This document shows positions 1-64,000 of a DNA stretch of 64,000 nt, in pieces (position 1 is the stretch's first letter; each line of letters begins with the position of its first letter). Where the stretch lies: contig CACRXP010000170.1 in NCBI GenBank assembly GCA_902702965.1, forward strand, positions 583,906 to 647,905, written 5' to 3'. The notes under the pieces were generated by a model. The model was not told the DNA's origin. It searched no databases and worked only from the letters and a program-made list of their open reading frames with translations. The translations under genes were made by a program, and so were the position numbers. This DNA is from Spirometra erinaceieuropaei (Eukaryota; Platyhelminthes; Cestoda; Diphyllobothriidea; Diphyllobothriidae).

Positions 1-1396
1 CGAAGATATAAAGGCGTCTACTCTTTTGTCATTCATATTCATACCAACAAAAGAAGGTGATTCATGTCTAAATTAATGATGGATCTCTCTCGAAGTCACA
101 GAAGATGTTGCAGGAAAGGGATGAAGAAAGTAAAACAGTACGGCGCATCGTCTTCTCTTCACAATGGACGGGTTACTCGAAAGATTTGAAGTCAGGAGGG
201 TTTGGAGTTAGAGTTGGCGGAAGACCGTACTATTCAGAAATCGATTAGGACGGAGCAAAATCAGAAAATATTTAAGAGGGGAACCAAAACTTTTCTCCCG
301 TCTACGACTTAACGAAAGACCCTACACACACGACGGCATCTTTTTGCCGAAAATACTGTTCCTAAATCGTTGTTGACACTAAAGTAGTCAAAATCCCCCT
401 AGTGTGGATGACATGTCATCCAAGTATCAGAGATGCTTGCTGTTGATCTAGCCAAAACACAATCCGTGCTTTCCCAGCCTCGTCCGAACCGGTCTGATTG
501 TCCGCTAATTAGAAATCTATGCATATCACACCGCTACATGAAGGCGACAGGAGATCCCAACAAAAAATTACAGACCGATCAATCTTATTCCGATGTGCAG
601 CAAAATCAAGGAAAAGATATTTCAGTGAGAGCCAGTACGTTTTTTCGATCAGCACAATTTACTGTCCAATGACCAGCAAGGATTCTGTTGGGGTAGGTCT
701 TATAATAATTATAGTTATATATCCAGAAGCCCAGATTGCCCTATCCGGGCAAAGTTAAAGTTGAGTCACTTGGCAAAACGACAGTTCAGTCGTCGTGCCG
801 AACGATGACCACTGTCGCAGCCTGCGATTCCGTGAGGACCCAGCACTAGCCTCCGGGCAACGCAGTATGTCCCGACGCGGGCACTGGGGTCGCCAAGGGC
901 AGTCAACTTACCCGCCTTCGGCATAGACGACATGAGGGCATGAAGGTCTTCGTATAACTTGTCTTCGCCTCATCTAAGCCGCTCATTGCTAGGACAGGGA
1001 TGTCGACGGTGGTGCCGAAGTTGGGGCCCTAAGAGACAGTCGCAGTTACGTCGGGTGATTGTGGATGTCCTGCGGCACACAGTGCAGTTGTTCCACGATG
1101 TCGTTCCAGGTAGAAAAGGCGACGCATGTGTTTTATTGATCTGCCCTTGAGCGGCCGCTCCAGAAGAAGATTTAGCCGGCACCAGCCTCCTTCAGCTAGC
1201 CTTGTTCGGATAACCGGATGTCGCTAAGTGCAATGTGAAGAGAAGACGATGCGTCGTACTGTTTTACTTTCTTCATCCCTTTCCTGCAACATCTTCTGTG
1301 ACTTCGAGAGAGATCCATCATTAATTTAGACATGAATCACCTTCTTTTGTTGGTATGAATATGAATGACAAAAGAGTAGACGCCTTTATATCTTCG
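1..1396. repeat. Foldback element with ~165-bp inverted arms
   Basis: Bases 1-165 are an almost exact reverse complement of 1232-1396. I see only a few differences, near 143 and 163. The arms include the start of the window, so the palindrome may continue to the left. The interior holds a degenerate retrotransposon endonuclease at 780-1230 on the minus strand, directly next to the right arm. The 170-780 stretch is unrecognised. It could be a foldback transposon that captured LINE sequence, or an inverted duplication of a LINE 5' end made during insertion. The arms are plain in the sequence; the mechanism is inference. Confidence 0.85.
780..1230 (-). pseudogene. Broken non-LTR retrotransposon endonuclease (family C)
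   Basis: The minus strand reads as the N-terminal half of an AP-like endonuclease, with segments resembling LSEQGQLKEAGAG, FFWSGRSRA, a WNDIV block, and KLYEDLHALM followed by KLTALGDPSARVG and LVLGPHGIAG. This order matches LINE endonucleases, where the corresponding block is normally GDFNARVG. Here DFN is DPS, so a key metal-binding or catalytic Asn is lost. Stops and frame changes interrupt the reading near 985 and 1170. No reverse transcriptase follows. It is a dead fragment inside the foldback at 1-1396. Confidence 0.75.
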
Positions 1397-1507
1397 CATC
1401 TGGAAAGCGGTCTTTAAATTACCTTATTCGTTCACATCTTCACCTCAGCGTTTCGTGTCTTCCTTCCCTATCTCTCAGCAACGATCCTGCTCTTCAGTCC
1501 AGTTGTC

Positions 1508-2790
1508 ATGACATTCACGGAACACCTTTCCCATATAAAACCAGTTTTCTGGACTACAAAAGCAACTATTACTATTATTCCAGTATTTAAGTCTGGCTGT
1601 CGTTCTGACGTTCAGAACTATCGAGGTGTCCATAAAACGCCTACTCTCGCTAAAACGTTGAAAAATTATTGCCTTAAAAATTTCCGACTTTTGCATAGCC
1701 AATCAAGTTATTAGCTCTTCCTAGCATGGTTTTTACTAGATCGCACTTGTTAAACATGTCATTTGTCGTCTCTCAATCTAATTACCTCTCTTCGTAATGA
1801 CCATTTATCTGTTGTCGTTATTTATTTGGATCTTTGTAAAGCCTTCCATAAAGTGCCACATAAAAGACTGTTGGTTAAAGTAGAAGCTGTGGGAATTCGC
1901 AGTCTCCTAATAGACTTCCTCAGGTCATACTTGTCTAATCGTAAACAAAAGGTTTTGGTGGGATCTTCACTTTCCAGTGAAAGCCCTATTGTAAGTGGTG
2001 TTCTACAAGGCACCGTTTTGGGTCCTCTTTTGTTCCTGCTTTACTTAAATGATATTTCGGCAGCAGTTAAGCATTCTCAATCATTTATTTATGCCGATGA
2101 TCTCAAATGTGTATATTCTTTCCAAAATCTACGAGCCTTCATTGCCTGGAGCAAATCCATGCTGACTTGCTTGCTCACTCAGCTTGGAGCTCAAAATGGC
2201 TAATGGAATTCTCTCCGTCTAAATGTCGCTATGTGTTTTGAACCTGATAGGCTACCCCAACCAGTGGTCCTTCGAGGCATACCTATGACTGAATGTACCA
2301 CCATCAATGATTTAGGTTTAAGCTACACTAGTAAGCTTGATCTCTCGCCACACGCTGACAGAATTACAGCCAATGCTGCCCCGATTTGTGGCCTTATTTC
2401 TTAAAATGTCTGTCTTCCTGAAATTAAATTAAGACTCTATCGTATGTTTGTACTTCCCAATCTCGAGTATTGTTGCCCATTCTTTGGTTTGATGAATGAA
2501 GCTAGTCGTTTAAAAACTGAAAATGTCCAAAGACGTTTTTCTAAAAACTTTTAGATAAGGAACATCCCAATATCTCCTACTCAGATAGATGCCAGCTAAT
2601 TAACCTAAACTTTTTTGTGTTCGAAGACTAGAAGCGGGCCTCTGTCTCCTCTTCCGCATTTATAATAGTTCGAATCTGCCTCGGATTTCAGCACTTACCC
2701 CTAGTAGTCTTAAGTCAGTTTAAGTCAGTTTGTTAAGGGAATGAGGCTTTCGCCCTTGAGCTCCCTATTCATATCGATAAACAGAAATAA
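1508..2790 (+). pseudogene. Non-LTR retrotransposon RT remnant (family B, CR1/Jockey-like)
   Basis: This is the fingers, palm and thumb region of a LINE reverse transcriptase broken into several frames. The piece at 1508-1714 carries IPVFKSGCRSDVQNYRGV. The longest open piece (1763-2203) carries YLDLCKAFHKVPHKRLL (motif A region), SGVLQGTVLGPLLFLLYLND and FIYADDLKC, the YADD catalytic box. From 2204 to about 2600 the reading continues in another frame to LEYCCPFFGL and VQRRFSKNF, typical of the C-terminal end of these proteins. Stops occur at about 2403 and 2552, and the end is degenerate. It resembles the minus-strand copy at 30.7-32.9 kb more than the other RTs here. Confidence 0.88.
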
Positions 2791-2829
2791 AGTCATCAAT
2801 TACATCAGCAAATGCGAAAAGTTATGAAG

Positions 2830-4038
2830 TTAGCGGTAATTGTGAGCTAAGCGCAAACCGCCGCCGCTAAAACAATCATTATTGTATGTACAGTAGGTTC
2901 TCAACAAGTAAGCGTCTAGTCTGCACTTAAGGGATTTGACACTTTCGGAAAGAACGACGGCATCAGGGAGTTCATTCCATGCCCCGATGACTCTGTGAGA
3001 GAAGGCGTTCCGTCGGACGTCCGAATGAGCCCGCTTCCTTTGCACTTTGAAGGTATGACCACGCAGACAGTCAGTCCGGGCCAATTCAAAAAATTCATCA
3101 AAGTCTAGGGCACACTCACGGCTTCTGACAATCCTGTAGGTTTGAATGAGATCGCCGCGCAGTTGCCTGTAATTTAGAGGAAAGAGATTTAGTTCGGTCA
3201 GCCTGGTTTCGTAAGGCAAATGATGAAGATTCTTGACCATCTTCGTAGCCATCGCCTGTACTCTTTCCAGTCGTTGATAATCTTTCTTTAACCACGGTCG
3301 CCAGGCCTAGACTGCATACTCTAAGTGAGACCGGACGAATGCCCCATAGGTTTTTCCGAGCAGCTCCTTGTCGATCTGCACAAATCCCCGCCTCAGCGCA
3401 AATAGCACCCTTATCGCACTTTTGGCTGCCCTTTGACACTGTGAAGATGGTTTCAGCGAGGAGGTCATTAGGACTCCCAGGTCTTTCTGTTCCACAACAT
3501 TTGAAAGGGGCTGACCACCAAGGACGTATGGAAAGTAATCGTCCTCCTTACTGGTCCGTATGTTGCGGAGTCTCAGGACCACACATTTGTCCCCATTAAA
3601 ATTGAGGAGCCAGCGAGCTGACCAACTGTTTAGGCGGTTGAGACTGTCTTGAAGCGCGTACCTGTCTGCATCAGATCTGATGGGTGTCCACAGCTTAACA
3701 TCGTCAGCAAACACGATGGCGCTGCATCCCAGGTCGTCGACGCAGTCGTTAATGTAAACCAGGAATATCAACGGCCCTAAGACGGAGCCCTGGGGTACAC
3801 CACTTAGAACGGGGGTAGGAGTTGACCTTGAGGCCTCAGTGCACACGGTTTGCGATCTCCCGGTAAGAAAATGCGTTATCCATGTCAGCAGCCTTCCTCT
3901 TATCCCAATTTCAGAAAGTTTGTAGATTAGCCGTTTGTGTGGGACGCTGTCGAACGCCTTCTTAAAGTCTGTGTATATGACATCAACCCTCCCATCCTCG
4001 TCCGGTGCGCGAGTCCACTGCTCCGTCGTGTCGCGCAC
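2830..4038 (-). mobile_element. Non-LTR retrotransposon RT, single in-frame stop (family A)
   Basis: One continuous minus-strand frame of about 400 codons covers the RT palm to the element's C-terminus. It shows VIYTDFKKAFDSVPHKRLI (motif A), SGVPQGSVLGPLIFLVYIND (motif B), VFADDVKLW (FADD catalytic box), QKDLGV, RSHLEYAV, LERVQAMATKMV and VIGAWNELPDAVV near the end. A TAG at 3307-3309 interrupts LEYAV-AW; everything else stays in frame, so this copy is young. The 5' part (fingers and endonuclease) is missing, cut off at the hairpin 3945-4098. Minus-strand 3' sequence runs towards 2800. The same family includes the plus-strand copy at 24.9-27.4 kb. Confidence 0.9.
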
Positions 4039-4098
4039 TGGACGAGGATGGGAGGGTTGATGTCATATACACTGACTTTAAGAAGGCGTTCGACAGCG
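3945..4098. repeat. 68-bp hairpin at the RT 5' truncation
   Basis: Bases 3945-4012 and 4031-4098 are reverse complements with two mismatches, separated by an 18-base loop (4013-4030). Both arms encode the start of the RT palm (the TDFKKAFDS block), once in each orientation. The retrotransposon at 2830-4038 stops being recognisable exactly at this hairpin. A growing cDNA that folded back and copied itself during insertion would leave such a scar. Confidence 0.9.
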
Positions 4099-4099
4099 C

Positions 4100-5058
4100 C
4101 CATACAATCTTCGCAACTCTTCCTTGATTATACCTCCTCCAGCTTCCTCCACCTCTAAGCGCTCTCTCTCTCTCTTTTGCTTCCAGAAATACTTTCCTCC
4201 GGATAAACCTTCCAAATAAATATAAGATCTTCAAAATATCTATAGACCTTTAAGAGAAGGCTAGGCCTTTATCTGTATACTGACTCGATCAAACTTTTAT
4301 TTTCCTCATCCTTCCCGGACAACTTTCTCTATGACACTGAGAAAGGGCCGCCGGGAATTTAGTATGCCGCCATTAACTTTCCGTATCTGCTCACATTTTC
4401 TTCCTTTGTGAGTAGTCTCGCTTCCTAAGATCCCTCACCAGAAATGTTGATTTTTCCAATTTCTCAGTTCGTGCATCGCGCCCCCACAGAATGCACTCTA
4501 TCGACGCTCTTGGCGAAACCTTCTGTATTCGCCATATACTAGTAGACTGGTCGCATCTCCCTTACCCCATCCTCGGATGGAGTCGGATGAATGTAACCGG
4601 CCGCATCTGGGTTCCTATCGCCTCGAGACTGGCTTTCTAGTCGCCACTTTTACATGAATGGCCTCATCCGGCATATTAATTCTGCCTTGATGATGCCCGT
4701 TTCGATTCTTATTTCTGCGCCACTTATATTCCAGTCCTGCCTGACCCGCCTATTTACCCATTCATGAAATCCTTTGTACAGGCCGGACCTGTCTGCTTTT
4801 TGTGTATTAAGGAGCGGGATTTTGTTCCCCCTATCATTCTAAACCAATCATGCTCATTTTGTTTATGTTAGGAGTTTATTTTCACTGCCCGCTCAACATT
4901 CTTCTTAACATGCTGCCTATTCAATATCTATGAATTAAGTATTGTATACATTCTGTCTACCTCGTCTGAAATTCTAAAATTAATGTAAAAGTTATCCTTA
5001 CTTGCTATGAAAGGACCCCCACGGGTCTTGAATAAAAATTATTATTATTATTATTATT
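4100..5058 (+). other. Unassigned stretch ending in an (ATT)n tail
   Basis: No coding frame is recognisable. The end (5015-5058) has the layout of a retrotransposon 3' terminus: a conserved-looking GGACCCCCACGGGTCTTG block, then AATAAA, then (ATT)n at 5038-5058. I infer the 3' end of a plus-strand non-LTR element with a microsatellite tail. Its body is too decayed to name. Confidence 0.4.
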
Positions 5059-5319
5059 TGTTTGCTGGTTTCGACTGCTGATATTGCTGCCTGCGATCCA
5101 CTGTCTGCTCGCAGCTCTCGGGAACTCAGAACTGTTTAACGCACATTTTATAGCCCTCTTGCCATCTCGGTCGTAAGTAGCGCTCTCCATTAATAGGGCT
5201 GCTTAACTTCAATAAACGGTTGCCGCTCTCCACTACGGGTCCCTAGGCCTAGTGAGAACGGCCTACTGGCTTGAGCCCTCTACGTGATTGCATGTCGCTC
5301 TATCCGCATGATTGTCTGG

Positions 5320-5480
5320 CTGTTGGGGAAAAAGAGCAGAGGGTAAGGAGGGGCGAGAAGGTGGTGGAAAAGAAGAGGAAGGGAGATGGAAGGGGAAGGA
5401 AAGAAGAGAGAGAAAACGGGGAGGGGGACTGAACGTGGGTAGGAGGAGGTGGGGGGAAGATAAGTGGCTAATGGGGGAGA
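5320..5480. repeat. G/A-rich low-complexity tract
   Basis: About 160 bases on the plus strand are almost only G and A (aagaggaaggg- and gggga-type words) and show no clean period. Open frames on both strands here are products of the composition. Confidence 0.8.
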
Positions 5481-5499
5481 GATGTAACTGGTTATTCTA

Positions 5500-6750
5500 G
5501 AACCGAAAAGTGAATTATGCACAGAATCTACCTAACTACTTCAAAATTTAGTTGGAAATTTGTATTTACCTGCTATGACAGCATTATAATAAAATTATTT
5601 ATTTATTTTGAGCTACAAACTGTCTACAGACGGTTCCGCTGTAAACACCGACTGAAAAAAGGGGATCGAAAGTTATACTTTTTGCTACCCTGCCGCTAAC
5701 ATGTTGTTTAAACCATTCTCGTCCCTATGCTTCCTCTTACTGCGGATATCCCCTTTTGACTTCTTATAAAATATGATGGTTTCTGGCGTAAGTCAGCCAT
5801 CGAAAAGAATATTCAGCAACCTGCCTTTGCTTGCGGCATTCATCGAGTTGCTCATAATATCCGACAAGTGATGTGATACTTTAAATATACAAGTGTATGT
5901 TCCAGAAAAGAGACCGAAAAACGAAAAAATTATATATGACGCAATGCTGAGAGTAGACAAGAGACGTCTTTCCTTAGTAAAGGGGGCCATGATGGGCGCA
6001 ATGTGATATATGGTGAAAATCTAATCTGCTAAAATTATACAGGTTATTCATCCCTGAAATTCATATGCATAGCAATCTCGTCCTAAGAAGCATCCGCTCT
6101 AGATTCGCCTTGTTTTCCACATGTGGTAGCTTTTAATTTAATGCCTGAGAAATTTGAATATGTGGCAATAATTGTTGCAAGTCAATAGACTTTCACAATA
6201 TCCCATTTCACCGTTAAACCTAACAATAGAGAACAGGGTAAACCCCCAAAAAATAATTCAAATAACCAGATGTTCAAACTTTCGGAGGCACCAGTTTTTC
6301 GCCAATATATTACTTTTCCGGGAGTTTAAGCATGGAGCTCTGTATTTTGAAAACTACGTCACGGTAGTAAATCCAGCTGTCAATTGGTCACAAAACACGA
6401 CCGTTAAAGAGGATAAGCGTATTCGAAACTCGTATTTAAACATAAATATTCTTAGGTTTCTAAATTTCAACCTCGTAATTTGTTATCTTATAAAATATGG
6501 CCAGTTCTGTTTCCGCGTTTGTCACATTTTGGTGTGAACAAATCATCCCCCTGTCGTCGTGACGTTTTAAGTGCTTGTAGTCTGCTGAAGATTATCCTAT
6601 GCAACTTCGCATTTTCTACTTGGCCCTACATTCCACAGCTTGGGCAGTAAATTCTGCTCTTTATTTATAACCTTGAACTCTGTAACTGGCCTAAGGATGT
6701 TTTAACGTACTATTCCACTGCTCTTTAGCGTGAGCCGCTCACTTCTACTT
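5500..6750. other. AT-rich region upstream of the serpin
   Basis: AT-rich sequence with no recognisable gene or repeat. A 121-codon open frame at 6172-6537 has the composition of random AT-rich DNA. This interval should hold the serpin promoter and 5' UTR, but I cannot point to a TATA box or initiator with any confidence. Confidence 0.4.
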
Positions 6751-6754
6751 CCCG

Positions 6755-9700
6755 ATGTTTTGTAAGTTGTCATCCAATCTACATTTCTGTAGCTGTAGAC
6801 CACTTTCTTCCTTTTACACAGAGTATTTACTCGATACTATATCACAGCGATTCGGGTAACGGTTGGCTAAGGAATTTACGCTTTTCCCACAGGATGTGTT
6901 TCAAACTGTTTTATTTCACCTCTCAGCATCTATTCGGTACTCTGTCAACTTCTGGTTGGAAGTGAAGGAAACACAAGAGCTGAAATTCTTCGCATACTTA
7001 AACTTGAAGCGTCAGAGAAACTTGACGCAATAATTAATTATGTTTGTGAACATATCACATTCAACTCAAAAGACGGGCAGGAAACAGGTACCACGCAGGC
7101 CAGTGGAATTTTCTTGCAGTCTGGCCTTGGCATATTGGATTCATACTCTAAAAGTGTCCAAGAGCACTTTGGCGCTTCATCAATTGAGGTAAACTCCTCA
7201 AACTATCCTTGATATACGTATTTTAAATTCAAATTACAGGTTGACTACGTAAACAAACCAGATGACTCACGTCGTGTAATCAACCAGTGGATCGAAAGTC
7301 GAACCAACGGAAAAATCAAAGAGCTGCTGCCAGACGGGGCAATTAGCAGTCTTACTAGGTTTGTTATCGCAAGCGCTGTTTATTTTAAAGGTGAGCACGT
7401 ATTATATCTATTCATGTTTAAAGGTATTTGGAAGGAAAAGTTTGCGCCAGCAGCAACAACTTCCGGAAAATTTTATCCATTAAACGGTCAGGATATGAAC
7501 ATGCTTATGATGCAATCTAGGAGGAAGCTTTTTTTCGCTGAGTTCAACGAAGAATTGGGAGGTCGGGCCGTGCGTCTTCCGTTTGAACGGTTCGTCCAGT
7601 GTTCGGTTTCCTCTTTGCCGAATCTATTGAACTCCCTTAACGAATTTCTCGTACATCCACATGTTGTCAGTAACTATAAGCCTTCATTTAGTGGTGGAGT
7701 TTGCGTTTGAGGTGAATAATTAACCGGTATTTTCTCCATCCTGTCTTCATCGGTTTGTCCAAATCTCTTGAGTTTAAAAAGGCAAACTATAAGTCTGGGT
7801 GCCTTTGCTCCAAGCACCCGCTCTGATATTAACTTCAAGGGTAACACGAATGCCAGAACTAGACTTTTATAGACAGTTGGAAAGCGCTGCCAAAAGACAC
7901 ATCGAAACTACTTTTATCGTCCACTAGACGTATATAGATTTAAATAGTTGGGAGTCATAGCGGTCTTGTGTCAGAACTCTGAACTTAGCGGACTCTCCAA
8001 GGCTGTTTTACAATTTCTCAATGAATGAATGGGCGTTAAAGCACTCAGTGTGGGATCTTATCCTCCAAACCATGTTTCACTTATTGAAACAATATTCCGA
8101 ACCGAAATCGAATACATGTAATTGACTGAAGAGCATACTTTCACCGGGACGAAGTGGACAGTTTTTCCGACAAAAGCCACCTTAAACGTTTTGGCATAAC
8201 GAACCTGTAACGGGTATTTTGGATAGCCTCAGACGACGAATAGGTGCCCGACGGGTTCGGCTGACTTATTGGCTAAAGATATTTTCTATTTACCAGTAAA
8301 AGTGCATTTATTTTCAGAAGTAATCTTCATAATGAACACGTACTTGATACAGTCGCGACAGTTTCTTTACTAGCCGGCCTCGACGATGCTGCGGATTGTA
8401 TCTATCCACACCCTCCTGAAGGTCAGGAGGCCACCTCCATGTGAGATAACTCCTTCATCGCAGTTTCTTGTTAGGCAGCGGTATCAAACACTGTCAGCTT
8501 TATTGCTATTTTTCAACGACTGTGAACCGTTTCTTTTGAGGAGTTTGTGTACGTTACTAAATAACGTTTTTTCAGTCAGCGGTAGTCTATTTACACCGTC
8601 TTATATTATCGCAGTCCAGCATTCGTTACCGTACAGAAGTAACCACACGGAAGATTGCCAACACCTGCAGCAGCATCGGTTTGAACGATGATATCGTTCG
8701 TGGTCTATCTGTCTAGCGGCCACTTCGCTCCCTCAGACAGAGAGCTACTGATTAAAAAGTGTGTCTTTTTTGGCCATGGGCGTTGTTCGAGAATACTTTG
8801 AGTTCCGCGGCGTTAGTGAATAATCCGTTCAATCAGGCAACTAATGGGCAACTAACATACTTTGCCCGTGTGGGGCGGAATCACTAGAGCAATCAAAGTC
8901 GATCTGTCAGTGTTCTGGCACAGGTAACGTGCCATCAAAGACGCGTTATTTCCATAAGGTGCCGTTTTTCCACAAGCAGTCATTGTACTAAACTTGTGTT
9001 TGGTGCAGCCCTGACGAAACCCACGCCTGATGAGCTCTAACAACGGATCGGAGGGGATCGATCCGTACTTTACCTCAGCAACGACAACTGGACGTTTATG
9101 AGCAGGAATCTGTCCCCGTGTCTGGTTGGACGGTTTTGAGATAACCTCTTAGTCGCTGTCCCCGAGTAAGCACAAGGGCCGAATGAATGGCAATAACATC
9201 GGGCTCTCGAGGTTTATTTTCTTCGTCTCACTGAGGGCAAACTATTTCATTTTAGAAGAAAGTGATATACCTCGCCCTAGTAAATATTTTCAAATACCGC
9301 AGCCAAGCGCCTCCAGTTTCCCATTTCAAGCTGGTCAGAGAGGGATAATAGACACTGGTCATAGCAATGATTCTTGCGGATACACTGTCTGGCTCCATTA
9401 TCCGTCATGATTATCAGAATCGAAAGCTGCAACAAGGACAGTCATGCAAAACTGCATGTGCTGTAGAAGGATGGAATTCCGCTTCTGAGTGGAAAACTTA
9501 CCAGGAACAAAAGCAAAGCTGTCACTTCGACTCAGTTATTCTTGTGATCACATCGCACGCACTTTATGATCATTTTTCAGAGTCCGTAGTGCATCTTAAC
9601 TCGAGTTATCTGTACAGACAGAGGTAAGGTCCTTGGACTAACCGCTTGATTTTCGTACCATCGAGTGAATTGGAAAATCCACCCACCATTCTCGAAGAGT

Positions 9701-12370
9701 GAGGACGTCATTGATGCTCACTTCCCGGCTTTGTCTGCAACGAAGTCGCCAATCATATCGTACACGAGGTCATTCAGTGCAATGAACCAGCATAGTTGCA
9801 GCAAAAAAAACAAAAGTAGCCAATATCCCGGTTCGGTCATTCCACCTACCGGCAACCATCAGCTGATCGGGGTGACGAAGTCTTTTATCAGGTACGTGCA
9901 GTTGTGAGTGCATCTTTACTGTGCTGGTAGGTAACTGGTTCTATCGTGTGGACGGAAACGATAGAGATGTTAGTAAAGGTCTCCCTTTCAGACAGAGTGG
10001 GTTAGGCGTCCGTTTTGTCATTAACAGAGAAGCCGCCGCCACCTGATGTGAAAAAAGTGTATTTAATTCTTCCTCCAATCTTTCCCACCCTTCAGTCAGG
10101 AAATGATCATTGTGTTGCCCAATTCGAACGATGGACTCCCCGCTTTACTACAGAAATTACTGGAGCCATCCCAAGGACGGCTATTCAGTGACATCATTTC
10201 TCGTGATGTTTACCATCAGGTGGAAGTTCGAGTGAGACTGCCGAAGTTCAAGCTAACGAAAGGCTGCAGCCAGGACTTGAAGAAAACTTTGTCCGCCCTC
10301 GGAATGCCGTCAGCATTCGATGCCAGCAAAGCTGACTTCTCGGCAATAACCGGTCACAGGGATCTCTTCTTGTCTGCTATGTTCCACAAGGCTGTGATTG
10401 AGGTGTGTTTAATGTTACTTTTATATTTTCTATATATGCTACTTGTTTGTAGAGTAGGTATTACGTGGTTATTCCACTGTACTTGATTGTCTTCGACTCA
10501 AATTTTCGTTGAAATTTCGGGTCTGACTGTAAAAGGTTAAATCCCGCAGGCTTAACCCCACGTTTTGCACTGAAAGTGGTAGTCCAGTAGCTTCATCGCG
10601 TACGTCTTCATAAACGCTTTTCCCTCTTCGTCCTACCTTTCCTCTAGTAGGTTATTAACGACCCGCAGGGTCAATTCTTCAGGTATGGAGGTGATTATAG
10701 AGACGACGTCAGAAGATACCATTATCTCGTCGAGAGCTATTACGACGCCTCTGAGTTTTTCCTGGAAGTGCTTTGAAGATACGGTTGTGTGTTCTGAGCC
10801 GTCCGTTAGCTTCTCCAAATGCTTGGCAAGCCATTTAGCCAGTCCGTAGGTGGGTGTGCCTTTCAACGCCACAATTGGTCGTAGAGGCACACCTGGTTTG
10901 TAGATTTTCGACAAATCATTGAAACGCGCTAAGGCAGCATCATGTGGTTCCATCTGTCTCAAATCCTTTTCTGATATTACCCTTTGGTTATTTATTTGAT
11001 CCAGGCTCCTATTGGTTTTGTCTACCAGTGTGTTTATGGGGTCAGTGTCGACGACCATATGACTGGTTGTCATTTAACAGCTTCCGAGCTTTTGCCGCGT
11101 ACTCTGGCATGCGTAAGACTACGGTTGCCCGCCCTTCGTCCGCCGGAATAATGACAATTTCTTCGACCTTCTTTACATATGCATATATATGAATAACGGA
11201 AGTAGTTTGTATTCCGAGACGATATAATAAAAGGAGAAGGGTCGTCGGAAAATCGAGATATACTCGTGAATTTTCAAATCCGTTACACCAACCATATATG
11301 CATGCACACACTGGACACTGAACACAAATTTGCATTGGAGAACACTCGCATTGTTGGCGCCTGCCCAATAAGGAAAGGCCGCGAATTCCTGGAGGCAATG
11401 CACTCCATGCATCAATCGGCATATTGATTCAGATGTCGCATACAACTTTCTGAAGGACAAATGGAAGCGAGCGCAGCCAGTGCCAATGGGATGACGAAAA
11501 ACCATTGGCGCAGGCTTCGGCCAACCATAGAATCACTGGTTCGACACGGTTAAATAGTTAACTGTTTTTGTACATAACCCAAAAGTCTGACGACGAGCTG
11601 GCGAACCAGACTCGAAAATTTACGCATTAAAGGTTATTCTCTTCCCAAAGAATCTTACTTATTTTTAATTAAATTTCTTGGGATTCCCGTTTTCCAGCAC
11701 ATATATATGGGTTCGAGTGAGAATCTGAAACATCAGGCCAGTAAACATTTTGTCCCAGTGATGGCAACTTCTTTTTCTTCTGTTCTCATGCATTCTAAAT
11801 TGTGAGCCAGCCGGGTAGCTGGACGCTCATTGGTCAGGTCACGGAACATGCTTGTTCCGTTGTGCCTTGGGGCTCATATAAGAGCCCTCGCAGGTAGTCG
11901 CACACCGACCAGTAGTGGAAGTAATTGAGATGATACCGACAAAGACAAGGGAAACCGAAATTGCTATTTCTGGCTTATTAACCGTCATCAGCCAGTCATA
12001 CCTAACCCAAAGTGTGGATCACTGGGGAACCAGACTCGAACATTTACGAAATAAAGTTTGCTCATTTTCCCAAAGGACCTATTCTTCTTCGAAATATATA
12101 TATATATACATGCATATGCATATATAAAGATGACGAAGAGTCCTTTCTGCATTCAATTTTGTTCCCTCTAATGCCCCTCTATCGTTTTAGGTGGACGAGA
12201 GCGGTGCGGAGGCCGCTGCAGCCACCGCAGCCGTTGCAAATACACGATGTATGCCCATAAATATGCCGCAGGATTTCATCGTGGATCATCCGTTCCTCTT
12301 CTTCATCATCAGCGAGACCGGACTGCCAATCTTCATGGGTCATGTCGTTGAGCCTGAGTCGAACAGCTAG
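6755..12370 (+). CDS. Serpin, complete seven-exon gene, predicted P1 Arg
   Basis: Serine protease inhibitor of the serpin family. Coding exons: 6755-6761, 6793-6855, 6893-7188, 7240-7390, 7424-7589, 10096-10402 and 12191-12370. All introns are GT-AG and the phases agree, giving 389 aa that start MFSVDHF with no signal peptide. The protein is therefore probably cytosolic or released non-classically. Helix A is followed by NCFISPLSIYS. Other landmarks are TNGKIKELLP (about 145-154), SAVYFKG-IWKEKF (167-179), EMIIVLPN (230-237), KFKLTKG, and the hinge E333-S-G-A-E-A-A-A-A-T342. Counting 17 residues from E333 puts P1 at R349 and P1' at C350. FIVDHPFLFFI (359-369) fits the serpin signature. By family knowledge an Arg P1 suits trypsin- or thrombin-like targets. 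Introns 1-4 are 31, 37, 51 and 33 nt; introns 5 and 6 are 2506 and 1788 nt, intron 6 carrying mobile elements. The 7-nt first coding exon and the donor at 7590 (GTTCGT) are the least certain points. Confidence 0.92.
7590..10095 (+). other. Serpin intron 5
   Basis: A 2.5-kb intron between the exon ending LPFE and the exon starting QEMIIVLPN. The acceptor is preceded by a pyrimidine-rich stretch, and TTCAG ends at 10095. Small open frames inside (8386, 9183, 9367, 9665) match nothing I recognise, and I see no clear mobile element. Confidence 0.7.
10633..11175 (-). mobile_element. Penelope-like element RT fragment (N-terminal part)
   Basis: Minus-strand reading gives IPADEGRATVVLRMPEYA (11042-11165 frame) and, after one frame change near 11060, a 146-codon stretch with LSKIYKPGVPLRPIVALKG, PTYGLAKWLAKHL and VSSDVVSIITSIPEE. 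This order is characteristic of Penelope-like RTs: a PADKG-type motif, a KxHKP-PLRPI-type motif, then S-DV-S-FT-IP containing the first catalytic Asp. The catalytic YVDD part and GIY-YIG tail are absent. It lies inside serpin intron 6, antisense to the gene. The missing half of such a protein appears at 50.3-51.3 kb, but I cannot show the two are the same family. Confidence 0.85.
11695..11790 (+). mobile_element. Copy of the hammerhead-like short repeat
   Basis: Contains GGGTTCGAGTGAGAATCTG then GAAACATCAGGCC and ends TTTTGTCCCAGTGATGGCAAC followed by a TTC-rich run. It belongs to the family also seen at 19147-19282, 27490-27605 and 29900-30018. Here the CTGATGA box is replaced by AT repeats, so it would not be active even if the family encodes a ribozyme. 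Confidence 0.65.
11815..12105 (-). mobile_element. SINE-like dispersed repeat in serpin intron 6
   Basis: Shares long blocks with 38065-38300 and 57345-57600: CCGTTGTGCCTTGGGGCTC, a block starting TACCGACAAAGACAAGGGA, a block containing CTGGCTTATTAACCGTCATCAGCC, and AAAGTGTGG. In fuller copies the minus strand starts with a tRNA-like head; it is missing or degraded here. The right end (GAACCAGACTCGAACATTTACGAAATAAAG, shown in two parts at 12018-12055) is repeated at about 11610-11645. An AT microsatellite follows at 12097-12127. Confidence 0.65.
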
Positions 12371-12409
12371 CCATCATGCCGTCTTAACTGTCCTCTGCCT
12401 TTCATGTTT

Positions 12410-12465
12410 TTTTAATTAGATCTACTTTAGAGTTTTCCTTGTTTGACTTCTCTCTCTCTCTCTAA
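12410..12465 (+). repeat. Short (CT)n tract after the serpin stop
   Basis: Poly-T followed by a TCTCTCTCTCTC run lies about 80 bases after the TAG at 12368-12370, in the probable 3' UTR. I see no canonical AATAAA nearby. Confidence 0.5.
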
Positions 12466-12499
12466 GACATAAATAACGCTCATGGCTCTTCTGATCGAA

Positions 12500-14960
12500 A
12501 TCGGTGGGGTATGGATCCGGGAATTAGTAGAGAATTACTGCTAGGGGTTGAGTATGGCCATTGGGACTACAAGCAGGCCTGAATTGTCGATTCCGACGTG
12601 CTTTATATTTAACAGTTAGTATCTGATGTCGTGCTTGCTCTTCGCCATGCGGGCGTCTGCGGGGCTTACGGTCCGCAATTCTAGCATTGTAGCAAACGTC
12701 CGTAGAGTGGATCAAGTTCACAGGGACGGCAGTCGTGGCGGAAACAGGATGGCGGTGCCTCGACCAAGATTTTGTACTTCACTTGCTTTGCTGGGGCACG
12801 CTTCATGTGCCTCTCTCCAAACCCCCAATAATCGAGTTACTAACAAGAATACCCAGTCGTCCCTAATATACATTTCACCAGGGAGGAAGAACAGGAGTGC
12901 CAGGTGTCCCTCCTTGATGTTCTCGTCAGGCGCAGTCCGAAGGATGACATTGAAACGACGATTTATGGGAAGGCAGCGGAAACCATGCAGCTTCTCAGTC
13001 TCCATTGCAACCACCCGGCTGGCTCACAATCGAGAATGTATGAGAACACATTTCAGACAGACCGTGACACATTGTAGCAAACCTAGTACTTTTCGAATTT
13101 TTCGGTGTAATCTCGAAATTCTTACTACCATCTTGCAGACTTTTTTTCAGTCTAGGTTGCTACGTCTGTGTGTGATAGTTGACCTGCGAACGAAGAAGTA
13201 TCATCGAGTTTTTTTATACTACTGCTTATTTATATCTACAAAGGAGCTATGAGCCTCGAAGAGAAAATCAGCGGCCTCGTTGACTACATTGACACATTTG
13301 ACACATCGAAGTGGAAGCAAAACACAGAAGTAACTGCGAGACCCACGCAGTCAATGTTATTCTCCAGGGACGCTTAATCAGGAAATGACTAACGAGAGTC
13401 ACCGACTTTATCCGCTGTCTCTCCTCTGCTCTGGAGTAGGATACCCTTTCGAACATTAAAATGAAAAAAACTATCTATAAAAGCGACTTCGGGGACACCT
13501 AGGGTTATTCTGTAGTCCTGTAGGGGCCGTTCATCGTTGCTGCATTTGACTGTATGTCAAACCCTGATGCCATCTGCAGACACAACTAACTTTCAACACA
13601 GTTCTGTTATGTGATCGTTGACATACGGCGGAAGACTGTTGGTCCAACAACCGCATCCTGAAATACTCGATCAAAATCAATATCTGCGTTGAGTTCGCCC
13701 TGCTTGTGCAAACAGACTCCGACCGGATTTTCAAGTAGTCCTCTTACCTGGGCAATAGGATTTTCGTATAAAAATCCTGCGGCGTGGTATGTTCGCCACC
13801 AATTCGTGCAAAATAGCTGTCCGAAGGCGTGTATACGCCGCCGCCTCCGCCTATGCGTTCGCTTCCAGAGGACTCAAACAGCAACATTATCGAGCATATG
13901 ACGTGCTTCGCCATGCATTACGAACGTTTTAGAGGCCGTTGAGCCATTGCCGCGGGACCAGATGTTGGAATTGCACAGCGATCCAAAGCCACCATGTGCA
14001 ACAGAGCCAGGAAGATTAAAGACTAATTGAAACTTGAGGAGCGACCTGGGGTAGTGTGTCGCGTCCCGTGCCGAGACTGTCCTTACAACCAAACAGGTCA
14101 GACTGAACGCTTGCTCTGATCGCACACACAGGAGCATAAGCTGACTGTGCGACGAGGCGCGAATTGTCGCAAACAACTGCCAACACCTGCGAAACGGGTC
14201 ATGAGTGTGACTTCGCAGTCACTTTGATGATCAGGAACAAAACAGGCCGAGAATCGATTAAAACCTGGCCCTCAGCCAATCGACGTATCGATCTGGCGCC
14301 ATAGTACGGAGCCCTACGCAGTCACCTCCAGTCCTGTGTCACTGACGGATGATTGGCTAGTGCCCCTTATAATTCGCTCGTTCTGTTGCTGCTATCTCTG
14401 ACGATGGACTCCTATGGGAGTTTAAGACGTGAAAATAATGAGCAATTTGTTCTGATGTTTCTTGACCAGCCCTCTTCTTCACTCATACAGATACCTGGAA
14501 CCCCAGTATTCGACTACATTTGTGATGGCGGTGCTCCAACAAAACAAGGAGCCGAACGAGCCGCCGAAGGAAATAGCTTGAGAGATTTTTCTTTTCAAAC
14601 TGTCGAAATCTTCAGGAGCCTGGAGCCCACAGCTCCTAATGCGGCGGATCTTGACACAGGCACAAACTCCCCGCGTAAATGCTTATCCAGAATTCGCAGT
14701 AACATCAAAAGGCATGTAAATAGATGTTCGCATCTCGATAAAATGGAAGGAAAGGCAAAAGGCAGATGTCGTTTAGCGAGACGATGGGGCGTTAATTGGT
14801 GCACTGATTGTTTGACCTTCGAGAAGCAAGTGGTCGACCATTTGGAATTTCAGGAGGCTTATGGGCGGCTCACTTCATCCCGCCGGTCGTATACCTCGCG
14901 CCAATGCCAAATATGGCTGAACACTACGCCCCCGTTTAATTGTCAGCACCGGTCTCGCTG
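12500..14960. other. No gene recognised
   Basis: Long open frames exist at 12626-13252 and 14353-14967 (+) and 12718-13014 (-). None shows a domain, a start context or a splice arrangement I can defend, and the first two overlap open frames on the other strand. The stretch may contain the older body of the LTR element whose end is at 15.3-16.4 kb. Confidence 0.4.
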
Positions 14961-15182
14961 TTTGTAGCCGTCGCTGGCGGCCGCCACCTCACTAGACATG
15001 CCACGCATGCGCATTTCGGTGCGACGGTCGGCTTAGCATGTCAACCACTGCACCAAGTCTCAGCACCGGTCTGGCAGGTTCTGACCGTCGGCTGGAAGCG
15101 GAAGGAGAAAACCAGGTGTCGGTGCTGGGAAATCCATCCTTATGCCACGCCAGTGCATCCGTCATCAATAACAATATTGAAG

Positions 15183-15262
15183 TTGTTCCGAAGAGCGGAA
15201 ATGGTGCGCAACCGCACCCTATGGCGAAAAGACGACGCAACATGCCGTGGGTCGACAACCCG
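15183..15262 (+). repeat. Partial copy of the LTR 5' end
   Basis: GAGCGGAAATGGTGC, ATGGCGAAAAGACGA and the CCGTGGG block parallel 16001-16066, the first bases of the LTR downstream. I read it as a short displaced LTR fragment upstream of the integrase remnant, implying nested or rearranged copies. Confidence 0.45.
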
Positions 15263-15289
15263 ATGTGAAATTCCAGTACCCGAGACCAG

Positions 15290-15610
15290 ATGAACCCTTA
15301 TTACAGCCCCACAAACGCCACTTTTGAGGTGGGAGAGACGGTGTACGTAAAGAACTACAGAAGTGGTGAAGGTATGATGCAAAAAGCCCAGTGTGTGTTT
15401 TTCGAGGTTGAAACCCCAGCAGACATGCCGAAAAGGCATGCCAACTAGGTGAGACATCGAGAGGCCTGGGACTTCAAAGCTGACGTCCCAACTGCTTCGT
15501 GACACGTTTGCTATTCTAACTCCCAGCGAGGAACTAGAACTATCGCCACCTGCAGTTCGAAAAAGTCCAATGAGGATACAGCCCCTACCCTCCCTCCCCA
15601 GAAGACTGGT
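15290..15610 (+). pseudogene. Gypsy-type integrase C-terminal remnant
   Basis: The plus strand reads NATFEVGETVYVKNYRSGEG, then QCVFFEVETPADMPKRHAN and VRHREAWDF. This matches the chromodomain-free C-terminal end of Ty3/Gypsy integrases, where F-VGD-VYV-NYR-G is followed by V-Y-V and RH-NQLRPR. A stop stands where the Q of the last motif is expected (about 15446). The reading runs straight into the acidic repeat at 15626 and then an LTR, which is the expected 3' order for this class. Confidence 0.75.
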
Positions 15611-15625
15611 CGTGGACCCAAAGGA

Positions 15626-15647
15626 AGAAGAAGAAGAAGAAGAAGAA

Positions 15648-15680
<33 letters not shown>

Positions 15681-15833
15681 GAGGAAGAAGAAGAAGAAGA
15701 AGAAGAAGAAGAAGAAGAAGAAGAAGGAGCAGGAGGGGGAGAAAAAGAAGAAGGAGAAGTAGAAAAAGAAGAAGAAGAAGAAGAAGAAGAAGAAGAAGAA
15801 GAAGAATAAGAGGAAGAAGAAGAAGAAGAAGAA

Positions 15834-15874
<41 letters not shown>

Positions 15875-15958
15875 AGAAGAAGAGGAAGAGGAAGGGGAAG
15901 AAGAAGAAGAAGGAGAAGAAGAAGAAGAAGAAGAAGAAGAAGAAGAAGAAGAAAAAGG
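15626..15958 (+). repeat. 330-bp (GAA)n / (GAT)n tract
   Basis: Almost uninterrupted GAA and GAT triplets with GGA and GAG variants. In the plus frame it is a Glu/Asp run; on the minus strand it gives poly-Ser and poly-Leu frames that are not genes. It lies between the integrase remnant and the LTR. (GAA)n of this length can form triplex DNA (established knowledge). Confidence 0.95.
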
Positions 15959-15987
15959 AAGTATGAGGTACACTTTTTAAAAGCCGG

Positions 15988-16440
15988 CTGTGTTACGGAG
16001 AGCGGAAATGGTGCAGAGTCATGGAGTATGGCGAAAGGGCGATGCCATAGGCCGTGGCTCTGCAGCGGGCCAAGCCGGCCACAGCATGTTAACTTGGACA
16101 GACAATCAGCGTGCGCTGAAGTATCGAGCACACGGGATGGCCTTGCTCACGCGCTCCACCCAACCAATAACTGGCCGAATATTCGAGACTTTTCCCCGGT
16201 GGGATTCTCGCGCACGCGATGGCCAGTCCGCGACCGGCACAGCACCGGTCGTAATGTTGCAGAATGCACAGGGATAAATATAAACAAGGCGTCTTTCTGA
16301 CGAGTTGTAGCCTCTCGTGTTCAAAGGCTGTCAGTCAAGTACATGTTTCCCTAACCGGCTCTCTTTCTGTTTCACCTACTTGTCGGATCATAACAGACGC
16401 GTCTCCCTCTAGGACCTTCAATCATCGCGCTGCCGGCAGA
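15988..16440 (+). mobile_element. LTR of a Gypsy-type element (3' LTR or solo)
   Basis: Starts TGTTACGGAGAGCGG directly after a purine-rich stretch (15951-15985), as expected of a Gypsy 3' LTR. An AT-rich TATA-like GGGATAAATATAAACAAGG lies at 16270-16289. The right boundary is estimated from loss of recognisable features; I did not find a matching 5' LTR or a primer-binding site. GC-rich sequence with many short direct words follows the start. Confidence 0.55.
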
Positions 16441-16499
16441 CAGGACAGTTTAGTCCTTCTCCGGACTGAGGGTCGGACTATGATATGATCCCTATGATA

Positions 16500-17555
16500 T
16501 TCTCTCATATGTCCAGCCGCTTTCATGGTTGTCTGGTACAGTGAAAATGAGGGCCACGTCGCGTGTGCCCAAGATGACGATCTGTTTAACTTTGCTAGCA
16601 ACTCAGCCTACGTTCACCTCCAGTCGTCTTCCTTCCGAAACGCGATGGGTGAACAACGAGTGTGCGATGGGTTCAGTGCAAGTCCACCTCACTATAAACT
16701 ACTTCAGGTACAAGTCACTGCTTCTGGAACAATCTGCGGCAGCGGTGGACGTCGACCTCCGCGACGGTCACACCTTCGTACCGCAAATCCATCCTTCTCT
16801 ACTTAGCCAGGATCAACAGCATTGTTATGTCACAGGGGAAGATAGCAGACATATGAACAGTCATCAACCTTGAAGTCATTAGAAGAGGACGCAGGCGTTG
16901 TGGACAGAAATGTGGCCTACGAAGCGTGCTAAGAGCGATCCAGCAAGATAGATCAAGGTGGGCAGGAAAGTGTAGAACAACAATTTATCAAAAAAGGTAA
17001 ATTGCTCTAAGAAGTATATTCGGAATGCTCTATTAAAGGACTGGCATCGTCTAGAGTAGAAATGCGCATTTCTGTGGCAGACGCCTCTCCCGTTTGGCTC
17101 CGATTCTAGCCGATGCCGTAGTATTCTGTAACAGTGGGGATAAGGGTTTGCTTCCCAAGTGCTCACTGATCATCTGACTAGAGCTCACAACTTCTGTGCC
17201 CGGAGTGGGGCTTGGATATCATTAGTTATTAACGGTAATTAGGTCAGAAGTAGTCATTTCCGTGTGGCTTGTACTTGTCGGAAATACTTCTCAAATTGAT
17301 TTTCACTCAGCGCTCATGGAGTCTGAGTGCTAGGACGTTCCCCTGTTTCGATCCACTTTGTAGAACTCTTTACGTGCACCTATAGAGCCGTATTTCCTAG
17401 CCTTATGGATCCCAGTTATTCACGTCTTCGGCAGGCTACAGTAGCCCATCTGCGCACTGTGAGTGCACACTTGTTGCGCCCACTCTGGAATGAAAGGAAA
17501 CAGGGAAAGGGAGTGAGATCTGTTCGCCAGCCCGAACGTCCACAGACGACGGTAG
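16500..17555. other. No gene recognised
   Basis: Several 70-110 codon open frames on both strands overlap one another. None has a recognisable motif. Confidence 0.4.
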
Positions 17556-17559
17556 CTGG

Positions 17560-18310
17560 CCCATCTCATGAAATGTCAATCGGAATTCTGAAATGTGCTT
17601 TCGATTAGGAAGGATCACTTATGTGGAGAGGTAAGATCCCATCTCGTAGCCAGACATTATGAGTTGATACTGTCGAGATGCTTATTTGTAATCAGTAGGT
17701 GCGTTTGCCTTGTCGAGGAAACTTGTCATCAGTAGGTGTGTTTCTAGTGAGTTAGGCACGTCGCCCCTTTCGGTCAGGTTGTTGAACTTAGTGAGGGCTT
17801 AGGGTTAGGGTTTGCGTTTTGGGGCTATGGTTGTAGAGTTAGGTTTAAGGGATAAGGTTAGGGTTCCGGATTAAGGTCAGGGTTAGGGTTAAATTCCCTG
17901 GTTAGGGCTGGGTTTAGGTTTTAGGGTTAGGTTTAAGACTGGGTTTGAGGGTTAGAGTCAGGGTAATAGTTTTAGGGTTTAGGGTTAAGTTTAGGCCTAG
18001 GTTTTAGGGTTAGGGTCAGGATTTTTGGATTAAGGTTAGGGTTAGGTTCTAGGGTCAGTGTTTTGGTTAGGGTTTTACGATTAGAGTTATGGTTTTAGTG
18101 TTAGGTTAGCTTCCTCATTCCGGGCTACGAACTGCGGTCTGACCGGTGGGGACCCTACATTAAATAGTGTGTAACGTAATCCCAAGATATTTCAGTCGCG
18201 CCAGGATGCCAACTTTTAAATGGGCTTCTTTCTGGCCGCCTGCACGTCGACACCCGGTAAAAAAATGTCTACTCATATGGTATGAATTTTTTACATGGGT
18301 TTTTGATGCG
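17560..18310 (+). repeat. Dispersed repeat RF1, split by telomere-like sequence
   Basis: Family RF1 carries in order: CTCATGAAATGT, ATTCTGAAATGTG, GGAAGGATTACTTA, AATCCCAAGATATTTCAGT, GGATGCCGGCTTTTGAA and an AT-rich tail. Here the first half is at 17560-17660 and the second at about 18165-18310. The halves are separated by about 500 bases that include the TTAGGG-like tract 17790-18108. Other copies are at 24110-24620, 55360-55470, 59130-59610, 59760-60085 and 60490-60765. Confidence 0.75.
17790..18108 (+). repeat. Degenerate interstitial telomere-like (TTAGGG)n tract
   Basis: About 320 bases built from GGGTTAGGG, GGTTTAGGG and GTTTTAGGG words with irregular spacing. TTAGGG is the flatworm and metazoan telomere repeat by established knowledge. 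The tract is strongly decayed, so it is old. Confidence 0.9.
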
Positions 18311-19045
18311 CTGGTGAATTAAAATGCACTCAGTGTGGTGCAGTTCTCCAAGGAGGCGGATGAACCCGACAACGGCGAGCCCTACAGCCTGCACTAAATC
18401 ACGGCTTGCCTAAAGTGCACCGACTGCATTGGCTTCACATGCCCGCACACGCTTCGATGACTTGCTAAGGTGACTGTATTTTGCGCGGTATGTGCATATA
18501 CCGCGGCAGCTGACTGGTGAACTGAAGTGTATGATGAAAGCATACATGCACAAACCAGTCATCGGCGTAACCTTTAATCCCACAAACCTGGAAATGGCCC
18601 CAGTAGAGGGGGGTGACCAAGTAAGAAAGTACTGAACAGTTTGAAGTAGGTCACTTGAGCCCTGTGAAAGCACAGTTGCCATGCGAAGACGATTGTGACA
18701 ACAATCAGAAGGAGAAGAGGAGGCCACCCTACCAGCCTTGGCATAGGGTTCCTCAGGCTTTTACAGACGACGAATAGTGGGATGGCGTTCAGCGGAGGTT
18801 AAGTGGGAAATAGTGAGGTTCTCGGATCAGACGAACAGGCAGTAATACCTCCGTGTGTGGTTGGTCACCGGCCTGATTAATTTGCTACCTACTAAACCAC
18901 CAGAAGCCAAAACAACAGGACAAAGCATCACCCGCCGTTTGGTTGGATTTGGATGTGTCCATCGTGGGATTGAGGTGCCGCGGAAAACAGTCGCTCCACC
19001 GAGCCCCCCCCCCCGCCTAATGAAACACGGGCGGGGTTTGGATCT
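18310..19045. other. No gene recognised
   Basis: No coding pattern or repeat was identified apart from a short C-run near 19006-19015. Confidence 0.4.
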
Positions 19046-19114
19046 GAGGCCCCACTTGATTGATACCGTATGATTAGCTTACTTAAGCAGTTTTAGTTAA
19101 CATACTTAATTTAG

Positions 19115-19283
19115 AAGCGTGCAGGCAAGTTCCAGGTAGCAGTTTGGAAGACGAAGATGCGATCACTGGAACAAGAAATTTATTGGCCTGTTGTTTCGGA
19201 TTCTCATTTGAATCCATCATCAGAGACATTCGTAGATAAAGGTGCATTCCAGGTGTGTTCCAGTGATCGCATCTTCGTCTTCT
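19115..19283 (-). mobile_element. Young foldback insertion with 13-bp target duplication; hammerhead-like core
   Basis: The direct repeat ATACTTAATTTAG (19102-19114 and 19284-19296) flanks the insert and is present once in the homologous right arm, so the boundaries are well supported. Inside, 19147-19172 and 19257-19282 are perfect 26-bp inverted repeats. On the minus strand CTGATGA (19217-19223) is followed by the hairpin GGATTC-AAATGA-GAATCC and then GAAAC (19193-19197), the order of a hammerhead ribozyme core with stem II. There is no coding capacity. The ribozyme reading is inference; stem I and the cleavage site are not established. Confidence 0.8.
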
Positions 19284-20169
19284 ATACTTAATTTAGCCAC
19301 TCGCAGGATTGGGACGGGAAAGAAAGCGTAAGCAGAGCTCGAAGCACGCGTAGGGAAGCGAGTGAAGGTAGCGTGAACATACTATCCCCCAACGTAGCCA
19401 CTCGATGGATTAAAAGGATACGTGGGACGCAATCACAACTAAAAGGCCACAGAGGGAACCGCGTGGTAATTCACAGTGCGTGGCCACTGTAGTGGGACTG
19501 ACAAAGTTCTAAGCCATCGGAACAATTCCATTAGCATGACAAGTGAATGAAACCCTCAGAATGAGCGAATGCCTAATCTCCCAGAAAATAGGCAGAAACT
19601 GTGAAACCACCGCCTTCTCTATTGTCCTTGCATCATATCGGCTCCTTCGATGAAGAACATTGAGAAGTGTAATATAACACTACATCGCTTGCTTCAGAAA
19701 CTACTAAATAAACATAAACAGACACTGGACGATGCCTCATCCGCGAATGAGAGTCCGTCAGCTGCCACTGGGATTTTGACGCATACTTCTCCACGCAAGA
19801 TCTATAAATTGTGGTAACTGTGAAAATCATAAGCGTGCCAATGACCTATAAATAGCCTTTGATATTAGATTAGAGGAACATTTCGCACCTACCCTCTCAG
19901 TAGATGAGGAGGAAATGAACTTTTTTCGTTGGTGTTTGTTCAACCAGTATGTAATATCAAAAGCGACCTGGAGAGAGTCAAGCGGAAACTTGGGAGCAAC
20001 GTGATGATGGGGTCACGTAGATGCCCTTCGGTGGAGCTATGCGTGTCCGGGCTGGAGATCAGCGTTTCCGGACTAATGTGACCCTGAGATCTTCAAAACC
20101 CGAAGCATGGTGTGTAGGAAAATAATTATGGTGGCTGCAGAATCCGGTTCTCACAGCGAATGACCTAAT

Positions 20170-20330
20170 CTCACTAAACTATGAGCGTTGCGGAGGACGG
20201 TGTCCGTCGTGTGAGTACGACGTGTTGGGCGCAGCACGGTGACTCCTGTGTGAAGTAATTTATAGTGATAGCAGACTTGCGCAGCGCCTACCGCACCCTC
20301 TTCCCCCATGGAGTCAGAACGGCCGAAGGC
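20170..20330 (+). repeat. Dispersed repeat RF2, partial copy
   Basis: Shares GACGGTGTCCGTCGTGT, a CACGGTGACT block, TTTATAGTGATAGCAGACTTG and CGCAGCGCCTACCGCACC with 52860-53010 and 61500-61610. The similarity ends soon after the CCTACCGCAC block here. Confidence 0.7.
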
Positions 20331-21869
20331 GGACTCGAGCGCTATGGCCGATCAAGTTAAACAAGTCGTCCGGGTGTGTCACACGCGACCACGTTCCTCC
20401 ACAGTGGACCGGAATTTCACACCCAATAGTGTGTAGCTCATCTCCCATCTACGCAGAATTACCGAATAGACCTGATTAAGGAGGAGTAATTGCAGCCTTA
20501 CTCTCAGTCCTCCAGTCATCCACTCAAAACCCACGCATTTACACAGGACTAATTACGAGGACGGAGTTATCCGGTCAGTTGGCTACCTCCGAAGCCAGGT
20601 CTTTTAACGCGTCGTGGTGGATCCAAGCGCCTTAAATTACTTATAGTGAGGAGTGCCTTCATATGTTATGGGGAGGCGTCCCCTAATGTCGACGTCACTC
20701 ATTTCCCTCGATCTATGCACCACTCGATCGATCAAGCCTGTCTCCATTCGGGGCTGGGATTGGACAAATCGTCTGGCCTGACCTTAAAGCCTGCATCTAA
20801 GCTTTCCACGCGCCTCTGTGAAAACGTCGTGCAGCCCAGTCCTCATGGCGCATGTCCTCTTCGTCTTACACTATGCACTTTTATAACCACCAAAATTGTG
20901 ATCTATGTGTGTTGCCCCAATGTACATTTTAATTAAAGCATCTAGGTAGACGGATTAAGATTCACTTTCGATAAAACCTAAGCTCAAGAAAATGATTTAA
21001 TCAATTCACCGTCGGTGATGTTATCAAATATTGCCCCAAGGTCTTGAGGATAAGGACACAAATGCCGATCCAAGAACAGTTTACTCGTTATTCAGACGTC
21101 TTGAAAGCCCACATTCCTTCGATTTGGAGGGCAGTAATCACCCCGCACCCTACAGTGATCAGGCAAGTGTTTGAACGTGAAAAAGTCACTTGGTCCATGG
21201 CATGAGCGAGTGATTATCCTGGCAAGGCTGTTCTTTGTACCATTTCCAATGAATTTTCGGCGAGGTTCGGTTCTGCAGCCCCACCTTAGTGATATCATAT
21301 GGTAAGCTGTCTAAGAAATTGCAGTAGATTCGAGTACGCTGACGTTACAAATCTCACGTATTGGCATTCTCCTTACCATTTTAACCCAGCGAGTGACTGT
21401 GCAACGGTGGTAGGAGTGTTCATGCGTCAGCCTCGGTTACGTCAGTTATCAGTTCACACGCGCTCCCCCGCGCGTGCTTCAAGCCCTGCTTGCGCCCACT
21501 TTATTATCTTAATCCAGCGAGTGGTTAAGTGGCCTTGCCAATAGAATTGTTCCGACGGTTTCGAATTCCTTCGGTATCACTACAGTGGTCATGCACTGCG
21601 AATTATCACGCTGTTCCCTCCGTGGCCTTCCATTTGTGATTGCGCCCCAAGTATCCTCTTAATCCAGCGAGTGGCTGTGTCGGGGAGACAGTATGTACAC
21701 GCTACCTTCAATCGCTTTCCCACACGTGCATCGAGCTCTACTTGCGCTCTTTTTCCCTTCCCAATCTATCTTGTGTCTAAGTTAGGTTTGTTAACTAAGA
21801 TTATTTTAGTAAGCTAATCATATGGTATCAATCAAGTGGAGCTGCAGGGCCAAATTCCGCGAATTTCCT

Positions 21870-23610
21870 CCTCCTCTGAAGTAACTGTCCTCTAAAAGTG
21901 GCCTTAGATACCTTGAGATGGAGCCATTAGGTATTTGTTTACTGAGGATGTCTATGGGTTGCTTGTAAAGATTACGCAGTCAATGCGTTCAGGCTGTTGT
22001 CTTTTAGTTCAAGCATTCATATCACCCTTCAGACCAAGCCTAAAAAGGTTCACCAAGCTTGCGCACTCATTTGTGAGGAAATTAGAACTGCCAATGGACG
22101 CGAAGATGCGAGTTACAGGAAGCGATCGGGAAGAGAGCCACATTCGTCCGCTGTTTCGGGTCCCCAACGGAATCTATCATCGGAGACGGATACAGGTTGG
22201 GACAATGAGTTGCACAGGTGTCCCAGTGTTTGCAGGATACAGCTGTTGTGCTACTGCATACCTATCAAAATGGGCGACTTTGACACTTATCACATGGAAT
22301 TGCCCGGAGTTGTTGACTGGTCAAATTTCATCACTCATGTGCGTTCTTGGGCCAGTTGAGAGCGGTATTCCCCTGGCGCTCTCCACGGGGCTAGGCAAAG
22401 TCCAGCAAGGGTATGGTTAGTGGCCGGGGTTACTTCCTCCGGGGAGCATTTGTGTTGAGCAAAAGGGCTGAACATCTAAGAACTCTGTGGTACGGTTGTC
22501 TGGGGTCTCTGTGAGAAGGCGACTGACGGCTTGCGAGACGGCGCTCGACCGAATTTGGGGCGGTCGGATATGGTCTCTCGCCTTTTTTGCGCGTGCACCG
22601 GTTGACGAGGTTGCGCAGGTAGCCCTTTGTTGTGAGCTCTGGTCGAAGTTATTCTAATTTAACAACCTTGTCTCCCAGATTTACTGCAGCAGGTCTCAAC
22701 ATGCCGTTATAGCGTCCTTATGCTGAAAACTCATTTAAAACGCTAAAGGGGCCGGAAGTGAGTTGAAACCCGCTTAGTTACGTCATGCAGCGGCATAAAA
22801 CCCGCGAAACAGATGCCTGGGCTTTTAGCTACTACCTGCGTTATCATTATAATGCATCATGTGATGTTTGAAAGTGTAACAAAGCTAAAGACTTTTTGCC
22901 TATATTTCTTCACAACTATGCTGAGTTGTCTGCTCTTATGCGAATGATCCAGCTTAGTCATCGACGTGCACGAGACTTACCAGTGTTTCTATAAAATTGT
23001 TTACGGAATATGCGACCGATGGCTTAGTTTCCTCATGCAGTCATCATGCATACTGGGGTGACGGAAAGCCAACACGTTCACTAGTTTATGGACGAAAAAC
23101 ACCCCGTGAGTTATACCAATCAGATTGTGCGCTCAAAACAATCGGTCGACAGATCAAATACAGGAGCAAATGCTTGAAGAGGAATTCGAAAAGCACAAAC
23201 TAGCACAAGACCAATTATTGGGCGTTGAAACGTCTTCGACACTCTAATGTTCCCAAGTTGACAACTAACTCGATGTTTTGCAGAGGTAGTAGTATAAAAA
23301 AGGACTTTCAATTATGTTTCGCCTAAAAAAACATTAGTTTCGTCAGTTGGTCGCGTAACTTGCTGCAGCATCACTCTGTCCTCAGGTTACGGGACTGCAC
23401 CCTCACTTTAAGGCATCTGACGGCCCGCCCAACGGCATTACTGGTGTAGATTTCTTTGTTACTGGTTCCATTTTTTTGGGTTTTCGGGAGGCACTCGAGG
23501 CATGCCGCAATTTTGCTCAAAGCTATCACGAGTGTTGTTCCTTCAGATAGCGTCTACCCAACTGTTCTGCTATTGGCTAGATGCCCTTAACTAGTTTTGA
23601 ATTACGGTCA
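21870..23610. other. No gene recognised
   Basis: A 161-codon plus-strand frame (21935-22420) overlaps a second open frame (21997-22359) and shows no domain. I see nothing else I can support here. Confidence 0.4.
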
Positions 23611-23619
23611 GGTCTGATC

Positions 23620-24115
23620 AGATCAGATTTATTAAGGGAAAAGTAGGCGAGCGCCTTTAAACTCCCCTTTTGTTACAATAACCTCATAAAAAACAATGTG
23701 TAGGGCAAGTATCAAAGAAAATTAGGTAAGTAATTACATACAACAAGCATTGGTTACTGGTATAACTTTCTCCGTGAATGTCTTCTATGTCAAAATTGTA
23801 CAATAACCAGTACGCGGTACTGAATAGACCAAGTTAAATAGGAGCAAACAAATATGCCTCTGTCACGTGCTAACGATAAGTCATAAAAGAATGCTACCTA
23901 ATTATAGGAAGTAGCCTGTTTCGTAACGGTAAAACTTTGGGGTGGATGGAAAAGGGAAAAATTTGTTAGTTTCTGATGCCGTGGAGGTACACATCCCTGT
24001 GCTGGTCAAGCTTCCTCTTAAATATGTTCACGGATGAGGACATGACGACGTCCATGGGCAGGGCATTACATACCTTTACCGCTCTGTGTCCGAAAAAGGC
24101 CCCAGTCAGTGACAG
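23620..24115 (-). pseudogene. 3' end of a minus-strand CR1-like retrotransposon
   Basis: Read on the minus strand from 24115: GHRAVKVCNALPMDVVMSSS, then VNIFKRKLDQH and a stop. This is the usual last block of CR1/Jockey-type RT proteins (V..WN.LP..VV...S...FK..LD). It is followed by a non-coding stretch and a tail at 23620-23640 with AATAAATCTGATCTGATC, an AATAAA plus short tandem tail. The RT core is absent; RF1 sequence abuts the 5' side. Confidence 0.7.
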
Positions 24116-24620
24116 GTCTCTTGAAATGTTAGTCAAAATTCTGAAATGTTTTTCAAATAGGAAGGATTACTTAGGTGAGATTGTGATATTGATCATCATT
24201 CAGTAGAATCCCATAATATTTCAAATTCAACGGAATGTCGGCTTTTGAATGCACCTTTGCTTGTCCGTCTGTGAGTACCACTCTATTTAAAAAATGACTA
24301 CTTATGCACTGTTAACTTTTCCTTTGATTTTCTCCGCCCCTACAAATTTGCATATATTTTATAAAAAAAAGCATGCAAAAATATTCCTCCCTGTATTCAT
24401 TTGTTAGCAACTCAAGCTTTTTTAAATTTTATACTCCAGGAAAGATTGCCTTTAGGTTTGAAAGGGTTTTTGTAATTCTCGAATATTTGTGAGTCAAATC
24501 TGCCGTTGTATTTGCATCTAGCGTTTTCAGTCTAAAAGGCGCAAAGAAGAATCGTACACTCTTTTATACCTGTAAGAAGGAACCATGAAGGTAGACTTCA
24601 CAGAATTTTCCCCTGGATGC
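24110..24620 (+). repeat. Dispersed repeat RF1, nearly full copy
   Basis: Runs in the same order as 59130-59610: CTTGAAATGTTAGTCAAAATTCTG, GGAAGGATTACTTAGGTGAG, AATCCCATAATATTTC, TCGGCTTTTGAATG, then TATATTTTATAAAAAAAAGC, TTCATTTGTTAGCAA, CAGGAAAGATTGCC and a GTATTTGCATCTAGCG-type block. No coding potential. Divergence is substantial, so copies are old. Confidence 0.75.
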
Positions 24621-24904
24621 GGGCTATGCTGCTCACTTCATGTTGCGTCATTAATAAGTGGTCAGCTAGGATGCTATATGATTCTGTAGTGCACAAAGTA
24701 TCTGGGTCAAACTCGAAGGCTATAGTTCTTAGGTAGGCCTTCTTATGGACCTCATTGAGGGGAAATCTATTGAGCGTATTCCTAAGATTCAGGTAACGCT
24801 CACAGCTATTTATAAAAAGTGGGAGAGTTGCTGGTGGAAAATTAAGACGTAGGGAGGAAGTAAAGGATGTAAAGCAAAGTTGTTGTGGTCTGAAATTTGT
24901 ATGC

Positions 24905-27690
24905 ATGTTACCATTAACTAAACAGACAACGTTGTATGAAAACATATTGGGGTCATTTAACCAGAAGCTACTACAACTCTCCCTGAATGAATACCTCATT
25001 CAACACACAAAATTCGTAGCAAGACTGAGAGAAGGACAGCGATCTAACTGTTTAGATTTCGTTTTCAGTAAAGAAGAAGGAGTCATAAGAGAAGTGCATC
25101 CACAACCTCCATTCGGTTTAAACGATCATATTGCTTTTACCTGTGTGCCGAACCAACAACCAAAAATCAAAAGACCCAGAAATAGTTGGAAGGGTGACTA
25201 ACGCAATGAGACGTACTCTTTTGAAGGAAACCTGGTTAGTCGACATGGAAGATTCAGGAGAATACTGGCAGTACTTTCGCGGGATTATAGAGTGTCTAGT
25301 TGACTGCCATTGTCCAATAAAAAAAAAACAAGACTAAGTGCGCGACTGCCGTGGGTCAATCCGACGAAAAAAAAGATCATGAAGAAGAAACAGAGACTGA
25401 GGAAAATGTATTTTTGTCTTCGAGATCCAATGTTATGCGCCGAATATAAGGATCAGCGCAATAAATACGCAAACAAATACGGGTTGCTAGAACTTCTTTC
25501 GATAGCCGGCGGATAGCGAATCCATTACATGTCCCACGAAGTTTTACGGGTACATCCGCAGTAGAAGGAAACATAGGGACGAATTTGCGTGTCTAAAGGA
25601 TAGCCTCGGTAAGTTATTAGTTGAAGGACCACAGAAAGGGCAATTACTGTCTCAGTTTTTTCAATCGGTTTTTACGGAGGAGTCCTCAGAAGACAATCAA
25701 CAGTTTGAACTGGACCGAGACAGCCGGGAGCTTCAAATGTGCCAAGATACTGCCGTCATTGAAACTGTTGCCTTTTCCGTCGAAGAAGTAAGACGCGTCC
25801 CCAGTAAAATAAAACCTGATAAGTCTCCTGCAACCGACGGAATTCCTAGGCTGATACTTAAGGAGCTATCAACGGAGTTGTCAAAGCCTCTTTCGACTCA
25901 GAGGATGAAGATGAGATTACTGGATGCGGTCTTCTGAACTGCAACCTGGAACTCGCCTGTTCGCTTCTATCAGCCTCTTTCGACTCTCTTTGGGCTGACA
26001 ATGAGAACAGGACGGCTACCATCACAGTGGAAGACAGCTAACCTCGTTCCCTTACATAATGGAGGTAGCAGGATGGCAGCAAGCAGCTTCAGACCTATTA
26101 AATTAACTTGCCTCCCATGCGAAACGAAGGAAGCTCTAGTAAAAAGCGCTATGCAGCAGTTTTGTGAAGAAAATAACATCTTTCAGGATTTTCAACATGG
26201 CTTCCGGAGAGGACGTTCCTGCCTCTCAAATCTGCTAGCTTGTCTGGAGATCTCGACCAGGGCTCTAGAAGAGGGTTTTGAGGTCGATGTCGTGTACATC
26301 GATTTCCGCAAATCTTTCGATACTGTTCTGCACCAACGTCGTCTTCACAAACTCAGCGCCATCGGCATCCGGGGAGATCTTCTGAACTGGATTAGGACGT
26401 TTCTGGTTGGTCGGAAACAACGTGTCTGTATCGGAGATGATATGTCAGAATGGGTGAACGTGACCAGTGGTGTGCCTCGAGGGTCAGTTCTGGAGCCATT
26501 GCTCTTCATCCTTTATGTTAATGACAGACTTCAAGAACTCGGCTACAGCAAAGTAATGTTTGCCACGACATTAAGCTCTGGCATGTCATTAAGGGTCCGT
26601 ATGATCAGATATCCCTTCAAGATAATCTGCACCGACTGCAAGGGTGGCCGGAGAAATGGCTTCTAAATTTCAATGTGGAGAAGTGTGCCGTCTTTCAACT
26701 GCGTCCAACCAACTCATTCAAATGAGGGCCTGAGGGCATATCACCTGAAAGATATAAGGCTCCCTGCAGAATCTTCACAGAAGGATCTCGGGGTTTGGAT
26801 ACAGAACAACCTGAAACCGACACTGCAGTGCCACAAGGTTGCAAAAAACGCCATGGGAGCGCTCCAGGCAATCAAAAGGGCATTCGTAACCTTTGACCAA
26901 GACCTTTTTGGGAGACTTTACAGCACCTTTGTTCGATCCCACAAGCATGGCGGCCATGGCTAGTAAAGGATCAGGCATGTCTCGAACGGATACAACGTCG
27001 TGCAACAAAGCTGGTAAACGGTCTAATAAGCCAATCCTACACAGACAGACTGAGTTGCCTTAATTTATGCCCTCTGTGCTACAGGCAGCAAAGAGGTGAT
27101 CTTATCCTTTTCTACAAGATAATACATGGCCTTGAGCATGGACTTAAATTTGAGGACATGTTTCAGTGGCACCTTTCACCCAATCTTCGTGGTTACTCGA
27201 TGAAGTTACGGACAACAATGTCCAGGCTGAATCTTCGTTCTGAATTTTTCACGCAGAGGGTAGTGGAGAAATGGAACGATCTCCCTCAGTCAGTCGTGGA
27301 GGCGACGTCTCTGTAACTCTTCAAGAAACGCTTGGGTGATTATTTGTGTCCCCTGTTTTCCCTCGACAGTCTGAATCTGAACTAAATACCCCACGACCTC
27401 GCAAATTGTTTCACTGAGACAATGCTCCTCAAATGAATCAAGTACTGTTTTAATAGCGAATATTTTCATTGCAAATAGAAGCGAAGAGACGAATCCCAGG
27501 AAGCAGTCTTGAAGAAGGTGATACGATCGCTGGGACAAGAGCTTTATTAGGCTGACGTTTCGGATTCCTGCTCGAGCCCATCATTGCTCGTGTATAGTTA
27601 TTTCTAGCGAGTTGACACGTAACCAGTAGGGTTTTCAAAGGCTTTGTCTATTATCCTTACCAAATAAACTGAAAAACTGAACTGAAAGAA
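24905..27690 (+). pseudogene. Non-LTR retrotransposon (family A): endonuclease end, linker, RT, tail
   Basis: The longest family A copy. 24940-25200: endonuclease C-terminus, with LSLNEYLIQHTKFV, RSNCLDFVFSKEEGVIREV and GLNDHIAFT, the SDH-type motif as NDH. 25130-25620: linker in two further frames. 25640-26560: RT with SQFFQSVFTEE, KPDKSPATDGIPRLILKEL, MRTGRLPSQWKTANLVPL, FQHGFRRGRSCLSNLLA, VYIDFRKSFDTVLH and SGVPRGSVLEPLLFILYVND. A single-base loss at about 26563 shifts the frame inside the FADD catalytic box (MFATT). The shifted frame then reads on to SQKDLGVWIQ and RSH, and later frames to VVEKWNDLPQSVV near 27300. The end at about 27655-27690 has AAATAAACTG and AACTGAACTG tail words. A hammerhead-like repeat interrupts the 3' region. 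Confidence 0.88.
27490..27605 (-). mobile_element. Hammerhead-like short repeat
   Basis: Minus strand: ATGATGGGCTCGAGCAGGAATCC then GAAACGTCAGCC, AATAAAGCTCTTGTCCCAGC and GATCGTATCACCTTCTTC. Compared with the family pattern CTGATGA is CAATGATGA-like (one change). The palindrome ACGT directly after GAA is kept. It lies inside the 3' part of the retrotransposon ending near 27690. Confidence 0.65.
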
Positions 27691-28390
27691 TGCAGAGGAA
27701 TGCCATTTCGTGGGGTCCAAAACGGAGGCACAAAAACAGGATTTCGAGAATCATGAGCAAAGTATGAGGGGTGACTTAAATTAGAAGACCGACTGAATGT
27801 TTTCGAGAGACTTTGAAATATGAGTAGGCTAAATTATTTGGGGACAGTTACAAGCCGTGGCGCTAGATAAATTATTGGCAGCATTGTTTACCTGCATTTT
27901 ATATGCTGATATTTTAGCAGGTTTCTTGGCTGGGATGCCTTTCTTAATTGGATAATGCGTGGTAGGATAAGGCAAAAATCTCCCTGAAGTGTTACCTGCT
28001 TATTTGTACTACTAGGTTAGACTTAACTATCCTGGCATGAGGGCGAAATGGATTTGACTCAGTATTTCTAACTAAGTCATTATTCTGTGCCATGGAGTTC
28101 GACTGCGGATTTAGGGTATGTCCATCTTTACTGTTTGGATTAAGTGGCCTGGTAAGGCTTGGAGCATCGTTTGAGCAGTTACCGCTTCTTAAAGATGTTA
28201 CAAAGTTGCAGATTTAAATTAGACCAGGGACAATGTGTTCAGGTGAAGAGACAGGTAGCAATAAGGCCACAAGAGGTCAGGGAAACGTATACTAACTTCA
28301 TTTGAAAGGGTTAATTTCAGAAATAGATTTCAGATGAATGGAATTCTTGGATATCTTTTTGTTTGCTAATGGGGGGGACTCTGCGTTCGA
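27690..28390. other. No gene recognised
   Basis: AT-rich sequence between two retrotransposon fragments. No motif or repeat was identified. Confidence 0.4.
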
Positions 28391-28655
28391 ACAACCTATA
28401 AATTATGCTGTCTATGTTCGATGAGCTGAAAGTCTACATCCGTGACCCCTCACCCAGCGCTACCCACTTGATGGAAAACTGGTTGTCTGGAAAGATGGAT
28501 GACCGCGAACTGTTACTGCCCGGATTTCACCTGTTTCAAGAAGATAGGGAATGTCGAACCGCGTCCTTCGAATTCGGTTTGGAATTTTCGAACTCCGAGG
28601 GATTTAACTTATTCGAAACTTCTGTCTACTGGGCGCTCTGTCGGCCCGTTGAGAT
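28390..28655 (+). pseudogene. Endonuclease N-terminal fragment of a family A-like LINE
   Basis: An 84-codon open frame reads FDELKVYIRDPSPSATHLME and NWLSGKMDDRELLLPGFHLF, then EDRECR. This is the start of a CR1/Jockey-type endonuclease (L...FDEL...I....P....ITETWL, then the IPGF-L-R-DR block). E-T-W-L is E-N-W-L here. It loses similarity after EDRECR and ends at a TAG. Linker sequence of a similar element appears on the same strand at 30055. Confidence 0.7.
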
Positions 28656-28659
28656 TTAG

Positions 28660-29640
28660 AAATTGATCTGTCTTAGCAATACCTTAATCACCAGAGGACA
28701 GCAGCAGTACTTTCGTTATTGAAGCTCACATGAGATTGTTATCAGGGGCGTAACGAAGTATCTGGCTCAGTATATTTCGGACCTCTATGAAATCCGACTT
28801 CAACGTGCGTCCGAAAGCAGTCTGCCGACATCAAAGTGGTCGTAATTCAACAGAAAACAAAGGCCTCTTGGCAAACTGTCCGCGAAGGCTAAGTCGCTGT
28901 TTGCTGGTAACTGAAATTTGATATTGGGCTTCGTCTGGAAAAGAGACATTCTTTGTGCTCAGTAAATTAACCGCCTACCAACTTAAGCTGCATGTTATAA
29001 ATTAATGTAATCTCATAGAGATCTTGCTAGCACGGAATATCCGATTTTCCACGACCCTACTATGTGTGATAAATGTTCGTTTTCGCGGGAAAGATTTAAA
29101 CCAAGGACTTCTTTAAAGAGAGCCGACGTTTCTAACCGCTCGGTCACGCTCAGACAGCCGGCGGCCAAAGAAAATAACGGCCTGTCCCTCATTCGCAAAC
29201 TGTTTTCTGTCTCCTGTGATAAGGGCTTACCAGAAATACTTAACCCGTTCTCAAAGGAGCGCGACTGACCAAAGACCATCCATTTTGAAGGACGCCGTAT
29301 ACTACTGAAATCGACCACGTGTTAGCTATGTAATGAACTGTTGACACGCTGTTGTGGATGCCGAGAACTTGCCAGCAGGGTTTTGAAATTGAAAGTACCA
29401 AACCAACCGGACCTCCATACTGCCCTGGTATACAGACCCACAGGATAGCGGAAGGGTACGAACGAAGTAATCATCACTGTGGTTATGCAAATCTGCCATA
29501 GCTAACGCGTAACTCAACTTGGAGATCCTAATTCTCCGGATATCGACTTGGAGTCGATTCACTGTATGTGGTCGGAAAATCATTGCAACAGACGCTACTT
29601 CAGTGGGCCACTGACGAACTCTTTGCTCAACAAGTTACGA
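28660..29640. other. Mostly unrecognised; a possible tRNA-like piece at 29078-29152
   Basis: On the minus strand, 29152-29078 reads TGACCGAGCGGTTAGAAACG and later TTGGTTTAAATCTTTCC. This resembles the D-arm of a Leu/Ser-type tRNA and a weak B box. The acceptor and T stems do not pair well, so at best it is a decayed tRNA-derived repeat. Nothing else stands out. Confidence 0.3.
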
Positions 29641-29777
29641 TGGACACCCGATTCCTAAGTGGACAGCAGTTTGGATCTTATCATTATTAGAGTTGAAAAT
29701 TGTATCCTCAGGTTGGATTCTAACACGACCCTGGACCTATGTGACTATTGCGTTCTTGCTTTGGAGTACAGTCATTC

Positions 29778-29780
29778 TTC

Positions 29781-29815
<35 letters not shown>

Positions 29816-29848
29816 CCAGAGCATCCAGAAGAGAAGATGGGGAAGAGA

Positions 29849-29900
<52 letters not shown>
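29778..29900 (+). repeat. (CAA)n and (GAT)n microsatellites
   Basis: (CAA)n fills 29778-29817 and (GAT)n 29848-29900, separated by 30 bases. The second ends exactly where the foldback at 29900-30018 begins. Open frames across them (poly-Thr/Asp and poly-Gln/Met) are not genes. Confidence 0.95.
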
Positions 29901-30018
29901 GGCGATTACTGAAACAAGAAGTTCACTGGCCTGACGTTTCGTATTCTCACTCTGATGATGGGTTCGAGTGAGAATCCGAGATGTCGGGCCTATGAACTCT
30001 TTGCTTCAATGATCGCCT
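29900..30018. mobile_element. Foldback copy of the hammerhead-like family
   Basis: Arms 29900-29951 and 29966-30018 are imperfect reverse complements, with AGGCGAT at both outer ends and ATTCTCACTC/GAGTGAGAAT at the inner ends. The loop is CTGATGATGGGTTC. The plus strand has CTGATGA, hairpin GGGTTC-GAGTGA-GAATCC, then GAGA in place of GAAA. The left arm carries the complement of GAAACGTCAGGCC. A (GAT)n tract abuts the left side and a TTC-rich run the right side, as at 11768. Confidence 0.75.
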
Positions 30019-30054
30019 CTTCCTCTTCTTCTTTTTCTTCCTTTGAACAGCCTC

Positions 30055-30387
30055 CTGAAATCCGCCTGCTTGCTTCTATCGGCAGTCTGAGAATTTTACT
30101 GATTTAAAAGTCAGAAATGTGTGTCGGAATCTGTTGAGCGTGGAACGGGACAAATTTGAATCAAAATTACTCAGGAATATACCGCGAAATTCTAAAACGT
30201 TCTTTGGATACATGGATAGGGCGAAGCGTAGCCGGGACTGATTTCCCTGTATAAAGGATTGCCAGGGAACTATGTTGCCTAATAATTTAGACAACGCGGT
30301 CATGTTTTCCGATTTCTTCACGTCTGCCTATACCGAGGAGACGCCTTCTAATAATAATAATAATAACAATAATAATAATAATAATAA
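30055..30387 (+). pseudogene. LINE linker fragment plus (AAT)n tract
   Basis: The plus strand reads RNIPRNSKTFFGYMDRAKRS and, further on, MLPNNLDNAVMFSDFFTSAY and TEE. This is the pre-RT linker common to CR1/Jockey-type proteins, where F-YV-R..K precedes D-EKA..LN-FF-SVFTEE. An (AAT)n microsatellite at 30348-30387 replaces the following RT. It may be part of the same broken element as 28390-28655. Confidence 0.65.
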
Positions 30388-30689
30388 ACCTCGTATTAAA
30401 AGCCAGCTTACAGGCATTTTCAGGGAAGCGTTAAACACAAATCCGACCAGCAGTGAAAAGAACTCCTGTCGAAAAAAGATAAAAATAAAGTTGACGATGG
30501 TTTTTATGGTTTGGAGGGTTGAGGAGAGGAAACACTGCTGACCGCAAACTGTCGACCGTCAAGAATTGAGGGGTTACCAATTCCTTTCCTGAAGTTGGGG
30601 CTAGTCCAAACAGAAGCGCCGAATAACGGCTGTCGCTGTTGACCAAAGAAATTGTCCCTGGCGAGACCGGTCAAAGTGGTCAAAGACCA

Positions 30690-32860
30690 CAAACGCCATC
30701 GCTACGGTAGAGTCGTTCGGTGGATTCAGCACCCAAAATTTGTGGTAGCTTTTCTGAATGCAAAAATCGAGTAATAGTCCTCTTAAATAAACGATAATTT
30801 TGCAGAGTTTTCACACTCATGGGTAGTTTATTCCAAATAGCAATTGCATTTACAGAATAGAACCAACGATATTTAACATTACGTGCCAGAGGAAGAAGTA
30901 AGAAGACCTCACGGTGACTGTTACGTCGAGGATAGACATGATGTCTTAGACGAGTGAGTGGGTTAAATGTACGATTATGTAAAAGCTTAATTAGCAAAAA
31001 TAGCCCATTTTGCAATCTACGAAACCATTAAGGATCAAGGCGTGTACGCCGGCAGTGTTCTTGGTAAGACAAATGTCGGTGTTCCGGGGTTAAAACTCTC
31101 TTCGTAAAAAATTGTTGAACAGATTCTATTTTCTTCCGCTCAGTAGCATGCATGAAACTAAATAAAAACGAACAGTATTCCAGGCCAGGTCTAACGTGCA
31201 TGTTATAAAGGCGCATTCTAATATCACTAGTTTTAAAGTTTCGGAGGATAAACCCGATCGTTCTACGTGCTTTGGAGACTATCAAGGCACAGAGCTCCAA
31301 AAGATTGAGGCTCTCGGAGCATGATACACCGAGATCCTGAATAACCCCATGCACATTTATGGCGTGACCTTCAATACTTAGTTGAGGTTGGCGGTCGTCG
31401 CCAACCACCATGACTAAGCATTTATACCAAGAAAGATAAAGGCGCCATTTGAGACTCCACGAGGCAACGGTCTGTAGGTCACTCTTTAGGAGCTCAAGCA
31501 CGATGTCAAGATCTGCCGGCTTAGCTCGATATGCAACTTTCACATCATCCACATATATGAAAGGCCTACCATTCTGAAATACATCAGGTACATCGCTAAT
31601 AAAAAGGCAAAATAAAAGCGGGCCGAATACGCTACCCTGAATGACTCCACTCCTCACACGTGTGGGGTTGGAGATAGTATTGGAAATCTTAACTCGTTGT
31701 GTACGAGTGCCCAAGTAAGAGGATATAAAATTCAAAAGTTTGCCACCTATTCCGAAAGAGGACAGTTCAAGAGAAGAAGAGCATGGTCAACACGGTCAAA
31801 AGCCTTAGTGAAATCGAAATACACTGTGTAAAGTGAAAAACCATTGTCCCTAGATTGGAGAACATAGTCAAAGAAAGAGAGCTGACAGGTGTCACAAGAT
31901 CGAGCTTTGAGGAATCCATGCTGAGCAGCACTCAGTAAGTTATTCGCTGTCAAGTGACACATCATCTTATCCTTGATCAATGTCTCTAAGATCTTCGAAA
32001 CTGCGCGGAAGGTGTTTATTGGCCGAAAGTCATCAAATGGCGTAGATTGGCCAGGCCTGGGAATGGGCAAAATGTGTGATTCCTTCCACAAGGTAGGATA
32101 AGTTTCACTTTCAAGAGCGAGATTAAATATCTTGCATAAGAAGGATGGGAAAATCGTGTTTGCATCGGTTTTTAAAATGCTTCCTGAGACACCATGAGGT
32201 CCTGGGCTATGAGATTGACGAAAACGCCGAATCGCAACAGTCACATCCCACAGAGTGAAAGTTATAGTTTCTAGGACTGTCCCGGTCAATGACTGGATGG
32301 TCCGAAGCGGAGTGGTCGAGTCTTCAATAAACGTTTTGGACAGGAAATCATTGAAGATATCAGCGGTTAACTGGGCATCAACTATGGGATTTCCGAGAGT
32401 GTCTCATAGGGTGGAATGGTGCGTCTTTCTGTGACTGCGTATTTTTCGGGAGAAAAGTTTCGAGACATCTAACGAATGGTTTTCAGTGAAGTGGACCTCT
32501 GCGTCTGGCTGTTTTTCTTCAGACAATCTCTTAGCCCGCTTAAAAATATGAAAAATCGAGGGCAGAACGGAAACGTCGTTCTGAAGATGGAAACGACGAG
32601 AAAGTCTGCGCAACTTGCGGTGAAAGAGTAGGGGTAGGCAAACCTCATCCCCTACATTAATTTTTTTCTTTCGGGAGACAAAACGAGAAATAGGCGGATC
32701 CAAAATTTTGTACAGTTTTGCAGTGCAAACATCTACATCCGAATTAATGAAGAAATCATTTTGCCGCACTGTCTGAAAAAAAAAACGGCTGCCCATGAAA
32801 TGCCGACAGTCGAAAAAGGGATGGGTAACACTGGATCCGATACTATCAGTTGCCATTTCT
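30690..32860 (-). pseudogene. Non-LTR retrotransposon RT (family B) with YVDD box
   Basis: Minus strand from 32860: linker with YKILDPPISRFVSRKKK and NVGDEVCLPLLFHRKLRRL; a stop near 32405. RT from 32289: QSHSPGPHGVSGSILK, PTLWKESHILPIPRPG, DDFRPINTFRAVSKILETLI, AAQHGFLKARSCDTCQL and VYFDFTKAFDRVDHALLL. A frame change follows at about 31745, then SGVIQGSVFGPLLFCLFISD, FIYVDDVKV, VIQDLGVSCS, RPGLEYCSF and, after a stop near 31027, RWFYSVNAIAIWNKLPMSV. It covers essentially the whole RT. The catalytic box is YVDD where relatives have YADD or FADD. The endonuclease is absent. Closest relative in this window is 1508-2790. Confidence 0.88.
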
Positions 32861-32869
32861 TCTCATAAA

Positions 32870-34360
32870 TGAAAATGAACCAGTCTAAACTTATGCATAA
32901 CAATTACATCCGTCCTACGTCATCTACATTCATTAGGTACAAACACCTAACTGCTCCAAAACTACCGTACATATATGAGTAGCTTCTATTTATGTGGTTT
33001 TATTGTTAGTCGTAACTGTGTGCATATTGAATGAAACCCAAGTAGGTGCTCGAAGACCATTAGCATCATACATGCTGTGAAGCATGCCGTGCTGTGCTTT
33101 AACTGATGTATATATCTGTCCGTCAGCCATGCTGAACTCTGAAACTAATACTTTGTCTGTAAGGTTAGTGGTATTCCCTTTTTGTCTATTCGATATTAGC
33201 TTATCCGATTTTTTGATACTTTCCTGCTGCTTTTAACAAACAGGAGTTCAAAGATGCGAACCTACATTTCCCCAAAATTAACGAAAGTGAAGCGACCATT
33301 ATTCTGCACTCAGAAGGCCTTGCCATACCGCCTTACCGATATCGATGAAGAACCAAATAAAGCCACTAGAATAAGATAAATTTGTGATTGCGGTTGTACT
33401 AACTCCTAATGAACGGTTATCAGCATTCGACATAAGTGATCACCGCTTAGAAATCTCCACGCTGGGAGAGAAAAACAAAATTACATGAATTAAATGCCAC
33501 TTTCGAAGCATTATCAAGATAAATATGCAACGTCCCTCGAGAAGGCTATCAAAAAACTCCTGGGTCGTTACTCCGATTAAGTTGACTTTCGGATAATAGA
33601 GGCCATTTAGGAGAAAACGGCATCCCGAGAAATGTTGACCGTCGTGGATGGAAAAAGTGGCATGTGTACAGGGGAATATTTTGCATGCCCCATCCTTTTT
33701 GCTTAATTCGGACTTTGTGCCAGACAAACCACTTAAAATCATCCACTCATTTATATTTAGTACGGAAATGGTTTATAAGATTATACAACAAATGCTATGC
33801 GCGTCAAAGCGACAAGCCGTTTGTTCGGCGACTTATCAAATTATTAGGGCGCACGTACTTTGAGGCGTTCTTGCAATCTCTCTGTGTGGAGTACTTCCTT
33901 GAGATAGACCATCGTTCTCCAGAGCCAAGATCCAAATACAAATTCTAATTGTAAGGAAGAATGTGTACTGCAAATTCTGATAAGTCGGTCGCCTTAGTGT
34001 AATGCGGCAACTGTGAGTTCGAATGTTGAGCCGCCACCGTTGTAGCCGTCGCTTTCTCTACGTGTCTAAAACCACAGATTCAACCCTATTCATCCGGTAT
34101 TTTGCCAGACTTCGCATCCATCGGCGTACTATTCAGCTCTTCTGAGGAACAAATATCCGCTTCATACTCTATCAGCCCCACAAACAATAGATCAAAATGA
34201 GAATAAATGTTCTGGACTACAGTCTTGCGCAACAGTAACAACGTAATACACATTAGTTTGAAAAGAAAGACGCCCGACTGAAGCATAAAGACGCTGTATG
34301 GACGAACGCCGTACAGAACTATGAGGAATTACTGCGTAAAGCTTGGTTTTGTTATATTGA
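32870..34360. other. No gene recognised
   Basis: AT-rich. Overlapping open frames at 33440-33950 on both strands have no clear homology. A B-box-like GAGTTCGAATGTT occurs at about 34015 without a convincing tRNA fold. Confidence 0.4.
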
Positions 34361-34364
34361 CCGC

Positions 34365-35348
34365 CTAGGACATTTGCGTTGAAGGTGAATCCATACTTTC
34401 ACTAAAAAAAAGAAAAGGAGACAACATATTACGTGCATTTTCCCGCCTCTCCCTTCTCAAATTCCATTTCTTTTCGATCCACAGAAAAACATTCGCGCTG
34501 ACTGCTACAGGTGTTCGTAGTGACCAAAGTAGGAAAAAACTAGAGGACCCACTGTGTCGGTTGATTTCACATGTGCCTCGAGCAGTCAGCACACAGTGTA
34601 AACATTCACCTTCGAACACGATTGCAGCGTATTGGTGTTTCTTTCCGTCCTCGTGTTTGTGCCACAAAAACCAACTTTTTAATGCTGTAGGGTTTAACTA
34701 TCTGCGTGATTAGGTTACGGAGTCTTTTAAAATGATCTGGAACGTTTAGAAAAGTCTTCCCATCCCCGTCAAATATTTCATTTGCGATAAACGTTTCTGC
34801 TTTTTTCGTGGGTTTAGACTTTTTGTGTTCTGTTTCTGGGTCCTCTAAGCTCCCTGTATGATACATTACCCTGGTGTTATTTTGTCCCGTCTTACCTTAC
34901 GCAATGCCCCCACAACCCACAGATTTACGTATACCTGGCAGATGATTTACACTTAACCTGAGTCGGTCACCCCACAAGTGGCTATAGAAGGCTGTTGCAG
35001 TGTCGGGGAAAATTGGGATTTGGCTGTAAACTCACAGATTCAAAATCTTCCAATTACAGACTCAGGAGACGACTGTCCCTCCTTGCAAATACATCGGGTT
35101 TTTGAGCCCTCAGTTCAAGTGTTTCACTTTTGATGGTACGTAAAAGAAGCATTGCTTACTGTCTGCGGAACTGTAAGCATGAATGTGGGTCTCGAGGTCC
35201 AGAATTTCATGCCTTTCAAAACTCTGACCCCTTTATCATTAATTCCCCCTAAGTAGCAATTGAACTGAGCCTCCGGACAGATCCGTGCGCGCTCTTCAGG
35301 CATGTTTCGAGTTTGCTGTTGACAGCGGATCGGCACGAAGTTTGTCAT
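34365..35348 (-). CDS. Tentative three-exon gene, unknown function
   Basis: Model on the minus strand: 35348-35160, 34890-34610 and 34401-34365, phases agreeing, 168 codons plus stop. Exon 1 starts MTNFVPIRCQQ and ends FMLTVPQT before GTAAGC. Exon 2 includes MYHTGSLEDPETEHKKSKP, FIANEIFDGDGKTFLNVPDH, FKRLRNLITQIVKPYSIKK and RCNRV, then AG^GTGAAT. Exon 3 follows a strong pyrimidine tract (CTCCTTTTCTTTTTTTAG) and ends SPSTQMS. The second exon is Lys-rich and gene-like. The acceptor at 34891 is poor, so the join of exons 1 and 2 is the weakest point. No domain is recognised. It would be transcribed divergently from the gene at 35413. Confidence 0.35.
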
Positions 35349-35412
35349 TTTTCGTAACAACTTTCACAACTTTTCTAGGCCTGCCATGCCGTTAGAGGCT
35401 TAGTTCATCCTG

Positions 35413-36487
35413 ATGAATTTTATTTATGCCGAAGACGAACAAGATAAACAAATTTCCTTCATTCCGACCATTGTCTATGCGCCTCCCGGATCTTTAGTCG
35501 CAAATGGTGCTGCACACCAAGTACATCCTTGACTTTGTGTCAGATAACCAACATTTTAGGTAGATTATAGCATCTATTCTAATACGGTAGCTCCAGTAAA
35601 TTCGAAGGCCGCATGCCCCTCTTCAATAGTGACGTCTGTTTACCCAGATTTTCTCAAAGATGCTAACACTGCCCATATTAAACCCGAGTCGCCTTTGAAA
35701 TTTTCAAGCAAAATCGCCGCACCCGCCTCTGTTCTTTCGCAATCCCCACCAGTTTTACAGAGTTATATTCCGGAGAATTCTCAGATGGCGTCTCAAATGC
35801 CTCTGGCCATATCATCTTCCAGCGCCAACAATGCCGATTACCGAACTATGGATAATATATCGATTCCAAAAACTGAGTACTGCTTTACTGAAATCCCCGT
35901 GTCCTCCAACATCCCGGTAACTGTGTCATCAGCATCCAATTCCTCGGAGTCTGCGTTGCGCCACCAGTGCCTTAGCGACCAGTCCCTTCGGAGTTCGATA
36001 CCTACAGTGAGCCCAGCTCCGATTGAGCAGCAGTCTTTACAGGCGCAGTCAGCAAACGGACTTTCTTTGCCAAGTACACCCTCCGCTCCGCGTACCAGTA
36101 CTATAAGCGAAGCTCTGTTTGTGAGGATTATTGTTTCCAGATGCAAGCGGATCGCCCCTCTCTGGTTTCGTGGTATTTCATCGATGCGAGAACGCAACAG
36201 GGAGGAAAGTCGCCGCACTTCAAATAACGCCGGCCATACACAAAGTGACTGGAGCACGATTGCAGAGAAGATTAGAGTGCGTTTTTCGTTTTTCTCTTAT
36301 GCACATCTTTGTTTGATTTGTCTACCATACTAGATCTGGTTTCTTAACGTTATAGCCGCAGACTTTCCTCGGAACCGCCGACAATTCGCTCTTGAATTCG
36401 GAATCCATGCATTTAGAAATTAAATGCACGCGAGCTCCTGCTTGTCCTCTTAGTCATATCGTTTCGTCCCGCCCACGAAATAAGTGA
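35413..36487 (+). CDS. Ser/Pro/Thr-rich protein, three-exon model, unknown function
   Basis: Exons 35413-35520 (or from an acceptor at 35404), 35560-36276 and 36356-36487, all GT-AG with phase 0; introns of 39 and 79 nt. The model gives about 318 aa. Exon 1 begins MNFIYAEDEQDKQISFIPTI and ends GAAHQ. Exon 2 stays open for 239 codons: VDYSIYSN, then a long Ser/Pro/Thr/Ala-rich, probably disordered stretch (SSSSANNAD, VSSASNSSES, SLPSTPSAPRTS). It ends in a basic segment (MRERNREESRRT, DWSTIAEKIR). Exon 3 reads TFLGTADNSLLNSES and ends SRPRNK. The make-up resembles the low-complexity part of a nuclear regulatory protein, but no domain is recognisable. An open stretch at about 34974-35118 (IEGCCSVGENWDLAV) could be an earlier exon, in which case the start given here is wrong. 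Confidence 0.55.
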
Positions 36488-36489
36488 CC

Positions 36490-38055
36490 TAGCAGAAGGG
36501 TGTGAGCGCTTAGACATTTTTGTCGTGCTGAGCTTTTGTTTTTTTTTGACATGGGACCACAAAGATGCGGACATTCTCAACCAGATCGCGTGTCTGCTAT
36601 CATTTCGTATGCAACACCGTGTTGGCCAACGTCATCTATACCGGCGTTTGGGTGCCCGCTGGACCGAACATTTACGGGGCGGACATTAAGTAGTTGTTCC
36701 TAGGGTGCTGTATTACATTAATTATGTCAGCTTAGAGCCTCCGTATTTCAGATTTACTAAGTTCCTCACCGACGTCCATCGCATTTTTTGTCTAAAGGCA
36801 GCTCAGTTCTTGTAATGCTCACATTCCTACTCCAGCTTCATGTCTAAGTGTTAAGCTTTCCACTTTAGCAAGGTTTGGTTTCAAGTGGTTTCACCTCCTG
36901 TAAATCATGCCAAAACGGTTGAATCCTGTTCTCTTCTTATTTATTTGAGTACCCTGTATGCCCAAATGCGATTCCGCAGCATAAAATATATGCTTCGTGT
37001 TCTCTTGTTGCCACACTGCACTCTGTTAATTCGAGCTCTTGTCGTACTTCTCAGAATTCAGCTATATGGCCCCTTTCATGATTGTCTTTATTCGCTTGGT
37101 TTCCTGATATTTCGCAAACTTCGTTTTTCTCAGCCGCTCATCTAGTCTCCGAAAAAGTTGTTCGAGCGTTAGCCAAATAACCATTTAGACATGACTCCTT
37201 CAATACACTAGTGTATATAAGAGAAGTATATTTGGTTCATGGTAGCTATCCCATTACTGGACGAGAATGTTCTTTTTCAGGCGTGTCTAGTGGCACAAAT
37301 GTTGACCACACACCAGCGAAATCCGTTGTATGCATGCCAGCTGTAGTCATTTTTAAAATTCCTCTTTTTTAAGACTACCTTTTTGTGCTACTTTTTCGCA
37401 AACCTCGATGCTCACCCGAGTAGAACGAACAGGAATTAATTTCTATGAATATCGAAAACCTAGACACACATGCAAACGTTCTGCCTGATCGTATCCTCTA
37501 AAATATGCAGCATAGAGTTCGCAAAGGCTACCGACCTTCCAGGACTCTTTAGACACCAGGTTTATCGGGTTGACCGTTTAGCCCTAAACCGATGTGCAAC
37601 TGTGCCTTTGTCTGTAGATCTGTTGTCCTCAATGCCTTGAGGCACAAGTTCGGTTGCATCCTCCTTGTCATCGACTGCCGAAATGTTGGTCACGGTACAC
37701 TAAGGTCCAGTCTCTCCAAAATATATCGCATTCTCGGATTGAAAGTAAGATGTTATATCGTTCCATTTCGTCATGCGCGAACAGCGAACGATGTCCGTTT
37801 TCGAAGGCGCTATTCGTTTTCAGAGCCACGGGAGAATTGGTGGCTTTTATAAAATTATATGGTTAAAATGGGCCCTATTTTGGTTATTTTCTCAGACTAG
37901 GCTGCATCGTCGCCATAGACGATTTTGTGCTTGCAAGGCGATCAATATATTTCGTTGTTTTTGTATGTGGATTTACAAGTTATGATCAAAACGGTATCTT
38001 GCTGAGTGCGGGTAAAATAAGCCCTAGTCAGTGCTAATACATATGTTACGAGTCC
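36490..38055. other. No gene recognised
   Basis: Downstream of the three-exon gene. Short open frames only; no repeat recognised. Confidence 0.4.
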
Positions 38056-38064
38056 AGTAAAACA

Positions 38065-38330
38065 TGTGTGTATGTAGGCAGAATATCGTTACCGACAAAG
38101 ACAAGGGAGACTGGAATGACACTTTCCGATTTATTAATCGTTATTAGCCACGGGCTCGTTGTCCTGTCGGTTGCGATCAGCTGTGTTGTCCAAAGGTTGG
38201 AGGGGGCGCGCACCGATCGCATTGCGGAACTTTCTCGTCCCGCTGCGCCCTGAGGTATGCAAACCCCGAGGCTCGAATTCGCGACCCTCTAACCAACAGG
38301 TCGCGAGTTTGTATGCTCATTGAAATTTCG
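38065..38330 (-). mobile_element. SINE-like repeat, rearranged copy
   Basis: Shares TTACCGACAAAGACAAGGGA, a block around TTATTAATCGTTATTAGCCA, ACGGGCTCGTTGTCCTGTCGG and, on the minus strand, GTCGCGAATTCGAGCC (B-box-like, 38275-38290) with the copies at 57.2-57.6 kb. A further piece with AATGGTAGAGAGGCG lies at 38560-38580 within an AT-rich palindromic stretch. GAAATTTCGGGTCTGA at 38316 is shared with about 10510. Confidence 0.6.
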
Positions 38331-38639
38331 GGTCTGATCCAAAAGGTGTCCCGGACACTTAACTTTATGTCCTACACTTTATAATTTCTGAAGTTATTAA
38401 CTTGATTATTCTCTGGAGTTCATATACCAGAAACCGTATAGAGGACGATGGGGGATCCACTGGTACGTCAATCAGCAGCAGAAACATCGACGAAACACGT
38501 GTTTTTATTTAGTACCCATGTCGAGAGTACGGTACAGTGCCTTTGGCATATATGTATATATAGAATGGTAGAGAGGCGTTCACGGGTCGTCTACAGAACT
38601 TGTATACATACATATATGTGATCTATAATCCCACTCTAA

Positions 38640-41600
38640 AGGTCAAGCATTTTTTCAAATACAATATCGGACATAGAAATTCATGTAGGCAAAAATTCTC
38701 TTCGAAATCGTTGCGGCTGCCTTCCCAGAATTTTTAATACAGCTGGCTATTTTGTGTGCGTACCGTTCCCTTGGGGGTCAGTAAAATATCGATTAATCCA
38801 CGCCTCTAGTAGTTGCAGAGCTGCGCACGAATCCGACGTTCGGCCGAGGTTCCTTAGCTTCCATGGTATGGCATAGCAAATGTTCTGCATTTTGTCACGT
38901 ATTTTAGGCCTACAATTTGGTCATAACAGAAGTCTTATTGTATTGAGCCCATTTGTGAGACTCTGATGTTCACAGGCTCACACCTCAACCCCGCCCATTG
39001 AGCAGTTATCGTCGAATTTGCATAGCAAGTAGTTGAATGGCGCACAACAGTAGAATACATTAAACTAGTCAAATAGGAAACAGGGGACCAAAGACTCTTT
39101 GATGACAAGAGGAAAACGGTTAGAAGTCGTGCAGCCTACTAACTTACAGGCTGCTAACGTATTCACCACCCCCCCCCCCACCCTAATCAAACCTGAATTG
39201 TCCTTAACTTGGTTGACTTTATCTTTTTCCCCGGTATGATCTGACTTAGATCAACGGCGTTCACTATCACTGACACCCAGTACACGGCTTGCCTAATATG
39301 CTTCAATGTATCCCATCGCTAATGGCGTGCTTTGGCTGCTTTATTCAGAGAAATGTACCCGAAACTTGTGGCGGAGCAAGAACTCATATTTTGTCAGTTA
39401 TTTACCCTACTAAACCAACTTTCCTACTCCGAAGTTATCGGATTCAGACTGTGTAGATGTTTGTCGTCCGCCTCAAAGATCTCATCGATGCCAGAGGCTG
39501 TGTGGGCTTTCATTATGCGTACGAGTGGATAATCAGTCCAAATAACTTGGGTTGATGAGGAACAGTAGTTTAATTGTTCGGGTTATCGGGTCCTTGTAGT
39601 TGTTAATGGAGCAGCACCGAAAAGGGTGACATTTGCAGTGCGCTACAGATATCATTACTACACACTCCGGGTGTTGGTGACCTGGCGCTCGCTACAGTAA
39701 CAGCTTTGTACATCTGACAGACTCGGTGGTTGACTTATTGAACTCCACAAGGTCATTGTAGAATTTGCTGCGTGATGCGAGGTCGACTGACCCTGAATAA
39801 ATTGATGATGTAAAACAGGCACTACATACTTCCCGGTCGTGGATTAAATTTCACCGGTCAGCTTGTGGCAGCTTGTGGTGAACTGGTACTCTCCTTTGGC
39901 TGTGTCGTCTAGAAAACTACCGAACATACCAACGTTGAGGACCACTTCTGTTAATTGCGAGTACCGGCGATAGCACCGAGCAGAAGAGCATGGTCTTCCA
40001 CTGGGGGATCATTTTTAGTGCAGCCGAGGGGCAGGGACGTTTACGCAATTATTGCACATTTAATTAACCTGTACGTACTTCCAGACATGACGGCTCCTTT
40101 CACCTCGCGCTAAATTTTCAGTATCCCCTTAAATGTCGCTTGAGTGTTGTGCTTGACAAAATGCAATCCAAAACTATAGTATTTTTATTGGTTGGCCTTA
40201 CCTCCTGTGCAGTGCCTCTCCACCTACGCGACTTATTACATCGTGGGTGCGTCCGTACTCCCCTTAAGTGGAACTTTGCACTTTTTATGTCGGTGTTAAG
40301 CTCCTTAATTGTCGGTCTTCTGCTGCTGAAGCTTGTTTTAGCGCGGGTTATCCACTCAGCAACACCCCAGACGGGAACCGAAGCGACTCTTTCCTGCTAG
40401 AACGTATCTGTACAGGTTAAAGCGATTCAGAGACATCACTGCCAATATTTTAGCAACAATGGTGTCAAGGTGACTAACGTCTGTTGTCGTACTTGCACGG
40501 TTGCCACGTAGCCTAAACAACGATATGACAGCGGTGGCATTTCAGCCGCGTCCGAACCAAAAGGTCGTATCGTCTGCCAACTCATTTCTTCTAACCATAC
40601 TTAATGGTCTCCTCACGAGGACTCTTCCTGATTGGAGCTTCAATCTCAAAGGAGGATCTTTTCAAGAAATTCGTCACAGCCGGAGTTATATTCATGCGTC
40701 TGGATGCCCCCAAACTAGACGTCGACCGAGACAACCAAACCGCACTAGTTTAACAGCCAGACAAGGGGTTTCTTCCATTCCAGTCATTTTGTCCTATAAG
40801 GCCATCACGGCAACTTGACTATCCGTGGACTACGGAACGTCTGAATTTGCGAGCCAGCTCTTATTCCTAATGATAGAGTCCTGTCTGACTTTTGGTCAGT
40901 TTCATCCTAGACCATGCTGCAGCCATAGAGAACAGCACTTGTGGTCTTAGAAATCAAGCAAGTCACTCCCTATTTCCCTCGTGAGCGCGCACTCCTAACA
41001 GTCACTATTCCGTCTTATCGACTGAAGATCATTGGGAACTAGGGGGGCTGTCGCCCGCGCCAGGGCGGAAACAGGTGACGACAAACAGTTTCGTTGCCAT
41101 TTTGTCTGTCTTCGTCATATTTGTTTGCACACCAATTCCGAAGGCACCGTCTGTTCTGTAGGCCTGGCTCCCAGGAGAGTATAGCGGAGGGTGATGCCAT
41201 TCCTGTCTGCGTGTCGCGTGGCACGAGTCTGACATCAAACCAGCCGCGGTCGTCCGACAGATTGTTTAACCGTTTTGGCTTTTAGTTTGGTCATTATATG
41301 AGTAACAGATGGCCTGGTATCTCCCGGTAATGAAAAAGCGTTTCAATACAGCGAAGTTAACAAGCCTCTAGCTACTTTCGCTGTCAGTCTGCGACCTGGT
41401 GGCGGATGGCTAACTCGGCAGCCGCACTGCATCCATCGATATTTATTTTTCCTTCCTCTCCTTCAATTACAACCCAACAAGATAGTTCGTGAAATGATGG
41501 ACCGCCTTGAGTATGCCACTTCGCCAGATGCCCGCCACCCCTACCAAATTGTACTTTGGCAAAACCCGTGCTTCTGTGAAATAGAGAAATATACTTTTCT

Positions 41601-44600
41601 AAGTATGCTTCCTGTGCGAGCTTCATTATAAAATGACCGGCAAAACCAGGCGGTAATAGCCCTTAGTATTAGAACTCATTGTCATACACTACTCATTTCT
41701 AATCATAATGTGGATAAACGGAGAGCTTTTTGAGTTCGGATTAAATGAATGGGACGGAGGTGGCGTAGCACGCAGATCTACTAATTCCCCTTTCTGATAT
41801 TGTGATCCCTGATAACTCGACCGTCGCATATTAGAATGTTCACCACTGATCTACGAGACGAGTGCGTTGGCGGCTTGTGCGTGAACTCCCTTGCACTGGA
41901 GATTCATGCTGCGCATATTACACTCCAGTCCTTCCACGTCACAGTCTCTTAATGACAAGTAAAAACCCCCACATTTGGAGGTGAACGTCGGCGCAGTGGC
42001 TTAAAAACCAAACGACTGGTCTACATCTTTCGCATTAAATCTCTTCACGACCTCCACAAGTGCCAGATTTCAGTGAGGGAGTCGCGAATCCGACGGGAGC
42101 TACTGTCATAAGTAGTCATTGCAAGCCGACCCGCGCTCCAGGGTTGTCGCATAAGCTGGTAGGCCTAGAAGCCACAACCTTTTGGCGCACTATGATGGCT
42201 TCGGTTGCCTGTTTGCGTTGAAGATGAGCGTCTTTCTAGTGAAGTATACCGACTTCGAATCAAGTGAGACTGTCCTCGCCCGCTGCGACAGCATCGCGAG
42301 GAAATATGCAGCCATCCAAGATTCATGTGCTTCGGGCATGCTGTTCGTCGTCCGCCTCATGAGCTCAGTGTTTCTGTCTCCGATCTGTCGTCATTGCCCT
42401 CTTAGAGTCGTCGGTTAGGAAGCCAACTCAAAACCTGACTTGACACAGTTCCTCAAGAAGTGGTTCTTGGATCTCCGGTATTTGGTCTCCGTTACTGAAG
42501 GGGAGAATAAGTCGACCTGTCCAGATCCGCCGCCGCGGACCGTCGCGCATGGATAGGTAAAATAATGCGACGTTAAGGCCGGCTTGACTAGGTATGCTCA
42601 CAGCTGTACCAAGTTTAAGTGCAAGTATGATACTTCTGGACACTCCAGATTCGTTATATTGAGGAATAGGCTGATTTTCCGTAAGAATGTTGCTGCACTA
42701 TCGGCCTCACGCTCTTTTTCCTCGTCCATGCAACTGTGACCTGCTAGGGCCTGTCGACTGTCTGATCCTTGCGAACGACGATGTCCATCGTGTGTTCCAC
42801 AGGATGGATGCTGGACAGTGGCTTGCGGCGCATTTACTCCTCCTTCTCCCCTCATCTACCCTGCTCCGATGGCAAGACAGTATCAACCAGGCCGAATATG
42901 GACTGGGACATGATGGCTGACCGAGATAAACAGCCCACCTTCGCTTGCCGCACACGGCCTGGCCTCCACAAAATGTTTCGGAACCTCGTGGAGAGCGGCT
43001 CGCATCCCACGTTCGTAAAAGTTCCGCAAAGGTCACGCTCAGAAGGAGTCATTGAGTTTGACTCTTTGTCCTGAGCAGAGCCGAATTACCTCGCGTGAAA
43101 CTGATTATAATGAGGAATACGCTGCTGTGCCTTCGGGGATGGGTTCCCAAGTGTGGCAGTCACTTTCCTCTGTCCCATGCACCAGTCTACTGTCGGGGCC
43201 TGTCAGCTACCCTGTGCGGGGATTGGGCGCAGTGACTGGCGCGGCATGAAGCCTACGCCTGGGCGTGCCACGGCAGCCCTTTGTACGACAACAGTTATGG
43301 ACACACGCGGACTCTGCGCAGCCCAATTAACGCGCACCGTGAGCCAATCTGACGTCCGTTTTGATCTAGTGCGGCCTGTTATGCGGCTCAGGTCTCACAC
43401 AGACACAGACACACGCACACACAATATTTCACTCATTACTGTCGACCTTGGCCCACTGTACAGCAAGATTGGTGCAGAAGGGATGAGTGATTTTAATGCG
43501 GACACATCACCGGGAAGGCCCATATGGTGACCGAATGTGTGGGAACAGTTGAGGGTAGGGGAAGAGGACGTGGAAGGTGGTAGCGAGGTTTCGAAGCTGA
43601 TTCCTCCACTATGCCGTACGGAATTTCGGGTTCCTGGTCATGTCGATGCGCACTTTGGTCGCAGTGGAGACAGGGCGACGCTGTGTCTGTCCTCGAGGTT
43701 TTGTCGGTATCCCCATAGCTGGGGATGCAAGGGCATTCAACTAGAACAAACTGAGACTAGAACGTAACTATGTAGGCGTGTCTTCTGTTGTAGAGGTGGC
43801 AGTGTTTTGTGATGCGAGAAGTGGGTATGTCCTCTTAACACTGCAGTGTACTCCAAGATTTTCAACGAGACCAGTTCGCGCCCTGATTGTTATTTGACGA
43901 CGCAGACATCTTGGCGTGGGTCGGACGTTGGTGGTATTGCTATTTTGTGTGATTGATGTTTTGCCTCCACCTAGTCTATTTGGTTGACTTTGGAGATAGC
44001 TGCCTCGGTTTTCATGGCTGTTCGCCGTGCTTGTCGGATCTATGCGGTCGTTTTGAAAGTCCCTTGCTGTATTTGCATACGCTTGAAAGAGAGCTTTAAT
44101 ATGTTCTTATGGCGTCGCCTTTGTCCATCTTGTCCGTGAGTACGTATGACGACGTTGATGTAGAACATCACTCGAGCAGGTGCTCTTCAGTCATCACAGC
44201 AAGGCCGCTCTATCCAATTTGTATTGACGCAAAATACAACACGGATGCTCAAAGTATCAGTCAGCTCCAGAGCTTGGGTGTACAAAGCCCACTTCTGTTG
44301 CTTGTCATGAATATCTTTCGACGGCAGCGTGCATTCGAATGGCTCCTATTTCTCGCTTGAATTTGGTAAATTGTCTAGATCCCTGCGCCGTAGGGGGAAC
44401 GATATCAGGTTGACATCCATCTACATCCTGAATTTGATATTGGCGAGGGTGTGATGGCGATTTTGCAGCTTACCGAAGCTTTACTGACTCTGGCAATGCA
44501 GGTTGTAACCACATCGTCGGTTTTAAACGTTACGTGAAATGGTGCCCCTGGTAGGGGGACTGATTCTGCCGCTGTGAGGCTGTTACCACTGACAGTTGGC

Positions 44601-46260
44601 GTAGGTACGGTGTATTTTACAGTTGATGGCGGTCGCCGCATGACCGTCGTTATTTGCGTGCCGATGGTTAGAAGCTGGCGTCTCTAGAGGTTAAAAAAGT
44701 CCAAACCTTAATGAGTCTCCAGTGTCATGTCCTGTCTTCAACGACGGACGGTAGGTCGCTCATTAGGAAACTCCAGACTCCTAATCCTGGAAGCGCGTAT
44801 GAGTGAGGCTTTTGGTTTGGTCGATCAGAGCTATTACAGCCCCATGTCAACCAGAATTGTAACTGATACCACCGTGATAGAGGTTGGGGTATTTAACGGT
44901 GTTGTTCCTTAGGTGGCCAATGTCTCCGTTTTTCTGCGCTACACAAAGTGTCAGCACGCAATGCGCTAATTTCCGTCTTATGTGTTAGTACTTCAATTGA
45001 CGCAAATGCAGTACTACTGTGATGTCATGTGATATGGTTCTTCATGATTTACCACCCCTGCCTCGCTCTCACCTCTCCTGTCCACTCATTCATCTAACGT
45101 AACCTTCCTTGAGTCGGTCAATATATACAGACTGAGGAAGGATTATGAGTGCACCAGCTTCGTGAACGCTCACACACTCGATCCTGTGGCTGTTGTCGTT
45201 AGGCGGGTCCTTTCTCTTGTCTTTGTCTCTTTACTTTGACTCACTCTTATAGTTGCTTCAAATTTAACACCAGTTTCGTTTTTTACTGCGTTGCGAACGA
45301 CGATTATCCGATCTTTCTACTTTACCCCGCATCTGCCGCTCCATATGGGGATTAAAGCTGTGAGCAGACTGTCAGGGAGTTGTTGGGTCTGTGGCCGTAG
45401 CGGGTTTATGCTTGTTTGTTGAACTTCCCCAAGAGTGTCTGCACATGCGTAGAGATGGGCATTCCTGTCAATTGACAATGGACAGCCAAGCGGCCTGATG
45501 TTGCAAAAGCCACTTAGACCACGGTAGTTCGTCCTTGCACTTCTGGCATGATGCTCACTGAGAAGCACGTGGTCTATGTTCAGACCTCAATCCACCCCTG
45601 TAACTGAACCTGCTGTGGGAGTATTGCACCAAGTGTCTGTCCTCGCTATTTGACGCCCTAAACGACTTCCCCTCACCACCAAAAGTCTCCAAGGTATGCG
45701 TCATGCTGTTCCCTCATCGCTCCTGGAGACCGTTCTAGCTTTTGGTTACTGGATCATCCAACCGAGCTTAATTCGGGCTTTGACCAGTCACTAGTCTTGC
45801 TGGACGAATCAAAGACGCCAAGTTGCAGGGCAATCTGAGGAGATTCTGACGGCCTCAAACGTGCGCCGAACACTGACTGTGCGACACTTCAGTTGTGCCG
45901 TTAACACCGTCCTGCTGACGCAAACGTGAGAGAATGTATCGAAAGTCATGTTGCAAGGGATCGAGGTCACATCGTATATTGTTCCTGCCCTTTAGGATGA
46001 CAGGGAAGCAAGCGCGCTATCAAACTACACTCTTGGAAACTGAAATGAATAGTACGACCGGATTTCTGCCTAACAGGGTTGTGTGGGGACTACCCCGTTG
46101 CCACTTTCAAAGTCGCCCTCGACACCTTTCTCTGTTTTTCACCAATTCCAGGTATTTGTGTATGCCGGGACATCCTTGTAGTCAGTCGTGGGTAAGGATC
46201 GGGTGAAGCCCCCCAAGCATCTATGGCATACAAAGAATACGTACAAATTTAAGTGGATTT
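38640..46260. other. Long interval without a recognised gene
   Basis: Open frames up to 125 codons occur on both strands, often overlapping (for example 42598-43530). No domain or consistent exon chain could be defended. Small features: a C-run near 39172, a (CA)n-rich patch at about 43397-43424, and C/T-rich patches. The longest stretch of the window about which I can say little. Confidence 0.5.
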
Positions 46261-46264
46261 AGGT

Positions 46265-46362
46265 CCGACACGATTATTTCGATTTGGTGTTTCACCGTAC
46301 AAGGTTGGGTCGTCTGTTGTAGGCGGCCCAGTGCATTATCTACAATGACCTGTCGTAAATTC
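46265..46362 (-). repeat. Dispersed repeat RF3, inverted copy of 62880-62985
   Basis: TCCGACACGATTATTTCG, TTGGTGTTTCACCGTACAAG and GTTGGGTCGTCTGTTGTAG are the reverse complement of the sequence just after the 61-bp minisatellite at 62740. The copy includes one ATTATCTACAATGACC unit end but no tandem array. Confidence 0.8.
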
Positions 46363-46369
46363 TGGACTG

Positions 46370-48721
46370 CTTTTGCTGAAGCCTGGTGAAAACCGAAGGT
46401 CTCCCTTTTGCTGTTGCTTAATAAGCATCCATAAAGTAAATGGTCGTCCCCATTCCCGTGTTACGACTTCCCGACCTGCAATTATGCTATCACATCACCC
46501 ATTGATTGTCCGCTCACCTAAGTATTGCTGTCCCATAGCTTGGGCTCTCCGTTAGTAACCTGCTTCGGCTCGGTTCTTGAAGTTGTCTAGGTGGCTTTTG
46601 AGCCTTCGAAATTTGTCGAGCTCGTCGGCAGCCGTTTGTAAAGACGCCTCACGTCGTTGTGGTTATCTAACGAAGGTGTTGTCACCTCCTTAATTCAACC
46701 ATACTTCTCTCTGAGAACTGGCGGCACGAATACATTGGAAATCCGAGATCAGGCTATCCCTCTTACTGTTTCACCTGGATCGTAGTCCATGGGAGAACTG
46801 TCAAGCCTTTTTTCAGCTTTGTGAATCAATGCCCTGTATGCCTAGGTCTTCAATTAACCAAAAATCTCCACCGAAGACTCCCCTTCTTCCAAAGAAATTC
46901 GTAAAATGTCTGCAAATGCTCAACTGCCTCGAGAAAAGATGACCTTTCCATACAAGGAAGGAAATCTGTCATCGAGTTACTTTCACCAAACAGTATTGCT
47001 TTCTGGGTTTGTTCCGACCAGATCCGCATTTAATGGTCCTACTTACGTAGATGTGATAAGCCCTGTCTCGCGCCCTGTTTATCTGTTTTGGCGCAAAGAC
47101 CAACGTTGTCTGCCTAGCGGCATTCAGTGTTTCGGTTATTTCCAATCAACCAGGTGTCGGTGAACCTTTTTTGGGGGTATTCACTGAAGTCTTTGCATCC
47201 TCCATATGACGGCCATCAGCATGCATCTAAAACAGAAATTGTTCTAACAAAGACATTGTCAATTGACCTTTTGTTCCCTGCAAAATGCATCTCACTTTCG
47301 GATGAGTCTCGGCATGGTTTGCATTGAATCTGTCAGTCATCGGGTTTTATTAAAACGACAAAGTCTTCTATCTCTACGAATCACCACTGAAGTTTCTAGG
47401 CACGCAAAGGAGATGAGCTCAGCCATCCAAGTTGTCAAAATACATTTTTGAAGAACCGTCGACTCTGTAGGCACGCCGGAGAGAGATCGCCTTTCAGAAT
47501 GTCAAGAAAACTACTCGAAGGTCACCTTATGATCCAGACAGCTAGCCGTTATTATCTGACCATATATTGTCCACACCCACGTTTTCCACGAAGTTTGGGT
47601 AAGCTAGATGCCCCGTCAAGACGGCTCTTCGTCAACGGTTCTACTGTTCTCTGGCGCCGTTTCCGGAAGGACCTCGTTATCTGGTTTTCTCAGTTTCCTA
47701 GCATCGCTTTTTGGTCCTTCTGTTGGTATTCGAAGCTTGATGGAAAAAACGACAGCTGAAGTGTGCGTTAACTGGAAGCACTGCGACCGTTCGAATTGCC
47801 TACTCAGTCCCTGCTGTATAGAGGGCTTCACATAACCGGGCCACAGCGTTCTACTTCAATTGATCAGCTGCTAGAACTGCCCCAGACACGACCTAATCGA
47901 CCCAAGATCAAATTATCCATTGGCACCAAAACCATTGTCGTCGTTGTATCTGCCCTGTCAAGCACGTTCCGCTGTACAATCCACCTCTGCTTTGCCAGCA
48001 ATAGGTCTTTTACCGCCAGGCTTGTTCGTCCATCATGGCTTCTGGTGGCAGCCCGGCTATAATGGCGTGGAAGCACGCCTTATTTGGGCAGACCAGCTGA
48101 CTGTCCTTGCGGTCCCCAGACCGTCTTGTCCTCTCAATTTCGTTCCAATCCAGCCAACTGGCGAAGTAACTTCATTGCATAAATGCGAATTATTCCCGTC
48201 CGGAATATTCACCCGACCGAAGTGACAAAAAGTCAACTAGATCGCAATGTTCTGTAGACCCCCCCCCCCTTGGACAAAAAAATACTCGCTGACGAGGCTA
48301 CAGTTCCTTCCAACTCGACTGTACTCGCTTTACATAACACCGCCTGCCTTCACGCCCACAGAATCGCCTCATTTAGGTGCGCCTTTTCCTTGGTTATATT
48401 TTTCACAAGCTCGTCCTATAAAGCCGCAGCGTCAAATCAGCCCTGCTTCATATGTGTTTTGTATAAAGTTTGTCGATGTTCGTGCGCGTCAGTGGGTGCG
48501 CGCTGGTTGCCGAAAAGGATGCTGGTGCGTTGGATGGATTGCGGGTGGGTGATGGGGGGGAAGGATGGACGTTGTTCGCTCAGCACGCAGTTTTTTCTGG
48601 CCTCTGCGCACATCAAAGAGTCAATCTGGCATTGAGATCGCAGTAGGGATCCATTCATCAGACCGTTATCTGAATCGCGCCCATCTCATTCGCAGCTAGC
48701 AGTCGTCGTCGTCTTCGCACT
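46370..48721. other. No gene recognised
   Basis: Several open frames of 60-120 codons on both strands without recognisable motifs. C-runs occur at about 48260. Confidence 0.4.
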
Positions 48722-48762
48722 NNNNNNNNNNNNNNNNNNNNNNNNNNNNNNNNNNNNNNNNN
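48722..48762. other. Assembly gap (41 N)
   Basis: A run of 41 undetermined bases. The sequence just right of it (48779-48795) is C-rich and may explain the break. Confidence 0.99.
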
Positions 48763-50280
48763 GGTTCATCTGCCTCCCGCCCCCCCCCTCCCCCGGCGAG
48801 GTTGTTCTGATACAAACTCGGTCTGTGATTTCAGGGATGATTTGAATGTTTTTTGTTTGTTTCTCACTATATCAGGATGATTTTCAGAGCAGTCAAAGGG
48901 CTTTTGCTGCGCTACTGATGTCTCTTCAACCATTTGCAATTTGCCTGTATTCTGCACAGAGCACAGGAAGTCAGTTTGCTGTGGTCTCTGCGACTAACAG
49001 TGGGATACGGCGGTTTCCTGACCTGTACTTGCATCTCCTCACACGAATGCTTCTCAAGGTCACTCCAGACTGTACGAAATCGCGAACTAATGCTGTCTAT
49101 GCCCTGCAATTATTGTCTGTTTGACATTTCGACCCATAACACCGGAGTTCGCCGAATCCAACATCTCTTCTGGGACGATCTTAACGCCATCTGTGCACTT
49201 TTTATTTGACCATCACAACAGCGCAGTCATTTGTGGCGGACGAGCTCCCGCCTCCGGGCCAGAGAAGTGCGCTACTAAACCATCTGATACGGCGGCCTTT
49301 GACTGTACCATCATCATCTGGTGGAGCCGAAGCCTGTCAGGCATCTTGACCCCTCTCGAATCCATAGCGGGTAGAGGACCAGGGGGCGGAACATCTTCTA
49401 TGGTAGCCTCACACACTTGTTACAGGACCTCCCTACTAGATCGAAGACATTTGCAAAGTCTGTTGAAATTTATTGCACGACTCCGGCGATTGGTCAAGAT
49501 ATTTTGGCCGTCTGGAGCCTCTCATCCAGGAGGAGGGAAGACACCGTGTTGTGAGGCAGTTCAACAGGTTCCAGGTCTAATTTGTGTGTGTGAGAGAGAG
49601 GGTACGATAGTGCGTTCAAGTACTTGCTTCTCGTCAAATGAATTACCTAGTACAATCGAGATGGGGGGATGAGAAGATCGTGCCCTACCCGAACACCCTG
49701 GTATTCATGAACTAATGTTCGCAGCATCGAATCTGTTGTTTAGTTAAAAAGGGCCGACCGGAAAGCACAACCCTTGGTTGGGCGCCAGCGTTGACGAAGA
49801 AGTACTTTCTCTCTTTTTCGTACGCTAGCTCTGTTCGCGGCATTTCATCAACTCGTGGAGCCATGTGTCCTTCCAGAGTGTACTTTTATTGGCTAAGTCG
49901 AATGCCAAAAAGGCAATTGTTGCTTGTTTAACACAGGCTTTCTATCCTAAAAATCACCACGGAGTGAACATCTTATTGACGCAGCCTCTGTCAGCTTGAA
50001 CGATACCTTGAGTTTTCCTTGTCCGTCCCCCCCCCCTAACCACGCGGTAGTTGTCAAAGAGGGTACTCACAGAGGCCTCCACGCCGGCTCTTGTTAGGCT
50101 GCTGCCTCTGTAATTACAGAATTCAGAAGACAAAGTGGCGAGCGAACGTTGCTTTCGATAACTTCTCATCAGGCCAGTACAGTTATGTGGGACGGGGTAC
50201 GTTGAGTGAAAAAAGTCGATAAAAGTTAGTTTTTAAAAAACACAGGCTAGGGAAGAACGGAAGGGCGCAGAAAGTTGTGT
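48763..50280. other. No gene recognised
   Basis: Overlapping open frames up to 183 codons (49121-49672) show no domain. Untranslated 3' sequence of the Penelope-like element probably occupies the right end. Confidence 0.4.
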
Positions 50281-50282
50281 GG

Positions 50283-51324
50283 TTAGTCAACCTTTGGCCA
50301 CGGTAAGCGCAAAGCGTGAACGAGGTTTTTCTGGGCGCATAGGGTCGGCTTTCGTAGCCTAATGGCGGCCGCTTCTGCTGTTTCGAACAGGCGCTGACCC
50401 AGTCGGTTAGGGTAGCTTGAGGAGACCTCATAAACCACAAGAAATGCTTCAGCGGGGTCCACATAATGCCCTGAATCCACTTCATGCGCAAGGATGGCGC
50501 TGGCTATTCTCCCAGGTTCACTTTTTGCCAGCAATACCTGCTCCACAGGAGCAAGTGAATGAGTAGATGCACACTGAGGTGGTCTGAGGTGGCAGCCTAT
50601 CCTTGCCTTCTCCGCGTAAAATAGGGTTAGTAGAGAATGATATGCGAACCCTTGCTGCTGCGAAGGTTCCCGAGACAGCTTGTTGAAGGCGTCTTCTTGG
50701 GAGTTCACTCGCAGCGTCTCCTTGGGAAGAGACTTCGCGGAACAACGTTTTCTTCTCGGCGGTCAGTGTGGTGAGTTTTGTGGGTCGTTCGGCAAGGTTC
50801 TTTGCAATGAACCTGTCAGAATACCCGTTTTCGCGAAGCAAGTCCTGGATTTTTTCGAGTTCTTCCTCGATGCTATCTGTTGAACAAATTTTTCTAGCTC
50901 TTTGTGCCAAACACCTGATCAGATTTCGTTTTTATTGGAGAGGCACGAAACTAGCGAAGTTCGTGTATTGTCCAGACCGGGTTTTCTTCCGATAGACGCT
51001 CCTTCGGATGTTACTGTCAGATCTCCTGCTTTGAAGGACATCCAAGAAAGAAAGCGAACCAGCCGATTCCATCTCCAACGTGAATTTGATCGACGGATGT
51101 GCTCGGTTTAGAGCATTTAGGAGGGCAGCAACGTCGGTTTCTGTGGTTGCAATCGCAAAGATATCATCAACGTAGCGACCGTAATGTGTAAGCTTTTCGA
51201 TCTGTCTCCATTCTCGGGGAAGGGAAATCGAACGGCGCTGTGTTCTAGTTCTGCGGAACCGACTCACCGGAAAATACTCACAGGCCGCTCCGAAGTAACA
51301 AGCAGCTGTTCTTTCGAAACTCAA
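50283..51324 (-). pseudogene. Penelope-like element: RT C-terminus and GIY-YIG-type tail
   Basis: The minus strand from 51324 reads HYGRYVDDIFAIA (YVDD catalytic box), LLNALNRAHPSIKFTLEMES, LSFLDVL, NIRRSVYRKKT, GQYTNFASFVPLQ, CSTDSIEEELEKIQDLLREN and GYSDRFIAKNL. A frame change in the middle is followed by TSVCIYSFTCSCGAGIAGKK, matching the GIY-YIG nuclease N-terminus with the CxC motif but with the YIG element damaged (GIAG). Another frame then gives SAILAHEVDSGHYVDPAEAF and LFETAEAAAIRLRKPTLCAQ, the usual end of these proteins. The N-terminal RT is missing. It is clearly of the Penelope class, with at least two frame lesions. Confidence 0.88.
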
Positions 51325-51329
51325 CTGGC

Positions 51330-52855
51330 AGTCCCTCTCCCCTAGCGATTCTGTTGTCGCAGAAACCCATCAAGCAATTCGCCAAAAATGTTCTTTCCAG
51401 CGCAGCAATTGCTCACTGAGCAACACGATAAAGAGGCTTGATTTCAGTCTGGTTGTTTGCTGCACCGCCAAAATTCCCTTCACTGGGCATCGAAGGAGAT
51501 GATAGAGCTTTATTTTGTCACCGACAGCGGAGGCTTGCACCAATTCCAAGGTCACACTAGGCTGGTGACAGTTTCGGTCGGCCCACACTGACTGTACTTT
51601 ATGATGACGCAGTCTCATAAACTTTTAGGCCTCCACCAGATTGATCTTGCTGCCGTTATCCAGTCCTCGGGTTTGTGGCTGCCGTGCGCTGGGTGAGTAA
51701 ACAAGGCCTCAGCAGTAGCCCTCCTGTGAATAGGGCTGATTCGTCATTCGCACAAGTCAGGTGAACATCGTTGTTTTACTGCAGACGGTTAACGACCACC
51801 CGCCAGACGCGGTATACTGTTTCAGTCTTTTTCAGTCCATGCACATGAACTCTTGAGGTCTGTTGACTTTTGTGTGCGTGTGTGTGTGCATTAACGCACA
51901 AACACAGTCCAACCCCCGCGCCAGCGTGTGGTCTGACCTATGTTTGCTGTCTGCCTCTTCATGCGACTTTGTTCATGTCTGACGTTGTCCGCCTTAATTC
52001 TCCCTGCGGGGTGGTTTTGGAATTTTCGGCACAGGCGGATCCCCAACAGCCACCAGGTTTGTCCAGGGCTGTCTGCTTTGCCCCCTCGACTCGTTGGGAC
52101 CTAATTGCCAGGTGTTGATGGAATTCAAGCCTACTGAATAGTGGTTCACGGTTGTTAGAAGACAGTTCTGTCATCGGGCTGAGCGCATTCTAGACTCCAC
52201 TCTGTGGTCGCTCTCTCTCGCGGGTGCTTATTCGTCAGACCCCAGAGTCTGTTTATTTCACAGCTGACCGTTCCACCTCCACCCCCCCCCTGCGGTCGCT
52301 CTTGGGAACCAGCAGCCAAGCCAACGGACAGATCCGTATTTGGACCGTGACCGGCTGCATGCCGTTGTTGGGTGTCCGACCTTTTTTGATGCCGCTTTCA
52401 GTCATGCTTCGACTGCACAGACCACCACCACCACCACGTCAGTGTCGCTCCTCTCTATCGGCCCTGCCCTTGCCTAACGTATGCACGCGGCGGTTGAGCC
52501 TGCCCCCTGTCATCTGTACTTCTGATCCGTGCTCGAGAGTGTAACACTGCTGCAGACTTATTTGACATGCCTGCTCCGTCTCTGCCAACATGTACTTTCA
52601 CATCAAGGTTCTTCTGCCCCTGTGACCCGAAATAACCAGCGTTGGCAATCAGAGGCAAACTCAAGACGCTAACTGCAATTCTGCCTGCTAGACCCCAGGA
52701 TTCGACCCTCACTAGCATTCTCTCTGCCATCCTGTGGGCGGTCCTCCGTTCTGGGCGCCTGTCAGTAGACTTTGCGCTCTGTTCTGTCTCGGGCCGGTAA
52801 AGTCGCATAGTTCCTTGTGAGTCGGCGGCCTGTCAACGAGTGCAGACGTTGTTTC
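51330..52855. other. Mostly unrecognised; faint LINE linker at ~51370-51490 (-)
   Basis: The minus strand contains LLSEQLLRWKEHF, a phrase resembling the linker before RT in RTE-like proteins, next to the truncated Penelope element. A GT/CA-rich patch lies at 51870-51905 and C-runs at about 52280. Nothing else is supported. Confidence 0.35.
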
Positions 52856-52859
52856 GAGG

Positions 52860-53340
52860 CCGACAGTTCGACCGTCGCGTCCAACGATGTCCGCCGTATG
52901 CCCTACAGCAGGGTGACAGCAGGAACGGTGACTTTTGCGAAAGTCTAATTTATAGTGATCGTGGACTTGCGCTGCATCTACCGCACTCACTGCTCCCTGA
53001 TCCTCCTGGGCCCGGGATCATGACCAAGTCAAGAAGACCGGGGGCGGGAGAGGACGCAGGTGGCTGGCACGGCTCAAACCCGCACCTAGGCCTACTACCA
53101 CATCCCCTGTTCCACGACAAACATCTGATCCGTACTTTAAACAGCCACAAATATGGAGGGAGGGGGGTGGCTCGGATCCCGCTTGGCGCGGTGTGAGCCT
53201 GCAACTGGGCCTGCCACCGCCTCGAATGTTGGCATTTGTTATGGGTGTGCGTCCCCGATAACGACTACCAGAATTCGATGTAGGTCCCGTGTTGGTGTTG
53301 ATCCAGCGCATTCACCGCGTGGCCCGTTTGTGGGGCACTA
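52860..53340 (+). repeat. Dispersed repeat RF2, long copy
   Basis: Collinear with 61500-61940: a TATAGTG-GACTTGC block, CTACCGCACTC, CTGGGCCCGGG-TCATGACC, ACCCGCACCTAGGC, TTAAAC, CGGTGTGAGCCTG-AACTGGG and CGCGTG-CCC near the end. Both copies are in the same orientation 8.6 kb apart. No coding frame is conserved between them that I can see. Confidence 0.8.
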
Positions 53341-53766
53341 CTTCGAGGTCACGCCACTGTTACTAAGCAAAACATTGAAAGCTCACGCGAAGGGGCTCTT
53401 TTTCCTTTCACCTCATCTGGGGATTGGCTCTTTTTTCCATCTGTCATCTGAGCTACCGGTTTTACGTAGTAGCTGTCCGTCTGCGGTCTGCGCAGAAGCT
53501 GGCACGGTTTCAGAGCATTTCGTGTCGACACTAGAAGAGTGAACTTGTCGACGTGGTTAGCTGTGAACTACTTACCCCTTTATCACGCAATTTAAAACTT
53601 TTTTTCACTAACTACTCTCCTAAGTATAGTCCCAATAATTTCAAAGTTTCCGGCTATCATGTCATCTGTGTTATCTTCCAAATTTATAAGCTCAATACAC
53701 TTGGGCTCAGCTGCAGATAGAAACTATCGCTACACAGAGAGACAGTTGCCTGGCGGGAGTGCTTTG

Positions 53767-53829
53767 CGTCGTCGTCGTCGTTGACGACGTCGTCATCATC
53801 ATCATCAACAACAACAACAACAACAACAA
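53767..53829 (+). repeat. Compound trinucleotide microsatellite
   Basis: (GTC)n, then GACGACGTC, (ATC)n and (AAC)n follow one another without gaps. The GTCGTCGTCGTTGACGAC part can form a small hairpin. Confidence 0.95.
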
Positions 53830-53839
53830 TCTCATTCTC

Positions 53840-55355
53840 TCCATGTTCTAGAGAAAGGTTCCTGTATTTTCTGGGAGTCAGGGGCTGCAAAGAAGGCGTT
53901 CTCGGGGGTCAAACAAGTGCTTAATGAACGAGTACATAATGACCACTATCTCCGCCACTACAATCGACAGAATAAAGCAGGCCTTCAGAGAGGCCTTCAC
54001 TTGTCGGAATTTCGGAATTGGAGCAGAGCCCGTGGAACGCTCGCACACTGAATGCCCTCCTCACGTCTTTGCAAAAGTCCTACCGGCTCCTTTTTGACCA
54101 ACAGCAAACGATACCCATCTCCAACCCTCTTGGCTACTGTCGCATCCAATAACTCAGCAAATCATGCCATTCACCCCACCCATACGACGTCTGCGATTCC
54201 AAAGTAGGTGCATGCTGACTGGAATATTCAGCATAGCATCTACACGCCGAGCTCTCCAAGCACGCACACTCAACGTCGACCCACTTCGATCTGTCTCGCC
54301 TGCCGCCCGGAGCCCAAGTAGACCATATTACCACAGGCTCTAATGGTTGTCTGCTCAAAAAAACACCAGAAACCGCCTTGCAATGGGGGAAGTGTCTCGT
54401 CAACTAGAGCCAGGGTTGACCCCAGTAAATAACCAGACGTTACACGGTGTTTGTGCGCACCATAGACGAGAAAACTTGCCTAATCAATCTCACCCCACTC
54501 CCACCCTTTAGACAACCTTATTTATTAGGCGAGAGGTAGTACAGCAATCGCGTCGAGTTGGATCAGCCACGGCTTGTTTTTCACCTCACTGGGTCAAGTT
54601 TTCTTCTGTCTTTTTACAACCCACAACTCGTTAGACCTCGTAGTATTTTGAGTCATCTTCCTATCTTTTAGACGCGAAGGAGTTGCGTAATGCCCCCCCC
54701 CCTCATTTTCCCCTCCCTCCGCTCCATTCTTGTTTGACTGGCTTGACAGTGTTCCCCTGCAGCTGACACCCAAAACTGGGCACAGTATTTGGTAGGGCGT
54801 ATTTCCGTCGCTCGTATGTCTTGACCCAAGGCTGGTTATATTGCAGAATTATGAGCTACTCTCTATGCGACCAGCCGTCAGTGTAACCTACCTATTCCCT
54901 GTAGTTTGTTTTGACGAAATGTTATCATTCGCAGAAATTGGTGAGGGGTTGGGTTGGGGTTAGGGGTTAGTTAGGGTAACCATTTCTCAGCCACTCAAAA
55001 GACAACCGTGCATTCTCAACAGCTTTTCTCTTGCATGCAACTACTTGACCTCGTCGCGTGTGCGCTCCCCGATCCCACCTGTAAAGACCCCTATTACCAC
55101 CGGTCCCGTAATACAGGTCTCTTGGGTTTGTTTACTTCAGGTTCGGCTACATAACCACGCCTTACCCTTGTAAGCTCCATCCACCGTCTGTCCACATCAT
55201 TTGTATTCCCACTGAAAACCTTTGTATTCTCACACTACCTCATCGGGCTAAGGGGAAAAGGAGTCCATACTGACTGTTGCTCTGCAGAGGAGATCGTATG
55301 GGTGCACGTCAATAACCCACAAGAAACAGGGCCTGCCTACTGGCCTAGCTGTGGG
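53840..55355. other. No gene recognised; short telomere-like patch at 54940-54985
   Basis: GGGGTTGGGTTGGGGTTAGG and GGTTAGTTAGGGT at 54945-54980 are the second telomere-like patch of the window. A C-run lies at 54692-54701. Other sequence is unassigned. Confidence 0.6.
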
Positions 55356-55359
55356 ATTA

Positions 55360-55470
55360 GGCCGCATGATAGTTAGTATTACAGCCCCTTGAAGTAATCG
55401 TTTCCAATTAAAGACACATTTCAGAATTTCGGTCAACATTTCATGAGATAGCACATCCACTGTACAGCCT
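55360..55470 (-). repeat. Dispersed repeat RF1, short copy
   Basis: On the minus strand: CTATCTCATGAAATGTTGACC, AAATTCTGAAATGTGTCTTT and the AATTGGAAACGATTACTT block, then a GTAATACTAACTATCATGCG block. Confidence 0.75.
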
Positions 55471-55651
55471 GCAAGGAACGGGGCCTGCCTACTAGCCTAT
55501 CTGTGGGCTACCAGCACCACGACAGGTAGCGAATAGTGGAATGACCTACACAGACGTGCCAGGAAATAAGCGTGCTGACGAATAAACAATCCAGAGGCGC
55601 ATTGGCAGATTTCAAATAATTCACTTTGACCCAACTGTGAAATACTCGGTG

Positions 55652-55735
55652 CTTCGGTGGAATTCTAACCCACGACAGCAAGGGGAGGTTTTAGTGCGGC
55701 CAACGCACTAACCATCTGAGCTACAAGGCTCCACC
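55652..55735 (-). ncRNA. tRNA-like sequence, left arm (SINE head)
   Basis: The minus strand reads GGAGCCTTGTAGCTCAGATGG-TTAGTGCG (A box TAGCTCAGATGG) and GTGGGTTAGAATTCCACC (B box GGTTAGAATTCC). The T-arm can pair (GTGGG region with CCACC). The anticodon region is longer and less tRNA-like, so this is a tRNA-derived promoter and not a working tRNA gene. Confidence 0.6.
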
Positions 55736-56041
55736 AGAAGACGCGAGTTTAATCACATTTGGGTCAAGTTACCCGCCCAACCCACTGCAACGCCTGCAAT
55801 CCACCAACGTCTGGAATCCGTCTGATGCAGTAAGCTGACTGCCCAAGTGAGTTATTTGATATCTGCCAAAACACCTCTGAATTACGTGAGCCTGGTAGTC
55901 ATCTGGTGGACTCTAGATGTATTACTTAGGAAATCCTACTAGGACAGTCAGCTTACTGGATCTGATTTGGTCATTACAGACGTTGCTGTAGGTTGGGCGG
56001 ATAAAATTGACTTAAGTGTGATTAAACTCGCATCGTCCGGT

Positions 56042-56124
56042 GGGGCCACGTAGCCCAGAGGGCTAGTGCGTTGGCTGTACTAAAGCCTCTTTTTGCTGTC
56101 GTGAGCTCGAATCCCACCAAGGCA
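56042..56124 (+). ncRNA. tRNA-like sequence, right arm (SINE head)
   Basis: The plus strand reads GGGGCCACGTAGCCCAGAGGG-CTAGTGCG (A box TAGCCCAGAGGG) and GAGCTCGAATCCC (B box). It is a diverged partner of 55652-55735 in the opposite orientation. Same reasoning: tRNA-derived, probably not functional as a tRNA. Confidence 0.6.
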
Positions 56125-56159
56125 CTGAGTTTTTCACAGTTGGGTCAAAGTGAATAAAC

Positions 56160-57170
56160 AGCTCATAGAGTGTGTAGCAAAAAAACCTTCAGGTCTAGTG
56201 GGCACCGATTTAGCAAATTGGGAATCATTACGGTTTTGTGAGATGATCGCCTTCCCCGCAGGCCGGACGGGATGTTGGGCGTCAAACGCGAATCTCCGTC
56301 AGCGTGTGCAACGTAAGTTTGGGAGCCGGCTAAATCAACGTCAGTTAAACGCAACCACGCTGCGAACAGGCTTACTGCACAGAAAAATCGCACTTCATGC
56401 GGCATTGCCCAGCTTTCCACCAAAAAGGGAGGAATTTCACATTTTCTTCTGACCGCAGAAACAATGTTTCGGTGTCATGTCAAACCTCATCGACTAATCC
56501 CTTGTGTTCGTCTTGCACCTCGTTTTATTCTGAATTCTGAAGAAACTTGCACTCGCCAGCTCGTAACCAACTACCAGCAGTCGGTGGCGTCCAGTCCCAC
56601 GCCCGACTCTCATCTGAGGCTGCAGGCTCCTTCGCAGCAGTCCTCTCGGCTTCCGAGTCTTCTCCGCATATTCGCCTAAATTATGACCATTTCCATGTAC
56701 CTGCGCTTGCCTTATAACCTCGTTATATTGTGTAACCCTGGGTCTCCATGTGTTAGTCGCATTGGCTTCAAGAAGCGCGTTTGCGTAGAGAAATAACTTT
56801 CTTAATTGATGGTGGCTGTGTAATTCCTCTTCCTCTCTGAAAAGCGGCCGCGCGACTGCCGCACATAGGCAGCACGATTTCCCCTTCTGCGATGGTCTGT
56901 AGAAATTTGCATATGCGTCGTTAGTCGTTAGTTCCCGCTCCCCGCTCGCTGCGTCGTTTTTAGCCTCTCCCATGCTGAAGTTTTACTTTGCCCACCCTAA
57001 CCGTATCGGTACTAAGCTGACTTTAGCGGCCTCCTCCCATTCGTGTCACCAAAAAAACCGACCGGGAAGTGCGCAAAGCGTTTCCTTAGGCAGTGGCCTC
57101 CCCTAGCCCGATATTGCGAAACCTGTCCCATCTCTCAGAAGGTCAGATTTCGTTTGTAACTCTTCATGGC
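56160..57170. other. No gene recognised
   Basis: Overlapping open frames on both strands at 56150-56970 without recognisable motifs. Confidence 0.4.
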
Positions 57171-57179
57171 TAAATATGC

Positions 57180-57600
57180 TCAGAAGTTGGCCATTTCTGG
57201 CTTATTAGCCGTCGTCAGCCAGCCATACCCAACCCCGGCGTGAGCAAAACCTGAGCTCCGATCCCGCCAGTTGTTGCTTAGAAGTCCAACGCCCCCAACC
57301 TCTGAACCACGGGTTCGTTGTCCTGTCCGTTTCGATCGGGTATATATAATGGTAGAGGGGCGCTCACTTGTCCCGTTGTGCCTTGGGACTCTTTCGAGCC
57401 AAATTAGCAGCCGCACAGTGGCGCGTACTGTGGACAGAATGACATTACCGACCAAAACAAGGAATGGCCACTTCTGGCTTATTAGCCGTCGTCAGCCAGT
57501 CATACCCAACCCCGAAGTGTGGCACACCTGGGGCTCGATCCCGCGACCTGTTGGTTAGAAGTCCAACAACCCTAGCCACTGCGTCACGGACTCGTCGTAT
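57180..57600 (-). mobile_element. Two adjacent tRNA-derived SINE-like copies
   Basis: Both run on the minus strand. The copy with the clearer head (57530-57596) reads GTGACGCAGTGGCTAGGG (A-box-like), GGACTTCTAACC (anticodon-loop-like) and GGGATCGAGCCCC (B-box-like). The other head is at 57250-57319. Each is followed by the shared body: GGGGTTGGGTATG-CTGGCTGACGACGGCTAATAAGCCAG (given in parts), the CCTTGTT-TTGGT block and the TGGCACAACGG region. Related copies: 11815-12105 and 38065-38330. Confidence 0.7.
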
Positions 57601-58060
57601 ATGTGCTAGAAACAGTTAAGATTTCAAGCTTACTTTAATAAGAATCGATAATTGTTCGGCGTTTACGCCCTATAGTTCGAGCGAGCTAGCTTCAACTTTG
57701 TCAGTCTTCTACCCCCCCCCCCCCGACTTTGCAGCATTGGTTGGGGCAGGGAGATTCTCTAGTCCCCACTTTTCGTTATTATGTGATATCCAGTCAGAAA
57801 GCTGTCGATGCTGTAGGAGGCTTACAGGATGTGAAGTAACCCCTGGATCGTGATGACGGAGGTTGAGATGGTTCTTTTAGGCCCCTTAAACGTCTGCCGC
57901 GCCTATTCGTGTGACCCATTTCGGAAAATATTTTTTTCACGTGCAAAATATGTTTCTAAGTAATTTTAGCAGACTGAATGTTTGAAACTTGAGTGGAAGT
58001 CTGCGTTGCCTAATTCCGGTCAATTTCCTATGTTGTTACTTGTCCAAAAAAACCTTGCTT
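57600..58060. other. No gene recognised
   Basis: Contains a C-run at 57713-57724. No other feature identified. Confidence 0.4.
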
Positions 58061-58076
58061 CACTTGAAAATGGATC

Positions 58077-58345
58077 TGCACAGCTGCGAGGGGTTCCGCC
58101 CTTCAGTGGGTCCCCCGGCATTCCCTGCCTGCTTTCTGGTAGATACTCCATTTTAAAAATTTATGGCTTTTTAATTTCCTAAGAAATCAAGTAAGTTATT
58201 ATATGGGCGTAGACCGAAATCTGATGTATGAATATTTGGGCCGAAGAAAATCGAAAAACAACAATTTGTAGATTGGATTATCTACCAGAAAGCAGGCGGG
58301 TAATGGCGGGGACCCACTGATAAGTCGAGCTCCTCGCAGCTGTGC
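58077..58345. repeat. Inverted repeat, arms ~72 bp, with parallel reading frames
   Basis: The left arm (58077-58150) and right arm (58276-58345, reverse complement) share CACAGCTGCGAGG, TCAGTGGGTCCCC and CCTGCCTGCTTTCTGGTAGAT-like blocks. Both arms are open in matching frames: QLRG, SGSP and LL (left) and QLRG, SGSP and FLVDNP (right, on the minus strand). The minus frame is open for 121 codons (58199-58564). This suggests an inverted pair of one old coding or repeat unit; the protein is not recognised. Confidence 0.65.
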
Positions 58346-58369
58346 CATGCTGTCGCAGAATATCGGCGA

Positions 58370-59125
58370 AATACGCGTGTCTGGGCTTTCAGCGAGTACC
58401 TGTGCTGCTAGTATGGTATCTTGTAGCCCTAAAACGTGAGTCCTTTCTTTTCTAGCAGGGGAATTGTCAGTAGTTTTCGGGGAAATGAGAAAGCCGGCCA
58501 AAACTTCAGTTTTTTTACCGATTTTACCCTTTTTCAAAGGTAAAACGCGTTTGAAAGGTGTCACTTTTTCGAGATTTTTAAATTGTTCAAAAGCGCGTGC
58601 AATCTAGACCTTCCTTGTGGACGTTTATTTTGTGTTGGCGATGAGGTTTCATGTTTGACCAGTCTAAAACTATGGCCCAATCGGCCCTCTACATGGCAAA
58701 GAGCGCCCAAGAACCCACTATACGCGTAAAAGCCTTTGATAAACAAAAACTACGGAGCCTACCATTTCGAACTGTCGATCAAGAACACAGAATCAGAGAC
58801 ATCTTGAGGGCACCATATAACTTAGCGGACTTCACCGTCTCTCAGAAAAACTACACGGTACTTTTACTGAAGGAAAGTTTCTTGCTACACATCAGATGGC
58901 ATACCTACGACTGCGTCTGCTAATTATATTCGGATTTATCAGTCACTGACCGGCCTATCATGAAAATTCTCTATCAGCGAGATCATCCTCGCTTTAACCA
59001 ACCGTATTCCGAATACGAAGTCGGGACAAAGTACATCGCGTGGAATATTTTCGGCACTTATAATCACACACACACTACGCACTTGCCATAGTTTACGTAG
59101 TTCCACATCTTGGGGTATATTTGCT
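58370..59125. other. No gene recognised
   Basis: A 90-codon plus-strand frame (58651-58923) overlaps a 61-codon minus-strand frame. Neither has an identifiable motif. Confidence 0.4.
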
Positions 59126-59129
59126 TCAA

Positions 59130-60765
59130 GTGTACGGTAGATATGCTATCTCATGAAATTTTGATTTTTGCGTTCAATTTCAAAAGATGACTTTGGTATG
59201 GTTGTAATATTAACTGTCATGTCATATTATACTAAGGTACTCCAGTCACGTCACAATGGGCTTGTCGACCGCTTCATGAACTCTGTTCCTTTAAGAATGA
59301 CTGCTTAAGTAGTGGGAATGTTTACTATTGATTTTTCATATTCTCATAAATGTTAATATATTTTATAGAAAACATGCACAAAAACATTCTTCTACTCATT
59401 TGGTAGTAAATTACGTCTTCTTTACGTTTTGTACCCGAAGAAAGAGTATCTTTCAGTCTCACAAAGCTTTCTCAATTCCTGAATAGTTTTGAACCCGACC
59501 TGCTGTTACACTTGCATTCGAGGTTTCCGAAATGTAAGCTGTGTACTTTTCGTGCAAGGAAAATCATATATTCCTAAATACTTTTATGAAGAATACATAT
59601 GGGGTCCATGAAATTTTTTTAGTGGAAGTGGCGCGTGTTGTACACTTTATAAGCAGCATTAATACATGTGCTGATGCGATACTGTACGATCGGACATTTG
59701 ATGGCCTGGACAAATCTTGTAGTTGGAAACCTTTTTAAACCGAAAGGCGCCCTTTCTTTAATGAAGACGCTATTTCCTACCTAATAAGCACAAAAAAGGA
59801 TATTTTTGCACATGTTTTCTGTAAAATATACTTGAATTTATGGAGGTATCCAAAACCAACGGGGAGAATTCATACTACATAAGCAGTCATTTGTGCGGAA
59901 TTTTGTTTACGCTGGCTGTCGATAAGGATCTCGTTCAAAAGTCGGTATCTTGATGGGACTAGAATATCTTGGTATTACGTCGCACGGTAATTAATACTAC
60001 AATCCTGCTTAAATAATTTTTTTCACATTGAAAACGCATTTTGGAATTTATGCTAGCATTTCATGAAACAGTACATCTATTATAAGTCAAGCTGATATTT
60101 GTAAACGTCATTTTAGTTGTTTGCGTGAATAGGATCTATGTACTTGTAGAACTTGAGCTCACTTATTTAACTCGAATTTCCGTGTTTTCGAACTCCCTGT
60201 TTTTCTTAGGAAAAGTTTTATTTCTATTCAATAAGATAATTATTCGTTTCCATCTAACTGAAGGTCTTTCATTATTAGTTTGTTTCTTTGGTCGATGCAT
60301 TTAGACTGGGCCCCGACTGATTAGATATTTTTATTTCAGTTAGGCACGCGTCATGAGTTAGGTCACGTACTGTATATACTGGCTGCGCATCTTTGCCGTG
60401 TCTCAGTTTTGTGATCGAACCTTCAAGCATTTTGTTCCGCCGGTAGCTTCTCACTGACGCGCTGGTCTATTAACAGCTAAGTCCACAAGCAGGCTTGTTT
60501 TCTATAAAATGCGTTTGAAGTTATAGGGATATCGAAAATCGAGCGTAAAAATTTATGCTACTTGAGTAGGCTTTCATTGCGAAATGTAGTTTACGCGAGC
60601 GGTTGATATGAAGCTCGTTCAAAAGCCGGCATCCTGGATGTAACTGGAGCATCTTGGCATTATGCCGCACTATAATTAATACTACGACCCCAGTAAATTA
60701 ATCTTTTGGAACCGAAAGCGCATTTCAGAATTTTCAGTCAACATTTAATGAGATAGCATGTCTGC
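59130..60765. repeat. Cluster of three RF1 copies, one plus and two minus
   Basis: 59130-59610 is a plus copy: TGCTATCTCATGAAATTTTG, TATATTTTATAGAAAACATG, CGAAGAAAGAGTATC and AACCCGACCTGCTGTTACAC. 59760-60085 and 60490-60765 are minus copies: CATGTTTTCTGTAAAATATA, ATCTTGGTATTACGTCGCAC, AATTAATACTAC and TTTCATGAAACAGTACATCT. The first two lie tail to tail. The cluster is AT-rich, unlike the sequence on either side, and has no convincing coding frame. Confidence 0.75.
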
Positions 60766-60769
60766 TGTG

Positions 60770-61495
60770 GATTTGCCCCTAGAGGCGAATAGCCAGGCCA
60801 TGTTTGCTTTCCGGTCGAGTACCTCGAGTAGCTTTGCAGCTTTTGCAAGAAGGCATGCTATTGGTTCCGTCTTTCGTTATCGCCGCCGCCGTCAAAAATG
60901 ACACCCAGGGCTCAGTCATCCCGCCCTTCAGTTCCTACTTGGGGACTATAGGTCTCCGGTTGTTTACAAATGTGGTTGGGCCGTAGCTCGTCCGACAGCG
61001 AGTGTGTGGGATGACCTGGTGGGGCGGAGGAGGGGTGGAGGAATGCTATGCTTTAGTTCCTACGCTCGAAGATGGATGCCTCTGCACAGCCCTACACACA
61101 GTGGATAGGACGAACCGTATCCACTAGGTCATAATACCGTCGTGATTTGCGACCTTATTGGTGCATGGTGTTCCAGACCGATGCCCGATTCGAGAGCCAG
61201 TCTATTTCGACATGGGTCGTTCTGACACCTATGGACGCGCCGGGTATTCCACATCTAGGCAGACAGGCGCATATCCACTGTCCAATATCTGCGAACCTTG
61301 TGTCGTGACACTCTGATGCCCTGATTTCTATTGTGTTTTTTTTAAATATCGCATAGTGAAGTCGCAACTGAGGGCTGTGCTCGGAACGTCCTTATGCCTA
61401 TCCTAAATCAAGGAAGAAAAGAACAGATCCAAAGCCTCGAGGGTATAACTCGCCTTGGCAGTATCATGAACGCCTTTGCTGCTGTCATTGGCGTC
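60770..61495. other. No gene recognised
   Basis: No coding or repeat pattern identified. Confidence 0.4.
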
Positions 61496-61499
61496 CGTT

Positions 61500-61940
61500 A
61501 AAGCACGACTATCGATGTCGGCGGCGTGCACAGCAGGGTGTGGGCGGGACGGTGACTTGCGCGTGATGTAGTTTATAGTGGTAGCAGACTTGCACAGCTT
61601 CTACTGCACTCTCCTCCTCCAACCTGGGCCCGGTGTCATGACCGAATCAAGGGGGTCTGAGGCGAGCGCAGACGCAGCTGGCTCACACAGCATAGACCCG
61701 CACCTAGGCGCACCACCACACACCCTCTTGTCCGCATTAAACACCTGACCAGCATTTTGGACAACAACAACAACTTTGAGAAAGCCGACTTGGATCCCAA
61801 TCGGCGTGGTGTAAGCCTGTAACTGGGTCTGCCACCGCGTCCCGAGTGTTGACATAGGCGCACATTCCCGCCAACGCCTGTCGAACTCCGATATCGCCCT
61901 CGTGTTGGTCCATCGCATCTACCGCGTGACCCATTTAGGG
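61500..61940 (+). repeat. Dispersed repeat RF2, long copy
   Basis: Collinear with 52860-53340, with a short (CAA)n insertion at 61762-61776 where the other copy has a different sequence. Overlapping minus-strand frames here are not conserved in the other copy. Confidence 0.8.
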
Positions 61941-62735
61941 GCAAAGTGAAGCGCGTACAAGCTCGAGATGGGTGTGGATACACTTGCCGACTAGTCATAT
62001 TACTACTTGTCCAAATGAGGTAATCAACTCTGCCGGCAGTTGATGGCCATCTGCTTTCTCGCTTGCCGATATTAGTCCTTCTGGAGCCCGCCCAGTGTAC
62101 TGGCAAAGATTGTCCATTTAATCAGAGTTTTCTGTGGCCTAGTCCTTTTCCGCCCCAGACCTCCTCCACTCTCGTTAGATATTCGGTTGGGCGTCCAGCG
62201 TGGTTGCGTCCCATCTTCTCATAGGCTGTTTGCCTACACGAATAACGCGATATGTGCGTGAGGTTGTACGCTCATACATTTGCGTCAGGACTTCAGTTGA
62301 TTGACTTCGTCAACGCAGACGACACCGCCCACTGCTCGAAGGACATCGGGACGGAGCCAGACGGAATAAGAGCCAGTCACTTGGCAAGACGAGACCATTC
62401 TGGCTCAGTGATGGCTGAACAACTCTTCTACAGGGCACGATCATGAAGAACTGGCCTTGGCCGCGCTTTTCACCCAACAGTTTTCGGTTTTCAGACAACG
62501 ATTGGGTGAAGGACCTTAAACACGCACACACGACCAGCCAAAGGTGTCTGTCTTACGGGAAAAGGTGGTAGTAGGGGTTTTACCGGCGGGACCTATGTAT
62601 GTATAGAGGAATGACAAAATAAGTATAGTTAATTGGTAAATTCGTTTTTCGAGCGAAACAGTTTTAATGCATTGGCATATAGCAACCAGAATTTAGCAGG
62701 ACACTTAAAAAAATAAACATTAACTATCTACTACA
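61940..62735. other. No gene recognised
   Basis: No supported feature. Confidence 0.4.
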
Positions 62736-62739
62736 ATCC

Positions 62740-62922
62740 CTTCTCAAGTCTCTGAGCTGAGGTCATTGTAGATAATCCGCCGGACTGTCTACAACCGTCG
62801 CTTCTCAACTCTCTGAACTGAGGTCATTGTAGGAAATCCACCAGACTGTCTACAACCATCGCTTCTCAACTCTCTGAGCTGAGTTCATTGTAGATAATGC
62901 ATCAGACCGTCTACAACAGACG
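62740..62922 (+). repeat. 61-bp minisatellite, three units
   Basis: Units start at 62740, 62801 and 62862 with CTTCTCAA. Each has a CTCTGAGCTGAGGTCATTGT block, AGATAATCC and a GACTGTCTACAACC block. A partial unit precedes the array. The third unit diverges after GTCTACAAC and runs into RF3 sequence. Confidence 0.95.
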
Positions 62923-62985
62923 ACCCAACCTTGCACGATGAAACACCAAAACCGAAATGATCGTGTCGGATTAAAACGCGCTTAA
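62880..62985 (+). repeat. Dispersed repeat RF3
   Basis: GACGACCCAACCTTGCACGA, TGAAACACCAAAACC and GATCGTGTCGGATTAAA match 46265-46362 in inverse orientation. Together with the minisatellite it may be the end of a larger element. Confidence 0.8.
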
Positions 62986-62989
62986 ATAA

Positions 62990-64000
62990 GTCTAGTAGGT
63001 ATTCTTTGCATGCCACAGATGTTCGGGGTCCTTCACCAGATCCTTATCGGTTTTCGTGACTGAGGTTCAGCTGTGTGAAACAGATGCCGTATCCAGACGT
63101 CCTTTTGTCCAGGCATGTCAGCATCCTCACATCGGATGGCAACTGAGAGAACCAGGTCCAGCGACATCAGAAGCAGACCTTAATTATTCTTTCGTCAGAG
63201 TGTGTTGTTTTTCCTGAGGCAAATTCTCTTCAAAAGGGTAGTCAAAGGCTAGACTGCATATTCCTGAGCTTCCTGTCCTCGCAGCACGAAGGGGTAGCGA
63301 TCTGTCCGTGCTTTTTACACCCACAATAGGTGACTACTACCGTTCGTTCTAAACCCTCCGTAATTGGCGTCTGGGTGTGCTTTTCTGAATTGGCTGTGAT
63401 GGACCTTGTAACAACCTTTATTCATGACTATTTGAAAAAAACGACTTCAGTGCGCGGCTGCAGGGAACTGGGGGGGGGGGGGACTCGCACGTTCACGTCT
63501 GTGTGAGTGCTTCTCGGTCAGTTTAATGGGTACTTTTTGCCGGAAACCAACATCCACCCGTAGCCCATGATGCGCGACATTTCAGAACACTTAACGCCAC
63601 TTGTGCACACTAAACACACCTTTTTGTAAAAAAAACTCATGTACGGCTTATTGTCCCTCACCCGTACGTCTCAACTTCATCAAGACCCGAACCGGAATCG
63701 GAACTTCCAACATTAGCAATATTCCAAACTAATGCCAGAGCTCACTCAAGCACTAGAGACTAACCTTACGTCACACCAGATGAGGCCCCAGCTCAACACC
63801 ATGTGCGCACGTTGTGGGGTGACTTTTTGAGTGCATAGAAAAGTTTCCAACGAAAAGTCGGCATTCCACAGCCGCCTGATGAGTGCGACATCATGATTAT
63901 TCTGGGTATTGTGAGGCCTGTTTTTTTTTACCCTTTGATGTATGTCGCTGCCTGCACTTTCGGCTTATAACATACCCCCCCACCCCTGCCTCACCCCTGA
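62990..64000. other. No gene recognised
   Basis: Contains a G-run of 13 at 63470-63482 and C-runs near the window end. Nothing else supported. Confidence 0.4.

Follow-up and report, generated by a model that had tools for sequence, protein, structure and literature searches.

Penelope-like elements (PLEs) are retrotransposons whose integration is still poorly understood. In the PLE of Anolis, the open reading frame (ORF) is reported to begin at hammerhead stem II, with the cleavage site 26 bp past the ATG, and reverse transcription to begin within the ORF, at 111-118 bp, with a 'tail' between two start sites; the enzyme is described as cutting and extending both target strands at AT-rich sites (PMC11167929). 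Insertion in vitro was reportedly unaffected by hammerhead mutants, and the ribozyme cleaved only when protein was added (PMC11167929). Rotifer PLE inserts are reported to contain direct and inverted pLTRs, an optional 31-bp tail and, with the tail, 22 aa of the ORF; their target duplications, where present, measure 8-10 bp (PMC3846280). For S. proliferum, 197,550 LINE/Penelope copies (9.95%) have been reported (PMC8166898). The word "hammerhead" is absent from the main text of two Spirometra/Sparganum genome papers, and a search of the open-licence literature, with subscription journals outside it, found no published report on the insert family described here, on Penelope together with a hammerhead in a tapeworm or, judging by the listing, on twin priming of Penelope elements.

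The window analysed here is a 64-kb stretch of Spirometra erinaceieuropaei DNA, and its subject is an insert of 169 bp. This insert is very probably a dead, severely 5'-truncated Penelope-like retrotransposon copy of a diphyllobothriid tapeworm. It most likely consists of a pLTR remnant, a minimal hammerhead motif, the first ~110 nt of the ORF ('tail') and a short inverted pLTR end. As dead copies go it is most likely an ordinary one, if unusually clean. Elsewhere in the window, the LINE reverse transcriptase P0002 shares 89% identity over 95% of its length with a Sparganum proliferum protein, and its next matches are from Sparganum and Spirometra, which places the host among the diphyllobothriid tapeworms. 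A 169-bp inverted repeat (1-169 / 1228-1396, 98% complementary) is found close to a fragment of a LINE reverse transcriptase, 1754-2200(+), a degenerate interstitial telomere-like TTAGGG array spans 17794-18109, and serpin-coding ORFs, probably exons, lie at 7213-7707 and 10067-10483 on the plus strand (Pfam Serpin E 1.6e-23 and 2.7e-20).

Insert boundaries and target site

The features of the locus are as follows; PLE sense corresponds to the minus strand.

19102..19114, unstranded: left target-site duplication ATACTTAATTTAG, its terminal TAG also readable as the element's first bases
19112..19146, minus strand: PLE 'tail' CGCTTCTA, 35 nt, from inner to outer 3' end; same outer 3' end in the 25929, 27476 and 29890 copies
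19113..19229, minus strand: start of the PLE reading frame, MSLMMDSNENPKQQANKFLVPVIASSSSKLLPGTCLHAS; 82% identity over 39 aa to Sparganum P0124 and Spirometra P0125
19115..19283, minus strand: the 169-bp insert, very probably a truncated PLE
19147..19173, minus strand: inverted arm, direct copy
19190..19227, minus strand: degenerate minimal hammerhead motif, GTCT / CTGATGA / T / GGATTC-loop-GAATCC / GAAACAAC
19224..19255, minus strand: probable short pLTR remnant upstream of the motif; LYLR before MSLMM common to P0128 only
19256..19282, plus strand: inverted arm, read as a second, inverted pLTR end beginning at the inner 3' end
19284..19296, unstranded: right target-site duplication ATACTTAATTTAG
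21652..21860, minus strand: paralogous empty site, 81% identical to the insert flanks

A perfect 13-bp direct repeat of ATACTTAATTTAG, which is also the first 13 nt of family D1, stands on either side of the insert, as an earlier reading made from the letters alone (the sequence-only reading) had noted. This target is AT-rich (11/13). The insertion is real, because the flanks joined with a single repeat copy align without a gap across the site to 21652-21860(-) in an alignment within the window; this empty site is paralogous, not orthologous. The two arms are identical at 27/27 bp and are spaced 82 nt apart by sequence mostly without self-complementarity. They had been described as perfect 26-bp repeats, and the perfection holds while the length must be corrected to 27 bp.

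Structure prediction was one of the checks proposed earlier. The minus strand of the insert folds far better than shuffled sequence (z = -7.34; 0/200 shuffles equally good), a score that the 27-bp arms dominate. Folding of the isolated core is unremarkable (z = -1.38; 20/200 shuffles equally good), and its sole stable predicted helix is the stem II hairpin. Weak Rfam matches to mir-556 and MIR1444, both below gathering scores, merely mirror the long foldback. A tRNA-derived SINE was rejected as ARAGORN found no tRNA, and viral contigs (exact patterns) and plasmids searched for the insert gave no match.

State of the hammerhead motif

The order of CTGATGA, a 6-bp stem and GAAAC reported for the minus strand was confirmed at 19223-19190. 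Specifically, CTGATGA (19223-19217) is followed by an unpaired T, GGATTC (19215-19210), the loop AAATGA, GAATCC (19203-19198) and GAAACAAC (19197-19190), so that the conserved core and stem II are present with one additional unpaired T. A candidate stem I has 4 bp (GTCT:AGGC, one G-U), and in relatives the same stem has 2 pairs (29890 copy), 1 pair (14386 copy) or 5 pairs (22101 copy, by eye). No helix III was seen in the insert. A descriptor of the form CTGANGA-stem(>=6)-GAAA is expected 0.12 times per 64 kb, based on 100 first-order Markov simulations of the window, and was observed twice, in the insert (19223, minus strand) and at 14615(-). The latter reads CTGAAGA-stem-GAAA with a 6-bp stem and, as far as seen, has no sequence relation to the insert family.

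Hammerhead cleavage triplets follow the rule NUH, and the triplet of the insert, AAC at 19192-19190(-), fails it. Among the five other aligned window copies, the triplet is GTC in 27476 and 29890, ATC in 11707, GTG in 14386 and AGC in 22101. GAGA replaces GAAA in the 29890 copy, and CTGATGA is missing from the 27476 and 11707 copies. No relative in the window was seen to combine the two halves of the core with a permitted triplet. In all eight matching Sparganum/Spirometra proteins the triplet position encodes Lys-Arg-Gln, which fits GAAACGTCAG / GTC, and the insert encodes Lys-Gln-Gln. Stem II pairs in 33 of 36 cells across six copies, and slid versions reach at most 66.7%. Covariation of stem II in these six copies gave no signal over shuffles, 384/500 of which attain the score.

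A search with the Rfam hammerhead covariance models had been named as a check, and Rfam 15 returned zero hammerhead matches at E<=10 around the insert or across the whole window. The test is weak here, because PLE hammerheads are described as minimal forms without helix III (PMC6155905), and the scan was likewise silent on 50172(-) and 11991(-), where further hammerhead-like cores linked to PLEs lie. The Rfam null alone therefore does not rule out hammerhead ancestry. Such ancestry is likely, mainly because the motif is placed at a PLE ORF start. The hammerhead has most likely lost its activity, given the AAC triplet, the Rfam null and an isolated core whose only stable predicted helix is stem II. 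The proposal that the insert is processed by self-cleavage is left without support by the same triplet (AAC, as against GTC in 2/5 other aligned copies and residues compatible with GTC in 8/8 proteins) and the Rfam null, alongside the report that Anolis hammerhead mutants still inserted in vitro (PMC11167929). As a ribozyme, the locus contributes little.

Related copies and recurrent 3' ends

Six further copies of the insert's family were found with nhmmer and blastn against the window.

11680..11777, plus strand: related copy without tail (11707 copy)
14386..14501, plus strand: related diverged copy, no clear ends (14386 copy)
22101..22234, minus strand: related diverged copy, no clear ends (22101 copy)
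25900..25971, plus strand: related 72-bp insert with an inverted 5' piece, inside a LINE ORF (25929 copy); flanks AGCCTCTTTCGACTC at 25885-25899 and 25972-25986
27476..27585, minus strand: related 5'-truncated copy (27476 copy); GAAACGTC kept, CTGATGA not; possible 7-bp duplication TCATTGC, by eye
29870..30078, plus strand: related copy, long foldback with (ATG)n outer end (29890 copy)

The weakest of these by nhmmer is the 25929 copy (E 0.0038; blastn E 2e-7). It has its own 15-bp duplication AGCCTCTTTCGACTC, seen by eye, which is not AT-rich (AT 7/15). Target duplication is thus variable in length, with 13 bp at the insert, 15 bp at the 25929 copy and possibly 7 bp at the 27476 copy (by eye); a duplication was looked for at the 29890 and 11707 copies and none was found. 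Several members of the family are truncated on one side. The 29890 copy forms a near-symmetric palindrome with a 13-nt centre, centred at the hammerhead core. No tandem array of the insert unit is present in the 64-kb window.

Two 3' ends, 35 nt apart, recur among the copies. The outer end, CTTCTA(T), is shared by four of seven window copies (the 169-bp insert, 25929, 27476 and 29890). The inner end is where the inverted arms of the 169-bp insert and the 25929 copy both stop, and the direct 11707 copy ends one TTC unit beyond it. The insert's own two outer ends coincide with this pair of ends, an arrangement resembling the two start sites of reverse transcription in published PLEs. Arms and junctions differ among the 169-bp insert, 25929 and 29890. 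The 22101 copy shares arm and junction with the insert weakly (17/2000 shuffles equally good), which could fit an inherited foldback. No similarity to the 22101 copy was detectable for 19224..19255 (728/2000 shuffles equally good).

Two PLEs had been reported in the window, and both were found, in broken form. The piece at 50286-51369(-), which we take to be a PLE from its motifs, matches Pfam RVT_1 only at E 0.08 and is absent among the insert's relatives found by nhmmer and blastn in the window; the second, at ~11057-11161(-), is 35 aa long. Directly past the end of the ORF at 50286-51369(-), the sequence CTGATGA-GAAGTTATC-GAAAGC occurs at 50172(-) and is possibly the pLTR hammerhead motif of that PLE. 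A second dispersed family (D7) also carries a hammerhead-like core, with CTGATGA-CGGTTAATAAGCC-AGAAAT at 11991(-) and CTGACGA at 57218(-); the core is missing, by eye, from a decayed copy at 38090-38150. The broken PLE piece 11161-11057(-) shares its strand with the 11991(-) copy, which lies ~830 bp upstream of it and may be the ORF start of that PLE.

Reading frame and matching proteins

On the strand of the core, the ATG within CTG-ATG-A opens a reading frame, which gives MSLMMDSNENPKQQANKFLVPVIASSSSKLLPGTCLHAS. Based on coordinates picked by hand, this ATG lies 106-109 nt from the outer end in the insert, the larger value including the shared TAG; in the 27476 copy the distance is 109 nt. 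Differences between the insert and the 27476 copy fall 6/10/13 on the three codon positions, and seven of 20 changed codons are synonymous, which suggests little coding selection between them. Eight Sparganum/Spirometra proteins match the MSLMMDSNENPKQQANKFLVPVIASSSSKLLPGTCLHAS stretch, with 2/5 candidates at E<=10 in one protein search and 7/38 at E<=1 in another; P0132 is the weakest (E 0.052). The stretch 19224..19255 is probably a pLTR remnant, a reading for which P0128 speaks over a few residues only.

The tie between the motif and PLEs, stated in the sequence-only reading, is supported by two Sparganum gene models. In P0129, a GIY-YIG domain is followed by a spacer and then the insert's tail peptide. 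The domain was seen upstream of the tail peptide in one protein, P0129, where its score of 23.7 bits narrowly exceeds the Pfam threshold of 22.6 (E 6.1e-5). In P0127, the tail peptide at the start is followed by an ORF carrying LVIVPADKGRSTIVLDRTDY, which we take to be of PLE type. The ORF matches the window's PLE piece 11057-11161(-) over 35 aa (54%, E 1.6e-7). A Pfam search of P0127 gave no match, and the protein's listing carries PF28514.1. The continuity of tail and ORF in P0127 is possibly a gene-model artefact, because its tail ends where lone insertions end and the protein is known as a gene model only. In the DNA of the 64-kb window, no full-length PLE bearing this tail was seen.

The matches P0124, P0125, P0128, P0130 and P0131 carry the PLE tail N-terminally or internally and are likely annotation artefacts of PLE insertions; judged by eye, they are presumably tail insertions in LINE, LTR or other gene models. 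By eye, P0130 and P0131 end near the inner site.

Origin of the insert

In the proposed mechanism, a PLE enzyme would make staggered cuts, 13 bp apart, in an AT-rich target. From one of the resulting ends, reverse transcription would be primed at the outer start site, which lies early in the PLE ORF, and this first synthesis of ~140 nt would pass the ORF start, together with the minimal hammerhead motif that overlaps it, and enter the pLTR. The opposite end would prime a second synthesis of 27 nt from the inner start site 35 nt upstream, yielding the inverted arm, after which the two products would be joined and the stagger filled. Such two-sided target-primed reverse transcription would explain why the outer ends differ, why the inverted arm is short and how the duplication came about. 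We put forward this course of stagger cut, two primings and joining tentatively, at somewhat less than an even chance. The general view that these small inserts of tapeworms preserve the traces of two-sided PLE priming at two fixed sites 35 nt apart, with products joined head to head, is similarly plausible and short of probable; it is rated no higher in view of the 11707 end, which is displaced by one TTC unit, and of the 25929 target, which lacks AT richness.

The main rival keeps the PLE identity and has the foldback arise by snap-back, with a cDNA doubling back and using a stretch of itself as template. A comparable self-priming, in that case from an antisense template, has been put forward to explain the palindromes of rotifer PLEs (PMC3846280). 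Snap-back would be expected to leave arbitrary outer ends, yet the inverted arms of the insert and of 25929 share the inner 3' end, and the 82 nt between the insert's arms are mostly not self-complementary. Together with that published proposal, the near-symmetric palindrome of the 29890 copy, with its 13-nt centre, and the 27/27 identity of the insert's arms count in its favour, and we consider it somewhat unlikely.

The sequence-only reading had proposed a small non-autonomous element mobilised by PLEs. PLE machinery most likely made the insertion; the independence of the element is not supported, given P0127 and P0129. The same sequence follows a GIY-YIG domain in P0129 and heads a Penelope-like ORF in P0127, so the insert most likely does not belong to a separate ribozyme family. 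An independent family of retrozyme-like SINEs that uses PLE enzymes and passes on the foldback within its RNA is accordingly improbable, the more so as arms and junctions differ among the insert, 25929 and 29890, no tandem unit array occurs in the window and helix III was not seen. It would draw on the weak sharing of arm and junction by 22101, and on small size, target duplication, hammerhead-like core and GC content (0.41 across 19141-19286), traits that metazoan retrozymes are reported to share (PMC7229834; PMC7761336).

A MITE or DNA transposon does not fit, since one arm lies 32 bp inside the element end and the duplications (13 and 15 bp) are not fixed in length. A chance hammerhead look-alike within an unrelated MITE or other repeat is highly improbable: the Rfam null, a stem II covariation not over shuffles (384/500) and an isolated core folding no better than chance (z -1.38) would agree with it, and against it stand the varying length of the duplications (13, 15 bp), which is unlike a DNA transposon, the one-sided truncation of several copies and the placement of the motif at the PLE reading-frame start, as in published PLEs.

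If two-sided priming is the true origin, the inverted pLTRs of PLEs would be explained without self-priming on an antisense template. Where an insert is this short, and its two ends, its target duplication and a paralogous empty site can all be seen, counts of end positions could separate two-sided priming from snap-back; such a count is practical, given that S. proliferum is reported to contain ~200,000 LINE/Penelope copies (PMC8166898).

Comparison with known systems

Metazoan non-LTR retrozymes resemble the insert in small size, target duplication and a hammerhead-like core. Unlike them, the insert has no tandem units in the window and no helix III, and its relatives adjoin PLE coding sequence. 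Minimal type I hammerhead ribozymes of PLEs have reportedly been described by Cervera and De la Pena in 2014 and Lunse et al. in 2017. The insert is like these in having CTGATGA, stem II and GAAAC in order, with helix III not seen; it is unlike them in its AAC triplet, in the unpaired T ahead of stem II and in a candidate stem I of only 4 bp with one G-U.

The closest systems are endonuclease-containing PLEs such as Poseidon PAc of Anolis and Penelope of Adineta vaga and Drosophila virilis. The insert departs from these in its extreme truncation (169 bp), an ORF limited to the first 36-39 codons and a decayed hammerhead. Its would-be cleavage position lies 31 nt past the ATG, compared with 26 in the Anolis PLE; its duplication of 13 bp is longer than the 8-10 bp of rotifers, and its ORF part with the tail (~38 aa) is longer than the 22 aa of the rotifer PLE. 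The insert shares with these elements a hammerhead motif at the ORF start, a 3' end within the ORF start, an optional tail of 30-40 bp, a direct and an inverted pLTR, and, as reported for them, an AT-rich target and a target duplication (PMC11167929; PMC3846280).
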